Origin: a virus
Virus record (IMG/VR): IMGVR_UViG_3300030099_004837
Span: 1 to 37,272 of that record
Direction: 5' to 3' (one strand)
Length of the DNA stretch: 37,272 nucleotides
Below, in pieces: positions 1-37,272 of the stretch. The notes below the pieces were generated by a model that was given only the letters and a program-made list of their open reading frames with translations, made no database searches and was not told where the DNA came from. Every line of letters begins with the position of its first letter. Within the stretch, counting starts at the first letter, position 1. The position numbers and the translations under genes are program-made.

Positions 1-1
1 G

Positions 2-3000
2 AACACTAGGATTGACCCCACTACGGGAGAGGAAATCACAGGGCCATCCACGACAGACGGAAAACTAACGCCAAATATGCAGATACAACTACCAGACCCC
101 TCAGAGATACCAGGAGAGGTATTTGTCAGAAGCGGGCATGACCGCATCCAAGCCTACTCCAACCTAACTTGGGGGATGGGTGGTCTGACGGCCCCTGACC
201 CTCGCAGACCAGGCGTAGCAGAGGCATCAGGAGAGGCATCGCAGTTTGACACACACGATAGGATGCTAATTTTCCACGTTCAGAGGCTTCTGCATCCCGA
301 TATGGCGACCAAACAGGGCTTGACCCCCCACACTACTGCCGGAGCCGTTCCAAGCGGCACAACACGCTTATTCTCAGCTCACAGAATAACCGACCACGCA
401 GAGCGAGGCTCAGTCTTGACACAGACCAACAACGGAACGGCAACAGGATACCCCTACCCGCATCATAGGATACGCTTTGCAAGACAGGGACATTCGTTCG
501 TGACTCCGATGACCCATAGGGGTACTCCTGCGGCCATGAGGCGACAATTGCACCGTTCTCATGGTTCATCCTATTCTCTGCTGTTTGAGGCTGAAACGGA
601 AAACAAACACCACGTTTTCGGTTCTGCTAGATCGACTAACAGTTCAACAGTCTTTGAGTTAGACACTCTCGAAGTCAAAAATGAAAGTGGGTACAGGGCC
701 AACGGTTCATTCTCCTCAGATGGCGTACCTCTAAGTGAACAAGACGGATTCAGGCTACCTGATGTCAAGGCGGTATTTTCTAGCGTAACCCCGAGAACGG
801 ACATTGATTACCTCGTTGCCCCCGGTCAGGAGCAGACTGAGACAATCGGAGCAGGTCATTTGGTCAGAAGGGCCGCACCAAGCAGGACAACCACCACAAA
901 TTCAGGGCCAACTAGGCTGACTTTTGCTAATGCATTGAGTGGAGGGAGTCGATATAACACAAGTTCTGAGGCCATAACGAATGGCTTCATGATTGGAGAC
1001 TACGCACTAGCCGGAGGTCGCCCAATTGCCCCTGTAATTGACGTAGGATCAACAAATTACTTCGTTTTAGGACTTGAGGAAGGAGTCGCAGTACCCCGTT
1101 CTGGTACTGAATTGGCTACCGTACCCCCTCTTCTGTGTCACGACCCTGAATATCTCAATCTAGCGGCCCTTACACCAGGAGGTAGTGGTGGTATAACGGC
1201 TACAAATGGTGATTTTGCGCTGCTTGACAAGGACAACACCGGAACAGGGTGTGTCCCTGACGCTTTCTTGTGTCATTGGTTAGCCGAATACAACCACCCT
1301 GCACTACTTGGAACGAGTCGCGAGCACTACTTGACGTTCAGATACAGGGAGTCAGGGATGCCTCGGGCCTTGAACTACCCACCCACTAGAGGTTTGTACC
1401 TTCGCAACCACTCCAACCCCACCACTACTGCACAGGCAGAGAACGCCCTACCCTTTGAGAGACTATACATCACACAATGGTTGCAGAACTATGGATACAA
1501 TGGATTGAATGCAGGTGGGCATGGGAATATAGTCGGATTGAAGTCTGCTAACTCTGTGCTTATGGGTCATACCACAGTAAGGGAACCACAAGGTACGCTC
1601 CGCATATTAACAGAATATGAGAATGTGCGCCATACTAGAGGAGAGGGTATAGGAGATGGCATCAATCCTGAGAGAACAGGTGTGACCATATCTTATGATA
1701 CTGATACAGATAGTGTGGCGTTCACTTCATATGTTTCTGTTGTCGATAGTATGGTCGCATATGATTACAGTCGTAGGTTGCCTGTAAGAGCCTGGGGTTT
1801 CCGAACTAGCTCGGACGCTTTGGATATGTTAGCAGGAGATCCTAACGAGCATCAGTCTGCTAACCAACCCGTCTATGGGAAAGGGAGATTTGACGGTGGC
1901 ATTCACGATACGATGAATAAGATTCCAAACGCCTCAACACACGGCGATTCATGGATGTTCCCATCTGATTACAACGGAGTGGAGAGAACTATGCCCATAG
2001 GGTTAGTGCTGACAGCTCACACAGCAGAGGCTACACCCTTCTCAAGTGTGATAAGAAGAAGCAATACCAAACCTCTGCCATCAGAGCAGCCTATTGGAAT
2101 GGGACTCACTCTAGGAATGGACTCTGCTGGCCTCATCAAACCAACTGCACTGCCAGCAGGGGTGTGGCAACCGAAGACAGACCCGAACAAAGGAGCAAAC
2201 GAACCGTTGAAGGCGATACCGATGAACAAGGGTTCTGACCCGTTCATTGACTTGACCCAATACACAGGATCCAACACCTATGCACAATCAACCTCTCCGT
2301 CTGCTGTCAGTTCCACGCAATTTGGGGTTAGTGGGGGCTTCCATCACTTGAGAGGCAATGCTCTGCATACGAATGCATCAGCGATAGACCACTCGAACAC
2401 GTCAAACGTCCATTACCCTACGACAGGATGGGGCATAGGGAAACATAGCAATGCCACGATAACGAGTCTTACGCCAATCCCTTTATCTGAGATTAGCGAC
2501 CACAGGCAGATTCAATCTAGGACAGAACCACGTCTTGGCTTCGTTATACAGACCGAAAGCGAGCGTCAGACGAACAAGAATATCCAATACTCAATCCTAT
2601 CCACGAAGGCAGCATCATTGCACAGCGACTTGATTGTCGGTCAGCACTTCCCCGTGATGCCCTCCTGGTCTGTCAATACCAAGTTCACAACTCACAACAT
2701 GACAGTGAACCCCTCAAGCCCCTCAAGCCAAACAATCACCAACCCGTACACCCTACCGTCATGGAGTCCCGACACGAAAGACGACAAAGGAGATGGAGGC
2801 GCGGCGGTGGCCTCTTTGTCAATCACAAACGCAGGAACGGGATACACCTTCCCTAGTGGTACACTCGGATTCTCAGGTGGTGGTGGTGGAACGGGATTCT
2901 CAGGGACATATACTACAAGCACGACTGTTGCAGATGGAAACATAGCAAACGGCGTAGGACAATATAGCGGAGGCAATACGCAGACGTTCACAGGAGTCAC

Positions 3001-6000
3001 CATTTCAGGTGGTGGTGGCTCAGGCGCGGCGGCATCATACGTCTTGTCTAACGATGGCAAGCCAATCAGCAACACCATCTCGATTGGCAACGGAGGATCG
3101 GGTTTCAACTCAAACACAGTGAGTCTCACCATAGGCCAACCAAATGCAAGTCACAATTCAGTCCAAGCCACCGCTACCGCAACTATCGGATTCGGTGCGA
3201 CAATCTCCAATCCAACTAGCCAAGAGCATGAGATAGACATATCGGGTACGAACGTGAACACTCTGACTTTGGATGGGGATCATCAGCCTACACTTAACGC
3301 TCTGCGTGGAGATTACTCATTCGGCTCAACCTTAGCCGTCAATGAAGACATCTCGGCATGGCCTTCATCGGGAACACTGTATTTGCAAGATGGTCTTACA
3401 TCCGCTTTCATCACTTATTCAGGGAAAAACACCAGTGGAGGAGTGGGTAATCACACCTTTACAATATCAGAGTCTAGTCATGGTCGTGGTTTCAACTTTT
3501 TAAGTGGTAGCACCGTTTTCGATTTGAATCCAAACCCCCAAAACGCAGATCAGACTAACAGACTGATACCCTTGCCCCCAATTCCTGCAAGCACTCTTAC
3601 TATGACAATCAATCAGACAAGCCCTGCCGCACAGACACCTGCGACTGTCAGGATAGGTTATGAAAGAGATAGCACCAATGGCAAATATTACGTTCGTGCA
3701 GGAAGCGATGCCTACCACATAAGCAATGCCGGTGCAGGATTCACATCAGGCGGAACAAAAACAATTACGTTGAAATTGAACGGACAATCGGCATATGCCG
3801 GTGGAAATACTATTGGCTTTGCCAATTCAGGAAACGTAGTAGCGGACGTAAGCGCGGCAACAACCAACGGTACGATAGTATCAATCACAGTCAATAATCA
3901 AGGAGATGGATACACCTCCGTGCCATCTGTCTCTGCTCCGGGAGGCACAGGAGTATCGCTGACGGCTGCGTTAGCAAGCCATACTGCTACGAGGACACTA
4001 ACAGACATCGTTGTCACCAATGGTGGGTCGGGCTACACATCCTTGCCAACTATGACCGTGCCTACTACGCATCTCACGGGTTCGGCAAATGCTGTGACGG
4101 CAGTATTGGGTTCGACAGGGCCAATAGTCTCTGTGAGCATATCAAGCGCAGGGTCGGGATTCACGACTGCACCGACCATAGTTCCGAGTGGAGGTGGTAA
4201 CAATGCAGACATCACGGCTACTGTTCAACTACCAATCAACCCTCCTGTATTGAACGCCGCAAAGACTCATGCGAAAGATGCTTGGACAGTTAGAGGTTCA
4301 GCAGACTTGCCACCTTGGGGTGGAACGTACATTTTACGCAAGACGTACCTGAATAGAAGCGAAGAAGGAACACTCACTACTGATGTATTTGGAACAGAGG
4401 GCAACGCCACTACCTCGAATCAAAAGAGGAAGTCGATTGATTACTTCGTTCGTCCTGTAAGGCCACTCAAGCTCTTTGGCTTTGCATCAGACTTGCTGCA
4501 GGATGGATGGACACACGGCGCAAGATCTTCATTGGGGGATGCGGACACAGAGTTCCAACCGTTCACCCGTGACAATCGTTATGGTGTGTTTGAGTCAGAT
4601 ATGGAGCAGACACTAGGGACGCTCCAATTCATCAGCACGGCAGAAGGGCGATTCGAGATGACATGGCCCGATGCAAACGAGCTAGACTCGGTATTCCATT
4701 TGCTACCAAGCGCATCTATGCTCCAATTCTTCAAGTCGGATGCGGTACGCAAGACTGTTGATGGAGAGTTCAACCCCGAGATAGAAGCACGATACTCACA
4801 AACCACTCACCCAGGCGGTGGAGAGAGTCTTCACCAATCTGAGGCAAGATACAGAGCAGAGGGAACAGGCGTAAGCGGCGACTTCGTGAAGCAGACAACA
4901 CCTGATGGTGTGACTCACACGCACATGGATACTGCAATGAGATTGTATCCTCAATTTGAGGTGACAAGACACGTTAGCAATAACGTATTCCTAAAGGATG
5001 CGTCTATGTTGCCTACGTCCGGTACACTGTTCATAGTCGGTAAAGGAAAAATGACCTACACAGGTAAGACCAGAAACAAACTAACAGGCGTGACTAACAA
5101 TACAGGAGTAGGTGACTTGACGGGTTCCATACTTCGTTTTACCACAGAGACAAGCCCCTCAACATTAGCGGACATACGGTCTTTGACTCTCCCTCACTTA
5201 GTATCTCCTACATTCATAGACAACTCAATAGTAATGGCAAAGCAAGAGTCGGCTTTGTGGAATCGTTTCGATACTGCCTCAAGCACAGTTAAACCCACTA
5301 CTCTTTCATTCCGAGGACTGTTGGAGTATGATCCGGCAGACTTCTTCATGATTAATCAAAGACCAATACTCATAGAAAACGGGAAGACCTCTGCTCAAAT
5401 CAAGACGACATCGCCCTCGATTACAGCAATCAGATTTGATGGGAAGACAGTATCCTCATCTCATTTCCCCCCTTACTTGTTTGACCAAACGGGGTTCTCG
5501 TTGAGGATAGCAGGTGTCGAAACAGATGAGTTGTCCACCTTCCTACAATTCAGGAACATTGAATCTGACAGCCTGACTGATGCAGGTCTTACACAAGGCC
5601 CGATACTGCTCGGTCAGCTCGGGTTTGTAGGCATCAGAACGAGCGATGCCACATTGACATTACTAAACGATGCAGGAGCAGACCTTGCCTCGTTCAACGT
5701 CACACCAACTAATGCTCTATTGTCAAAGGACAGAGAGACATCCTCAACTTTGGACGCTCATCCGTCCCTCCGTTTAATTTCCGATCACTCAAGTGTGTTC
5801 ACGGCGAGAAAAACTAGAGGTCTGAACATTATGGAAATCATACGCAACCTGTCACAGATTGATGGCAAGCAGTTGGTAAATGAAAGAAATGGCTCACTTG
5901 TATATTCATCTGATAGTTTCAATGGGCGAGGAGCAACATTAGGAGTCGGCAGTGGAATAAGGTCGCTTGTCGTAAGTAAGATGTTCGATTCTCCTAATGA

Positions 6001-6652
6001 GATAGTCGTGGTTGGTGATTCCCTAGCACAGAATGAGAGAGTATTCGTTGTTGTGAAAGACCCTGAGAGAATGAAAAATGAAGCAAGTAAAGGAGCGACA
6101 AGCAACATGGTTCGTACACTCCGCCAAGAGATTCCAGGATTGAAGACAAACGCAGAAGCAAGACAACTAGCAAAAACAATCTTAGCGAGAGCTGAGAATG
6201 GTGCGCCTCTCGTGACGCTAGAAGGAGCGTTCAGGTCATCGTCAATACAACCTGGTGAAATCGTGAAGATTGATTTGCCCACTCATGGACTCAGAGGAGA
6301 CTTCGCGGTATTCGAGGCAACTCATAACTATTCCAATATGATGAGTAATTTTGTCGTAGCCCAATATGACAAAGGAATCGAAGGCATACTCTCCGATCTT
6401 CAAGCGGTATCAGGCAACTCATCACCACTAGATGAGTCAGCAGGACAGGTAGTGGATGTTGCCGAAGTGTCGATGTCTGCGGGCATAAACGTGGTAGCAG
6501 TCCACAAGGTATTTGTGCGTAATGTGAACAATACAGGATTCATAATAGGGGCGAAACACACTAATGGAATGGGGAAAATCGGAGTGCGTGACGGGAACAA
6601 GCGGGGGCGACCCATCGGAGCCAGCAAGAGTTTGTATTTTGAGGTGAGATGA
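2..6652 (+). CDS. Giant tail/baseplate structural protein, 5' partial
   Basis: The frame is open from base 2, so the true start lies left of the window; the first in-window ATG is at 77 and gives 2191 residues. Between about 2800 and 4230 there are roughly six Gly-rich repeats of the form GxGYTxxPxxxxxGG (for example NAGTGYTFP, NGGSGYTSLP, SAGSGFTTAP), a pattern common in marine phage tail or fibre proteins. The C-terminal part, from about 5820 to 6390, resembles phage baseplate hub (gpD/XkdQ-like) C-termini: a segment rich in EARQLAKTILARA, then LEGAFRSSSIQPGEIVKI, then a short domain ending near VVAQYDKG. It is inferred to be a virion tail-tip or baseplate component, perhaps carrying host-binding modules. 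It ends EVR, the codons of which (GAGGTGAGA) form the ribosome-binding site of the next gene, and its TGA overlaps that gene's ATG. Virion role is likely; the exact position in the particle is uncertain. Confidence 0.8.
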   Translation, partial: NTRIDPTTGEEITGPSTTDGKLTPNMQIQLPDPSEIPGEVFVRSGHDRIQAYSNLTWGMGGLTAPDPRRPGVAEASGEASQFDTHDRMLIFHVQRLLHPDMATKQGLTPHTTAGAVPSGTTRLFSAHRITDHAERGSVLTQTNNGTATGYPYPHHRIRFARQGHSFVTPMTHRGTPAAMRRQLHRSHGSSYSLLFEAETENKHHVFGSARSTNSSTVFELDTLEVKNESGYRANGSFSSDGVPLSEQDGFRLPDVKAVFSSVTPRTDIDYLVAPGQEQTETIGAGHLVRRAAPSRTTTTNSGPTRLTFANALSGGSRYNTSSEAITNGFMIGDYALAGGRPIAPVIDVGSTNYFVLGLEEGVAVPRSGTELATVPPLLCHDPEYLNLAALTPGGSGGITATNGDFALLDKDNTGTGCVPDAFLCHWLAEYNHPALLGTSREHYLTFRYRESGMPRALNYPPTRGLYLRNHSNPTTTAQAENALPFERLYITQWLQNYGYNGLNAGGHGNIVGLKSANSVLMGHTTVREPQGTLRILTEYENVRHTRGEGIGDGINPERTGVTISYDTDTDSVAFTSYVSVVDSMVAYDYSRRLPVRAWGFRTSSDALDMLAGDPNEHQSANQPVYGKGRFDGGIHDTMNKIPNASTHGDSWMFPSDYNGVERTMPIGLVLTAHTAEATPFSSVIRRSNTKPLPSEQPIGMGLTLGMDSAGLIKPTALPAGVWQPKTDPNKGANEPLKAIPMNKGSDPFIDLTQYTGSNTYAQSTSPSAVSSTQFGVSGGFHHLRGNALHTNASAIDHSNTSNVHYPTTGWGIGKHSNATITSLTPIPLSEISDHRQIQSRTEPRLGFVIQTESERQTNKNIQYSILSTKAASLHSDLIVGQHFPVMPSWSVNTKFTTHNMTVNPSSPSSQTITNPYTLPSWSPDTKDDKGDGGAAVASLSITNAGTGYTFPSGTLGFSGGGGGTGFSGTYTTSTTVADGNIANGVGQYSGGNTQTFTGVTISGGGGSGAAASYVLSNDGKPISNTISIGNGGSGFNSNTVSLTIGQPNASHNSVQATATATIGFGATISNPTSQEHEIDISGTNVNTLTLDGDHQPTLNALRGDYSFGSTLAVNEDISAWPSSGTLYLQDGLTSAFITYSGKNTSGGVGNHTFTISESSHGRGFNFLSGSTVFDLNPNPQNADQTNRLIPLPPIPASTLTMTINQTSPAAQTPATVRIGYERDSTNGKYYVRAGSDAYHISNAGAGFTSGGTKTITLKLNGQSAYAGGNTIGFANSGNVVADVSAATTNGTIVSITVNNQGDGYTSVPSVSAPGGTGVSLTAALASHTATRTLTDIVVTNGGSGYTSLPTMTVPTTHLTGSANAVTAVLGSTGPIVSVSISSAGSGFTTAPTIVPSGGGNNADITATVQLPINPPVLNAAKTHAKDAWTVRGSADLPPWGGTYILRKTYLNRSEEGTLTTDVFGTEGNATTSNQKRKSIDYFVRPVRPLKLFGFASDLLQDGWTHGARSSLGDADTEFQPFTRDNRYGVFESDMEQTLGTLQFISTAEGRFEMTWPDANELDSVFHLLPSASMLQFFKSDAVRKTVDGEFNPEIEARYSQTTHPGGGESLHQSEARYRAEGTGVSGDFVKQTTPDGVTHTHMDTAMRLYPQFEVTRHVSNNVFLKDASMLPTSGTLFIVGKGKMTYTGKTRNKLTGVTNNTGVGDLTGSILRFTTETSPSTLADIRSLTLPHLVSPTFIDNSIVMAKQESALWNRFDTASSTVKPTTLSFRGLLEYDPADFFMINQRPILIENGKTSAQIKTTSPSITAIRFDGKTVSSSHFPPYLFDQTGFSLRIAGVETDELSTFLQFRNIESDSLTDAGLTQGPILLGQLGFVGIRTSDATLTLLNDAGADLASFNVTPTNALLSKDRETSSTLDAHPSLRLISDHSSVFTARKTRGLNIMEIIRNLSQIDGKQLVNERNGSLVYSSDSFNGRGATLGVGSGIRSLVVSKMFDSPNEIVVVGDSLAQNERVFVVVKDPERMKNEASKGATSNMVRTLRQEIPGLKTNAEARQLAKTILARAENGAPLVTLEGAFRSSSIQPGEIVKIDLPTHGLRGDFAVFEATHNYSNMMSNFVVAQYDKGIEGILSDLQAVSGNSSPLDESAGQVVDVAEVSMSAGINVVAVHKVFVRNVNNTGFIIGAKHTNGMGKIGVRDGNKRGRPIGASKSLYFEVR

Positions 6653-6993
6653 TGCCAGTGCTTGATTCGTTGAAGTCCGCTTTGACAGACCATCTGTCCA
6701 CGTTAGTCACACGCATGACGCTCGGCTCTAGTGGTGGCGATGCATCAAGCAGGGATGGTGGCGCAGGAATACCGCAGATAACCACCATCCCCCAAGTCAG
6801 CAAGATAGACGATAGAACGATTGCAATCACGGCTAATTTCGATACTCAGCAGACATCCTCTGAGGCAATTAAGGAAGTCGCATTGCACGGTGATACTGCA
6901 TTAGACACACCGGCATACCGTGCAACATTCTTACCCATAGATAAGAATACGACCAATGAGATAAGAGTTGATGTTCTGATGGAGGTGAGATAA
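6649..6993 (+). CDS. Small tail-associated protein
   Basis: A 114-residue protein starting at ATGATG, with the first ATG overlapping the upstream TGA. The N-terminus is an amphipathic helix, followed by a Gly/Ser/Asp linker (residues 25-40) and a beta-rich C-terminal half. That half contains AITANFDTQQTSSEAIKEVA, then ALHG and a closing TNEIRVDVLMEVR. This resembles the short 'EvGLf ... ar ... Kt ... el.v' domain often found beside phage tail fibres and collars (family resemblance from memory, weak). Its last codons GAGGTGAGA again provide the ribosome-binding site for the following gene. Its place between the baseplate-like giant and a fibre-like protein suggests a tail or baseplate assembly role. 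Confidence 0.65.
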   Translation: MMPVLDSLKSALTDHLSTLVTRMTLGSSGGDASSRDGGAGIPQITTIPQVSKIDDRTIAITANFDTQQTSSEAIKEVALHGDTALDTPAYRATFLPIDKNTTNEIRVDVLMEVR

Positions 6994-6994
6994 C

Positions 6995-8077
6995 ATGGCA
7001 GGATTGGGTCAGGGACACGAAACGGCAAATCAATCGTATCAGTCGGATGGACTTAGGGACACAGATGTCCTAGCTAGTCCCACTCTTACCAACTTCAACG
7101 AACGTGGTCTGCTCAATGGAGTCGTGCCTATTATTTCCAATGACTATGACTCGGGTTCTCGCAATTCATCCACGACAGGCAACTGTGCTTGCTCAACTTC
7201 GGGTACGCAATCCATAGTTATCGCAGCAGGAACGCTTGTGGTGGATGGCGTGTTCTATTCCATAACCACATCGACCTTGAACGTGGCATCTGTGACGGCA
7301 CAGTACGCGACATACAATTCAAGCACGGCTCCGACACTCTCTGCCAACCATGAGAGGATACTCCTAGTGTATTTCGATCCTGCTCTTACGAACAATATCG
7401 GTTTTGTCTATGGTGCTTCATTAGATACTTCGAGTGGAGCGTACCCTCAAAGCCCATCGGCTCATCTTGCCAATCAAACGATAGTCCTGGCTTCTGCTAG
7501 ATTGCACAGGAATAACAACCAAGTTGAGATTGCATCACTCGAAGACAAGCGGGTCTTCATAAGACCAGGCCCGATACCTGTGTCATCACTGATAGATGGT
7601 AGCGCAGCATCCATGCCCAAAAACAACTTCCTATCGGGCAATCAAGGAAACCTACCGATTACCGATTTAGGATTTATCTTCGCTCGTGACCCTGCTGGAC
7701 TTGGCGACCACCCTGACGGTAGTGGCGGCACTCATCTGTTCTATCAGTCAGATCAGAGAATCAACCAAGCAGGGACAGGCGGAGCATATCAGATAACGCC
7801 GACACACAGAACATCCATACTGACAGGAACATACACAGGAGCGCAGAAGAACTTCACATTGGAATACAGCCCTCTTGGTTCTCAAGATGAGGCATCAACC
7901 AAACTCATCGAGGTAGTCATGTATAAGTCGGGAACGCCACGCTTCATCGCCACCCTCATACAAGGGCTAGACTACACCATATCTGCAAACGTAGTGACCG
8001 TAAATGGCTCACTAGGATATACGGGTACACCGACTCACGTTAGGATCTCTTATGTTCATGCGGGGCATACAGGATGA
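6995..8077 (+). CDS. Putative tail fibre/adhesin-like structural protein
   Basis: A 360-residue protein beginning 2 bases after the upstream stop, with GGAGGTGAG as ribosome-binding site. It is rich in Ser, Thr, Asn and Gly with few charged residues, typical of secreted or virion beta-structured proteins. An N-terminal CACST pair of cysteines sits near residue 65. A central region (about residues 70-190) alternates short hydrophobic strands with phrases such as LLVYFDPA and IVLASARLHRNN, which resemble receptor-binding fibre head or shaft proteins. The C-terminal part, about residues 260-355, has an immunoglobulin- or jelly-roll-like strand pattern. There is no enzyme motif. The late-gene context supports a fibre or adhesin. 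The stop overlaps the next ATG (ATGA). Confidence 0.65.
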   Translation: MAGLGQGHETANQSYQSDGLRDTDVLASPTLTNFNERGLLNGVVPIISNDYDSGSRNSSTTGNCACSTSGTQSIVIAAGTLVVDGVFYSITTSTLNVASVTAQYATYNSSTAPTLSANHERILLVYFDPALTNNIGFVYGASLDTSSGAYPQSPSAHLANQTIVLASARLHRNNNQVEIASLEDKRVFIRPGPIPVSSLIDGSAASMPKNNFLSGNQGNLPITDLGFIFARDPAGLGDHPDGSGGTHLFYQSDQRINQAGTGGAYQITPTHRTSILTGTYTGAQKNFTLEYSPLGSQDEASTKLIEVVMYKSGTPRFIATLIQGLDYTISANVVTVNGSLGYTGTPTHVRISYVHAGHTG

Positions 8078-8250
8078 AGCACTACCAGAATAAGATTAGC
8101 CAAGACTGTCCTGATTGTGGCAATCGCGTATTGGCTATCCGCATCAATGGTTTCTATGCCGGTTCGAGAGATAGAATATTTTTATGGGAATGTCCGTTGT
8201 GTGAAAGTGTGTGGAAGAAGCTCAAGCCCAAGTTGAAGGTGGAAGCATGA
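8074..8250 (+). CDS. Small zinc-ribbon protein (58 aa)
   Basis: The ORF begins at the ATG of an ATGA overlap with the fibre-like gene and ends in a second ATGA overlap with the next gene. It encodes 58 residues with two CxxC knuckles, CPDCG near residue 12 and CPLC near residue 45, spaced as in a one-domain zinc ribbon, followed by a Lys-rich tail (KKLKPKLKVEA). No catalytic motif is present. It could bind nucleic acid or act as a structural or assembly factor. Overlap at both ends and the paired knuckles make it likely real. Confidence 0.7.
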   Translation: MKHYQNKISQDCPDCGNRVLAIRINGFYAGSRDRIFLWECPLCESVWKKLKPKLKVEA

Positions 8251-8645
8251 GTGCCTTCTCAGTAGCCTGGGGCTTGGTCAAGGAAGAACCGATGTGCGAA
8301 AATTGCGTGGACAAACCCGCAATGCGTGGTAGTGATTTCTGCCGTAGTTGTGCCATGAGAATGACAGGCGTTTCATACGATGAAATGACTGAGAGACAAA
8401 AGGGGATGTTCAGGAGATCAGATGACAAGTCAGAAGAGAAGGGCAAGTTCAGAGGCTACTCGAAGAATACCATTAGCGGGAGATCCGAGAGGCAGGGCAA
8501 GGCTAGAGCCTGGAATCAAAGCCGGAGGAACAAGCGAAGGAGAACCCGCAACATATACGCTCGACAGAAGGGGCGAGGTAATGTCCGCCCTGCCATGAGG
8601 AGACAACTAGGTGCTGGTGCAAGCAGAGCAGAGACTAAGCGTTGA
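8247..8645 (+). CDS. Cys-containing, highly basic small protein
   Basis: The ATG at 8247 is preferred over an in-frame GTG at 8211 because it overlaps the previous stop as ATGA; this gives 132 residues. The N-terminal third has two CxxC pairs (CENC and CRSC, residues about 17-35), a probable zinc site. The C-terminal half is very rich in Arg and Lys (for example RRNKRRRTRN) and should be disordered and nucleic-acid binding. It is the last gene of the plus-strand block; its 3' end overlaps the convergent methyltransferase by 11 bases. Possible roles are DNA or RNA packaging or late gene control, but this is inference. Confidence 0.6.
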   Translation: MSAFSVAWGLVKEEPMCENCVDKPAMRGSDFCRSCAMRMTGVSYDEMTERQKGMFRRSDDKSEEKGKFRGYSKNTISGRSERQGKARAWNQSRRNKRRRTRNIYARQKGRGNVRPAMRRQLGAGASRAETKR

Positions 8646-9948
8646 AGTCCATAAGGGTCGGTTGCTTGATTCTCTCCATCGTTAAGTCCTCTTTGATTTC
8701 ATAGTCACCCGAATGGGTTATTCTCGCTCTTGCTATCTCTATGTATTCCTCATCCATCTCGATACCTATGAAATTGAATCCTTCCATGTTAGCCGCTATC
8801 CCTGTCGTGCCACTACCCATAAATGGGTCAAGGACTATTCCTTCGGGTCGAGTGACTAGACGACACAGATAGCGCATGAGACTCACAGGCTTCACGGTTG
8901 GATGATGATTAGTGGATTTTCTATCTTCGCTGAATGTAGTTCCTTCATTTGGTCTGCCAACGCTTGAACGCATACCTGCTCCTATCTTACCCGATTTTTT
9001 CTTCTGCAAATGTTCGCACCCTGCGTTCCTCTCCTTCTGCGATGGCTTGGCGCAATAGAAGAATCGAGATGCACCGCCTTCATCGCCTATTTGGAATGTA
9101 TGTCTTTCTTGTTGAACGCCATAGGTATTGAATTGCCCGCCTTTAGCTATTGAATCCATATTCCCTGATTTCAAATGCCCGCTTTGCTCATCAAGAACCT
9201 CGCCCGCTTCTTCATCAAGAATCACATTTGAAGGGTAGCGACCTTCGGCATTTGTTGGTTGAAATTCTGTTTGCTTACCAAAAACACTCCTTTCATTATT
9301 TGTTGGTTGAAAGGGCCGTTTGTGTTCACCATTACTTTTAATTCGGCAACCATCTATGTTTATGCCACCATTCCCATGCTCAAGCACGTTCTCGACAACC
9401 GTTCCAATGAGGGGCTTACGAGCCACTACAATAGGCTCATGGGCGGGTTTGAGAGCCGTTCCCCAACCATCCCATTGTTTTGCTTTGGGTGTAGCGGGTT
9501 TGGTTATGGTTGGCGAACCTGTATTTCCACCCTGATAAATGCCTTCATAATTAACACCTGAAATTGGGCGATGGTTTGGGTTTTCTCCTATTACTTCTCG
9601 TTCCGCACCTGCGGCTTTGTCTATCGCCTTGCTGATGTTGTGAGACTTTGGGAATCCCGAACCATATATCCACATGATTTGATCGCGAATCTCAAAATCT
9701 GCATCCTCGATATTGACAGCCATGCGATGATAGGTTCGGGAACCTGCGAAAGACAACAGGTATCCTCCGGGCTTCAGAACACGCAATGCCTCTTTCCACA
9801 TCTCCTTACCCGGAACATCATAATCCCACTTATTACCCATGAACTCCAATCCGTATGGAGGGTCTGTGACAATGGAATCAACTGAGTTATCGGCCATTTC
9901 CTTCATCGCTACTACACAATCGGAATTGATTAGTTGTGTCGATACCAT
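8635..9948 (-). CDS. N4/N6 DNA methyltransferase (beta class)
   Basis: A 437-residue S-adenosylmethionine-dependent DNA amino-methyltransferase of the PF01555 type. The catalytic motif TDPPYGL is at residues 28-34. The SAM-binding motif DPFMGSGTTG is at residues 374-383, followed by the FIGIEMDEEYIEIA strand. DPPY before FxGxG defines the beta arrangement. HHPTVKPVSLMRYL precedes the SAM motif, as in many phage and archaeal enzymes. The middle (about 130-330) is a target-recognition region rich in Asn and Gly. No restriction partner is nearby, so it probably modifies viral DNA against host restriction or alters regulation. It starts 44 bases after the exonuclease-like gene with a GGAG upstream. 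Confidence 0.92.
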   Translation of the reverse strand: MVSTQLINSDCVVAMKEMADNSVDSIVTDPPYGLEFMGNKWDYDVPGKEMWKEALRVLKPGGYLLSFAGSRTYHRMAVNIEDADFEIRDQIMWIYGSGFPKSHNISKAIDKAAGAEREVIGENPNHRPISGVNYEGIYQGGNTGSPTITKPATPKAKQWDGWGTALKPAHEPIVVARKPLIGTVVENVLEHGNGGINIDGCRIKSNGEHKRPFQPTNNERSVFGKQTEFQPTNAEGRYPSNVILDEEAGEVLDEQSGHLKSGNMDSIAKGGQFNTYGVQQERHTFQIGDEGGASRFFYCAKPSQKERNAGCEHLQKKKSGKIGAGMRSSVGRPNEGTTFSEDRKSTNHHPTVKPVSLMRYLCRLVTRPEGIVLDPFMGSGTTGIAANMEGFNFIGIEMDEEYIEIARARITHSGDYEIKEDLTMERIKQPTLMDFNA

Positions 9949-9992
9949 TTATTTAGACTCCAAGATTCTCTTTTGTTGTCGTATGGCACACC

Positions 9993-10667
9993 TTACTCCT
10001 CCTCGTAGTTGGCATCTCTAACGATGTCGCATGGGATTGACACAATCCTATCCGTGCGCTCATCGACAATGCGAATCGTTTCTCTGTTATTGACAAGAGC
10101 ATAGAGCTCCGCAATCAGTTCGGCCTCTGCCGCTAGTGTCCTCATGACATTGCGAGCCAAACCCTGTCGCCATTCGGTGAGCAGGGCGATTGGCTTCAAC
10201 ATGAATGATAGATGAGGGATGGCAGTCTGCTTTCTGTAATTGGTCGATGCCAGCATACGCAAGTCGTACCTTCGACCATGACTTTCATAGTGCTTGGCAG
10301 AGGCATCGAAGACTATCTTGGCTAGGTCGGTGTGAGGCACGGATGCGAAGTGAGGATACTGAGACTTCAACAACGGCATATCAAACTTGGATGATCCATA
10401 GCCAATCAATTTCTTATCTGTCATGTCATGTGATTGCAGGTCACTCAAGTCATACGTCTTGGTGCTCTTGTCCTTTATCATCATCATGTGAACCTCATCA
10501 ACAAACAGACTCATCTGTTTGCCGTCATAGAATGCAACTCCATCTAGGCTAAATTCATCCGGTTTAGTCCATCCTGTGGGCAAGTCGCCCGCATCAGTAG
10601 CAGAGAATGCCTTGAACGAAACGATGCCGTTCTGCTTCATCCAATCGCCTATTTTCCGCATGGTCAC
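9993..10667 (-). CDS. DEDD/RNase H-fold exonuclease-like protein, possibly inactive
   Basis: A 224-residue protein whose ATG overlaps the helicase-like gene's stop (ATGA). The segment LIGYGSSKFDMPLLKSQY (about residues 88-105) matches the Exo II block of DEDD 3'-5' exonucleases, where a conserved Asp follows Phe. It is followed by HTDLAKIVFDA and RYDLRMLA, then PIALLTEWRQG and AAEAELIAELYAL, corresponding to the final helix where active enzymes carry Y/H..D. The usual first motif (DxE) is not clear, and the last acidic position seems replaced by Glu, so activity is doubtful. It could proofread or bind ends during replication. It ends in EEE, coding for GAGGAGGAG. Confidence 0.5.
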   Translation of the reverse strand: MTMRKIGDWMKQNGIVSFKAFSATDAGDLPTGWTKPDEFSLDGVAFYDGKQMSLFVDEVHMMMIKDKSTKTYDLSDLQSHDMTDKKLIGYGSSKFDMPLLKSQYPHFASVPHTDLAKIVFDASAKHYESHGRRYDLRMLASTNYRKQTAIPHLSFMLKPIALLTEWRQGLARNVMRTLAAEAELIAELYALVNNRETIRIVDERTDRIVSIPCDIVRDANYEEE

Positions 10668-12118
10668 AACTCCAATGAGATGAATGCATTCTTACCTTCT
10701 GCCACTCTTACTGCCAACTTGGCTTTCATCATGTCATCGAGTCTTCTTCTTGCAGTCTTAGTGCTGACTCCGTTGATGGTCGAATATGCCTTTTCCAAGT
10801 CACTCTTCCTGACGACTTCCCTCTGAGTCCTTTCATGCACTATCCTCTTGCACTTACCGTATGCTTCTCTCCAAGCCCTAATATCTGCCTGTCTCTTCTT
10901 ACCGACCTTCAAGTCCTGCTTCTGTTCTAGCCAAATGATTAGATTGTGTAGGTTGTCGTAAATCATCTCGCTTGCCATCTGGATGTGTTCTGATGTGACA
11001 ACGGTTGAACGCATGGTAGCGGCGATAAGATTGCCGAAGATCATAGTGTAATTCTCTATGTTCGGCAGGAACCCGATTGCCGTTTCTCTGATGTTGTCAT
11101 CTTGGATACCATAGACTAGAGAGTAGTAGTCATCGACTGCCGATAAGAGTGCAACGTGGTAGTTTGGCCCAGGATTGAATATCTCATATGCGTGAACCTG
11201 AGCAAGGGTTTCCTTCTCTTCATCTGATAGTGCCTCGTACTCTTCACTCGTCAGTCCGGCAGCACCCAACAGTCTTCCCTTGACCTCATCACGAATGCCC
11301 TTTATCTCGTCTGCTATGTTTTCGTATGACCACATCCTCTCAGGCACGGGCTTGTAAGCTCCTGATACTCTGTGCTCGCTAGTGGTCTGCCTAGTCTCAG
11401 TCGTTATGTCGTTTTGGAAGAGATACACTCTTTGGAAGAAACCCTTGTCGAGAACGTGAGTCATGATGTCTTTTGGCGGGTATGTCGTTGCCCATAGTGA
11501 AACACCCGAGGGCGTGTGAACGGATGCCCCCTTCAAGTGATTGACAAGCACGTTGGTTTCGCTACCGATAGGGGCCATCGCCTGTTGTAAGAAAAGAATC
11601 TTATCGGAGAAGTATGCTTTCTTGTCATTCAAGAGGATGCTCGCTTCATCGAATAGGAGAGTCTTGTATCCGTTTAGAAGCCCAGGTACAATTTCGTACT
11701 CAACTGCACCTGTTGGCTTTCCGGTCTTAGGATCTGTCACCTTTATCTCTTGAGTCGTACCTATCATCTTAGCATCGGAACCCGCGCTGAACTTCTCCGT
11801 GTCTATGCCAACTAGCTTGAGAATCTTAGCCATGAATTCGTATGCGATTGACTTACCCGATCTTGCTGATTGAATCCAAAAGACATGGAGTCTGCAATCA
11901 ATGAATGCTCCATGTATGGGGATGCGGACATAGGGTGCTAGGCTTGCGGCTAGAATGTAATAGTAGGAGAGCAACCCTGCGTACTCGTTGAAGAAACTGA
12001 CCGTGCTAAACCTCTCAACATATTGTCTGAGAAACTTGCTACCATCATATGGACTCGTGACTACTGAATAGTCATACCACTTCCTCGTAGTGTCTGCTTG
12101 GCTCTTTGCTATAACCAT
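10664..12118 (-). CDS. Replicative helicase-like P-loop ATPase with C-terminal winged helix
   Basis: A 484-residue ATPase. Walker A is QSARSGKS (residues 83-90), Walker B is LLFDEA (154-159), a sensor-1-like strand is VSLWATTYP (206-214), and an arginine-finger candidate is GFFQR (226-230). This order resembles the DUF3987/SF3-like helicases used by plasmids and viruses, and is also loosely MCM-like. The C-terminal 80 residues contain KSDLEKAYSTINGVSTKTAR, a winged-helix-like unit suited to DNA binding. It lies between XPF and the exonuclease-like gene and downstream of the primase, so it is likely the viral replicative helicase. It begins one base after the XPF stop. Family assignment is moderate, the ATPase call strong. 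Confidence 0.75.
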   Translation of the reverse strand: MVIAKSQADTTRKWYDYSVVTSPYDGSKFLRQYVERFSTVSFFNEYAGLLSYYYILAASLAPYVRIPIHGAFIDCRLHVFWIQSARSGKSIAYEFMAKILKLVGIDTEKFSAGSDAKMIGTTQEIKVTDPKTGKPTGAVEYEIVPGLLNGYKTLLFDEASILLNDKKAYFSDKILFLQQAMAPIGSETNVLVNHLKGASVHTPSGVSLWATTYPPKDIMTHVLDKGFFQRVYLFQNDITTETRQTTSEHRVSGAYKPVPERMWSYENIADEIKGIRDEVKGRLLGAAGLTSEEYEALSDEEKETLAQVHAYEIFNPGPNYHVALLSAVDDYYSLVYGIQDDNIRETAIGFLPNIENYTMIFGNLIAATMRSTVVTSEHIQMASEMIYDNLHNLIIWLEQKQDLKVGKKRQADIRAWREAYGKCKRIVHERTQREVVRKSDLEKAYSTINGVSTKTARRRLDDMMKAKLAVRVAEGKNAFISLEL

Positions 12119-12119
12119 C

Positions 12120-12821
12120 TCAAGCCCTCTTTAGTTTCACCTTTTCATCCACAATCGGCTCCTCGCTGATGAAGCAGTTGAGGATTTTTGATGCGGTAAT
12201 TTTTCCAATGCCAGGCATAGTTTGTAATTCCTTCGGAGTTAGTGATGTGATTTCGCTGATTGAACCATACTCTTCGAGCAACGCCTTCGCCACTCCCTCA
12301 CTACAACCGACTGTCCTTAGCACATCGACTCGCCGATCATAGGATGCGGTCTTACGCATGAGCCTATACTCTGACGACTTGCCTAATGTGCCGTGCTTTT
12401 CAAATCGCTTTGCAATCACTCTTGCCGCCTCGGATGCAGTAGTGAATGACATAATGCTAATGTCGTAGTCCGTATGAAACCGTGCTAGTGAACCCGTGAA
12501 TTCGTTGAATATCTTTGCAAAAGCAATTCTTCTTCCTCCCTTTCTAGCTCTTGATATGTAGGAGTCAATAGTTCCGTGAATCATTAGTATCGGTTGATCG
12601 TAATTGTCATCTAAATTCTGCAATTGCTTATCGAGATGCCCACTATACAGGCTACCCATGTAGTCATGAATCGTCTTAGCCTCTATACCGACATTGCCAA
12701 AGGCATAGTCAGTTATCATGTTCTCTTTGATGACATAGTGTAGGTCTTTGGCTTCGAGATACTTGATGACTAGATGCTCCAAGCCCGAACGCTCTCTGTG
12801 GTCTATGAACATCGTACTCAT
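12120..12821 (-). CDS. XPF/ERCC4-type structure-specific nuclease
   Basis: A 233-residue protein. The ATG at 12821 overlaps the upstream microprotein stop (ATGA) and is preferred to a GTG at 12830. The N-terminal ERCC4 nuclease domain has DHRE (residues 7-10), TDYAFGN (38-44) and IEAKTIHDY (46-54). The last aligns with the VERKxxxD active site, keeping Glu and Lys but replacing Arg with Ala. SLYSGHLDKQL follows as in Hef and XPF proteins. The C-terminal region (about 165-220) holds tandem helix-hairpin-helix motifs, including LTPKELQTMPGIGKITASKI, which bind branched DNA. This domain order is the archaeal XPF arrangement without a helicase. It probably cuts forks, flaps or recombination intermediates. 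Confidence 0.88.
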   Translation of the reverse strand: MSTMFIDHRERSGLEHLVIKYLEAKDLHYVIKENMITDYAFGNVGIEAKTIHDYMGSLYSGHLDKQLQNLDDNYDQPILMIHGTIDSYISRARKGGRRIAFAKIFNEFTGSLARFHTDYDISIMSFTTASEAARVIAKRFEKHGTLGKSSEYRLMRKTASYDRRVDVLRTVGCSEGVAKALLEEYGSISEITSLTPKELQTMPGIGKITASKILNCFISEEPIVDEKVKLKRA

Positions 12822-12919
12822 CTGACCCACTCCGGTATCCTTCCCTTACAATCCATGCAGATTCCATATCGGTGATGCCATGCGGCCTTGTTGAGACACC
12901 TGCACACTCCTCTCGCCAT
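12818..12919 (-). CDS. Cys-rich microprotein (33 aa)
   Basis: A 33-residue ORF with a strong ribosome-binding site (GGGAGGGAG) about 7 bases before its ATG; it ends in an ATGA overlap with the XPF start. The protein has CRC near residue 6 and CMDCKG near residue 22, with HH between them, giving a plausible single zinc site. It fills what would otherwise be an unexplained gap between two coupled genes. Function unknown. Confidence 0.6.
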   Translation of the reverse strand: MARGVCRCLNKAAWHHRYGICMDCKGRIPEWVR

Positions 12920-12932
12920 ATGTCTCCCTCCC

Positions 12933-13196
12933 TCACGGCCATCCTAGTCCCGCTTGTTCTGCAAGCATCAGTCTGTTCATTAGTTCAACCACCATGACGG
13001 CCCATTCCTCACTTTGAGTGAGTGCAATCACCTCATCGTTCAAACGTAGCTCAATTGTACCTGTTTCCCTCTGAATAGCCAAAGCCCAGGGCATTGCTTC
13101 CAATACCTCCTTCCTGGCTTCAACATCATCACTATCCAATGCGGCTAACTTATCTGCTGCTCTTTTCTTTCGTATCTCATCTATATCCTCTGTCAT
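12933..13196 (-). CDS. Small acidic protein, unknown function
   Basis: An 87-residue protein with a helical, charged N-terminal half (DIDEIRKKRAADKLAALDSD) and a C-terminal half with short strands (TGTIELRLNDEVIALT) and a hydrophobic helix. No family is recognised. Its ATG lies 28 bases after the centre of the promoter-like element at 13221-13233, so it may be the first gene of a replication sub-operon that continues into the Cys-rich microprotein, XPF and the helicase. A 17-codon frame (13193-13246) bridges it to the primase and may only couple translation. Confidence 0.7.
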   Translation of the reverse strand: MTEDIDEIRKKRAADKLAALDSDDVEARKEVLEAMPWALAIQRETGTIELRLNDEVIALTQSEEWAVMVVELMNRLMLAEQAGLGWP

Positions 13197-13220
13197 TCTT
13201 CGCCACTACTCCTGTTTCTA

Positions 13221-13233
13221 TTATGAACACTCT
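13221..13233 (-). promoter_or_regulatory. Promoter-like element, copy a
   Basis: The minus strand reads AGAGTGTTCATAA, between the primase stop (13246) and the 87-residue gene start (13196). The centre of TTCATAA is 28 bases from the ATG. It matches copies at 19504, 29351 and 32493 almost exactly. It is inferred to be a viral TATA/BRE-type promoter from repetition and constant spacing. Confidence 0.55.
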
Positions 13234-13245
13234 TTCTCTTGTTCA

Positions 13246-14346
13246 TCATTCGACACCCTTCCCATCATAGAATGCACACTTGCCAACACACAGTCCTTGA
13301 CGAAATATGGTGGGACAGGTAGGAGAGCAATATTGTCTGTTGGATGCATGAACCAATTGCTCTTGGGTAATTTTCGGATTGTAATCCGCCCATTCCAAAT
13401 CTGCAATGAATTCATGTGCCTTTGCAACTGCATCCTGGGGGCTAACATCGCTTGAGGATCTTGGCCGTGCAAAATTATGAAAGAAGTCCAATAGGTACAT
13501 GGACAGGTATGAACGAGATAGGTGAGGGGGGTTATCACCTTTGGTGCAAGCGGCTGCGTCTAAACAAGGAAGTATGGGGATTCCAGATATACTGCGTGAC
13601 GACACCGAAATTTCCGCCGCCTCGAATTTCCCAAAAAATCCTGTCATACCTGACAGGTATGGGTTCCCAGGGTCACTCTTGACAATTTCAATCTCCAAGC
13701 CCTTGTCTCCCCGTATCTTCATGCCACCCATTGGGTTCTTTGCTTGTTCAACGACATGATGCCAACCTAGCTCCAAATCTTCTTTGCTGATTGGGATGCT
13801 CCATAGCTCCCGTTTAGTGTTGTATGTGTTTGGTATCCCGATGTGCCTATCGGGCCTGAAACTCACGACAGGATCTATCGTGACCAAATCCATATCGCCT
13901 ATCCACTTGTTCACTAATGCCCTTCCCGAGAATAACAAATCATTCATCTCGTTGGTAGGCAAATCATACACCTTGTCCAACATAATCCAAATGTGATAGC
14001 CACCACCACTCATCCAGGCCGCATGACGGACACTCTCATCCAAGAGATGTGTCACCAATCGAAGCGCATCCTCTGTGCATCTCTGTCCCGCCTTATCACC
14101 TTCAAGTTGCAACAAATCATTGGCTCTGCCCTTATCCATATCTATGACGAAATGAGGAATGATTGCCGTGCTATACTCACACCTGTTCCCGTTTGGTTTC
14201 AATTTGTTGAACCCATAAACTGTAGTCGTGAGTTTGTCCTTACCATTTGTGACATTCACATAATGCTGGAGCTGACTCATGCTCCTGATTACCTTTCTAG
14301 CCTTCATGTCAATCTCACGAGGGAAGTGATTGAACAAATGCGCCAT
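13246..14346 (-). CDS. Archaeo-eukaryotic primase with PriL-like Fe-S region
   Basis: A 366-residue protein combining both primase functions. The N-terminal AEP catalytic domain has FVIDMDKG (residues 66-73, metal-binding Asp69 and Asp71), SGGGYHIW (113-120, His118), and IDPVVSFRPDRHIGIPNTYN (157-176), matching motif III and the following Arg/Asn block. The C-terminal third resembles the large-subunit PriL domain. It has PCLDAAAC (260-267), then NPPHLSRSYLSMYLL (272-286), and a cluster Cys340, Cys344, Cys353, Cys357, suitable for an iron-sulfur or zinc cluster. Eukaryotes and most archaea have these on two polypeptides. It should synthesise primers for viral replication. It starts 8 bases after the C5 methyltransferase stop with GAGGGA upstream. 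Confidence 0.87.
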   Translation of the reverse strand: MAHLFNHFPREIDMKARKVIRSMSQLQHYVNVTNGKDKLTTTVYGFNKLKPNGNRCEYSTAIIPHFVIDMDKGRANDLLQLEGDKAGQRCTEDALRLVTHLLDESVRHAAWMSGGGYHIWIMLDKVYDLPTNEMNDLLFSGRALVNKWIGDMDLVTIDPVVSFRPDRHIGIPNTYNTKRELWSIPISKEDLELGWHHVVEQAKNPMGGMKIRGDKGLEIEIVKSDPGNPYLSGMTGFFGKFEAAEISVSSRSISGIPILPCLDAAACTKGDNPPHLSRSYLSMYLLDFFHNFARPRSSSDVSPQDAVAKAHEFIADLEWADYNPKITQEQLVHASNRQYCSPTCPTIFRQGLCVGKCAFYDGKGVE

Positions 14347-14354
14347 AGTATCCC

Positions 14355-15749
14355 TCAGAAATCAAACAGGGATTTTTGCTCGCTTGTACGGGAATCTTCT
14401 CTCTCATCCAAACCATTCACCAAATCATCGACTACCTGTATCCCCTCTCCAATCCACCTCATTACCGGAACCGCCATTGAATTGCCCAATGCCTTATACC
14501 GTGGGCCATCGGGACAATCCTCGGGTGCTTTTCCCCTCCAAGATATTTGTGTATAATTATCTGGAAACCCTTGCAAACGCTCGCATTCCAAAGGTGTTAA
14601 TCGGCGCACGGCCATGTTTGTGTGTTTGACTGCCAAACCACCTTCTGCAGTCAAAGGCGCACCAGAGTTTTTCTCATCAAAATTAGTTTGAGAAACATTC
14701 TTCCAATCAAAACCAATTGTTTTTTGAGCAACGGCAGGTGGACTTCCTGCACCACTATTTGTTCCGACTTTGAGTGTGGGACTGACATCCTCGAATACGT
14801 TGGAGTTAGCACCAAAAGTGGAATCGAAACTATGCACGGTTGTTTGTGCAATGATCGGCTCTCTGATTATTTGAGTTGTTCGTGTATCACCCAAATCAAA
14901 GGTGTTGAGAGTATTGGTCACGTCATCCTTTACCCATGTTTCACAGTCGGTATTGGTCTGTGCTCTGCGTGATTTACGAAATATTCCCCTTTCGGTTGGA
15001 GGAAAATCATCAGCAGGTTTAGTTTCGGGTATTAGGTGTCCTGATGCGGCGGTTTGGACAGTAAGTTTGTTGCCGCCACATTCTTTGTCCAATGTTCCTG
15101 TAATCTTGGGGATTACTCTTCTTCCAGATTCGCCTTGTTGAGAAGTGCTTGTTCCAATGTATTCGGTAATTGCTTTCCTCTGCGCCTTGCTCTCCTTAGA
15201 ATGCCCCTGCAAGCTTTCTCGCTCAAATAATACCGATGCGGCACTTCTCCAATCTCCTCCAATATGTCCGACAACGAAGACTCTACGTCTTCGCTGCGGG
15301 ACTCCGAAGAATTGAGAGTCCAAAACTCGGTAGGCGAACCCATACCCGATTTTTGCCACTTCTCCGAGGAAGATTCCAAAATCCCTTCCTCCGTCAGACG
15401 ACAGTAATCCTGGGACATTTTCAAAGACGAACCACGTTGGTTGAATTTCCGCAACAGATCTGATGAATTCGAGGGCCAAGTTGCCACGAGGGTCATCCAT
15501 TCCAAGTCTTTTTCCTGCAACCGAGAAGGATTGACACGGGCTTCCTCCGACAACGACTTCTGCTTTTCCTTTGTATTCACTCCAATCAACTCCTTCCACG
15601 TTTCCTAAGTTTGGCACATCGGGATAGTGATGTGCGAGTACGGCAGAGGGAAAAGCATCAATGTCTGCAAAGGCCATAGGTTCCCATCCCATGTGATGCC
15701 ATGCCTGGGATGCGGCTTCGATACCTGCGAATAGGCTGACATATCTCAT
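14355..15749 (-). CDS. dcm: DNA cytosine-C5 methyltransferase
   Basis: A 464-residue full-length C5 methyltransferase (PF00145). Motif I is LFAGIEA (residues 6-12), the catalytic PCQ loop is GGSPCQSFS (68-76, Cys72), motif VI is ENV (110-112), and motif VIII is QRRRRVFVVG (152-161). A long target-recognition region (about 170-390) is rich in Thr, Asn and Ser. Motifs IX-X are RRLTPLECERLQGFPDN and YKALGNSMAVP near the C-terminus. It methylates the C5 position of cytosine in a short DNA site that cannot be read from sequence. With the N4/N6 enzyme it makes two modification specificities without visible endonucleases, which suggests anti-restriction. Its start overlaps the nuclease gene upstream by 4 bases (ATGA). 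Confidence 0.95.
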   Translation of the reverse strand: MRYVSLFAGIEAASQAWHHMGWEPMAFADIDAFPSAVLAHHYPDVPNLGNVEGVDWSEYKGKAEVVVGGSPCQSFSVAGKRLGMDDPRGNLALEFIRSVAEIQPTWFVFENVPGLLSSDGGRDFGIFLGEVAKIGYGFAYRVLDSQFFGVPQRRRRVFVVGHIGGDWRSAASVLFERESLQGHSKESKAQRKAITEYIGTSTSQQGESGRRVIPKITGTLDKECGGNKLTVQTAASGHLIPETKPADDFPPTERGIFRKSRRAQTNTDCETWVKDDVTNTLNTFDLGDTRTTQIIREPIIAQTTVHSFDSTFGANSNVFEDVSPTLKVGTNSGAGSPPAVAQKTIGFDWKNVSQTNFDEKNSGAPLTAEGGLAVKHTNMAVRRLTPLECERLQGFPDNYTQISWRGKAPEDCPDGPRYKALGNSMAVPVMRWIGEGIQVVDDLVNGLDEREDSRTSEQKSLFDF

Positions 15750-16768
15750 CCACTCTCATCTCCCTCAGACAGGCTTTCACTTTTGAACACTCTAGCGTTA
15801 TACGGCATCAAAGCCTTCTCGTAGCGAGGGCAGAATCCCTTCAATGCACACCAGGGTTCGCAGATGAAATTGAGAGAATCCATAGGCAGCAACGGGAATT
15901 GAAGCCCATCAGTATCGCCTCTGTAATTGCGATGGTATCTGAGGAGATCGCTGACTGTATCGTACATCAATCCCATCTCTCTCACTTGCACGGGTTCCTT
16001 GCCTCGGAAGACTCCATCTCCTCCTGTGTGATCCCATCCCCACCAAGCCACTCTTGCATCCGTGAAGTTTGCCTCCCCTATGACATTCCCCTGTTGGTCA
16101 TACAAACGGTTATCGCAATTCTTCATTAGGAATACATAGAATGCCAATTCTTTTCGCATAGACTCCCACTTCTTCTTCTTGTGTTCTCTGAACACACCAG
16201 TCTTGAGCTCGTGAATGTGATACTCTCCATCTTGATTGATGAAGAGTCTGTCAATCATTCCGCTAATGTGAATCAATTGGCCTTCATACTCAATGACTCC
16301 ATGCAACGTCACTTCGTTTCCTACGGGAAGGAAGTAATCCAGATTGCAATCTAATGCACGTTCCGCCTCTACCCATAGATACTTGCGTATGTGTTCCTCT
16401 TCTCCCAACTGATAAGATTCAATATTTGGTATTAGGGACAGAAAGTATCCATACACATCCTCAACCTCTTGAAGTCCTCTCACGGAGTCTAAATCCACGT
16501 CATAATAGAACTGCTCAACGGCATTGTGAACATTTGTCCCTCGAATCATGTTGTCATTCTCAGGCTCTTTGACTCCGAGTGGATACTTGATGAAATACTG
16601 TTGAGCGCAGAAGTCACTCTGACCAACAGATGACTTGGTTAGTTTCAGCAAGTGCTTATCCTCAACCCCAGGATGATAACCGTATGAAGAAACGAAGTCC
16701 TCATACCCCTCAACGGGGATTGGATATGCCTTACGAGGGAATCTCAGTTGCATGACCACGACAATCAC
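15746..16768 (-). CDS. Cas4/RecB-like PD-(D/E)XK nuclease with Fe-S cysteines
   Basis: A 340-residue nuclease of the PDDEXK_1/Cas4 type. Features in order: SSVGQSDFC (residues 46-54, first cluster Cys54), RGTNVHNAVEQF (76-87, His81), SGMIDR (169-174, Asp173), HELKTG (186-191, catalytic Glu187 and Lys189), ELAFYVF helix, and CEPWCALKGFC (Cys303, Cys307, Cys313). One early and three late cysteines are the Cas4/AddB 4Fe-4S arrangement. It probably resects DNA ends, working with the RecA-like ATPase immediately upstream. The GTG at 16768 overlaps the upstream TGA (GTGA); an ATG at 16753 is an alternative start. No CRISPR context, so not a CRISPR Cas4. Confidence 0.87.
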   Translation of the reverse strand: MIVVVMQLRFPRKAYPIPVEGYEDFVSSYGYHPGVEDKHLLKLTKSSVGQSDFCAQQYFIKYPLGVKEPENDNMIRGTNVHNAVEQFYYDVDLDSVRGLQEVEDVYGYFLSLIPNIESYQLGEEEHIRKYLWVEAERALDCNLDYFLPVGNEVTLHGVIEYEGQLIHISGMIDRLFINQDGEYHIHELKTGVFREHKKKKWESMRKELAFYVFLMKNCDNRLYDQQGNVIGEANFTDARVAWWGWDHTGGDGVFRGKEPVQVREMGLMYDTVSDLLRYHRNYRGDTDGLQFPLLPMDSLNFICEPWCALKGFCPRYEKALMPYNARVFKSESLSEGDESG

Positions 16769-18126
16769 TCATCGTTTGCACCTGTCTGAGCATCATCTGT
16801 CTCGAATCTTCCATACTTGAGACTAGGCCATCCATACCACTTCGATCCGCCCTTCTCCTCGGGTGCTCTCTCAAACACGGTATGTCGGCCAGGCAAGTCT
16901 AGTGACACACGATTCTTGGATAGAACGGCGAACGCCTTCTCAACGCCCGTCAGTCTCCCTAGTTCATCCCTCTCCCTATCCACATACATGAGAACAACTT
17001 GCTGCATATCTCCGTCACTCTCCTTGAGCCATCCTGGTATCTCTTGACCCTCTAGCTCATTGCCTTCTCGGTCATAGGTTGGCTTCATATGCGCTATCGT
17101 ATAGACATGGACTCCACCGACCATGAGGGCTTGCCAACAATGCGATGCGGCAGCATATCGCGTCTTACGAACACCCCAATTGAATCGTGTGACTCTCTTG
17201 GTTGCCACTCCTATCGCATCGTTCCCTAATCCTAAGTCGCTAATCTTCATGCATAATCTGCATATCAATTCCCACTTGTCAGAACCATCGAACAAGAATG
17301 TCTTGAGATACGGACTTGGCATCTTCCCGTGCTCCTTGAAGTATGCTTGTTGCTTTTCCATCTGTTCAACCGCTAGGTTGCATAGTAAGAGTGTCCTCTC
17401 GTATGTCGCCATGTTGTCTATTTGGTCGCTCGCACTCTCTTTGCCCTTCATATAGACATAGGGATCGAGGATTATCAGATTCTTGAGATTGTCATGATGC
17501 GCGTGTTTGGATGTCCTGCCACCGCCATCGAAATCAACGTGCCATACCTCTGCACCGTTTGCTATCTCTTCCTCAGTTAGTGAGTCATGGATGATGCCCG
17601 TCTTACCACAGCCTGGTGGGCCAGCAATTCCGCAGAACACGAAAGCATCTAGCCCTTCTAGGAATTCGTTGCCCTCTCTTTGGTCATCTATCTCAGACCA
17701 CATTGGGTTGTCGCTTCTCGTAGCATCAACGACCTGCTTTAGAGGAGTTGCAGGAACCGTGTGATTGGTGTTTGCCCCTTCTGAATTTGAGAGGACATGA
17801 ACATCGAGTTTCTTTGGCATTATCTTCTCTCCGGCGAAGACATCCTCTTTCTTTGGCTTCTCCCAAGGCAACCCCTGCTTAGGCTTGTTCATGTTAGCGG
17901 GTTCTCTTTGGTCTGCTATCGCCTTATTGATCTCCCATTCTTGGGCTTCTCTGTCTTGAATCTCCTCCAATGACATACCCTCTGTGTCGAAGTTTGCCTC
18001 TTGTTGCTCCTCGCCCCATACATTCTTCTTGGGTGTAGGCTTTGGTGCGGGTCTAGGAGAGCCGTCTGCCTCTCCTGTGATTGTGTCCTTCTTCTGAAAC
18101 CAATCGAATCCTGAACCGTCAGACAT
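16765..18126 (-). CDS. RecA/Sak4-like P-loop ATPase
   Basis: A 453-residue protein. The ATG at 18126 follows the upstream TAG by one base with CAGGAG in the preceding gene's last codons; longer in-frame starts lie inside that gene and are rejected. Residues 1-160 are charged and low in complexity, probably a flexible partner-binding arm. The ATPase core begins with Walker A GIAGPPGCGKT (166-176), then WHVDFDGGGR (195-204), and Walker B FLFDGSDKW (277-285). A basic patch VATKRVTRFNWGVRKTRY and the strand VGGVHVYTIAHMK follow. This is the single-domain RecA fold found in phage Sak4 and AAA_24 proteins, often beside an SSB. It is inferred to be a viral recombinase or annealing ATPase. Confidence 0.75.
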   Translation of the reverse strand: MSDGSGFDWFQKKDTITGEADGSPRPAPKPTPKKNVWGEEQQEANFDTEGMSLEEIQDREAQEWEINKAIADQREPANMNKPKQGLPWEKPKKEDVFAGEKIMPKKLDVHVLSNSEGANTNHTVPATPLKQVVDATRSDNPMWSEIDDQREGNEFLEGLDAFVFCGIAGPPGCGKTGIIHDSLTEEEIANGAEVWHVDFDGGGRTSKHAHHDNLKNLIILDPYVYMKGKESASDQIDNMATYERTLLLCNLAVEQMEKQQAYFKEHGKMPSPYLKTFLFDGSDKWELICRLCMKISDLGLGNDAIGVATKRVTRFNWGVRKTRYAAASHCWQALMVGGVHVYTIAHMKPTYDREGNELEGQEIPGWLKESDGDMQQVVLMYVDRERDELGRLTGVEKAFAVLSKNRVSLDLPGRHTVFERAPEEKGGSKWYGWPSLKYGRFETDDAQTGANDE

Positions 18127-18127
18127 T

Positions 18128-19459
18128 CTAGTCACTCCTGAATCCGCCAAGCGAACCCAGGTCGTTTGCCTCGTCAGGAGTAGCGGCGGCAATGTGACTC
18201 CTGTTTGGGATAGCATAGATGTTGAGTGCGTCAGCATCTAGCATCTGTTCCCCTGTGGTGTTGTTCTCCCATGTCCTAGTCCTGATGACTGCGAATACCT
18301 GCGTTCCTGCAGTGTAGTCGAACCACCCATCTCCCTGATTCACTTGGAAGGCATGGAAGTCATCCAATAGCTTCTTCGAGACAGACAGATAGATTGCGGC
18401 GTTTGAGTCATCCCTGCGTATTGCTTGGCTGAACAACGACATCCTGTGTTGTGAACCTCCCTCTGCCGAAAGGCCGTATATCTTCTCATCCCTTCCTGCA
18501 TGATCCATGTAGTCCACCGTTCCCCTGATTGTGAAAATAGGGCCGACATCTCTTCCAGATTGAAGTGTTGTCTTGTTGTCTTCGTGGTAGTCGTGAACGT
18601 CACCCAAGTCAGCAACGTAGTTTCCGAATTGAACGAACATCTGCGAAGGATCGAATATCTCCGAAGCGGCTTCTCTCATGTCCTCGGGGAGCCATGATAG
18701 TCCGTAAGTCGGTGATAGGTTGTTTGCCTTAAGGATAGGCGTGGTCTTGTCATACCATGACACATCCTCTTCTGCTTGGAACATGATTGGCTGATTCATC
18801 CGCAAGTCCAAGTCTGCTGCATCGAAAGAGCACTCTAATACGATAGGAATGCCACTTCCAAAACCATTCTGCCTGAATTCATCCTTCTTTGCGAAGATGC
18901 CCCACCACTCTCTCTTGTATGAGAAGGCGGGCTTTGGGCCTCTTGGGCCGCCAAGCAAGCAGATGTAGTATTGTTCTCCTGGCACGGCGATTGCCCATGT
19001 TGGAATCTCACTAGCTTCTCCTTCCTCAACATGGATTTCTCTATCTGATGCATCGAACACTCTCCATGCACCATCGTGGTGTGCTCCTCTTCCTATGGGA
19101 ACCGTTCGATCATCTTGGTAGGGCTGAATGCCATTCTTCAACACATAGTCTATGCCTTGAAACTTCAATTGGTCTATCGCCTTCTCCCTCTGCCTACCCA
19201 TTAGGTCGGTAGTCCCGTGATAGCCTAGTATCATACCAACGAATGTCGTACCTGAGCCACCTGCATTACTACGCTTGATTGTTGCCTCAAAACCGGACAA
19301 CACATACTCCGTAGTATCGGGGTCAGCGTTTGATATGTCGCCCTTGTGGACTTCATATTCGCCTGGTTGTGCCTTTTTCCACCACTCATGTATCTTATCT
19401 AGCGTTTCTTGGGTTTCCCAACCCATCATCTCATTTATTCTTACAATTCCATCTGCCAT
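18128..19459 (-). CDS. Putative OB-fold ssDNA-binding protein
   Basis: A 443-residue protein with AAGGAG upstream of its ATG. No clear family is recognised. Two stretches have OB-fold-like strand patterns: about residues 65-100 (SGTTFVGMILGYHGT) and about 300-400 (PIFTIRGTVDYMDH ... MSLFSQAI ... VFAVIRTRTWEN). Aromatic residues are frequent, as in ssDNA-binding surfaces. It is immediately upstream of, and translationally close to, the RecA-like ATPase and the Cas4-like nuclease, the usual place for an SSB or RPA-like protein in viral recombination modules. The assignment is mostly contextual. A promoter-like element lies 48 bases before the start. Confidence 0.45.
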   Translation of the reverse strand: MADGIVRINEMMGWETQETLDKIHEWWKKAQPGEYEVHKGDISNADPDTTEYVLSGFEATIKRSNAGGSGTTFVGMILGYHGTTDLMGRQREKAIDQLKFQGIDYVLKNGIQPYQDDRTVPIGRGAHHDGAWRVFDASDREIHVEEGEASEIPTWAIAVPGEQYYICLLGGPRGPKPAFSYKREWWGIFAKKDEFRQNGFGSGIPIVLECSFDAADLDLRMNQPIMFQAEEDVSWYDKTTPILKANNLSPTYGLSWLPEDMREAASEIFDPSQMFVQFGNYVADLGDVHDYHEDNKTTLQSGRDVGPIFTIRGTVDYMDHAGRDEKIYGLSAEGGSQHRMSLFSQAIRRDDSNAAIYLSVSKKLLDDFHAFQVNQGDGWFDYTAGTQVFAVIRTRTWENNTTGEQMLDADALNIYAIPNRSHIAAATPDEANDLGSLGGFRSD

Positions 19460-19472
19460 ATCTCATTTCTCC

Positions 19473-19877
19473 TTATAGGGATGTTCTGCGTGTATCGTGT
19501 AGGTTATGAACACTCTCATAATTGTGTAAGATTTCAAGGACTTTGATTACCTCATCATGTGTTCGTGGTTGGCGAATCTCTCCATTCAGGTCTTTGACCA
19601 TCCTAAGTCCTTTGTCAGTCGATGATAGATCTTCGAGTCCCTTGATAATATTGAGGATTCGATTAATCTCCTCAGTTTCAGAATACAACAGCCTTACAGG
19701 CAAGCCGTGTGATTCTAACGCTCTCTGTATTCCAGGCTTCATCACAGTGAACCATAGCTCCGGCCTAATCTGATAACCACATTTTCTCTCATTTGTGCGA
19801 ACGCATTTGATGTCACCTCTGATGAGAGAAGCTAGGACTATGACATCACGATCATCCTGGTTGAGAATCCCCGACAT
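19473..19877 (-). CDS. Small helical protein, unknown function
   Basis: A 134-residue protein that overlaps the ligase-like gene's 3' end by 26 bases, with GGAGATAGG before its ATG. The N-terminal half looks like a small alpha/beta or winged-helix unit (DDRDVIVLASLIRGDIKC ... GYQIRPELWFTVMKPGIQRA). The C-terminal half is predicted coil or helix (EEINRILNIIKGLEDL ... HDEVIKVLEILHNYESV). It may be a DNA-binding regulator, but no specific family is recognised. A promoter-like element is embedded in its last 15 codons. Confidence 0.65.
   Translation of the reverse strand: MSGILNQDDRDVIVLASLIRGDIKCVRTNERKCGYQIRPELWFTVMKPGIQRALESHGLPVRLLYSETEEINRILNIIKGLEDLSSTDKGLRMVKDLNGEIRQPRTHDEVIKVLEILHNYESVHNLHDTRRTSL
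19504..19517 (-). promoter_or_regulatory. Promoter-like element, copy b
   Basis: The minus strand reads GAGAGTGTTCATAA inside the last codons of the 134-residue gene, with its centre 48 bases before the ssDNA-binding-protein-like ATG. An AAGGAG ribosome-binding site lies between, so this transcript would have a leader of about 20 bases. The exact 14-base match with copy d argues against chance. Confidence 0.5.
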
Positions 19878-21291
19878 ATCCTATCTCCTCCACTCCCATT
19901 GTATCTGCTATTCCCGCCGAGCCATCAATCTCAACAATATTCCCATTCACATAAGCACCGATGTCACCCCATCCGCTTGCGAGTATATCCACTTTGACAA
20001 ACAAAGGGGTATCGACATTGATTGCTTCGCCTGGGAGCCACTTCCACTTTGCACAATATCTTGAGAAATCACCATCTTTCAGATTGCCGCTTGTCATCTC
20101 CGTGATGGGGAAGTAATCGAATCCATCTCTCACACCTAACTTCCACATCACATACATCTGCGGCCCTTGAGATAGATTTTGAACCACTCTTCCTGATAAA
20201 ACTCGCATAACTCTATGCTTAGACACAGGATTTAGCAAGGCTACCTCCTCAATTGTATTCTCGTAAGTCAGTATGCCTCTAGCGTTACGAAGAAGGAAGG
20301 GGTGTCCTGTATCCTGATACTTCTCGCTATGGTATGGCCTGTCTAAAGCAACCATAGGTTTGATTGCCCACTCGGGTACGTTCTCGAATCTCTGTCGTCT
20401 TGATGCTAATGTTGCTTGAGGATCATCGGGGTTCAACCAATCAATCAGGAGCAGAGGATTATCTCTCATCTCCGCGTAGTCACACAAGTATATTCCAGGT
20501 TCCAACTTGATTGATTTAGCCCACTTCGCAATCCACTCATCATCATCAGGCAAACCATATCCTGATGCCGTGTACCCGATAGTATTGTTTCCATGATGAA
20601 TCGTGACCCATGCACCCTCGACAGTTTCCAACAAGCATTTCGTAAATGCAACAGTCGATGTGGATTCTATCAATGTGGGTGTAGGGATGATGATTGGTTC
20701 GCCTAGCAATGGTCTGACTTGTTTGTAGTCGAACGAGCTGAGTGACAAGTCTCGGACTGTGTTCCCAAGTCCTAAAAGATTCGCTGATGTTCGTATGTGA
20801 TGGAAGGGTTGGTCGTATGCCAAAGCGAGTGCAGACAACACCTCTCTTCTTCTGACAGGAGCAGATCTCACACTCAGGCGCATGAACAAAGGATGCAAGT
20901 CTCTCTTGTTTATCCTCTCAAACAGGGGTCTAATCAACCAGGCTCGCACTTCATTATCCGTTGCGGCAAGTATCTTTGAGATTCTATCGACCACACTCTT
21001 ACCTGTCCCTACTGTGTTCTCAGTCTCAGATAGTTGCACAAGGAGATGTATGGGGTCTGGATTCTCCTCAACCTCTCCTGGGTATGCATCAGTAAGTAAG
21101 AAGTATATCTCTCGGAAGTCCTCATCACTCAAGCGACTCCCATTGAGGCTTCTTGGATAGAAGAATGAGATGACAGTCCAAGGATCATCCATAGATGCTC
21201 GAAGATTGTTCGCCACTATCTCTGACCTGTTTCTGAGTTTGTATGCAGACATCACTCGCCAGGATTCAGAGAGGGAACGATATGATAGCAT
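19852..21291 (-). CDS. DNA-ligase-like protein lacking the catalytic lysine (pseudo-ligase)
   Basis: A 479-residue protein with the ATP-dependent DNA ligase architecture. Residues about 100-190 match the N-terminal DNA-binding domain: LFMRLSVRSAPVRRREVLSA followed by ALAYDQPFHHIRTSANLLGL aligns with the usual 'lltGelRiGv..vl.Alala' block. RPLLGEP (193-199) aligns with the RPMLAE lead-in to the nucleotidyltransferase domain. Motif I, normally KxDGER, here reads TVEGAW (224-229) before VTIHH, so the adenylated Lys and the Arg are gone. The motif III and IV equivalents (IYLCDYAEM, GHPFLLRN) also lack the expected Glu and Lys. An OB-like C-terminal part follows. It is inferred to be a nick- or DNA-binding structural derivative, not a ligase. 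Start by TGATG overlap; ATG at 21252 is an alternative. Confidence 0.6.
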   Translation of the reverse strand: MLSYRSLSESWRVMSAYKLRNRSEIVANNLRASMDDPWTVISFFYPRSLNGSRLSDEDFREIYFLLTDAYPGEVEENPDPIHLLVQLSETENTVGTGKSVVDRISKILAATDNEVRAWLIRPLFERINKRDLHPLFMRLSVRSAPVRRREVLSALALAYDQPFHHIRTSANLLGLGNTVRDLSLSSFDYKQVRPLLGEPIIIPTPTLIESTSTVAFTKCLLETVEGAWVTIHHGNNTIGYTASGYGLPDDDEWIAKWAKSIKLEPGIYLCDYAEMRDNPLLLIDWLNPDDPQATLASRRQRFENVPEWAIKPMVALDRPYHSEKYQDTGHPFLLRNARGILTYENTIEEVALLNPVSKHRVMRVLSGRVVQNLSQGPQMYVMWKLGVRDGFDYFPITEMTSGNLKDGDFSRYCAKWKWLPGEAINVDTPLFVKVDILASGWGDIGAYVNGNIVEIDGSAGIADTMGVEEIGYVGDSQPG

Positions 21292-21569
21292 CACTCTTCC
21301 TCATCCTTGTCCTTCCAATCGGAATCATCTCTGTAAATCATTTGAAGAAAACGAAAGCCATCGTCTGTTGAAACAGTTAGCTTGTCATCCCAAACCATTG
21401 TTTTCGGCTTGTCTCGCTGAAGAAATGTGAAGTAAATCTTACCGCGTATATCTTCTGTTCGCTCAGGCACATAATGCCAATGCCCCACGTTCAAATGTAA
21501 TCGAACAGAAGGGGGCAAATCTTTCCAATTGTGAATGCGACTCAACCAAGGCCAAACTCTTCGAGCCAT
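21291..21569 (-). CDS. Small Trp-rich basic-to-acidic protein, unknown
   Basis: A 92-residue protein. The ATG at 21569, two bases after the upstream TAA and with GAGGAAGAG before it, is preferred to an in-frame ATG 15 bases further up. The N-terminus is basic and Trp-rich (ARRVWPWLSRIHNWKDLP), the middle forms strands (GKIYFTFLQRDKPKTMVWDD) and the end is strongly acidic (KDKDEEE). No family recognised. The EEE tail codons contain the ribosome-binding site for the ligase-like gene, which starts at the TGATG overlap. Confidence 0.65.
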   Translation of the reverse strand: MARRVWPWLSRIHNWKDLPPSVRLHLNVGHWHYVPERTEDIRGKIYFTFLQRDKPKTMVWDDKLTVSTDDGFRFLQMIYRDDSDWKDKDEEE

Positions 21570-21570
21570 A

Positions 21571-21972
21571 TTACTCTTCCTCATCAGTCCAATTACTTAC
21601 TATGTCCTTGTATAGATCCTCATCGACCAAGACATCTAGTATGGCACTCTTGCCCTTGTCCGTCAAGAACCATCTCTTCTTGCCGGATGATGTGGTCATG
21701 GCTTTGACTCTTCGACCATCAAGGAGATCGGCAGATATGTTTTGCAGGAGAGGGATGGATACCTTGTTGCCCGTAGCATTACCCGCGATGTAGCAACAGT
21801 CGAAAGCTAGTGTGAAATAAGAGCGATTGGCAAAGACCCTGACTAAATCCCATATCTGAAAAGCGATGTCACTCACATCCTCATGATTCTCGCAACACTT
21901 TTCACAAATCTTTCCTATCAATCCGTGATGGTAAAACAAAAACTCGTCAAGCGTTTCAAACTTCATATTCAT
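21571..21972 (-). CDS. Small protein with winged-helix-like C-terminus
   Basis: A 133-residue protein with AAGGAGCTAG upstream and a 17-base overlap with the previous gene. Residues about 22-30 have CEKCCE, and a further CC lies near residue 60. The C-terminal half (SADLLDGRRVKAMTTSSG, then KKRWFLTDKGKSAILDVL) resembles a winged-helix recognition helix and wing followed by the 'LTdkG' signature of archaeal transcription regulators. It may be a DNA-binding regulator. It ends in DEEE, whose codons include the next gene's ribosome-binding site. Confidence 0.65.
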   Translation of the reverse strand: MNMKFETLDEFLFYHHGLIGKICEKCCENHEDVSDIAFQIWDLVRVFANRSYFTLAFDCCYIAGNATGNKVSIPLLQNISADLLDGRRVKAMTTSSGKKRWFLTDKGKSAILDVLVDEDLYKDIVSNWTDEEE

Positions 21973-22255
21973 CTAGCTCCTTTATCGGTTCGTGTGTCTC
22001 CACATCCCAAGCGTTCTCATCCTCAATGACCTCGGAGAGAGCATCACGAAGAGTCCGTGCTTCTGTCCTTGTCAAGAAGAATCCAATCCTGGTATATCCT
22101 GTGTGTCCTGTCTTGGATGGCTGAATGCGAAACATCCTGAGATTCAGCACCCTTGAGTTGAATGCGTTCGATGTGACCACATGAAGGCACTCGCCTAGAT
22201 GGCAGGAAGTATCTATCTCCTCATGCACTTTGTTATTGTAATCATGTTGTGACAT
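21956..22255 (-). CDS. Small protein, unknown function
   Basis: A 99-residue protein. The middle contains beta strands (RVLNLRMFRIQPSKTGHTGY followed by TRIGFFLTRTEA), then a helix (EARTLRDALSEVIED) and an acidic tail. The 'lt..EA..L.~~L..~i' helix is a common finish in small phage proteins, but no function follows from it. An AGGTAGGGGGC stretch precedes the ATG. A variant of the viral promoter-like element lies 30 bases upstream, inside the preceding microprotein gene. Confidence 0.65.
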   Translation of the reverse strand: MSQHDYNNKVHEEIDTSCHLGECLHVVTSNAFNSRVLNLRMFRIQPSKTGHTGYTRIGFFLTRTEARTLRDALSEVIEDENAWDVETHEPIKELDEYEV

Positions 22256-22266
22256 AGTATCGCCCC

Positions 22267-22386
22267 CTACCTCGTTGCCTTGTTAAAACACTCTTCTGAA
22301 TCGCATATGTCATACACTTGGATGCAACCTGTCGCAGGTTTGCCACAGAAAGTGCAGCAAACAGGGTTCTTTGCACCGAAACCCAT
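22267..22386 (-). CDS. Cys-rich microprotein (39 aa)
   Basis: The ORF starts 2 bases after the preceding TGA and encodes 39 residues with six cysteines: Cys10, Cys11, Cys14, Cys21, Cys28 and Cys33 (PVCCTFCGKPATGC, then ICDSEEC). The CxxC and later CDxxxC pattern suggests a small treble-clef or ribbon zinc site. It ends with TAG 11 bases before the next ATG. Function unknown. Confidence 0.6.
   Translation of the reverse strand: MGFGAKNPVCCTFCGKPATGCIQVYDICDSEECFNKATR
22282..22295 (-). promoter_or_regulatory. Promoter-like element, variant g
   Basis: The minus strand reads AAGAGTGTTTTAAC, centre 30 bases before the ATG at 22255. It also encodes EECFN in the 39-residue Cys-rich ORF, so it could be a coding coincidence. 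Spacing matches the other copies. Confidence 0.3.
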
Positions 22387-22388
22387 GC

Positions 22389-22688
22389 TCATTCCTCAGA
22401 ATCATCGCTCTTGAGTATAATATCGTGGTCATTGATGTTAGATACTGATTGCAGGAGAGCGTGAACCATAGCTCGATGATTCTTAGACTCCTGTTGCTTC
22501 AATCTCTTCCATTCCTTGTATGCTTTCCGATCCTTCTCGAAGGGGCTGTTCTTCTTCGCTTTCATCTTTAGATATGCTGCAGACGGGACTATCCTCAAAC
22601 GGTTGAGTCTCCAACCGTCTGCGTACTCTTCATCATACTCTATCTTGTATCTCTCTCCATCTATGATTACTTCATCTATCTCAATCAT
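22389..22688 (-). CDS. Small charged protein, unknown function
   Basis: A 99-residue protein whose ATG overlaps the previous stop (TAATG). The N-terminus is a beta hairpin (MIEIDEVIIDGERYKIEYDE); the middle is a Lys-rich helix (MKAKKNSPFEKDRKAYKEWK). The C-terminus is acidic (KSDDSEE). No family is recognised. It may bind nucleic acid through the basic helix. Confidence 0.65.
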   Translation of the reverse strand: MIEIDEVIIDGERYKIEYDEEYADGWRLNRLRIVPSAAYLKMKAKKNSPFEKDRKAYKEWKRLKQQESKNHRAMVHALLQSVSNINDHDIILKSDDSEE

Positions 22689-23065
22689 TATTCATCACTC
22701 TCTTCTCTGAATTTTTTATCAAGCCAGGATTTCCTCTCGGCTTTCCTCTTCGCTACCTTTGCATTGACTTCTCGGTGAATGGTGTCAAAGGACTTCTCCA
22801 ATCTTTGCTTACCCGTTCCATTACAACAGACACAAGGTCTTTCCTTGTCAAAGGGGTCGATGCCATGTCTTCTCGCAAAAGCCTCTAACCGTATTTGTGC
22901 TTTGGATTTCCCCTTTCTCCTCTCACGATTAGTTTTCGCTCTAATCCTCCTACGAAGTTCTTGAGTTCTTTCTTTGTTCGTAGGCCCAAAACTCTTCCAC
23001 TCCTTGTAATTGGGGAGTTCCCCGCCACTCCAAGATTCCTTATAATCGCCATCTCTCTTACTCAT
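22688..23065 (-). CDS. Basic protein with DnaJ-type zinc knuckle
   Basis: A 125-residue protein starting at the ATGA overlap at 23065, with GGGAGGAG upstream. The first 70 residues are rich in Arg and Lys (RRRIRAKTNRERRKGKSKAQ). A single CVCCNGTGK knuckle near residue 82 has the CxxCxGxG form seen in DnaJ-like zinc domains, though only one repeat is present. A charged helix follows and the protein ends EESDE. It could bind RNA or DNA, or pair with a second knuckle protein from the same operon. Function unknown. Confidence 0.65.
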   Translation of the reverse strand: MSKRDGDYKESWSGGELPNYKEWKSFGPTNKERTQELRRRIRAKTNRERRKGKSKAQIRLEAFARRHGIDPFDKERPCVCCNGTGKQRLEKSFDTIHREVNAKVAKRKAERKSWLDKKFREESDE

Positions 23066-23493
23066 AACTTCTCCTCCCAATATTGGTAGTGTCCCTGGTA
23101 ATCTCCATCCTTGATGTGGAGCTCGACATCCTCTATCTCACGTTTCTGCATTTCCTCATTCCTCAACGAAATGCCTCTCATCACATGACTCGGGACTCTT
23201 GCTTTGTATGTCTCGACTCCTTGAGATTCCGCATAAATTTCTTTAGCAGCCCTTCGTTCCTCTTCCTTTTGAAACATGAAATCATCCTTGATGGCTTGCA
23301 TATAAGCAAAGTTTTTGGTAGAATTCCTGCATCTCCCACATCGTTTTTCATTATGCACTCCCAACGCAGGACAATTGACTATCCACTTTGCCTTGAATCC
23401 ACGCGGCCCTTTGATGAGTTCTCCATTTACTCTGCGAACCCCATAATTACAGGAGGCACAAATCCTATCTAAATCATCGTGCGTTCTTACCAT
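23062..23493 (-). CDS. Zinc-finger-like small protein
   Basis: A 143-residue protein, ATG two bases inside the coupling region after the upstream TGA. CASC (about residues 12-15) and NCPALG, then RCGRC (about 50-55) provide two or more metal-binding pairs. The rest is helical and charged, including FQKEEERRAAKEIYAESQG, with a C-terminal acidic helix ending WEEKL. The last codons GGGAGGAGAAG serve as ribosome-binding site for the next gene. No specific family recognised; a nucleic-acid-binding role is plausible. Confidence 0.65.
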   Translation of the reverse strand: MVRTHDDLDRICASCNYGVRRVNGELIKGPRGFKAKWIVNCPALGVHNEKRCGRCRNSTKNFAYMQAIKDDFMFQKEEERRAAKEIYAESQGVETYKARVPSHVMRGISLRNEEMQKREIEDVELHIKDGDYQGHYQYWEEKL

Positions 23494-23495
23494 GC

Positions 23496-24008
23496 TCACT
23501 CCTCTTCTTGCTTCATGCTTCTAAGGGCTGCACCTCTATCGTCAATGACGACATGAAGGTCATGCCAATCCTTTGTGAATCCCTTCTCTCCACACACGGG
23601 ACACATTCCTTTCGTGAGTTTGTAGTATTGCTGATCGACTGTGATTGGCTCTATCCTTGCTACGGTTCCACACTTCTTCGAGCAGATGGTTACATCCCCA
23701 ATCCTCTCTTCTGGAATCACGAATTCCTCTGTGTGTGTCCTAGCCTTCTTGACATCTAGCAACATCTCCCAACCAATCTCTCCTGCCAATGTAGCCAAGT
23801 AATCATGGTGGTCGAACAAGCTAGATTCCTCGCCCTTCTCTGCACGGTCAATATGAATCTCCTTGAGTGTCATCTGTTGAGTTCCGGTTCTCTCGTACAT
23901 CCCTATCCCCTCAAGTGTCCACTGTCCTCCAGGTGTATCCTCAGTCCTCACACGGAGGCTACTCCACAGACGCAAGCACCATTCGACTTCATCTTGCCAA
24001 TCCATCAT
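23496..24008 (-). CDS. Small protein with C-terminal zinc ribbon
   Basis: A 170-residue protein. The double ATG at 24008/24005 follows GGGAGTGGAG and is preferred to an in-frame upstream start lying inside the previous gene. The N-terminal half is Trp- and Glu-rich (WQDEVEWCLRLWSSL). The C-terminal half has ICSKKCG (about residues 105-111) and MCPVCGEKG (about 135-143), a classical four-Cys zinc ribbon. It ends MKQEEE. It could be a transcription-related ribbon protein, but the family is not recognised. Confidence 0.7.
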   Translation of the reverse strand: MMDWQDEVEWCLRLWSSLRVRTEDTPGGQWTLEGIGMYERTGTQQMTLKEIHIDRAEKGEESSLFDHHDYLATLAGEIGWEMLLDVKKARTHTEEFVIPEERIGDVTICSKKCGTVARIEPITVDQQYYKLTKGMCPVCGEKGFTKDWHDLHVVIDDRGAALRSMKQEEE

Positions 24009-24144
24009 TAACACTCCACTCCCATTTTCTGCATTGAGGACATCTGATGATAGGATCCTTCTGCTTGCTGATGACGTTATACATTGTCTCGCCACCCTTC
24101 ATCCTCGCGCCGCAAGTATCGCACCATTCGTCTTCCTCGGTCAC
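23989..24144 (-). CDS. Zinc-ribbon microprotein (51 aa)
   Basis: A 51-residue ORF starting with GTG in a GTGA overlap with the upstream gene's stop and overlapping the next gene by 20 bases. It carries CDTCG (residues 8-12) and CPQC (35-38), spaced as in a one-domain zinc ribbon, followed by KWEWSVNDG. The GTG start is required, because the first ATG would remove the first knuckle. Function unknown. Confidence 0.6.
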   Translation of the reverse strand: MTEEDEWCDTCGARMKGGETMYNVISKQKDPIIRCPQCRKWEWSVNDGLAR

Positions 24145-24449
24145 ATTTCCCACTCCATATCTGCATCTGATATTGTTGCGGCCTCTCGAAGGTATCTCCT
24201 CACACGGAACCCTGCTCGTCTAGTCCTCTCTCTCTCATAATGTGCAATCCATCCTTCTGCGGTCTTGAGCCTGGAATCCACGATGTCCAATCTCTCTGCC
24301 TTCTCGATGCCCGCCATGCTATCAAACTCCGTTGTTGCTAACAATGCACCTCTCTCAGCTCGTATCTCGGCCACAGTATCTTGCCAGGGCTTACTCAACA
24401 TCCTATATCTCCTCTCACGGGCATACGCTTCTCTGCGGTGATCTGCCAT
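24141..24449 (-). CDS. Small coiled-coil-like basic protein
   Basis: A 102-residue protein, largely one or two long helices (RREAYARERRYRML ... GIEKAERLDIVDSRLKTAEG ... HYERERTRRAGFRVRRYLRE). No ribosome-binding site precedes it; instead, a promoter-like element at 24473-24486 is centred 27 bases before this ATG, which fits leaderless translation. An ATG at 24455 in the same frame is the alternative start. It ends EWEM, overlapping the GTG of the next microprotein. Function unknown. Confidence 0.6.
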   Translation of the reverse strand: MADHRREAYARERRYRMLSKPWQDTVAEIRAERGALLATTEFDSMAGIEKAERLDIVDSRLKTAEGWIAHYERERTRRAGFRVRRYLREAATISDADMEWEM

Positions 24450-24472
24450 GCTCATACCGTAGTGCGTTATCG

Positions 24473-24486
24473 TTATGAACACGTTA
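24473..24486 (-). promoter_or_regulatory. Promoter-like element, copy c
   Basis: The minus strand reads TAACGTGTTCATAA, between the stop of the 85-residue gene (24489) and the next start. The core GTGTTCATAA is identical to copies a, b and d, but the 5' part GAGA is replaced by TAAC. Its centre is 27 bases before the ATG at 24449. Confidence 0.5.
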
Positions 24487-24488
24487 CC

Positions 24489-24746
24489 TCAGAATTCCTC
24501 AAAAGGCTCTTTTTCGATGGATTCAGTAGTCCATTCCCACTCTAAATCCTCTGGAACGAAAGATTCCACCCAATCGTCTTGCACTCCAACGTGCCACACT
24601 CTGTATGTTTTGCCATCCTTGACCTCGAATGACATGGGAAACGCGGGTTCCATTCTCTTCTCTGCTAGAAACAACTCAACAAGCAAGTCATCCTCTCCCT
24701 TTGGACAGGTTATTGTCAAGACCGTGGCGTTCCAATCCCAAGTCAT
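24489..24746 (-). CDS. Small acidic protein, unknown function
   Basis: An 85-residue protein, beta-rich at the N-terminus (DWNATVLTITCPKGEDDLLV) and followed by MEPAFPMSFEVKDGKTYRVW, then an acidic Trp-rich tail ending EPFEEF. The pattern faintly recalls the ferredoxin-like Api92/DUF1281 phage proteins, but this is too weak to assign. It overlaps the upstream gene by 4 bases (ATGA). Confidence 0.6.
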   Translation of the reverse strand: MTWDWNATVLTITCPKGEDDLLVELFLAEKRMEPAFPMSFEVKDGKTYRVWHVGVQDDWVESFVPEDLEWEWTTESIEKEPFEEF

Positions 24747-25003
24747 AGCGATGTCTTCCTTACTAATTGCCTGTATGCTTCCTTTGCAGGGGCATCTATC
24801 ACAATAGGCTCAGGATCATCCTCTGTTGCCTTGATTACCCATCGGGTAGTCCTCATGCCATTCACCATGAATGACGGCTTCATCAGTATAGAGAAAGGGG
24901 GTCTGCCTATGGCATGAAATGCCCCTACCCAAACTAGCTTGGCTCTCTTTGGCTTTGGCCTCGAAGTCCATGTCTTTTCTATCGCCCCAGGCACACTAAT
25001 CAC
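24743..25003 (-). CDS. Small protein, unknown function
   Basis: An 86-residue protein starting with GTG in a GTGA overlap with the upstream stop, preceded by GAGGAG. The N-terminus is basic (RPKPKRAKLVWVG), the middle forms strands (NGMRTTRWVIKATEDD) and the C-terminus is a helix (APAKEAYRQLVRK). No family recognised. Confidence 0.6.
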   Translation of the reverse strand: MISVPGAIEKTWTSRPKPKRAKLVWVGAFHAIGRPPFSILMKPSFMVNGMRTTRWVIKATEDDPEPIVIDAPAKEAYRQLVRKTSL

Positions 25004-25185
25004 TCCTCAAAGTCCTCGGAGTCAAAACCCAGGAAGTCAGTCTTCATCCTCTTGATTTGGTCGAGCGCATCATCATACAAGCCATCCTCTATTCTGCTCT
25101 CAAGGACAACCAATAGTCCCACTAACGCTTCAAGATTTAACGAAACTCTAGTTAGCCCTCTTGGCCCCCAATTGAATCGTGCCAT
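25000..25185 (-). CDS. Small helical acidic protein
   Basis: A 61-residue protein. The ATG at 25185 overlaps the upstream stop (TGATG) and follows GGAGGGA, so the longer in-frame start is rejected. It contains a hydrophobic helix (LEALVGLLVVLESRI), a second amphipathic helix (DDALDQIKRMKTD) and an acidic end (SEDFEE). No family recognised. Confidence 0.6.
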   Translation of the reverse strand: MARFNWGPRGLTRVSLNLEALVGLLVVLESRIEDGLYDDALDQIKRMKTDFLGFDSEDFEE

Positions 25186-25397
25186 CAGAATCCCTCCAAT
25201 GCTCGTCTGCGCCATGCATTACGCTGATACACACTCATGCCTCTGAGATCGTATGTTGAGGAACCGTACCTGGACTTGACCACATAGGGCAGTCCTCCGC
25301 CCTTGAGCCTCTTGTGCTTGATGACAGTGATTCCTGTCTCCTTGTTGTGCCACTTGTACCTTCGAGTCGGCTTGTCCCAATCACTCTCGTCAATCAT
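25185..25397 (-). CDS. Small basic protein, unknown function
   Basis: A 70-residue protein, ATG at 25397 in an ATGA overlap with the Cys-rich ORF upstream and GGGGGCG before it. It is rich in Lys, Arg, Tyr and Gly (KHKRLKGGGLPYVVKSRYGS), with a basic C-terminal helix (QRNAWRRRALEG). A nucleic-acid-binding role is plausible but unproven. Confidence 0.6.
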   Translation of the reverse strand: MIDESDWDKPTRRYKWHNKETGITVIKHKRLKGGGLPYVVKSRYGSSTYDLRGMSVYQRNAWRRRALEGF

Positions 25398-25534
25398 AGC
25401 CTTCGCCCCCAATCTATCTTCTCATCTCCACCAAAGAAGCATCTAACGCACCTCAGAGGATCTTCGGAACGAAGCCTGTTCTTTCCATCAATGATTCTGT
25501 CGCAGCCGATGCACTTGACCTTTCCAGGACTCAT
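25394..25534 (-). CDS. Zinc-ribbon microprotein (46 aa)
   Basis: A 46-residue ORF linked by ATGA overlaps to both neighbours. It carries CIGC (residues 8-11) and CVRC (29-32) around a basic segment (IIDGKNRLRSEDP), the arrangement of a minimal zinc ribbon. Double coupling and conserved-looking knuckles make it likely real. Function unknown. Confidence 0.7.
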   Translation of the reverse strand: MSPGKVKCIGCDRIIDGKNRLRSEDPLRCVRCFFGGDEKIDWGRRL

Positions 25535-26535
25535 GCAATCACCTCGGGAATGGAGTATCGGCATGATCTCCTCTCTCCTTCCTTGACAATCTCGCCTGTC
25601 TCAAGCATGGCTTTCAGCCTAGCCTTCCATGCATCCTCATCTATGTCGCATAAGACCTTCTTGAGATAGCCAATCGTTCTCGGCTCTCCGCCTATGGCTT
25701 CCGTGATTGCTTTGGTCATCAGCTCACGGTCTTGGAATATGGTGGAAGGGGCTTGGCTACCGTTGGCCCCCTCCGTTTCCCCCGAAGTCACGGGATTTGG
25801 TGAAACACTACGAGACAAAGATGGGGATGCATCCTGTTGTCCGGTAGCCACTTCGTCAGACGAATGCTCGTTGTCTGTGTTGGGAATCTGGAACACCGAA
25901 TCGAAGTCGGTGTTGGGTGTGGGGAAGGTCTGTTGCAAGACTTCCGCAGGTGGTTGTGGGCAAACAACCGAGAGATTCAGCATAGGTGTGCCTCGGCTCT
26001 TGGACTTGAATTGCCTCTTGAGTGAGTTGAGGAATTGAGAAACCTCGTCAGGATCTCTCACCTCGGGTAGTTTCGATTGGTCAATCTTGAGTCTCCCATC
26101 CTCTTCGGTCAAACCCTGGTCGATGAACCAATTGATTCTCTCCATGACTGTTCCCATAGCATAGGTGGAATCAGTCACACCATCGGGTCTGTCGAACAGG
26201 GAAATCAACTCTTGGAACAAGACCCCGCAAATCCTCTGCCAAGGTATTGATGCAGTAGTCACTTTGTCGGATTGACCGACAGGTACGGAAACCATAGGCT
26301 TGTCAGGGTCATCTGATGTGATTGTGTAAGTTTGACCGAGAGTTGTAATCTCGATGTCACCATCACCCGTAGCCATCGGCGTATTGCCTCTAGCCCTCCG
26401 TGCTTCTTTGTCAAGATACTCCTGTGGCAGCTCGGCCATCAGGGCTTCGGCAAATGCCTTCAATGCATGAGGCAGATGCACGGGTACGTTCGGTTGCGCG
26501 TCATTCACTTGGTTTGTCATATTCTTTTTTGTCAT
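25531..26535 (-). CDS. Modular protein with disordered linker and C-terminal winged helix
   Basis: A 334-residue protein. Residues about 20-180 form a helical domain (HALKAFAEALMAEL; IPWQRICGVLFQELISLFDR; FLNSLKRQFKSKSRG). A low-complexity linker rich in Ser, Thr, Pro, Asn and Gln follows (about 185-270). The last 65 residues (ELMTKAITEAIGGEPRTIGY, then LKKVLCDIDEDAWKARL, then CRYSIPEV) look like a winged-helix domain. This architecture suits a DNA-binding scaffold or regulator. No family is recognised. A GGTGAT stretch precedes the ATG. Confidence 0.65.
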   Translation of the reverse strand: MTKKNMTNQVNDAQPNVPVHLPHALKAFAEALMAELPQEYLDKEARRARGNTPMATGDGDIEITTLGQTYTITSDDPDKPMVSVPVGQSDKVTTASIPWQRICGVLFQELISLFDRPDGVTDSTYAMGTVMERINWFIDQGLTEEDGRLKIDQSKLPEVRDPDEVSQFLNSLKRQFKSKSRGTPMLNLSVVCPQPPAEVLQQTFPTPNTDFDSVFQIPNTDNEHSSDEVATGQQDASPSLSRSVSPNPVTSGETEGANGSQAPSTIFQDRELMTKAITEAIGGEPRTIGYLKKVLCDIDEDAWKARLKAMLETGEIVKEGERRSCRYSIPEVIA

Positions 26536-26598
26536 AATGTATCACCATCCCACTTGTTGGGGATTAGTGAGGGGGGATAGGGGTATTTGAACCCTTTG

Positions 26599-26730
26599 TT
26601 ATACTAACCTTCTCTGTTCTCGTTTGTGTTTCAGATAGCACTTACCGCAGAGCATTCTCTTGTTCGATCTGCTTCCCATTGTATTATTCGCTGTTATTTC
26701 CTTACTGCATCCCATGCAAGTGTGTGGCAT
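26599..26730 (-). CDS. Zinc-ribbon microprotein (43 aa)
   Basis: A 43-residue ORF with CMGCS (residues 5-9) and LCGKC (27-31) separated by a basic loop with Asn and Ser, and a Lys/Arg-rich tail (LKHKREQRR). No ribosome-binding site is obvious; the region upstream is AT-rich (ATTATTATCAATAAATG). It is the first ORF after the candidate structured RNA. Function unknown. Confidence 0.6.
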   Translation of the reverse strand: MPHTCMGCSKEITANNTMGSRSNKRMLCGKCYLKHKREQRRLV

Positions 26731-26805
26731 GGAATCATATGATTAGCATTTATTGATAATAATTTGGTGGGGAGAGGGGCTATGAAACGGGCAAGAAAAC
26801 AACCC

Positions 26806-26876
26806 TGGGCCTACCCCTCCCCCCCGCCATCGCAGAATGCCCAGCACGATGCCGTAAGAGTTGTCTTATAGGCCCA
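26806..26876 (-). ncRNA. Candidate structured RNA (three-way junction)
   Basis: This 71-base element lies in a 163-base gene-free gap (26731-26893). An 8-bp closing stem pairs 26806-26813 with 26869-26876 (TGGGCCTA with TAGGCCCA). Inside it, 26855-26859 pairs with 26864-26868 (5 bp, 4-base loop), stacked directly on the closing stem, and 26828-26832 pairs with 26847-26851 (5 bp). On the minus strand the G-rich tract 26814-26825 lies between stems. A TATA-like promoter element is centred about 26 bases upstream of 26876 on that strand, the archaeal TATA-to-start distance. It lacks a 7-base T-loop, so it is not a tRNA. Alternatives are a 5' leader with regulatory function or a DNA-level site. 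Confidence 0.45.
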
Positions 26877-26893
26877 AATCGTTCAGAGAAGAT

Positions 26894-27028
26894 TTAGTTA
26901 TTATACACTCTCATAAGTCTGCAACAACGAGCGCATCTTTTGATTGATAGAGAGGAATCTGAGCAAAGTTTAGTCTTGCATCCAGGTTCGATACAGAACC
27001 GAGGTGGCAAGGAGTTATTCTTCCTCAT
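26894..27028 (-). CDS. Cys-rich microprotein (44 aa)
   Basis: A 44-residue ORF starting inside the 3' end of the preceding 32-residue ORF. It encodes RFCIEPGCKTKLC (residues 11-23) and KRCARCC (31-37): at least six cysteines in a pattern like short zinc-finger proteins with CxxxxC and CxxCC. The last codons (MRVYNN) overlap a promoter-like element. Function unknown. Confidence 0.6.
   Translation of the reverse strand: MRKNNSLPPRFCIEPGCKTKLCSDSSLSIKRCARCCRLMRVYNN
26897..26912 (-). promoter_or_regulatory. Promoter-like element, variant f
   Basis: The minus strand reads GAGAGTGTATAATAAC. It shares GAGAGTGT with the other copies and has a better TATA box (TATAATA). It lies in the last codons of the 44-residue Cys-rich ORF and about 26 bases before the first base of the 71-base foldable element. 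Confidence 0.5.
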
Positions 27029-27113
27029 CTGAAACCACCCAAATCTTATCGAACATTCTGATTTTAGTCGGAGTAATCCATGATATGATTGGCCGTTTGG
27101 TAATCCTACTCAC
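27015..27113 (-). CDS. Microprotein (32 aa), unknown function
   Basis: A 32-residue ORF starting with GTG in a GTGA overlap with the winged-helix gene's stop. It ends VVSDEEE, where GATGAGGAAGAA gives the ribosome-binding context of the next ORF. TPTKIRMFDKIW in its middle resembles ETKIRMGIDGKYY of the 55-residue protein at 32512-32679, and 16 bases are identical between the two. Likely real but of unknown role. Confidence 0.5.
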   Translation of the reverse strand: MSRITKRPIISWITPTKIRMFDKIWVVSDEEE

Positions 27114-27379
27114 TTGACTTCATACTCCTGATAATCATCTGCTAGCTTGTATATTTGCAAAGAATGCATACCCATCGCCCTTCTAGTCTCTCCAACTAAT
27201 TCAAAGCGAGGATCCTTCGCTAGGACGTTACTGATTCTCATCATGGACTCGCCCCAGTATGTATTTCTCTTGATATGCTCGTAAATGTCAGCAGTGTCGG
27301 CTTGATCTTTGTCTTTGAGAAACCTGATGATTGAATTACGCAAACGCTTCGTTCGACCTGCGAATATCTTGGTTTTCAT
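27110..27379 (-). CDS. Winged-helix DNA-binding protein
   Basis: An 89-residue protein. After a basic N-terminus (KTKIFAGRTKRLR) come helix 1 (NSIIRFLKDKDQ), helix 2 (TADIYEHIKRN), helix 3 (MMRISNVLAKDPRF) and a wing (ELVGETRR ... LQIYKLAD), the standard winged-helix order. It begins one base after the thermosome stop and is probably co-transcribed with it, so it may regulate that unit or neighbouring early genes. Confidence 0.7.
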   Translation of the reverse strand: MKTKIFAGRTKRLRNSIIRFLKDKDQADTADIYEHIKRNTYWGESMMRISNVLAKDPRFELVGETRRAMGMHSLQIYKLADDYQEYEVK

Positions 27380-27382
27380 GCC

Positions 27383-28975
27383 TCAACCACCCATCCCCAT
27401 CATTGGGGGGGGCAAGTCTCCGCCGGATGGCTTCATACTGATTACATCATCAATCCTGAGAATCAGGGTCGAAGCCTCGACTGCACTAGATATTGCGGTT
27501 CTGATTAGTTTTCTCGGTTCGATTACCTTCAACTTCTTCATGTTCTCAATTTTACCATCTATTGAAACTCCGTCATGGATGCCCGAGCTCTTGAGTGAAA
27601 GAAGCGTATCAACAGGATCCGCCCCTGAGTTTTCTGCCAAAGTCCAGGGGATTGATTCGAGAGCAGAGGCAAAGGACTCAACTGCCATAGCCTGTCGTCC
27701 AGGTGCTTCGTGCGCTCTCTCTCGTAGCACTCTCGCTAGGTGTGCATAAGCAGAACCGCCACCCGCTACCATTATCTTACTCTCATCGGACAATGCCACC
27801 ACTCCGATAACATCGTCAAAGCATCTCTCTAACTCTGAGACTGTGTGACCTGTGGCCCCACGAAGAATAGCCGTCACGCTTTTCGCACCTTCATTGGTGA
27901 CGCAGACGCAGATATGCTCTCCGAATTTCTCTTCTGAAATCAAGGAAGCAGAACCTAATTGTTCGGGTTTCAACTCTTTGATTTCGCTAACTAATTTTGC
28001 GCCCGTAATCCTACGCAGGGCTTCCATGTCGCTGTTCTTGACTCGCTTAGTGGCGAGAATATTGTATTGAGCAAGATAGTGTGCTGCGAGTGGGTCAATA
28101 TCCTTTTGACAGAATACTGCATTTGCACCACTTTTGGAAATCTCTTGGCACATGACTTTGATTGCCTCTTCTTCGCGGGCTAGAAACGCCTCTAAGATGC
28201 CAGGATCATTGATGTTGAGTTTGCTCTCAATCTTGGTTTCCTTTGGTTCCAATGATGTCTTGAGAAGCAAGACGTTTGCATCCACTATGCTTTGAGGCAT
28301 CTCAGAATGGACTCTTTCTTTCTCAACCACAAGGCCCGATAGCAATTCGCTTTGATCGTAAGTGCCACCCTCGAATGTTGAGACTTTGATGTTGTCTAAA
28401 TTGATATTGCCCTCATCATCTCTAACTGCATCCAAAGCCCGCACAGATATGTCAGAGAGCGTATCAATCGCTGATTCTGCTGACTTGCCATTAATAGATG
28501 TCCGTGCCGCATCTGCTAATTCATCCCCACTCAGTTCCCAACCCATCTCGTCTAGCGTTTCCAGAACAATGGATAATGCGAAGTGATACCCCTTGACGAG
28601 AATGGCTGGATGGACTTGCTTCTCAATCAACTCCTTCGCCTGTTCCAACAAAGCCCCTGATATTACTGCGGTAGTCGTGGTTCCATCGTGGCATTGAGAA
28701 TCTTGAGTCTTGGAGATTTCAATTATGATTTTGGCTGCAGGATGCTCGGCATGAAGCAACTCAAGAATCGTCACTCCATCATTGGTGATGGTGACTTCAC
28801 CACCACCACCGACCAGGAGCTTGTCAAACCCTAGTGGCCCTAACGTGGAACGCACAGATTCGGCAACGGCTCTTGCGGCCATTATGTTGTTCTCCTGGGC
28901 GTTTCTTCCACTCCTATTTTTTGCCCCTTCTTGTAGTATATAGATTGGTTCTCCATTTGGCCCCTGTGCCATCAT
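27383..28975 (-). CDS. Group II chaperonin (thermosome subunit)
   Basis: A 530-residue, full-length group II chaperonin (PF00118). VTITNDGVTIL (residues 61-71), HPAAKIIIEISKTQDS and the nucleotide loop CHDGTTTTAVISG (95-107) match the equatorial domain; most thermosomes have GDGTT where this has HDGTT. The catalytic Asp region is CFDD (385-388), followed by VAGGGSAYAHLARVL (403-417). The C-terminus PPPMMGMGG is a typical Gly/Met tail into the folding chamber. It should form an ATP-driven double ring, alone or mixed with host subunits, to fold viral proteins. Thermosome genes are known from metagenomic viruses of marine archaea. It starts at ATGATG, 29 bases after a degenerate promoter-like element. 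Confidence 0.96.
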   Translation of the reverse strand: MMAQGPNGEPIYILQEGAKNRSGRNAQENNIMAARAVAESVRSTLGPLGFDKLLVGGGGEVTITNDGVTILELLHAEHPAAKIIIEISKTQDSQCHDGTTTTAVISGALLEQAKELIEKQVHPAILVKGYHFALSIVLETLDEMGWELSGDELADAARTSINGKSAESAIDTLSDISVRALDAVRDDEGNINLDNIKVSTFEGGTYDQSELLSGLVVEKERVHSEMPQSIVDANVLLLKTSLEPKETKIESKLNINDPGILEAFLAREEEAIKVMCQEISKSGANAVFCQKDIDPLAAHYLAQYNILATKRVKNSDMEALRRITGAKLVSEIKELKPEQLGSASLISEEKFGEHICVCVTNEGAKSVTAILRGATGHTVSELERCFDDVIGVVALSDESKIMVAGGGSAYAHLARVLRERAHEAPGRQAMAVESFASALESIPWTLAENSGADPVDTLLSLKSSGIHDGVSIDGKIENMKKLKVIEPRKLIRTAISSAVEASTLILRIDDVISMKPSGGDLPPPMMGMGG

Positions 28976-28998
28976 GGTTCGAGCAAACCCCTAGTTCG

Positions 28999-29013
28999 CC
29001 TTTAATCATTCTC
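28999..29013 (-). promoter_or_regulatory. Promoter-like element, degenerate copy h (thermosome)
   Basis: The minus strand reads GAGAATGATTAAAGG in the 63-base gap before the thermosome gene. It shares GAGA, TG and the AT-rich centre with the other copies and is centred 29 bases before the ATG. It is weaker by sequence but placed correctly. Confidence 0.35.
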
Positions 29014-29038
29014 AACCATGACAGGATTCACAGTCTCA

Positions 29039-29173
29039 TTACTCTTCTTCATCTGATAAGTCAGACAAGTCATTCCATCTCATGTAGCCGTCTGCAGGAG
29101 GAGGCTTTCTAAATCGCTCTCGAAGATCCTTGTCTTTGATTTTCTCAACATCAAAATTTGGATTCGTCCGCAT
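29039..29173 (-). CDS. Small acidic protein (44 aa), unknown
   Basis: A 44-residue ORF starting in a TGATG overlap with the microprotein upstream. The N-terminus is a charged helix (VEKIKDKDLRERFRKPP), then a short aromatic segment (GYMRWNDLSDLSDEEE) with a strongly acidic end. Coupling supports it being real. No family recognised. Confidence 0.6.
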   Translation of the reverse strand: MRTNPNFDVEKIKDKDLRERFRKPPPADGYMRWNDLSDLSDEEE

Positions 29174-29259
29174 CAGTTCTCAGCTCCAAATACTCTATGA
29201 TAATAACAAAGGCCGGAAACAGGATCAGCCCACTTTCCACACTTACGACATTTCAACAT
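29173..29259 (-). CDS. Zinc-binding microprotein (28 aa)
   Basis: A 28-residue ORF whose ATG overlaps the end of the preceding ORF and follows GGAGAG. It encodes CRKCGKW (residues 4-10) and LCYYH (17-21), a CCCH-type metal site. It is among the smallest plausible proteins here. Its coupling to both neighbours and clear knuckle support expression. Confidence 0.55.
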   Translation of the reverse strand: MLKCRKCGKWADPVSGLCYYHRVFGAEN

Positions 29260-29326
29260 AATATCTCTCTCCTTGATTGTAATCTATCTCCCATTCTATT
29301 GTCGTGGTGTAAAGTATGTCTGTCAT
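29243..29326 (-). CDS. Microprotein (27 aa), unknown
   Basis: A 27-residue ORF beginning with ATGA overlapping the previous stop. GGAGG lies 5 bases before the start, and a promoter-like element is centred 28 bases before it. It has alternating Thr, Ile and Tyr, as in a short beta hairpin (DILYTTTIEWEIDYNQGERY). No family. Confidence 0.45.
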   Translation of the reverse strand: MTDILYTTTIEWEIDYNQGERYYVEMS

Positions 29327-29421
29327 TCTTCCTCCGAAGAAGGGGATTCGCTATGAACACTCTCACTCCAACCAAGCCCAGGGACAAGCAAAGCAGACTC
29401 AACCCAACTCGGCAACTTCAT
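29323..29421 (-). CDS. Microprotein (32 aa), unknown
   Basis: A 32-residue ORF linked by ATGA overlaps to both neighbours. A short hydrophobic N-terminal half (LPSWVESALLVPGLGW) is followed by an acidic Ser/Glu tail ending SSEEE. The ESVHS codons coincide with a promoter-like element, so the coding call and the regulatory call compete. Confidence 0.45.
   Translation of the reverse strand: MKLPSWVESALLVPGLGWSESVHSESPSSEEE
29351..29364 (-). promoter_or_regulatory. Promoter-like element, copy e
   Basis: The minus strand reads GAGAGTGTTCATAG, differing from copies b and d only in the last base. It is centred 28 bases before the ATG at 29326. It may start a short transcript through three microprotein genes to the thermosome. 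Confidence 0.5.
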
Positions 29422-29594
29422 CGTTCAGCCTTAACCACGAATCTATAACAACATTGTCCGACAGGCAGCATGATTCTAGTCGGAACCATCACTTTGCCCA
29501 ACCCATCAACATGAGTCTCAACTGATGCCTTTGCATATCTAAAGCCGATTCCGCTTAAGTCGTTATTACAAAGAGCGCATACATCATTCTCCAT
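29418..29594 (-). CDS. Small Cys-containing protein (58 aa)
   Basis: A 58-residue protein, ATG at 29594 with GAGGAGGAG 6 bases upstream, preferred to an in-frame start further up. It has CALCN (residues 6-10) and QCCY near residue 49, a possible zinc site, with an intervening beta-like region (ETHVDGLGKVMVPTRIMLPV). A canonical archaeal promoter (CGAAG and TTTATATG at 29630-29642) lies about 40 bases upstream. Confidence 0.65.
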   Translation of the reverse strand: MENDVCALCNNDLSGIGFRYAKASVETHVDGLGKVMVPTRIMLPVGQCCYRFVVKAER

Positions 29595-29629
29595 TTTTAT
29601 CTCCTCCTCAACTGCTAAGTCTCTATTCA

Positions 29630-29642
29630 CATATAAACTTCG
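29630..29642 (-). promoter_or_regulatory. Canonical archaeal BRE/TATA promoter
   Basis: The minus strand reads CGAAGTTTATATG: a BRE-like purine block followed by a TATA box. The TATA centre is 40 bases before the ATG at 29594, leaving room for a short leader with the GAGGAGGAG ribosome-binding site. It overlaps one copy of the AAACTTCGA repeat, so a repressor bound there would block it. Confidence 0.55.
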
Positions 29643-29689
29643 ATTCTATACAACGTGCCATGTTCAACATTCTTGAATCGAAACTTCGA
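29635..29689. repeat. Operator-like inverted and direct repeats in divergent promoter region
   Basis: In the 138-base gap between divergent genes, TTCGATTC (29639-29646) and GAATCGAA (29675-29682) form a perfect 8-bp inverted repeat. AAACTTCGA occurs twice (29635-29643 and 29681-29689), and TCGAA-AC-TTCGA around the second copy is a small palindrome. One copy overlaps the minus-strand TATA region. The arrangement suits a repressor operator, with a loop between two sites. The rest of the gap shows nothing else clear. Confidence 0.45.
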
Positions 29690-29732
29690 GATGGAGATCC
29701 GAACCACTTTTGTTGATGGATGCACTACCTAG

Positions 29733-30068
29733 ATGAAAATGAATAAGTTTGGAATAAATTGTTTGAGTTGTGGTGACGTAGCCCATTCGACTCGCTTCTG
29801 CCATTGGTGCATTGAGGAGTTGAGTATAGATGAAAAGCTCGACATCATAGATGAATATCTTCATGTGAAGAAGAATAAGAATCAAGAAAAGAAAGAGGAG
29901 GTGAACAAAGTGAGAAATTGTGCAGTATGCGAGGCAAGAAAGGCCCGCCGACAGAGGGTTATGGATGTCCTGTTTTCAGCCATGAAGGCCGGATTTGGGG
30001 CAGCCTTTCAGTTGGGTGTGTCAGTCGGTGCTATCTATTATCTGATTCAAGAGGGGGTGATCCTCTGA
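29733..30068 (+). CDS. Zinc-ribbon membrane protein, lone plus-strand gene
   Basis: A 111-residue protein, the only plus-strand gene right of 8645. Residues about 10-26 (CLSCGDVAHSTRFCHWC) form a double-knuckle zinc ribbon. A charged helix follows (DEKLDIIDEYLHVKKNKNQE), then CAVCEARKARRQR, and finally a hydrophobic segment (MKAGFGAAFQLGVSVGAIYY) that should span the membrane, with the C-terminus LIQEGVIL. It may be a membrane-anchored regulator or host-interaction factor. An internal AGGAGGTG lies before a GTG, so a shorter 52-residue form starting near 29910 could also be made. Base composition is more AT-rich than its neighbours. Confidence 0.7.
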   Translation: MKMNKFGINCLSCGDVAHSTRFCHWCIEELSIDEKLDIIDEYLHVKKNKNQEKKEEVNKVRNCAVCEARKARRQRVMDVLFSAMKAGFGAAFQLGVSVGAIYYLIQEGVIL

Positions 30069-30100
30069 TTACAGAAGAAGAACCACCGTAGTTTGGAACA

Positions 30101-30379
30101 CTACTCTTCGGAGTCTCCATTCTCAAGGCGTAGCATATTCCTGGTAATCTCTTCGGCCATGTTCTGATGGCCTACGATGAAATCCCATCGAGCGAATACC
30201 TTTGCCACCATAGTTGATGGCCCCGTGAGGGTACGAGCTGTCAGGGGGTGAGTGAGTGTGACGATTGTGTCCTCCACGGGCATCGCAAGTATGCCACCAT
30301 CCTCTAGGATGACTCGTTCTATGTAGGTGACTTGCCTACCCTTTCGAGCATCCTCTTCTGTGGGTGTGTATGACTTCAT
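30101..30379 (-). CDS. Small protein downstream of UvrD-like helicase
   Basis: A 92-residue protein, ATG at 30379 in an ATGA overlap with the helicase stop, so longer in-frame starts are rejected. It has beta strands (RQVTYIERVILEDGGILAMP, then DTIVTLTHPLTARTL) and a C-terminal helix ending NGDSEE. Tight coupling suggests a helicase partner or regulator, but no family is recognised. It converges with the plus-strand zinc-ribbon gene, 32 bases apart. Confidence 0.65.
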   Translation of the reverse strand: MKSYTPTEEDARKGRQVTYIERVILEDGGILAMPVEDTIVTLTHPLTARTLTGPSTMVAKVFARWDFIVGHQNMAEEITRNMLRLENGDSEE

Positions 30380-32466
30380 CTTGCCACCTTCACTATTATG
30401 TTCTGAATCCTGGCACGGGTCAAAGCCACATAAAGAATGCACAATTCCTCCTGTGCAGTCTGTGACGACTTGTGCATGAGATGATCCAACAAGAATATCT
30501 CCTTGACCGCATCTTCATGCGAGATAGAGCGCAGAACATACACATAATCTGCCTCGGCCCCTTTGTATCTATGAACAGATGTCAAGTGAACAGGATTGCC
30601 CGAATCACGAAACAGGTCGTTCTTCACCCACTTGTTGAATTCAGGTATTTTGAAATTTGAAATGCCTTGCTTGGGGTACATCTGAATCAAGGAACGAGCT
30701 AGGTCAATCTCATCCATAGCCTTGACATACAAATCATCCATCTCTGCCGCTTTCTTATCTCCGCCAGCCCTTTTTATCGCCTCATCAAGACGTTGTTTGG
30801 CTAGGGTCTGCCAAGCATACTCATTACTCTTGTAAGCCGTCAGAACCCACTTGATGCTCTTGAGCATCTCGCTGCTATCAGGGGTAGTGATTGGTATTCC
30901 CTTCTTTACTAACATCTTCGCAATTGGCCCGATTGACCCATTTAATCTCGAAACGATTGCTTGAGTTGCATCGGGATTCTCGGTTCTTATCGCCTGTATT
31001 TTGGCAACGAGATCCCGTGGGTCAATTGTTTCCTGTTCAATGCCAACGGGCCAGGATTCCGTATTGGGAGACTGATGGTCTGAGAAGCGAGGGAACGGAT
31101 GTTTAGGCCACAGTTTCCTTGCCTGGTCTGTGGCTTCGAGCATGGCATAATTCGCACTTCTCACCACTTCTGAGGAACCGCGCCAAGAGTAAGTCATCGG
31201 ATACGGAATGCAATTAGATGCCTCGGCATTCTTCACTACCGCCCGTCTATCAGCTCCGGCCCATCCCATGATTCCTTGACGGGTATCGCCCACAAGCACT
31301 ACTGTTTCCGTGCCATCATCCACTAGAAGTGAACGGTACAGATTACCCTTAGTCACGCTAAGGTCTTGAATCTCATCAATGAATGCGATTTGATAGCGAT
31401 TGAGCCTGAGATTCAAAACGGAAGGCAACCATATCTGATCCGAGAATGACAGTGTAGCATAATTGTGAACGTGGGATTCGGGTCGCCAAATCAATTGAGT
31501 GTTGTCGGCTATCTCATCACTCTTGTGACCCCATCTTCTCAAGGGGAATAGTCCCGTATCGTATCTTCCGTCATCTATGAAATTGTTATCGGGCCTGTCC
31601 CATGTTGGTCTAGGGACAACCGCATCATCAGGATCCTCAAGGCGAATCTCTCTCTCGAACGCTTTGTCCTTTCCTCGAATCAAGACTTCCCTCGCCATGT
31701 CCACAGGATTCATGGTGTATGGGAAAGCATAGAAGGAAGACTCTTCCAGGTTCCTCGACTTAGCATTCTCACGCACTATCTCTAGTATCGCCTCCCTATC
31801 TTCGCCCTCGTTATCTGTCGGATTGAATCCACAGTCTTGCAATACTGATACGACAGCCTCAAGATCCCTTGTGATTCTGTACCAAACCTTCCTTGGAGAC
31901 AGAGGCATATCCAATTCCTCGGCTATGACGTTGATTAGATGCCATTCTCTGCCTCCCTCATACTCTAGTTTCTTGCCTAAGTCGCCTAGCCACTCGGCCC
32001 ACACTTGACGACACAGCGCACGGTACTTTGGCCTAGAACCCTCCATACGCATAGAGACTCCTCGCCTCTCTGATTCCTTCTTCAATAGCATATATCCGCC
32101 CGCATTGACTGTGTTTGAGGATCCAAGTATCTCTGCATTCAGACCCTTTTTCTTGGCTATCTTGAGCTCTTTCATCAACTCCTTTGCGATATGTCGATTG
32201 AAGGCAGAAGCCATCACAAGCTTCTCGGGACATATCTTCCTGGTAATCTCTAGCATCTCCTTGAGAACGGTTGTCTTGCCACTCCCTGCAACGGCCTCGA
32301 TGACCATCCTCGGGCCTGTTGGCCTCTCGCCTCTCGCCCACTCATCTAGCCAATATGCGTAGTCATTGAGTATGCACAATTGCTCGGGCGACCATGATGT
32401 CTCTATGCTTACGGCCTCATGCACTTGCCTGGTCGGCACGTCTGGATCATAGATTGAGTGAATCAT
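30376..32466 (-). CDS. uvrD: UvrD/Rep-like SF1 DNA helicase
   Basis: A 696-residue superfamily 1A helicase. Q motif WSPEQ (residues 25-29), Walker A AVAGSGKTT (58-66), motif II FIDEIQDL (about 360), motif III VVLVGDTRQGIMGWAGAD, motif IV-like TYSWRGSSEVVR, motif V SVHRYKGAEADYVYV and motif VI LYVALTRAR near the C-terminus are all present. The length matches the Rep/UvrD family with its accessory subdomains. It should unwind 3'-tailed DNA in replication restart or repair. The ATG at 32466, with TTGGAG upstream, is preferred to starts within the promoter-like element at 32493-32506, which is centred 30 bases before it. Confidence 0.92.
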   Translation of the reverse strand: MIHSIYDPDVPTRQVHEAVSIETSWSPEQLCILNDYAYWLDEWARGERPTGPRMVIEAVAGSGKTTVLKEMLEITRKICPEKLVMASAFNRHIAKELMKELKIAKKKGLNAEILGSSNTVNAGGYMLLKKESERRGVSMRMEGSRPKYRALCRQVWAEWLGDLGKKLEYEGGREWHLINVIAEELDMPLSPRKVWYRITRDLEAVVSVLQDCGFNPTDNEGEDREAILEIVRENAKSRNLEESSFYAFPYTMNPVDMAREVLIRGKDKAFEREIRLEDPDDAVVPRPTWDRPDNNFIDDGRYDTGLFPLRRWGHKSDEIADNTQLIWRPESHVHNYATLSFSDQIWLPSVLNLRLNRYQIAFIDEIQDLSVTKGNLYRSLLVDDGTETVVLVGDTRQGIMGWAGADRRAVVKNAEASNCIPYPMTYSWRGSSEVVRSANYAMLEATDQARKLWPKHPFPRFSDHQSPNTESWPVGIEQETIDPRDLVAKIQAIRTENPDATQAIVSRLNGSIGPIAKMLVKKGIPITTPDSSEMLKSIKWVLTAYKSNEYAWQTLAKQRLDEAIKRAGGDKKAAEMDDLYVKAMDEIDLARSLIQMYPKQGISNFKIPEFNKWVKNDLFRDSGNPVHLTSVHRYKGAEADYVYVLRSISHEDAVKEIFLLDHLMHKSSQTAQEELCILYVALTRARIQNIIVKVAR

Positions 32467-32492
32467 AGTAGCCACTCCAAGTGTTGTAGTCA

Positions 32493-32506
32493 TTATGAAC
32501 ACTCTC
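32493..32506 (-). promoter_or_regulatory. Promoter-like element, copy d (helicase)
   Basis: The minus strand reads GAGAGTGTTCATAA in the 45-base gap between the 55-residue gene and the helicase. It is the clearest copy: truly intergenic, an exact 14-base match to copy b, and centred 30 bases before the helicase ATG. Confidence 0.6.
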
Positions 32507-32511
32507 GAAGA

Positions 32512-32679
32512 TTAGATCGTGTCCTCTTCCGACTCCGACCCATCCCATAACAAAACGCCTGTGTAGTATTTGCCGTCAATACCCATTCTGATTTTAGTCT
32601 CACAAGAGCTCCATTGGTGTATGTTAGTGATGTCCACCTCAAAATATCCGTCTTGTGTCCATACAAATGTCTTACTCAT
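32512..32679 (-). CDS. Small beta-rich protein (55 aa), paralogue of its neighbour
   Basis: A 55-residue ORF starting in an ATGA overlap with the upstream 61-residue gene. It reads as a small beta sheet with SKTFVWTQDGYFEVDITNIH, then ETKIRMGIDGKYYTGVLLWD and an acidic tail (GSESEEDTI). KIRMGIDGKYYTGVL resembles RIVVRIDGKDYVGNL of the upstream protein, so the two seem to be tandem duplicates. Function unknown. Confidence 0.65.
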   Translation of the reverse strand: MSKTFVWTQDGYFEVDITNIHQWSSCETKIRMGIDGKYYTGVLLWDGSESEEDTI

Positions 32680-32861
32680 TCTCTCACCAACCTGTTCTCA
32701 CTCAATCCCAAATTTCCGACATAATCTTTACCGTCTATTCTAACCACTATCCTAAACCATGATGTTTGTTGTCCGTCTTTGAAGAGGGCATGACTTGTTA
32801 GACTGATTACATCTGCATCCCATCCATATTCCGGGAGATGTGGATGATTGATTCTAGTCAT
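32676..32861 (-). CDS. Small beta-rich protein (61 aa)
   Basis: A 61-residue protein in an ATGA overlap with the gene upstream. WFRIVVRIDGKDYVGNLGL in its C-terminal half matches the downstream 55-residue protein. It ends ENRLVRE, while the gene upstream ends MNRLVRK, and the DNA of both junctions is nearly identical. No known family recognised. Confidence 0.65.
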   Translation of the reverse strand: MTRINHPHLPEYGWDADVISLTSHALFKDGQQTSWFRIVVRIDGKDYVGNLGLSENRLVRE

Positions 32862-32879
32862 TTTCTCACCAACCTGTTC
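32677..32879. repeat. Pair of near-identical 21-base gene junctions
   Basis: CATTCTCTCACCAACCTGTTC at 32677-32697 and the same sequence with one change at 32859-32879, spaced 182 bases. Read on the minus strand each copy encodes the end NRLVR(E/K), contains GGTGAG as ribosome-binding site and supplies the next gene's ATGA. It marks a tandem duplication that included the upstream junction. Confidence 0.7.
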
Positions 32880-33067
32880 ATCTTCTCAATCTGATTGCCG
32901 AGTTGGTAATACGAACCTGTGTCTTGGTCACTGATGTCCGACCTAACTCTCTCAGCCACCAACATAAGATTGTACGCTTGCTCTTTCAATCGCTCGACTA
33001 ATTCCACCAAATCCATTCGGCTCATGCTGTCATAGGATACAAGAGTAGTTGCCTTATCCACACTCAT
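32858..33067 (-). CDS. Small helical protein (69 aa)
   Basis: A 69-residue protein, ATG at 33067 two bases after the upstream TGA. It is predicted as two long helices (MDLVELVERLKEQAYNLMLV and TGSYYQLGNQIEKMNRLVRK), so a coiled-coil hairpin is likely. No family recognised. Confidence 0.6.
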   Translation of the reverse strand: MSVDKATTLVSYDSMSRMDLVELVERLKEQAYNLMLVAERVRSDISDQDTGSYYQLGNQIEKMNRLVRK

Positions 33068-33069
33068 GC

Positions 33070-33543
33070 TCAAATCATCCTCCCGTCTTCGGTGAATTCC
33101 CACTCATTAATTATCGCTAACTCCCTGATTCCGTCATCCATGTAAGCGGCCTCGCAAGCCTGGTGCAAGTCATTTATCACGTCATGCCAAATTGTCCCGC
33201 AAGGATTGGCTTGAAGGTTCTCGATAACTATGTAGTCCCAAAAGACCCCTGTTAACGGGCAATCTCCATCCTTTGTGTCCCAATCCAGGTCACGAATCCA
33301 CTCACCATGATACGGCTTCTCAATCCTGATGAAATCGCCTCTGTCAGGGACTTGTCCTAGAGAGTAATTCACTATGCCTGTACCAACTTCTTGAGCTAGT
33401 GCCTCCAACGAATAAATTAACTCATCAATTTCGTGCTGTGCAAGATCATGCACGTTGTTTCTGACCCATTCATAACAGGCTTCTGGATTGGGATGTTCCT
33501 CGATTTCATACACATTGTATGAAGGTGGGGTGATTGTCCTCAT
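33070..33543 (-). CDS. Conserved-looking small phage protein (157 aa)
   Basis: A 157-residue protein in an ATGA overlap with the gene upstream. Acidic, with helices ACYEWVRNNVHDLAQHEIDE and IRELAIINEWEFTEDGRMI. It resembles, from memory, a widespread phage family of unannotated proteins (MRTIT start, DYIVIENLQ block, EFTEDGR end), sometimes labelled antitoxin-like without proof. No function is claimed. Confidence 0.65.
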   Translation of the reverse strand: MRTITPPSYNVYEIEEHPNPEACYEWVRNNVHDLAQHEIDELIYSLEALAQEVGTGIVNYSLGQVPDRGDFIRIEKPYHGEWIRDLDWDTKDGDCPLTGVFWDYIVIENLQANPCGTIWHDVINDLHQACEAAYMDDGIRELAIINEWEFTEDGRMI

Positions 33544-33773
33544 ACTTTCACCCCATCAATCGCCAGTATCTTTGCATTGAGGAATTTAACATCCATGTAA
33601 ATCATCTCCTCGATTACCCTCATACTCAACTTACAAGTCGGGCAGTATCGGTAATCACGACTGTGTTCGTGAGCTCTTACACAACATTCTCCCAAGTGAT
33701 AGGAAGTGTAGCCTGACTTCTTGATAAGCAGACCATCAGCAGGGTAAAACGACTTTCCAACTGATATTCCCAA
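33540..33773 (-). CDS. Small zinc-binding protein, TTG start
   Basis: A 77-residue protein starting with TTG directly after the upstream TGA. A strong AAGGAGGTGG sits 8 bases before, and the next in-frame ATG would remove the cysteines, so TTG is favoured. It has ECCVRAHEH (about residues 29-37) and YCPTCKL (about 43-49), a likely zinc site. The C-terminal part is a short alpha/beta segment (MDVKFLNAKILAIDG). Confidence 0.6.
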   Translation of the reverse strand: MGISVGKSFYPADGLLIKKSGYTSYHLGECCVRAHEHSRDYRYCPTCKLSMRVIEEMIYMDVKFLNAKILAIDGVKV

Positions 33774-34160
33774 TCAAGCCACCTCCTTCTTGGCATCCTC
33801 GTATATCTGTAAGAATCTCGTAGCGTAGTCCTCAAGGGTTTCTTGATTAATCTTGACTCCACCATTAGGAGGGAACAAAGCCTTCCGGACACCCTCCCAA
33901 AGAGCCTCTTGAGTCTCATCTGCATACTCATCCTCGCGACCTTCGGGAATTCCATCTTTCCAATCATCAGAGATCTCTGCGATGATGTCAAAGCCGTGTA
34001 TCGAGCCATCCTCTTTTCGCTCAATGCCAGGCTCTAATCGAGAAGATGGGTCATTCATAGGATTGTAGTCCTCAAGGGGCCACCAATCATCCCAACCGAT
34101 TGTCTGGACATCATCTGCGGGATAGTATTCAGTAAGATAGCAGAGAAATACGACCTTCAT
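33774..34160 (-). CDS. Small acidic protein (128 aa)
   Basis: A 128-residue protein, ATG at 34160 in an ATGA overlap. The N-terminus has a hydrophobic strand (KVVFLCYLTEYYPADD) and acidic Trp-rich segments (DDWWPLEDYNP); the C-terminal half is helical (ETQEALWEGVRKALFP; QETLEDYATRFLQIYEDAKK). Its low pI and Trp/Asp content recall DNA-mimic proteins but the similarity is only compositional. Its 3' end supplies the AAGGAGG for the next gene. Confidence 0.6.
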   Translation of the reverse strand: MKVVFLCYLTEYYPADDVQTIGWDDWWPLEDYNPMNDPSSRLEPGIERKEDGSIHGFDIIAEISDDWKDGIPEGREDEYADETQEALWEGVRKALFPPNGGVKINQETLEDYATRFLQIYEDAKKEVA

Positions 34161-34411
34161 TCGCACACCTCCATCAGAGTCTTGAGAGCCAATTTCACGA
34201 TCTGCCAATTGGCGTTAGCACTAGCCCCCATGAACAGAGAGAAGTCCACGTCCTCCCTGTTCCAAAAGTCCTCATCCTGGTGGCCTGGAAAGTCATCAAG
34301 GGTGTATCCGTCTGCCATGTCAGATAGATAGTTATCTGTCTCCTCAAGGGCATTCTCGAGATCCTCCTCGGTGAATCCGATTGTATCCTCAAGGTTCTTG
34401 CTCAGGCTCAT
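34157..34411 (-). CDS. Small acidic protein (84 aa)
   Basis: An 84-residue protein, ATG at 34411 in an ATGA overlap; longer in-frame starts lie inside the previous gene. The first half is strongly acidic (LEDTIGFTEEDLENALEETD), then GYTLDDFPGHQDEDFWNRED, with a C-terminal hydrophobic helix (WQIVKLALKTLMEVCE). No family recognised. Confidence 0.6.
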   Translation of the reverse strand: MSLSKNLEDTIGFTEEDLENALEETDNYLSDMADGYTLDDFPGHQDEDFWNREDVDFSLFMGASANANWQIVKLALKTLMEVCE

Positions 34412-34695
34412 TCGACTCCCTCCTCTTCCTCTGTGAAGTAGTGCCTGAACGCGCCTCTCTGTTCGTTGAGCCACTCGCAAAGTAGCATCATAGCAGTTGT
34501 TGCACACTCCACCGAAGGTTTCTCTCGGTTGTAGTATAATGCCCACTCAATTCTTAGTTGGTCATCTGATAAGTGGGTATCGCTCTCCAAGATCAATTCA
34601 AACGCTTGGGGTAGCACCTTGTCAAACGTCATTGGCCCCCATCCAATCGCTAGATGCTTATCATCGGCCTCGTATAGTGTGAATAGCGGATTCAT
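34408..34695 (-). CDS. Small protein (95 aa), unknown function
   Basis: A 95-residue protein in an ATGA overlap with the gene upstream. The N-terminal half is beta-like (FTLYEADDKHLAIGWGPMTF), the C-terminal half helical (ECATTAMMLLCEWLNEQR) with a terminal acidic run (TEEEEGVE), whose codons carry the next gene's ribosome-binding site. No family recognised. Confidence 0.6.
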   Translation of the reverse strand: MNPLFTLYEADDKHLAIGWGPMTFDKVLPQAFELILESDTHLSDDQLRIEWALYYNREKPSVECATTAMMLLCEWLNEQRGAFRHYFTEEEEGVE

Positions 34696-34913
34696 GCTTC
34701 CATCTCCTCAATCATCCTCTTACAGAATGCCATGACATCAGTGACATCAATCTCTGTCTCATACATACACCTCTCCAAGTAGTCTAGGATTTCCCTAAGT
34801 GCATTGATGTTGTAGTAGTCAGGATCATCCCTCTCCCACATCAAGTTTCTCAATTGGTTTTTTTGAAGGTACTCCAAATCTCCGGCTATCTCAAAAAAAT
34901 CTGAAAAATCCAT
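34692..34913 (-). CDS. Small helical acidic protein (73 aa)
   Basis: A 73-residue protein starting right after the upstream TGA with AGGAGG nearby. Three helices are likely: FFEIAGDLEYLQKNQLRNLM, NALREILDYLERCMYE and DVMAFCKRMIEEMEA. No family recognised. Confidence 0.6.
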   Translation of the reverse strand: MDFSDFFEIAGDLEYLQKNQLRNLMWERDDPDYYNINALREILDYLERCMYETEIDVTDVMAFCKRMIEEMEA

Positions 34914-35102
34914 TCAATCAATCCTCCTGAAAGTCCACCCGTCATCATCTCTGATAGCCATAAACTCAAAGCCATCAACGTGAAGATAAGGCCCATAGGT
35001 TCCATTCTCTCTTCTGCTGTTTCCTTCTATCCTTTCGTTGTTGTTCTCCATGTGTTTCACCAATCTATCGGAAGGGGTCGGGGTACTTAAGTCTTTAGTC
35101 AT
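34914..35102 (-). CDS. Small protein (62 aa), unknown function
   Basis: A 62-residue protein, ATG at 35102 with AGGAGGAAG upstream, preferred to an in-frame start inside the previous gene. A polar N-terminus rich in Ser, Pro and Asn is followed by a compact beta-like end (GPYLHVDGFEFMAIRDDDGW, then TFRRID). No family recognised. Confidence 0.55.
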   Translation of the reverse strand: MTKDLSTPTPSDRLVKHMENNNERIEGNSRRENGTYGPYLHVDGFEFMAIRDDDGWTFRRID

Positions 35103-35124
35103 CTTTTCTTCCTCCTGGTCGGGT

Positions 35125-35379
35125 TCAATACATGAATCCATCATTATACACCTTGCCTAATTCGATCTCTCCAATTGAACCACCGAAATACTCCATTGCC
35201 TCGTCAAAAGTCCACCAACTGCAAGGCCAACCCATTCCATCGTTTGCTGCAGCCTTCCTGCACTCGAAGAACTCCTTCTTGAGCTCGCGCTCGGCCTCTT
35301 CCCTTGTTTCGGCCAATACCATGAATCCGTACTTGAAGGCTTCCGGCATCTGTGCTAACCAAATTTTTCCCTCGGTCAT
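35125..35379 (-). CDS. Small protein (84 aa), unknown function
   Basis: An 84-residue protein, ATG at 35379 in an ATGA overlap. WLAQMPEAFKYGFMVLAETR followed by EEAERELKKEFFECRKAA forms a strand-helix unit like the small 'phage-encoded alpha/beta' proteins that start with a Trp-rich strand and end with an E/K helix. A Trp-rich middle (GWPCSWWTFDEAMEYFGG) follows. No function assigned. Confidence 0.55.
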   Translation of the reverse strand: MTEGKIWLAQMPEAFKYGFMVLAETREEAERELKKEFFECRKAAANDGMGWPCSWWTFDEAMEYFGGSIGEIELGKVYNDGFMY

Positions 35380-35564
35380 TCCTCCACCTCCTCTATGGCA
35401 TCCTTGATTATGAACTCGCACTCGACTATAATTTCGTTGATTCTGTTAAAGTCTTCACTTGAGATTAGGCCCAATTTTAGCAACTCCCTTGCCTCATTGA
35501 ATGCCTTCTCAAAAGCTGAGAGCGCGAAGTGTTCGTGAACCTTGTGAATAGGATCCTGGGTCAT
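35376..35564 (-). CDS. Small helical protein (62 aa)
   Basis: A 62-residue protein starting in a TGATG overlap. It is all helical (FALSAFEKAFNEARELLKLG, then SEDFNRINEIIVECEFIIKD), likely a helical hairpin, and ends EEVEE, whose GAGGAGGTGGAG codons form the next ribosome-binding site. No family recognised. Confidence 0.6.
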   Translation of the reverse strand: MTQDPIHKVHEHFALSAFEKAFNEARELLKLGLISSEDFNRINEIIVECEFIIKDAIEEVEE

Positions 35565-35860
35565 CAGTTATCCCCTCCTTCATATATTTCCTCGTGCAGT
35601 TTTCTCCAAGCATCACGGTGGACTTCGTGCATCTTTGGCTCTGCCCAATGACGCATCCTGCGAATGTGGTCACGCAACCGCTTGACTTCTTCAAGGAGAA
35701 GTGGTGCGTCTGTTATTAGTATTGCATCCTCCTCCTTGTAGTCGTATTCCATTTTTGCTATGTGTGGTTCATTACCATAGGCTTCGCTGATGTAGTTATT
35801 CCACCACTCCCAAGGCCCAGGTGTATGCCCTTCGTACTTGTCTGTGTCAATAAATGTCAT
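35564..35860 (-). CDS. HTPGPW-motif small phage protein
   Basis: A 98-residue protein starting in a TGATG overlap. It has HTPGPWEWW (residues 12-20), the signature of a very common phage accessory family (Ead/Ea22-like region proteins). ILITDAPLLLEEVKRLRDHI follows, matching the family's 'aaPelLeal' helix. The biochemical role of that family is unknown. The motif match is clear by eye and supports the viral origin of this cluster. Confidence 0.7.
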   Translation of the reverse strand: MTFIDTDKYEGHTPGPWEWWNNYISEAYGNEPHIAKMEYDYKEEDAILITDAPLLLEEVKRLRDHIRRMRHWAEPKMHEVHRDAWRKLHEEIYEGGDN

Positions 35861-36108
35861 CAGAGATCCTCCTCATCGAGCAAATGGTCGATAGGCCAAT
35901 TACCATCATTGCCTAACTCGACAGCGATGTCGATTGCCTCTTCCTTGGATACGAAATCAGTAGATTCCACTTCTGTAATTCCAAGCCATTCTCCGTTTCC
36001 ATCCTCAATCTGATATGCGATTGAGGATAAACTCATGGTGTACGGTTCAACCGTGGGTTCTCGGTGTAAGATTTTCACCTTAACTACGGTTACTTGCCAT
36101 TTATCCAT
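35860..36108 (-). CDS. Small protein (82 aa), unknown function
   Basis: An 82-residue protein, ATG at 36108 in a TGATG overlap. The N-terminal half is beta-rich (WQVTVVKVKILHREPTVEPY) and the second half has a helix (SKEEAIDIAVELGNDGN) before an acidic end (DEEDL). The GGAGGATCTC in its last codons precedes the next TGATG start. No family recognised. Confidence 0.6.
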   Translation of the reverse strand: MDKWQVTVVKVKILHREPTVEPYTMSLSSIAYQIEDGNGEWLGITEVESTDFVSKEEAIDIAVELGNDGNWPIDHLLDEEDL

Positions 36109-36542
36109 CAGATAACCCCCCATAGGATGCCTGTCTGAACATATCCCCAATGTTGAGAACCATCACTCCTCGTTCTGATTCTTTGATAGGTTTCAACGGG
36201 TATTACAATGTTGTCAAAATTCATGTCAGACAACCACTCGGTCAAAGACTCCCAATCCCCGAAGAATGCGTCTTCTCCTTGCTCTTCCTTCCATTCCTCG
36301 ATTGTATCGGGATCCACGCAGTCGTCTAAGAATTTGCTTATGTCGTCATATTCCCCCCATGTGCAGCATATACCTATCACGCACAACTCATAGGGTTCTC
36401 CCATATCCTCGGCGTATTGCTCGTAGTGCTCAAACAATGCTCTCCTGGCGGGTATCGAGAAATCATCTCCTCGGCCCATCCTGTCGAAAGCTCGTATGAA
36501 CGAATCCTCGGTCACTGTCTCAACAATTCCTGTTAGTGTCAT
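36108..36542 (-). CDS. Conserved phage protein (144 aa) of unknown function
   Basis: A 144-residue acidic protein. ETVTEDSFIRAFDRMGRGDD, then FSIPARRALFEHYEQYAEDM and GEPYELCVIGICCTWGEYDD closely follow a widespread, unannotated phage family (pattern 'FIRAFDdy.R..qFSyeglraLFeyLeqyeeDtGepiELDviaiCCe.sEy'), known to me only by sequence, not function. The C-terminal part has a DWESLTEWLSDMN helix. GAGGAGGAGG precedes the ATG within the previous gene's EEEE tail. Confidence 0.75.
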   Translation of the reverse strand: MTLTGIVETVTEDSFIRAFDRMGRGDDFSIPARRALFEHYEQYAEDMGEPYELCVIGICCTWGEYDDISKFLDDCVDPDTIEEWKEEQGEDAFFGDWESLTEWLSDMNFDNIVIPVETYQRIRTRSDGSQHWGYVQTGILWGVI

Positions 36543-36544
36543 AT

Positions 36545-36871
36545 CTATTCCTCCTCCTCGTCATCGTCCTCGATCTCATAATAGATGTCGTGGCACTCCT
36601 TGTCGCAAAGATGGACATCCCCCTTCACGAAGAAGGCTTCCCCCTCCTCAAGTTCGCATCCGCATTCATCGCACTCGATCCCCTCAAGACTCCCCTCTTC
36701 ATGCACTTCGCCATTTGTGATGTCCCAGGAATAGTCGGAATAAACCACCATGCCGCATTCGGTACAGCATCCCCTAACGGTCACATGGGCAAAGGTTCCT
36801 CCCATGTCATCGACATCATATGGCAAGTCCATTTCAAATTCGTGGTCGCAATCCAGTTGAACGGTTGCCAT
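36545..36871 (-). CDS. Two-ribbon zinc protein (108 aa)
   Basis: A 108-residue acidic protein, ATG at 36871 one base after the upstream stop (TAG). GCCTECGMVVYSDYSWD (about residues 34-50) and IECDECGCELEEGEAFF (about 65-81), then LCDKEC (about 88-93) give up to three Cys pairs, likely two zinc ribbons. It ends DDDEEEE. It may bind nucleic acid or a host RNA polymerase subunit, but that is speculation. Confidence 0.7.
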   Translation of the reverse strand: MATVQLDCDHEFEMDLPYDVDDMGGTFAHVTVRGCCTECGMVVYSDYSWDITNGEVHEEGSLEGIECDECGCELEEGEAFFVKGDVHLCDKECHDIYYEIEDDDEEEE

Positions 36872-36872
36872 T

Positions 36873-37133
36873 CTAAGCATCCTCCTTTAGTGGGGTTGCG
36901 AAATCGTCTGAAAGGATCGTGTATCTGTGTTCCTTCTCGTTGTATGTCTGTGCCACCAAATTGATGCCTCTTGATTCTAGGTAATCTTGAGCAATTTGTA
37001 AGGCTGTATCCCTGCTGTAATTCCAGGATACAATATGCCTTACCTCGTGCCTAGTGTCGAATATCCTGACTCTCCGACCCTTTGTGTTAGTGACGGGTAA
37101 AACCCCTATCTCAAATCCTCTAAGGTGTTGCAT
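36873..37133 (-). CDS. Small protein (86 aa), unknown function
   Basis: An 86-residue protein, ATG at 37133 in a TGATG overlap with the gene cut by the right edge. It is beta/alpha mixed (GFEIGVLPVTNTKGRRVRIF; NYSRDTALQIAQDYLESRGI; EHRYTILSDDFATP). The central helix resembles the 'dA...A.~yL..~Gi' motif of small phage alpha/beta proteins. No function assigned. Confidence 0.6.
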   Translation of the reverse strand: MQHLRGFEIGVLPVTNTKGRRVRIFDTRHEVRHIVSWNYSRDTALQIAQDYLESRGINLVAQTYNEKEHRYTILSDDFATPLKEDA

Positions 37134-37272
37134 CAAAGATCCTCCTCCTCGATGGCCCAAAGGCCGAAGTCACCGTCTTGGAAGCCCCAATAGTGGGTAT
37201 CCTCCAACTCCTCGGCCCTCGCATTCTCGTTGAGATATTCCTCTATGTCGTCTAGCACAAAAACTATGATGT
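37133..37272 (-). CDS. Small acidic protein, 5' truncated by window edge
   Basis: The frame is open from the right edge to TGA at 37133-37135. The visible 46 residues are acidic and aromatic (LDDIEEYLNENARAEELEDT, then WGFQDGDFGLWAIEEEDL), much like the neighbouring small proteins. The EEEDL codons (GAGGAGGAGGAT) carry the next gene's ribosome-binding site. Start lies outside the window. Confidence 0.6.
   Translation of the reverse strand, partial: IIVFVLDDIEEYLNENARAEELEDTHYWGFQDGDFGLWAIEEEDL

Follow-up and report, generated by a model that had tools for sequence, protein, structure and literature searches.

A ligase-like protein lacking the catalytic residues of DNA ligases in a conserved viral replication and recombination operon

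The ligase-like gene and its operon

The window, i.e. the whole stretch of DNA that we analyzed, is a 37,272-bp IMG/VR virus record and represents a viral fragment of 37 kb. Positions 19852-21291 of its minus strand hold an open reading frame of 479-480 aa, which we call ligase-like since its product appears to be a catalytically dead, full-length homologue of the archaeal ATP-dependent DNA ligases. The stop codon lies at 19852-19854 and the ATG, at 21291, overlaps the stop codon of the upstream gene (TGATG). An in-frame GTG at 21294 is an alternative start. A small conserved gene of the same operon (21571-21972, minus strand) precedes the ligase-like gene in most loci.

The next gene, at 19473-19877 on the minus strand, overlaps the 3' end of the ligase-like ORF by 26 bp and encodes a conserved protein of 134 aa that is likely a co-translated partner of the ligase-like protein. 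It is followed by the gene of a conserved 443-aa protein (18128-19459, minus strand) assigned to PHROG 4477, of unknown function, for which a relative was not found in the PDB and whose role, if we had to guess, would be SSB/OB-like. Then come a P-loop ATPase (16765-18237, minus strand), lacking a match in Pfam and possibly RecA/Sak4-like judging by its motif (Walker A GPPGCGKT), and a Cas4/RecB-like PD-(D/E)XK nuclease (15746-16768, minus strand; PF12705, E 5.7e-14). Further along the same strand are an archaeo-eukaryotic-type primase (13246-14346), an XPF/ERCC4 nuclease with a helix-hairpin-helix (12120-12830; PF02732, E 2.6e-14), and, in the same block, a conserved helicase-like P-loop protein (10664-12118) for which we found no relative in the PDB. 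The primase has weak matches to PriS in its N-terminal part and to PriL in its C-terminal part, which suggests a PriS-PriL fusion. A cytosine methyltransferase is encoded at 14355-15749 (minus strand); its middle is split or variable among relatives and both of its ends are conserved.

Searches with the single sequence of the ligase-like ORF failed to identify any relative in Pfam, PHROGs, the sequences of the PDB, phage records, viral contigs, or genome contigs. The neighboring Cas4-like nuclease, used as a query on viral contigs, revealed 16 related loci, most of which carry the ligase-like ORF at the corresponding position. As the alignments grew, further searches brought the number of loci carrying relatives to 40 and to 62, and later polymerase-based searches provided three further homologues. 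The resulting alignment comprises 53 unique full-length viral homologues, with 27-84% identity to the window protein. One locus (L150) has a distant polymerase and lacks the operon, and in another (L153) the ligase-like gene is absent from the parts that were read.

The operon is nearly invariant. In 70 of 71 loci, the gene of the 134-aa protein comes immediately after the ligase-like gene. That of the 443-aa protein comes next in 66 of 70 loci, and all the 63 loci with enough flanking sequence have the P-loop ATPase. These counts refer to loci and not to independent viruses, some loci being overlapping pieces of one contig. The gene order around the ligase-like gene is kept from 84% down to 27% identity. 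The most divergent relatives belong to a distant clade (L058, L148, L149, and L152), in which the protein of L058 is 27-28% identical to that of the window. This clade has the same core, into which the genes of an RFC-S-like AAA+ ATPase and of a family B polymerase are inserted (L058:12397-18980), and the genes of the 134-aa protein, the 443-aa protein, the P-loop ATPase, and the Cas4-like nuclease still accompany the ligase-like gene. Since RFC-S-like and PolB genes were not detected in the window clade, the ligase-like protein goes with these core genes and not with the polymerase. The XPF nuclease and the primase, which the original prediction had named as partners, are not favored over other genes, because the constant neighbors are those of the core.

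The contigs of related viruses reach 108 kb and encode a portal, a protease, and a major capsid protein (MCP); the Magrovirales are tailed archaeal viruses of about 90-110 kb. The MCP of one relative (G012) matches those of the haloarchaeal tailed viruses HCTV-1, HVTV-1, and HCTV-5, i.e. it is related to the MCP of Druskaviridae. Cpn60-type (thermosome/Cpn60) chaperonin genes were found in 13 of the 17 virus records searched. Among the replication genes expected of Magrovirales, PCNA was not detected in our viruses, and PolB with the RFC-S-like ATPase was found only in the distant clade. In terms of gene content, the MCP, the chaperonin, the ERCC4 nuclease, and the primase point to magrovirus-like viruses of marine archaea, and marine archaea are most likely the hosts of the family. 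The window itself encodes a full-length thermosome (group II chaperonin) at 27383-28975 on the minus strand and, at 77-6652 on the plus strand, a tail or structural protein of 2,191 aa with glycine-rich repeat stretches, which matches several virion families.

Ligase homology and the catalytic motifs

An AlphaFold2 model of the ligase-like protein, built with 43 aligned relatives, has a mean pLDDT of 84.4 and a pTM of 0.63 (a first run with 10 sequences was discarded, its pLDDT being 46). The best matches of this model in the PDB, identified with Foldseek, are the archaeal ATP-dependent DNA ligases of Thermococcus, Pyrococcus, Archaeoglobus, and Sulfolobus (E about 1e-18 to 1e-15), after which rank the human ligases 1, 4, and 3. 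The alignments cover the entire protein and all three domains. Whole-protein TM-scores against ligases are just 0.3-0.4, with large rmsd, presumably because the domains are oriented differently. Taken singly, parts of the protein fit well: 350 residues superpose on ligase 4 at 5.8 A, and 162 residues on the nucleotidyltransferase domain of human ligase 3 at 2.8 A. The structural match to ligase has a VIA Z of 15-17, and the named top matches in a viral structure library are mostly DNA ligases.

The predicted protein has the order of domains that characterizes ATP-dependent DNA ligases, i.e. a DNA-binding, a nucleotidyltransferase, and an OB domain. The DNA-binding domain (residues 1-195; 20710-21294, minus strand) is all helical in the model and its profile, taken alone, aligns with residues 1-204 of ligases. 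It has a basic loop, RLSVRSAPVRRRE, at the site of TMRTGVAEG in ligases, and its net charge is almost neutral (26 K+R vs 24 D+E). The nucleotidyltransferase-fold domain (residues 196-357; 20224-20709, minus strand) is the one that superposes on human ligase 3, and the assignment of the OB-fold domain (residues 358-480; 19855-20223, minus strand) comes from the model, the structural match, and the profile alignment. In this last domain we saw neither the LRFPR nor the RxDK (motif VI) element of ligases in the merged alignment, which is weak at the C-terminus.

When the PDB was searched with a profile of 24 family members, no relative was found. The comparison of a profile of 50 members with one of 32 archaeal ligases resulted in a probability of 89%, a P of 2e-6, and a score of 57.6 over 417 columns. 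The maximal scores of the controls were 25.5 for 60 column shuffles and 43.0 for 60 block shuffles, and the reversed profile scored 14.5. As the real score is higher than all of these, chance can be excluded. For comparison, the scores of the ligase-like family are 34-58 over about 420 columns, varying with the alignment used, and those of 13 further families of genes in the window are 9.6-23.7, with 10-60 columns aligned to ligases. The P value also depends on the alignment, ranging from 2e-6 to 2.5e-3, and the claim of homology hence leans on the structure as well. With only three ligases of Thermococcales the comparison was weak (P 0.02); the signal appeared only when both profiles were diverse. 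A separate merge with MAFFT put the motifs in the same register as the profile alignment. The modeled fold and the profiles thus give good support to the view that the ORF encodes a full-length, three-domain homologue of the archaeal/eukaryotic-type ATP-dependent DNA ligases. The order of ligase blocks that had initially been read in the ORF is borne out by the predicted structure and the profile alignment, and the structure resembles ligases, as the original prediction required.

We then compared the catalytic motifs, using as reference the 32 archaeal ligases, in all of which the Lys of motif I, the Phe of motif IIIa, the Glu and Lys of motif IV, and the Trp and both Lys of motif V are invariant. 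The motif I site of the window protein is ETVEGAW (residues 223-229; 20608-20628, minus strand), with T224 (20623-20625) at the position of the catalytic Lys. None of the 53 viral members has a Lys at this position, where I, S, V, T, N, P, E, R, or H occurs instead, and none has a Lys anywhere in residues 222-227. The lack of the motif I Lys, initially noticed in the window alone, is therefore fixed across the family (53/53), and no relative with an intact KxDG was found. The motif IV site is PFLLRN (residues 332-337; 20284-20301, minus strand) where ligases have EGLMAK, and its Glu and Lys are gone in all 53 members. At the motif V site, VALLN (residues 351-355; 20230-20244, minus strand) stands for the WLKIK of ligases: the Trp and Lys are lost, the first Lys being found in no member and the second in a single one (1/53). 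In motif IIIa, which reads LIDW (residues 283-286; 20437-20448, minus strand), the adenine-stacking Phe is replaced by Ile, Val, Leu, or Cys in the viral family, and the Asp (D285) is kept in 53/53, as is the Arg that follows the motif (R299). Motif III has kept its acid, D272 (20479-20481, minus strand), with an Asp or Glu in every member. Hence, the proposal that motifs III and IV both lack their key residues holds for motif IV but not for motif III.

The Gly of motif I (G227) and the subsequent His (H233) are also retained in 53/53, and the invariant or nearly invariant positions of the pocket region are G227, H233, D/E272, D285, R299, K312, and E350. Among these, K312 (20359-20361) is a Lys in all 53 members and has no counterpart in ligases; it may mark a new functional site. 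When set beside the archaeal enzymes of Pyrococcus furiosus (2CFM), Thermococcus (6WBO and 3RR5), and Archaeoglobus (3GDE), the viral protein has in common with them the order and fold of the three domains, colinear over about 417 columns, the motif I Gly and following His, the motif III acid, and the IIIa Asp and Arg. In contrast, it lacks the motif I Lys, the IIIa Phe, the motif IV Glu and Lys, and the motif V Trp and Lys, far fewer residues separate its motifs III and IIIa, and LRFPR and RxDK were not seen.

In covalent nucleotidyltransferases, removal of just the motif I Lys is enough to abolish the first step of ligation. Our alignments offer good support to the idea that the ligase-like protein would be unable to form lysyl-AMP and, for this reason, could not seal nicks. 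For those pairs of relatives whose divergence could be measured, the Nei-Gojobori dN/dS is 0.02-0.08, which excludes a decaying pseudogene. Purifying selection and invariant synteny show that a function was retained, and a new, non-catalytic role is then the natural reading. This is in line with the original idea of a dead ligase kept for a new role.

Possible roles of the ligase-like protein

Given the three-domain fold whose pocket is dead, the basic loop, and the setting within the operon, the ligase-like protein is probably a non-catalytic DNA clamp or docking subunit of ligase fold, involved in viral recombination or replication. The clamp would bind viral duplex DNA that is nicked, gapped, or branched, chiefly via its basic helical and OB domains, and leave the bound DNA unsealed. 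It would serve as a docking subunit for the neighboring 134-aa protein, the 443-aa protein, the P-loop ATPase, and the Cas4-like nuclease, and this docking would take place during viral recombination or replication. We infer all three elements, i.e. DNA binding, the partners, and the holding open of breaks. The fold, the profile match, the loss of residues in 53/53, the low dN/dS, and the kept gene order count in favor of such a clamp; the almost neutral charge of the DNA-binding domain, the LRFPR element that was not seen, and the dependence of P on the alignment count against it. In human ligase 1, the LRFPR element inserts at the nick. Since we did not see it in the viral protein, ligase-like nick recognition may also have been lost.

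Inactivated homologues of other replication enzymes are already known. Searches of the literature for inactive viral ligases found nothing relevant, and a full-length DNA ligase that is inactive throughout a whole viral lineage and is locked in a replication/recombination operon is apparently undescribed. Its study makes the use of a ligase fold as a structural subunit of the replisome directly testable. By analogy, yeast DNA ligase IV (Dnl4), which has a non-catalytic role at DNA breaks, is a precedent for a ligase acting without catalysis, but the inactive form of Dnl4 is a laboratory mutant, whereas the viral family is naturally inactive throughout (PMC3694833).

It is conceivable, though unlikely, that the protein is instead an antagonist, i.e. 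a decoy shaped like a ligase: by sitting on nicks or on a ligase partner (e.g. the clamp), it would keep the host ligase from sealing viral intermediates. A ligase fold kept without catalysis would suit such a decoy, as would the fact that none of 37 virus records has a canonical viral ligase above the cut-off. However, the linkage of the operon is strictly to replication and recombination genes, and not to early anti-host genes. Next comes the idea, also improbable in our eyes, that the pocket of the nucleotidyltransferase domain was taken over for a different ligand or for a reaction that does without a lysyl-AMP intermediate. While the invariant or nearly invariant residues of the pocket listed above argue for this, the base-stacking Phe is gone together with all the Lys of motifs IV and V, except for the second motif V Lys of one member in 53, and several of the kept residues may be structural. 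That the protein is still an active ligase by means of a relocated Lys seems very improbable: K312, invariant in 53/53, would be an obvious candidate, but we know of no relocated motif I Lys in covalent nucleotidyltransferases, and the motif IV Glu and Lys and the motif V Lys are lost as well. Finally, a decaying pseudogene or an assembly artefact, which the missing catalytic residues might bring to mind, can be dismissed given 53 intact homologues from many samples, with dN/dS of 0.02-0.08 and a conserved operon.

Other ligase-like sequences in these viruses

We searched the viruses for an active ligase. The profile PF01068 gave nothing above the cut-off in 37 virus records, in a search where the positive controls matched and where a ligase this divergent could be missed. 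PF01653 gave nothing in 18 virus records (the positive control matched). A 19-member ligase profile also gave nothing in 18 virus records, but it was run without a positive control, so the claim that there is no canonical ligase rests on PF01068 and PF01653. A tblastn match of a canonical ligase beside the Cas4-like gene (E 5e-4) was rejected as a chance match, since it extends across two genes, a methyltransferase being the first, and includes a stop codon.

The weak signals of PF01068 come for the most part from another protein, about 1,110-1,170 aa long (L125:5775-9260, minus strand; also in L126, L127, L128, L130, L131, and L132). In the best-read genome, this protein of ~1,150 aa belongs to the head module and is encoded between the portal and the prohead protease. 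Its ligase-like stretch has a motif I of the type QK[KM]P[EKM]GKR or similar, a IIIa-like VVDLL, a motif IV-like LLIRD, and HPKWV, and its comparison with ligases by hhalign gives a P of 0.0028. Several members have a Lys at the motif I position. As the motif III Glu, the motif IV Lys, and the motif V Lys were not seen, this ligase-like nucleotidyltransferase domain looks degenerate as well.

Magroviruses are said to encode an ATP-dependent DNA ligase (PMC10768690, PMC12999244, PMC10160649), which has been placed beside the prohead protease (PMC7318539). This annotated ligase comes from the same broad virus group (MCP, chaperonin, ERCC4 nuclease, and primase) and has a ligase-like domain, but it is probably a different gene from the ligase-like ORF of the window. 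It probably corresponds to the head-module protein, whose domain looks degenerate, and the published statements of a working magrovirus ligase may thus rest on degenerate homologues. More tentatively, these viruses may lack an active DNA ligase altogether, with degenerate active sites in each of their two ligase-like proteins: the one of the replication block would be a dedicated non-catalytic clamp that keeps nicks or ends open for recombination-dependent replication, and the host would do the sealing. This broader scenario is possible, and we hold it with reservation.

The tailed archaeal virus Halogranum tailed virus 1 has an annotated DNA ligase (R4T9C5), which is the fourth match of the ligase-like protein in the viral structure library. 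Whereas the window ORF was unmatched in sequence searches of phages, R4T9C5 was retrieved by tblastn with a canonical archaeal ligase, at 28.7% identity.

Follow-up and report, generated by a model that had tools for sequence, protein, structure and literature searches.

The IMG/VR virus record IMGVR_UViG_3300030099_004837, analyzed here over its whole length of 37,272 bases (the window), contains in its minus-strand half an intergenic stretch for which a foldable element of 71 bases had been predicted, and the question raised by this locus is whether it encodes a free-standing non-coding RNA, the structured leader of an mRNA or a feature that operates at the level of DNA. The gap had been described as the only sizeable one without genes in that half; there is a further gap, e.g. 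downstream of 28975, and the upstream Cys-rich ORF (Table 1) occupies part of the gap under study, the size of which was therefore overstated. In addition to a thermosome gene and the WH gene, the window encodes a UvrD-type helicase, an ERCC4 nuclease and a PD-(D/E)XK nuclease, and this content in thermosome, helicase, ERCC4 and PD-(D/E)XK genes suggests a virus that resembles the Magrovirales. Magroviruses are tailed viruses that have Marine Group II archaea as hosts. Their genomes are 90-110 kb in size, and their virion and replication modules are transcribed in opposite directions (PMC12999244).

Homologous regions were searched for by means of the thermosome, which identified three close records (L002, L003 and L004 with 86, 86 and 74% identity, respectively), more distant records at ~39-53% (L033-L042) and a larger set down to ~38%. 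In L002-L004, the gap is also present ahead of the Cys microprotein gene. The same helix arrangement as in the window is found in L033, where it immediately follows the WH gene, an order shared with the window except for the small ORF, and in L035, where it lies ~450 bases upstream of the thermosome gene. In total, the candidate RNA is known from six records, i.e. the window and five related ones, in about five lineages.

Two helices define this arrangement. The first, P1, is the 8-bp inverted repeat that was originally predicted to close the interval 26806-26876 on the minus strand and that is present as predicted. In the second, P2, a G-run just inside P1 pairs over 11 bp with a C-run beyond the P1 3' arm. 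Because the partner in this strongest helix lies outside the 71-base interval, the borders of that interval were wrong, and the element spans 26769 (or 26765) to 26876, read on the minus strand from 26876 to 26769. The arms follow each other in the order a-b-a'-b', i.e. they form a pseudoknot, and zero bases separate the P2 5' arm from the P1 3' arm in all six records. Across these records P1 is 8-10 bp and P2 11-13 bp long, with duplex energies of -9 to -16 kcal/mol and -21 to -24 kcal/mol, respectively, and the P2 arms read GGGGGGAGGGG/CCCCTCTCCCC in the window, GGGGGGAGGGG/CCCCTCCTCCC in L002 and L003, GGGGGGGAAGC/GCTTCCCTCCC in L004, GGAGGGAGGGGT/ACCCCTCCTTCC in L035 and GGGGGAATGGGTT/AACCCATTCTCCC in L033.

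A check for compensatory changes in homologues had been named beforehand as the refuting test, and the element passed it. In A8, a MAFFT alignment made without structure from the window, L002, L003 and L004 (four rows, three lineages), P1 and P2 are in register, 97.4% of the cells are paired and 9 of the 19 pairs have changed on both sides. Shuffled controls have 3.5 ± 1.3 such pairs with none of 500 reaching nine, and 0-2 pairs remain when the partners are shifted by 1-3 columns. L033 and L035, which were added by hand in register and thus fitted to the structure, pair at all 19 positions with more changes. These compensatory changes in both helices argue for a conserved structured RNA. Alternatively, the pairing could be a feature of the DNA or a terminator and not an RNA gene, as might be thought of a GC-rich inverted repeat between two transcription units; we regard this as very improbable given that both crossing helices covary, which neither a terminator hairpin nor a protein-binding palindrome needs, and that a promoter box lies upstream at constant spacing.

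Table 1. Coordinates of the candidate RNA, its parts and neighboring features (window positions unless a record is named).
Feature	Position	Strand	Basis or remark
Proposed non-coding RNA, ~108 nt	26769-26876	minus	Fold, covariation and recurrence; predicted 5' end 26875/26876
P1 5' arm TGGGCCTA	26869-26876	minus	5 of 8 P1 pairs changed on both sides and 100% of cells paired in A8
P1 3' arm TAGGCCCA	26806-26813	minus	As for the P1 5' arm
P2 5' arm GGGGGGAGGGG (pseudoknot helix)	26814-26824	minus	4 of 11 P2 pairs changed on both sides in A8
P2 3' arm CCCCTCTCCCC	26769-26779	minus	As for the P2 5' arm; outside the earlier 71-base interval
P3 hairpin	26826-26853	minus	GGCATCG (26847-26853) with CGATGGC (26826-26832); loop carries GCTGGGCA
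P4 weak hairpin GGG/CCC	26789-26805	minus	Between the P1 3' and P2 3' arms
ACCA	26765-26768	minus	Immediately 3' of P2
Promoter-like GAGAGTG (BRE-like, 26906-26912) and TATAATAA (26898-26905)	26898-26912	minus	Motif type occurs 8 times on the minus strand of the window
Upstream Cys-rich ORF, 38 aa, TTG start	26894-27010	minus	Counterparts in L002 and L003, 53% identity
Downstream Cys-rich microprotein gene, 43 aa	26599-26730	minus	Homologues in L002, L003, L004, L033 and L035
WH, 89-aa protein	27110-27379		Match to DUF3860
Group II chaperonin (thermosome) gene	27383-28975
69-aa orphan (MKTYRGGWRF...)	L035:1403-1612		Same present/absent block as the RNA

Within the element, a three-way junction had been proposed on the basis of two small hairpins. 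One of them, TAAGA/TCTTA, occurs in the window only, which leaves the junction unsupported. The other, CATCG/CGATG, corresponds to P3: its form is retained in L004 and L035, L002 and L003 have other pairs at this place, and L033 has no such hairpin. The loop sequence GCTGGGCA is identical in the four close sequences, i.e. in the window clade only, and a search of viral genomes for an antisense target of this loop gave no conserved site. At the position of P4, a hairpin of different sequence is tentatively predicted in other records. The bases just 3' of P2 are ACCA in the window, L004 and L035, ACCC in L033 and AAAC in L002 and L003, and the ACCA may be chance. P3 ends at, or 1-2 bases from, the P2 5' arm in the window, L002, L003, L004 and L035, and in these five records three helices can therefore stack on one continuous strand. 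In L033, which is without P3, a 9-nt loop must bridge 13 bp, and we judge this to be possible. The RNA very probably folds into the knotted shape; P1 and P2 might alternate instead of coexisting.

The minus strand of the 71-mer folds at -30.7 kcal/mol (z -2.6) and only one of 200 shuffles is as good, in agreement with its original description as a foldable element. The full 112 nt folded with nested pairs only have a z of -0.6, which is ordinary for their composition; the evidence for an RNA is covariation and recurrence, not folding energy. RNAalifold, a method that cannot draw pseudoknots, recovers P2 and P4 by itself. The ordinary nested fold and the low complexity of the arms in the window are what would speak for chance complementarity between a G-run and a C-run in a GC-rich gap. 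However, the covariation, the recurrence with less repetitive arms, e.g. in L033 and L004, and the absence of a comparable match from resampled sequence leave this explanation with hardly any credibility, and we hold it refuted for P1 and P2.

Recurrence was assessed with a descriptor of the pseudoknot that also requires P2 to be rich in purines and a TATA-like box to have at least 7 A/T in 8 positions, with sites counted from a score of 48 upwards. It identifies one site each in the window, G001, G002, G003, G004 and G006 and no site of this kind in the other records of the first set, and 6.6 Mb (one strand) generated from these records by first-order Markov resampling contain zero sites at that level and three at any score. 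At comparable quality, ~1.15 Mb of thermosome flanks contain the known sites only, and ~1.0 Mb from 14 further records gave no motif-like match, the candidates present there being unlike it and of other composition. A high-scoring descriptor match in L034 and a similar one in L036 were set aside; the match is on a CTCCCTAAGGAG palindrome, and the L034 site is without a TATA-like box. As a separate observation, Cys-rich coding sequence at L034:3735-3823 and L036:1208-1294 contains repeated copies of CTCCCTAAGGAG and its complement CTCCTTAGGGAG.

A covariance model of P2, P4 and sequence, for which the four close sequences but not L035 were used, recovers L035 with 39.7 bits (E 8.8e-10) and finds no other convincing place in ~2.5 Mb. 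L033 is missed by this model, and its membership is based on position and fold. L043 is a Thermoplasmatota MAG contig with a thermosome gene, and a covariance search that covered 390 genomes from its phylum yielded two short weak matches (E 6e-4 and 9e-4 per genome), which are taken as chance because the fetched loci contain no convincing pseudoknot; the set is defined at the level of the phylum, and the result does not extend to absence from the Poseidoniales hosts. A pattern scan of IMG/VR for GCTGGGCAW...GGGGG returned three known relatives only, the rest being apparent chance matches in GC-rich sequence, and phage records contain no homologue by DNA or by WH protein.

The TATA-like core that had been noted ahead of the element is there: the octamer TATAATAA, read from 26905 to 26898 with GAGAGTG upstream, starts 29 nt before P1, and the promoter-like element sits within the 3' end of the upstream Cys-rich ORF. 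The first T of the box lies 26-29 nt ahead of P1 in six of six RNAs, and exactly 30 nt after this T there is a purine in each of them (G, G, G, G, A and G). In the clear cases of the motif ahead of genes, the ATG follows 31-33 nt after the first T, and a spacing of 31-33 nt from box to ATG is the expectation for leaderless archaeal mRNAs. The downstream Cys-rich microprotein gene has the TATA-like TTATCAAT ~29 nt ahead of its ATG. Because the first descriptor scan was run without the box, its presence in all six records is partly independent support. The positional A/T profile over all putative starts has a weak peak near -29/-28, and since this general enrichment is weak, the case for a promoter relies on the individual motif occurrences given here. 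Judged by these spacings, the RNA appears to have its own promoter at a constant distance, as is expected of a free-standing non-coding RNA. More generally, the motif AGAGTGTTCAT(A) recurs on the minus strand of the window (e.g. at 32505, 29363, 22294, 19516 and 13233) and nowhere on the plus strand, typically 31-33 nt ahead of an ATG.

In the window, no Rfam 15 family scores above its gathering threshold, and the matches in the region, weak microRNA-type ones and C4, are far below; in five relatives, Rfam has nothing at the RNA position up to E 5. ARAGORN finds no tRNA or tmRNA gene in the window, L002, L003, L004, L033 and L035, as had been stated for the tRNA. Searches of the open-access literature, which does not cover the original magrovirus paper, retrieved no description of a structured free-standing non-coding RNA in viruses of Marine Group II archaea or of a non-coding RNA of this kind in archaeal viruses. 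The compensatory changes, the five other virus records, the box at constant spacing and the absence of an Rfam family support the original suggestion of an undescribed viral non-coding RNA, and a shape that is kept while most letters change in related viruses is indicative of a genuine RNA family not described before.

Such an RNA could act in cis: The pseudoknot would start a longer mRNA and, as a riboswitch-like, attenuator or antitermination RNA, control the genes that follow, similar to the structured leader of the downstream operon that was the other original suggestion. In every case the RNA shares its strand and gene cluster with thermosome, WH and D334, and no terminator is visible beyond P2, for which reason a leader retains some probability, albeit a low one. 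Against it, the genes that follow the RNA vary by lineage, being the Cys microprotein in the window clade, a gene for a 331-aa HELAH-containing protein in L033 and the 69-aa orphan, which has no relative among the other viral records compared, in L035; the same kind of downstream gene across lineages, as looked for in a cis-acting leader or riboswitch, was thus not found. Moreover, every lineage has a TATA-like box immediately beyond the RNA, and most lineages have a separate one for D334, which lies further downstream. Finally, G009 and L035 are 92.5% identical as far as base 1165 and become identical once more at 1616, and the 450 bases between, with promoter, RNA and 69-aa ORF, are missing in G009 while its thermosome gene is intact; either L035 would have gained this block or G009 would have lost it. 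On these grounds we prefer an independent accessory RNA that acts in trans over a leader. Because the sequence of the helices changes freely and the shape is kept, the shape is what matters across the group.

A trans-acting RNA might alternatively serve in packaging or replication of the viral DNA, as a packaging-RNA-like molecule or a primer RNA. Its size and strong fold in a tailed dsDNA virus would suit this role and the G-rich strand could favour an RNA-DNA hybrid, but the fold is missing in most related records searched as well as in G009, which argues against an essential role, and there is no skew turn at the RNA, making a packaging or replication RNA improbable. A replication origin at this site was rejected as there is no skew turn.

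The sequences show the conserved pairing of P1 and P2, the recurrence, the spacing of the box, the changing gene context and the one relative without the block; we infer that the RNA is transcribed, that both helices form at once, that it acts in trans and that it has a protein partner. We suggest, with a probability of roughly 0.6, that the locus is a free-standing viral non-coding RNA gene of accessory function that acts in trans through its shape. In this model, (i) a virus-type archaeal promoter would start transcription either exactly where P1 begins or up to one to four bases away, (ii) the resulting RNA of ~105-140 nt would fold into an H-type pseudoknot in which the ends of P1 and P2 stack on each other without an intervening unpaired base, (iii) P3, which abuts or nearly abuts P2 in five of six records, would complete three stacked helices that form a rigid rod of ~25 bp, (iv) this shape would act in trans, most likely by offering a viral or host protein a scaffold or a decoy, and (v) the RNA would be accessory and be gained or lost by viruses as a block. 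The best fit would be a rigid rod that serves as scaffold or decoy for a protein recognising it. More tentatively, the family might comprise accessory protein-binding decoy or scaffold RNAs of magrovirus-like viruses of marine archaea that are used with or against the host machinery, each with two or three helices stacked coaxially into a rod that the pseudoknot closes.

Several known RNAs share traits with the proposed one. GOLLD and ROOL are structured phage RNAs of unknown function; they are bacterial and large, with GOLLD frequently exceeding 800 nt, are often found near tRNA islands and are included in Rfam (PMC12286853). Like these, the RNA described here would be a free-standing, strongly structured and pseudoknotted RNA of a tailed virus without a known protein partner or function. 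Unlike them, it is ~105-140 nt long, is found in archaeal viruses and has no Rfam match. The adenovirus VA RNA is a virus-encoded decoy RNA of animal viruses that is short, has its own promoter and is conserved in shape rather than sequence. It would work alike if the decoy idea is right; the two RNAs are unrelated and differ in polymerase, fold and host. The packaging RNA of phi29 is a short structured RNA of a tailed virus with a junction and loop-loop contacts between copies; the RNA described here is likewise short, structured and from a tailed virus, but is a pseudoknot that can be missing from a close relative. HDV-like ribozymes form a nested double pseudoknot with P3 between P2 5' and P1 3', and likewise have two crossing helices and hairpins in ~110 nt. 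In contrast to these ribozymes, the RNA has an extra hairpin between P1 5' and P2 5' and no Rfam match, and its P2 5' arm abuts the P1 3' arm with zero bases in six of six records, unlike the ribozyme order.

If expressed, this RNA would give access to RNA biology in a virus group that is abundant but uncultured, and the covariation model supplies exact borders and mutants for testing. The gain or loss of a whole block hints at an accessory function, for example in taking over the host or in counter-defence.

Other features of the window were noted in passing. The upstream Cys-rich ORF and the downstream Cys microprotein have four cysteines in register, and for this reason may be paralogues. 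Two DNA methyltransferase-like proteins are encoded at 8635-9948 and 14355-15749 on the minus strand, with DPPY-type and PCQ-type motifs in the translations. Upstream of D334 (26536-26610 on the minus strand of the window, and in L003, L004, L035, L037, L040 and L042), there is a TATA-like box with a C-rich stretch behind it and often GGTGAT near the D334 start codon, an arrangement that recurs in distant relatives.
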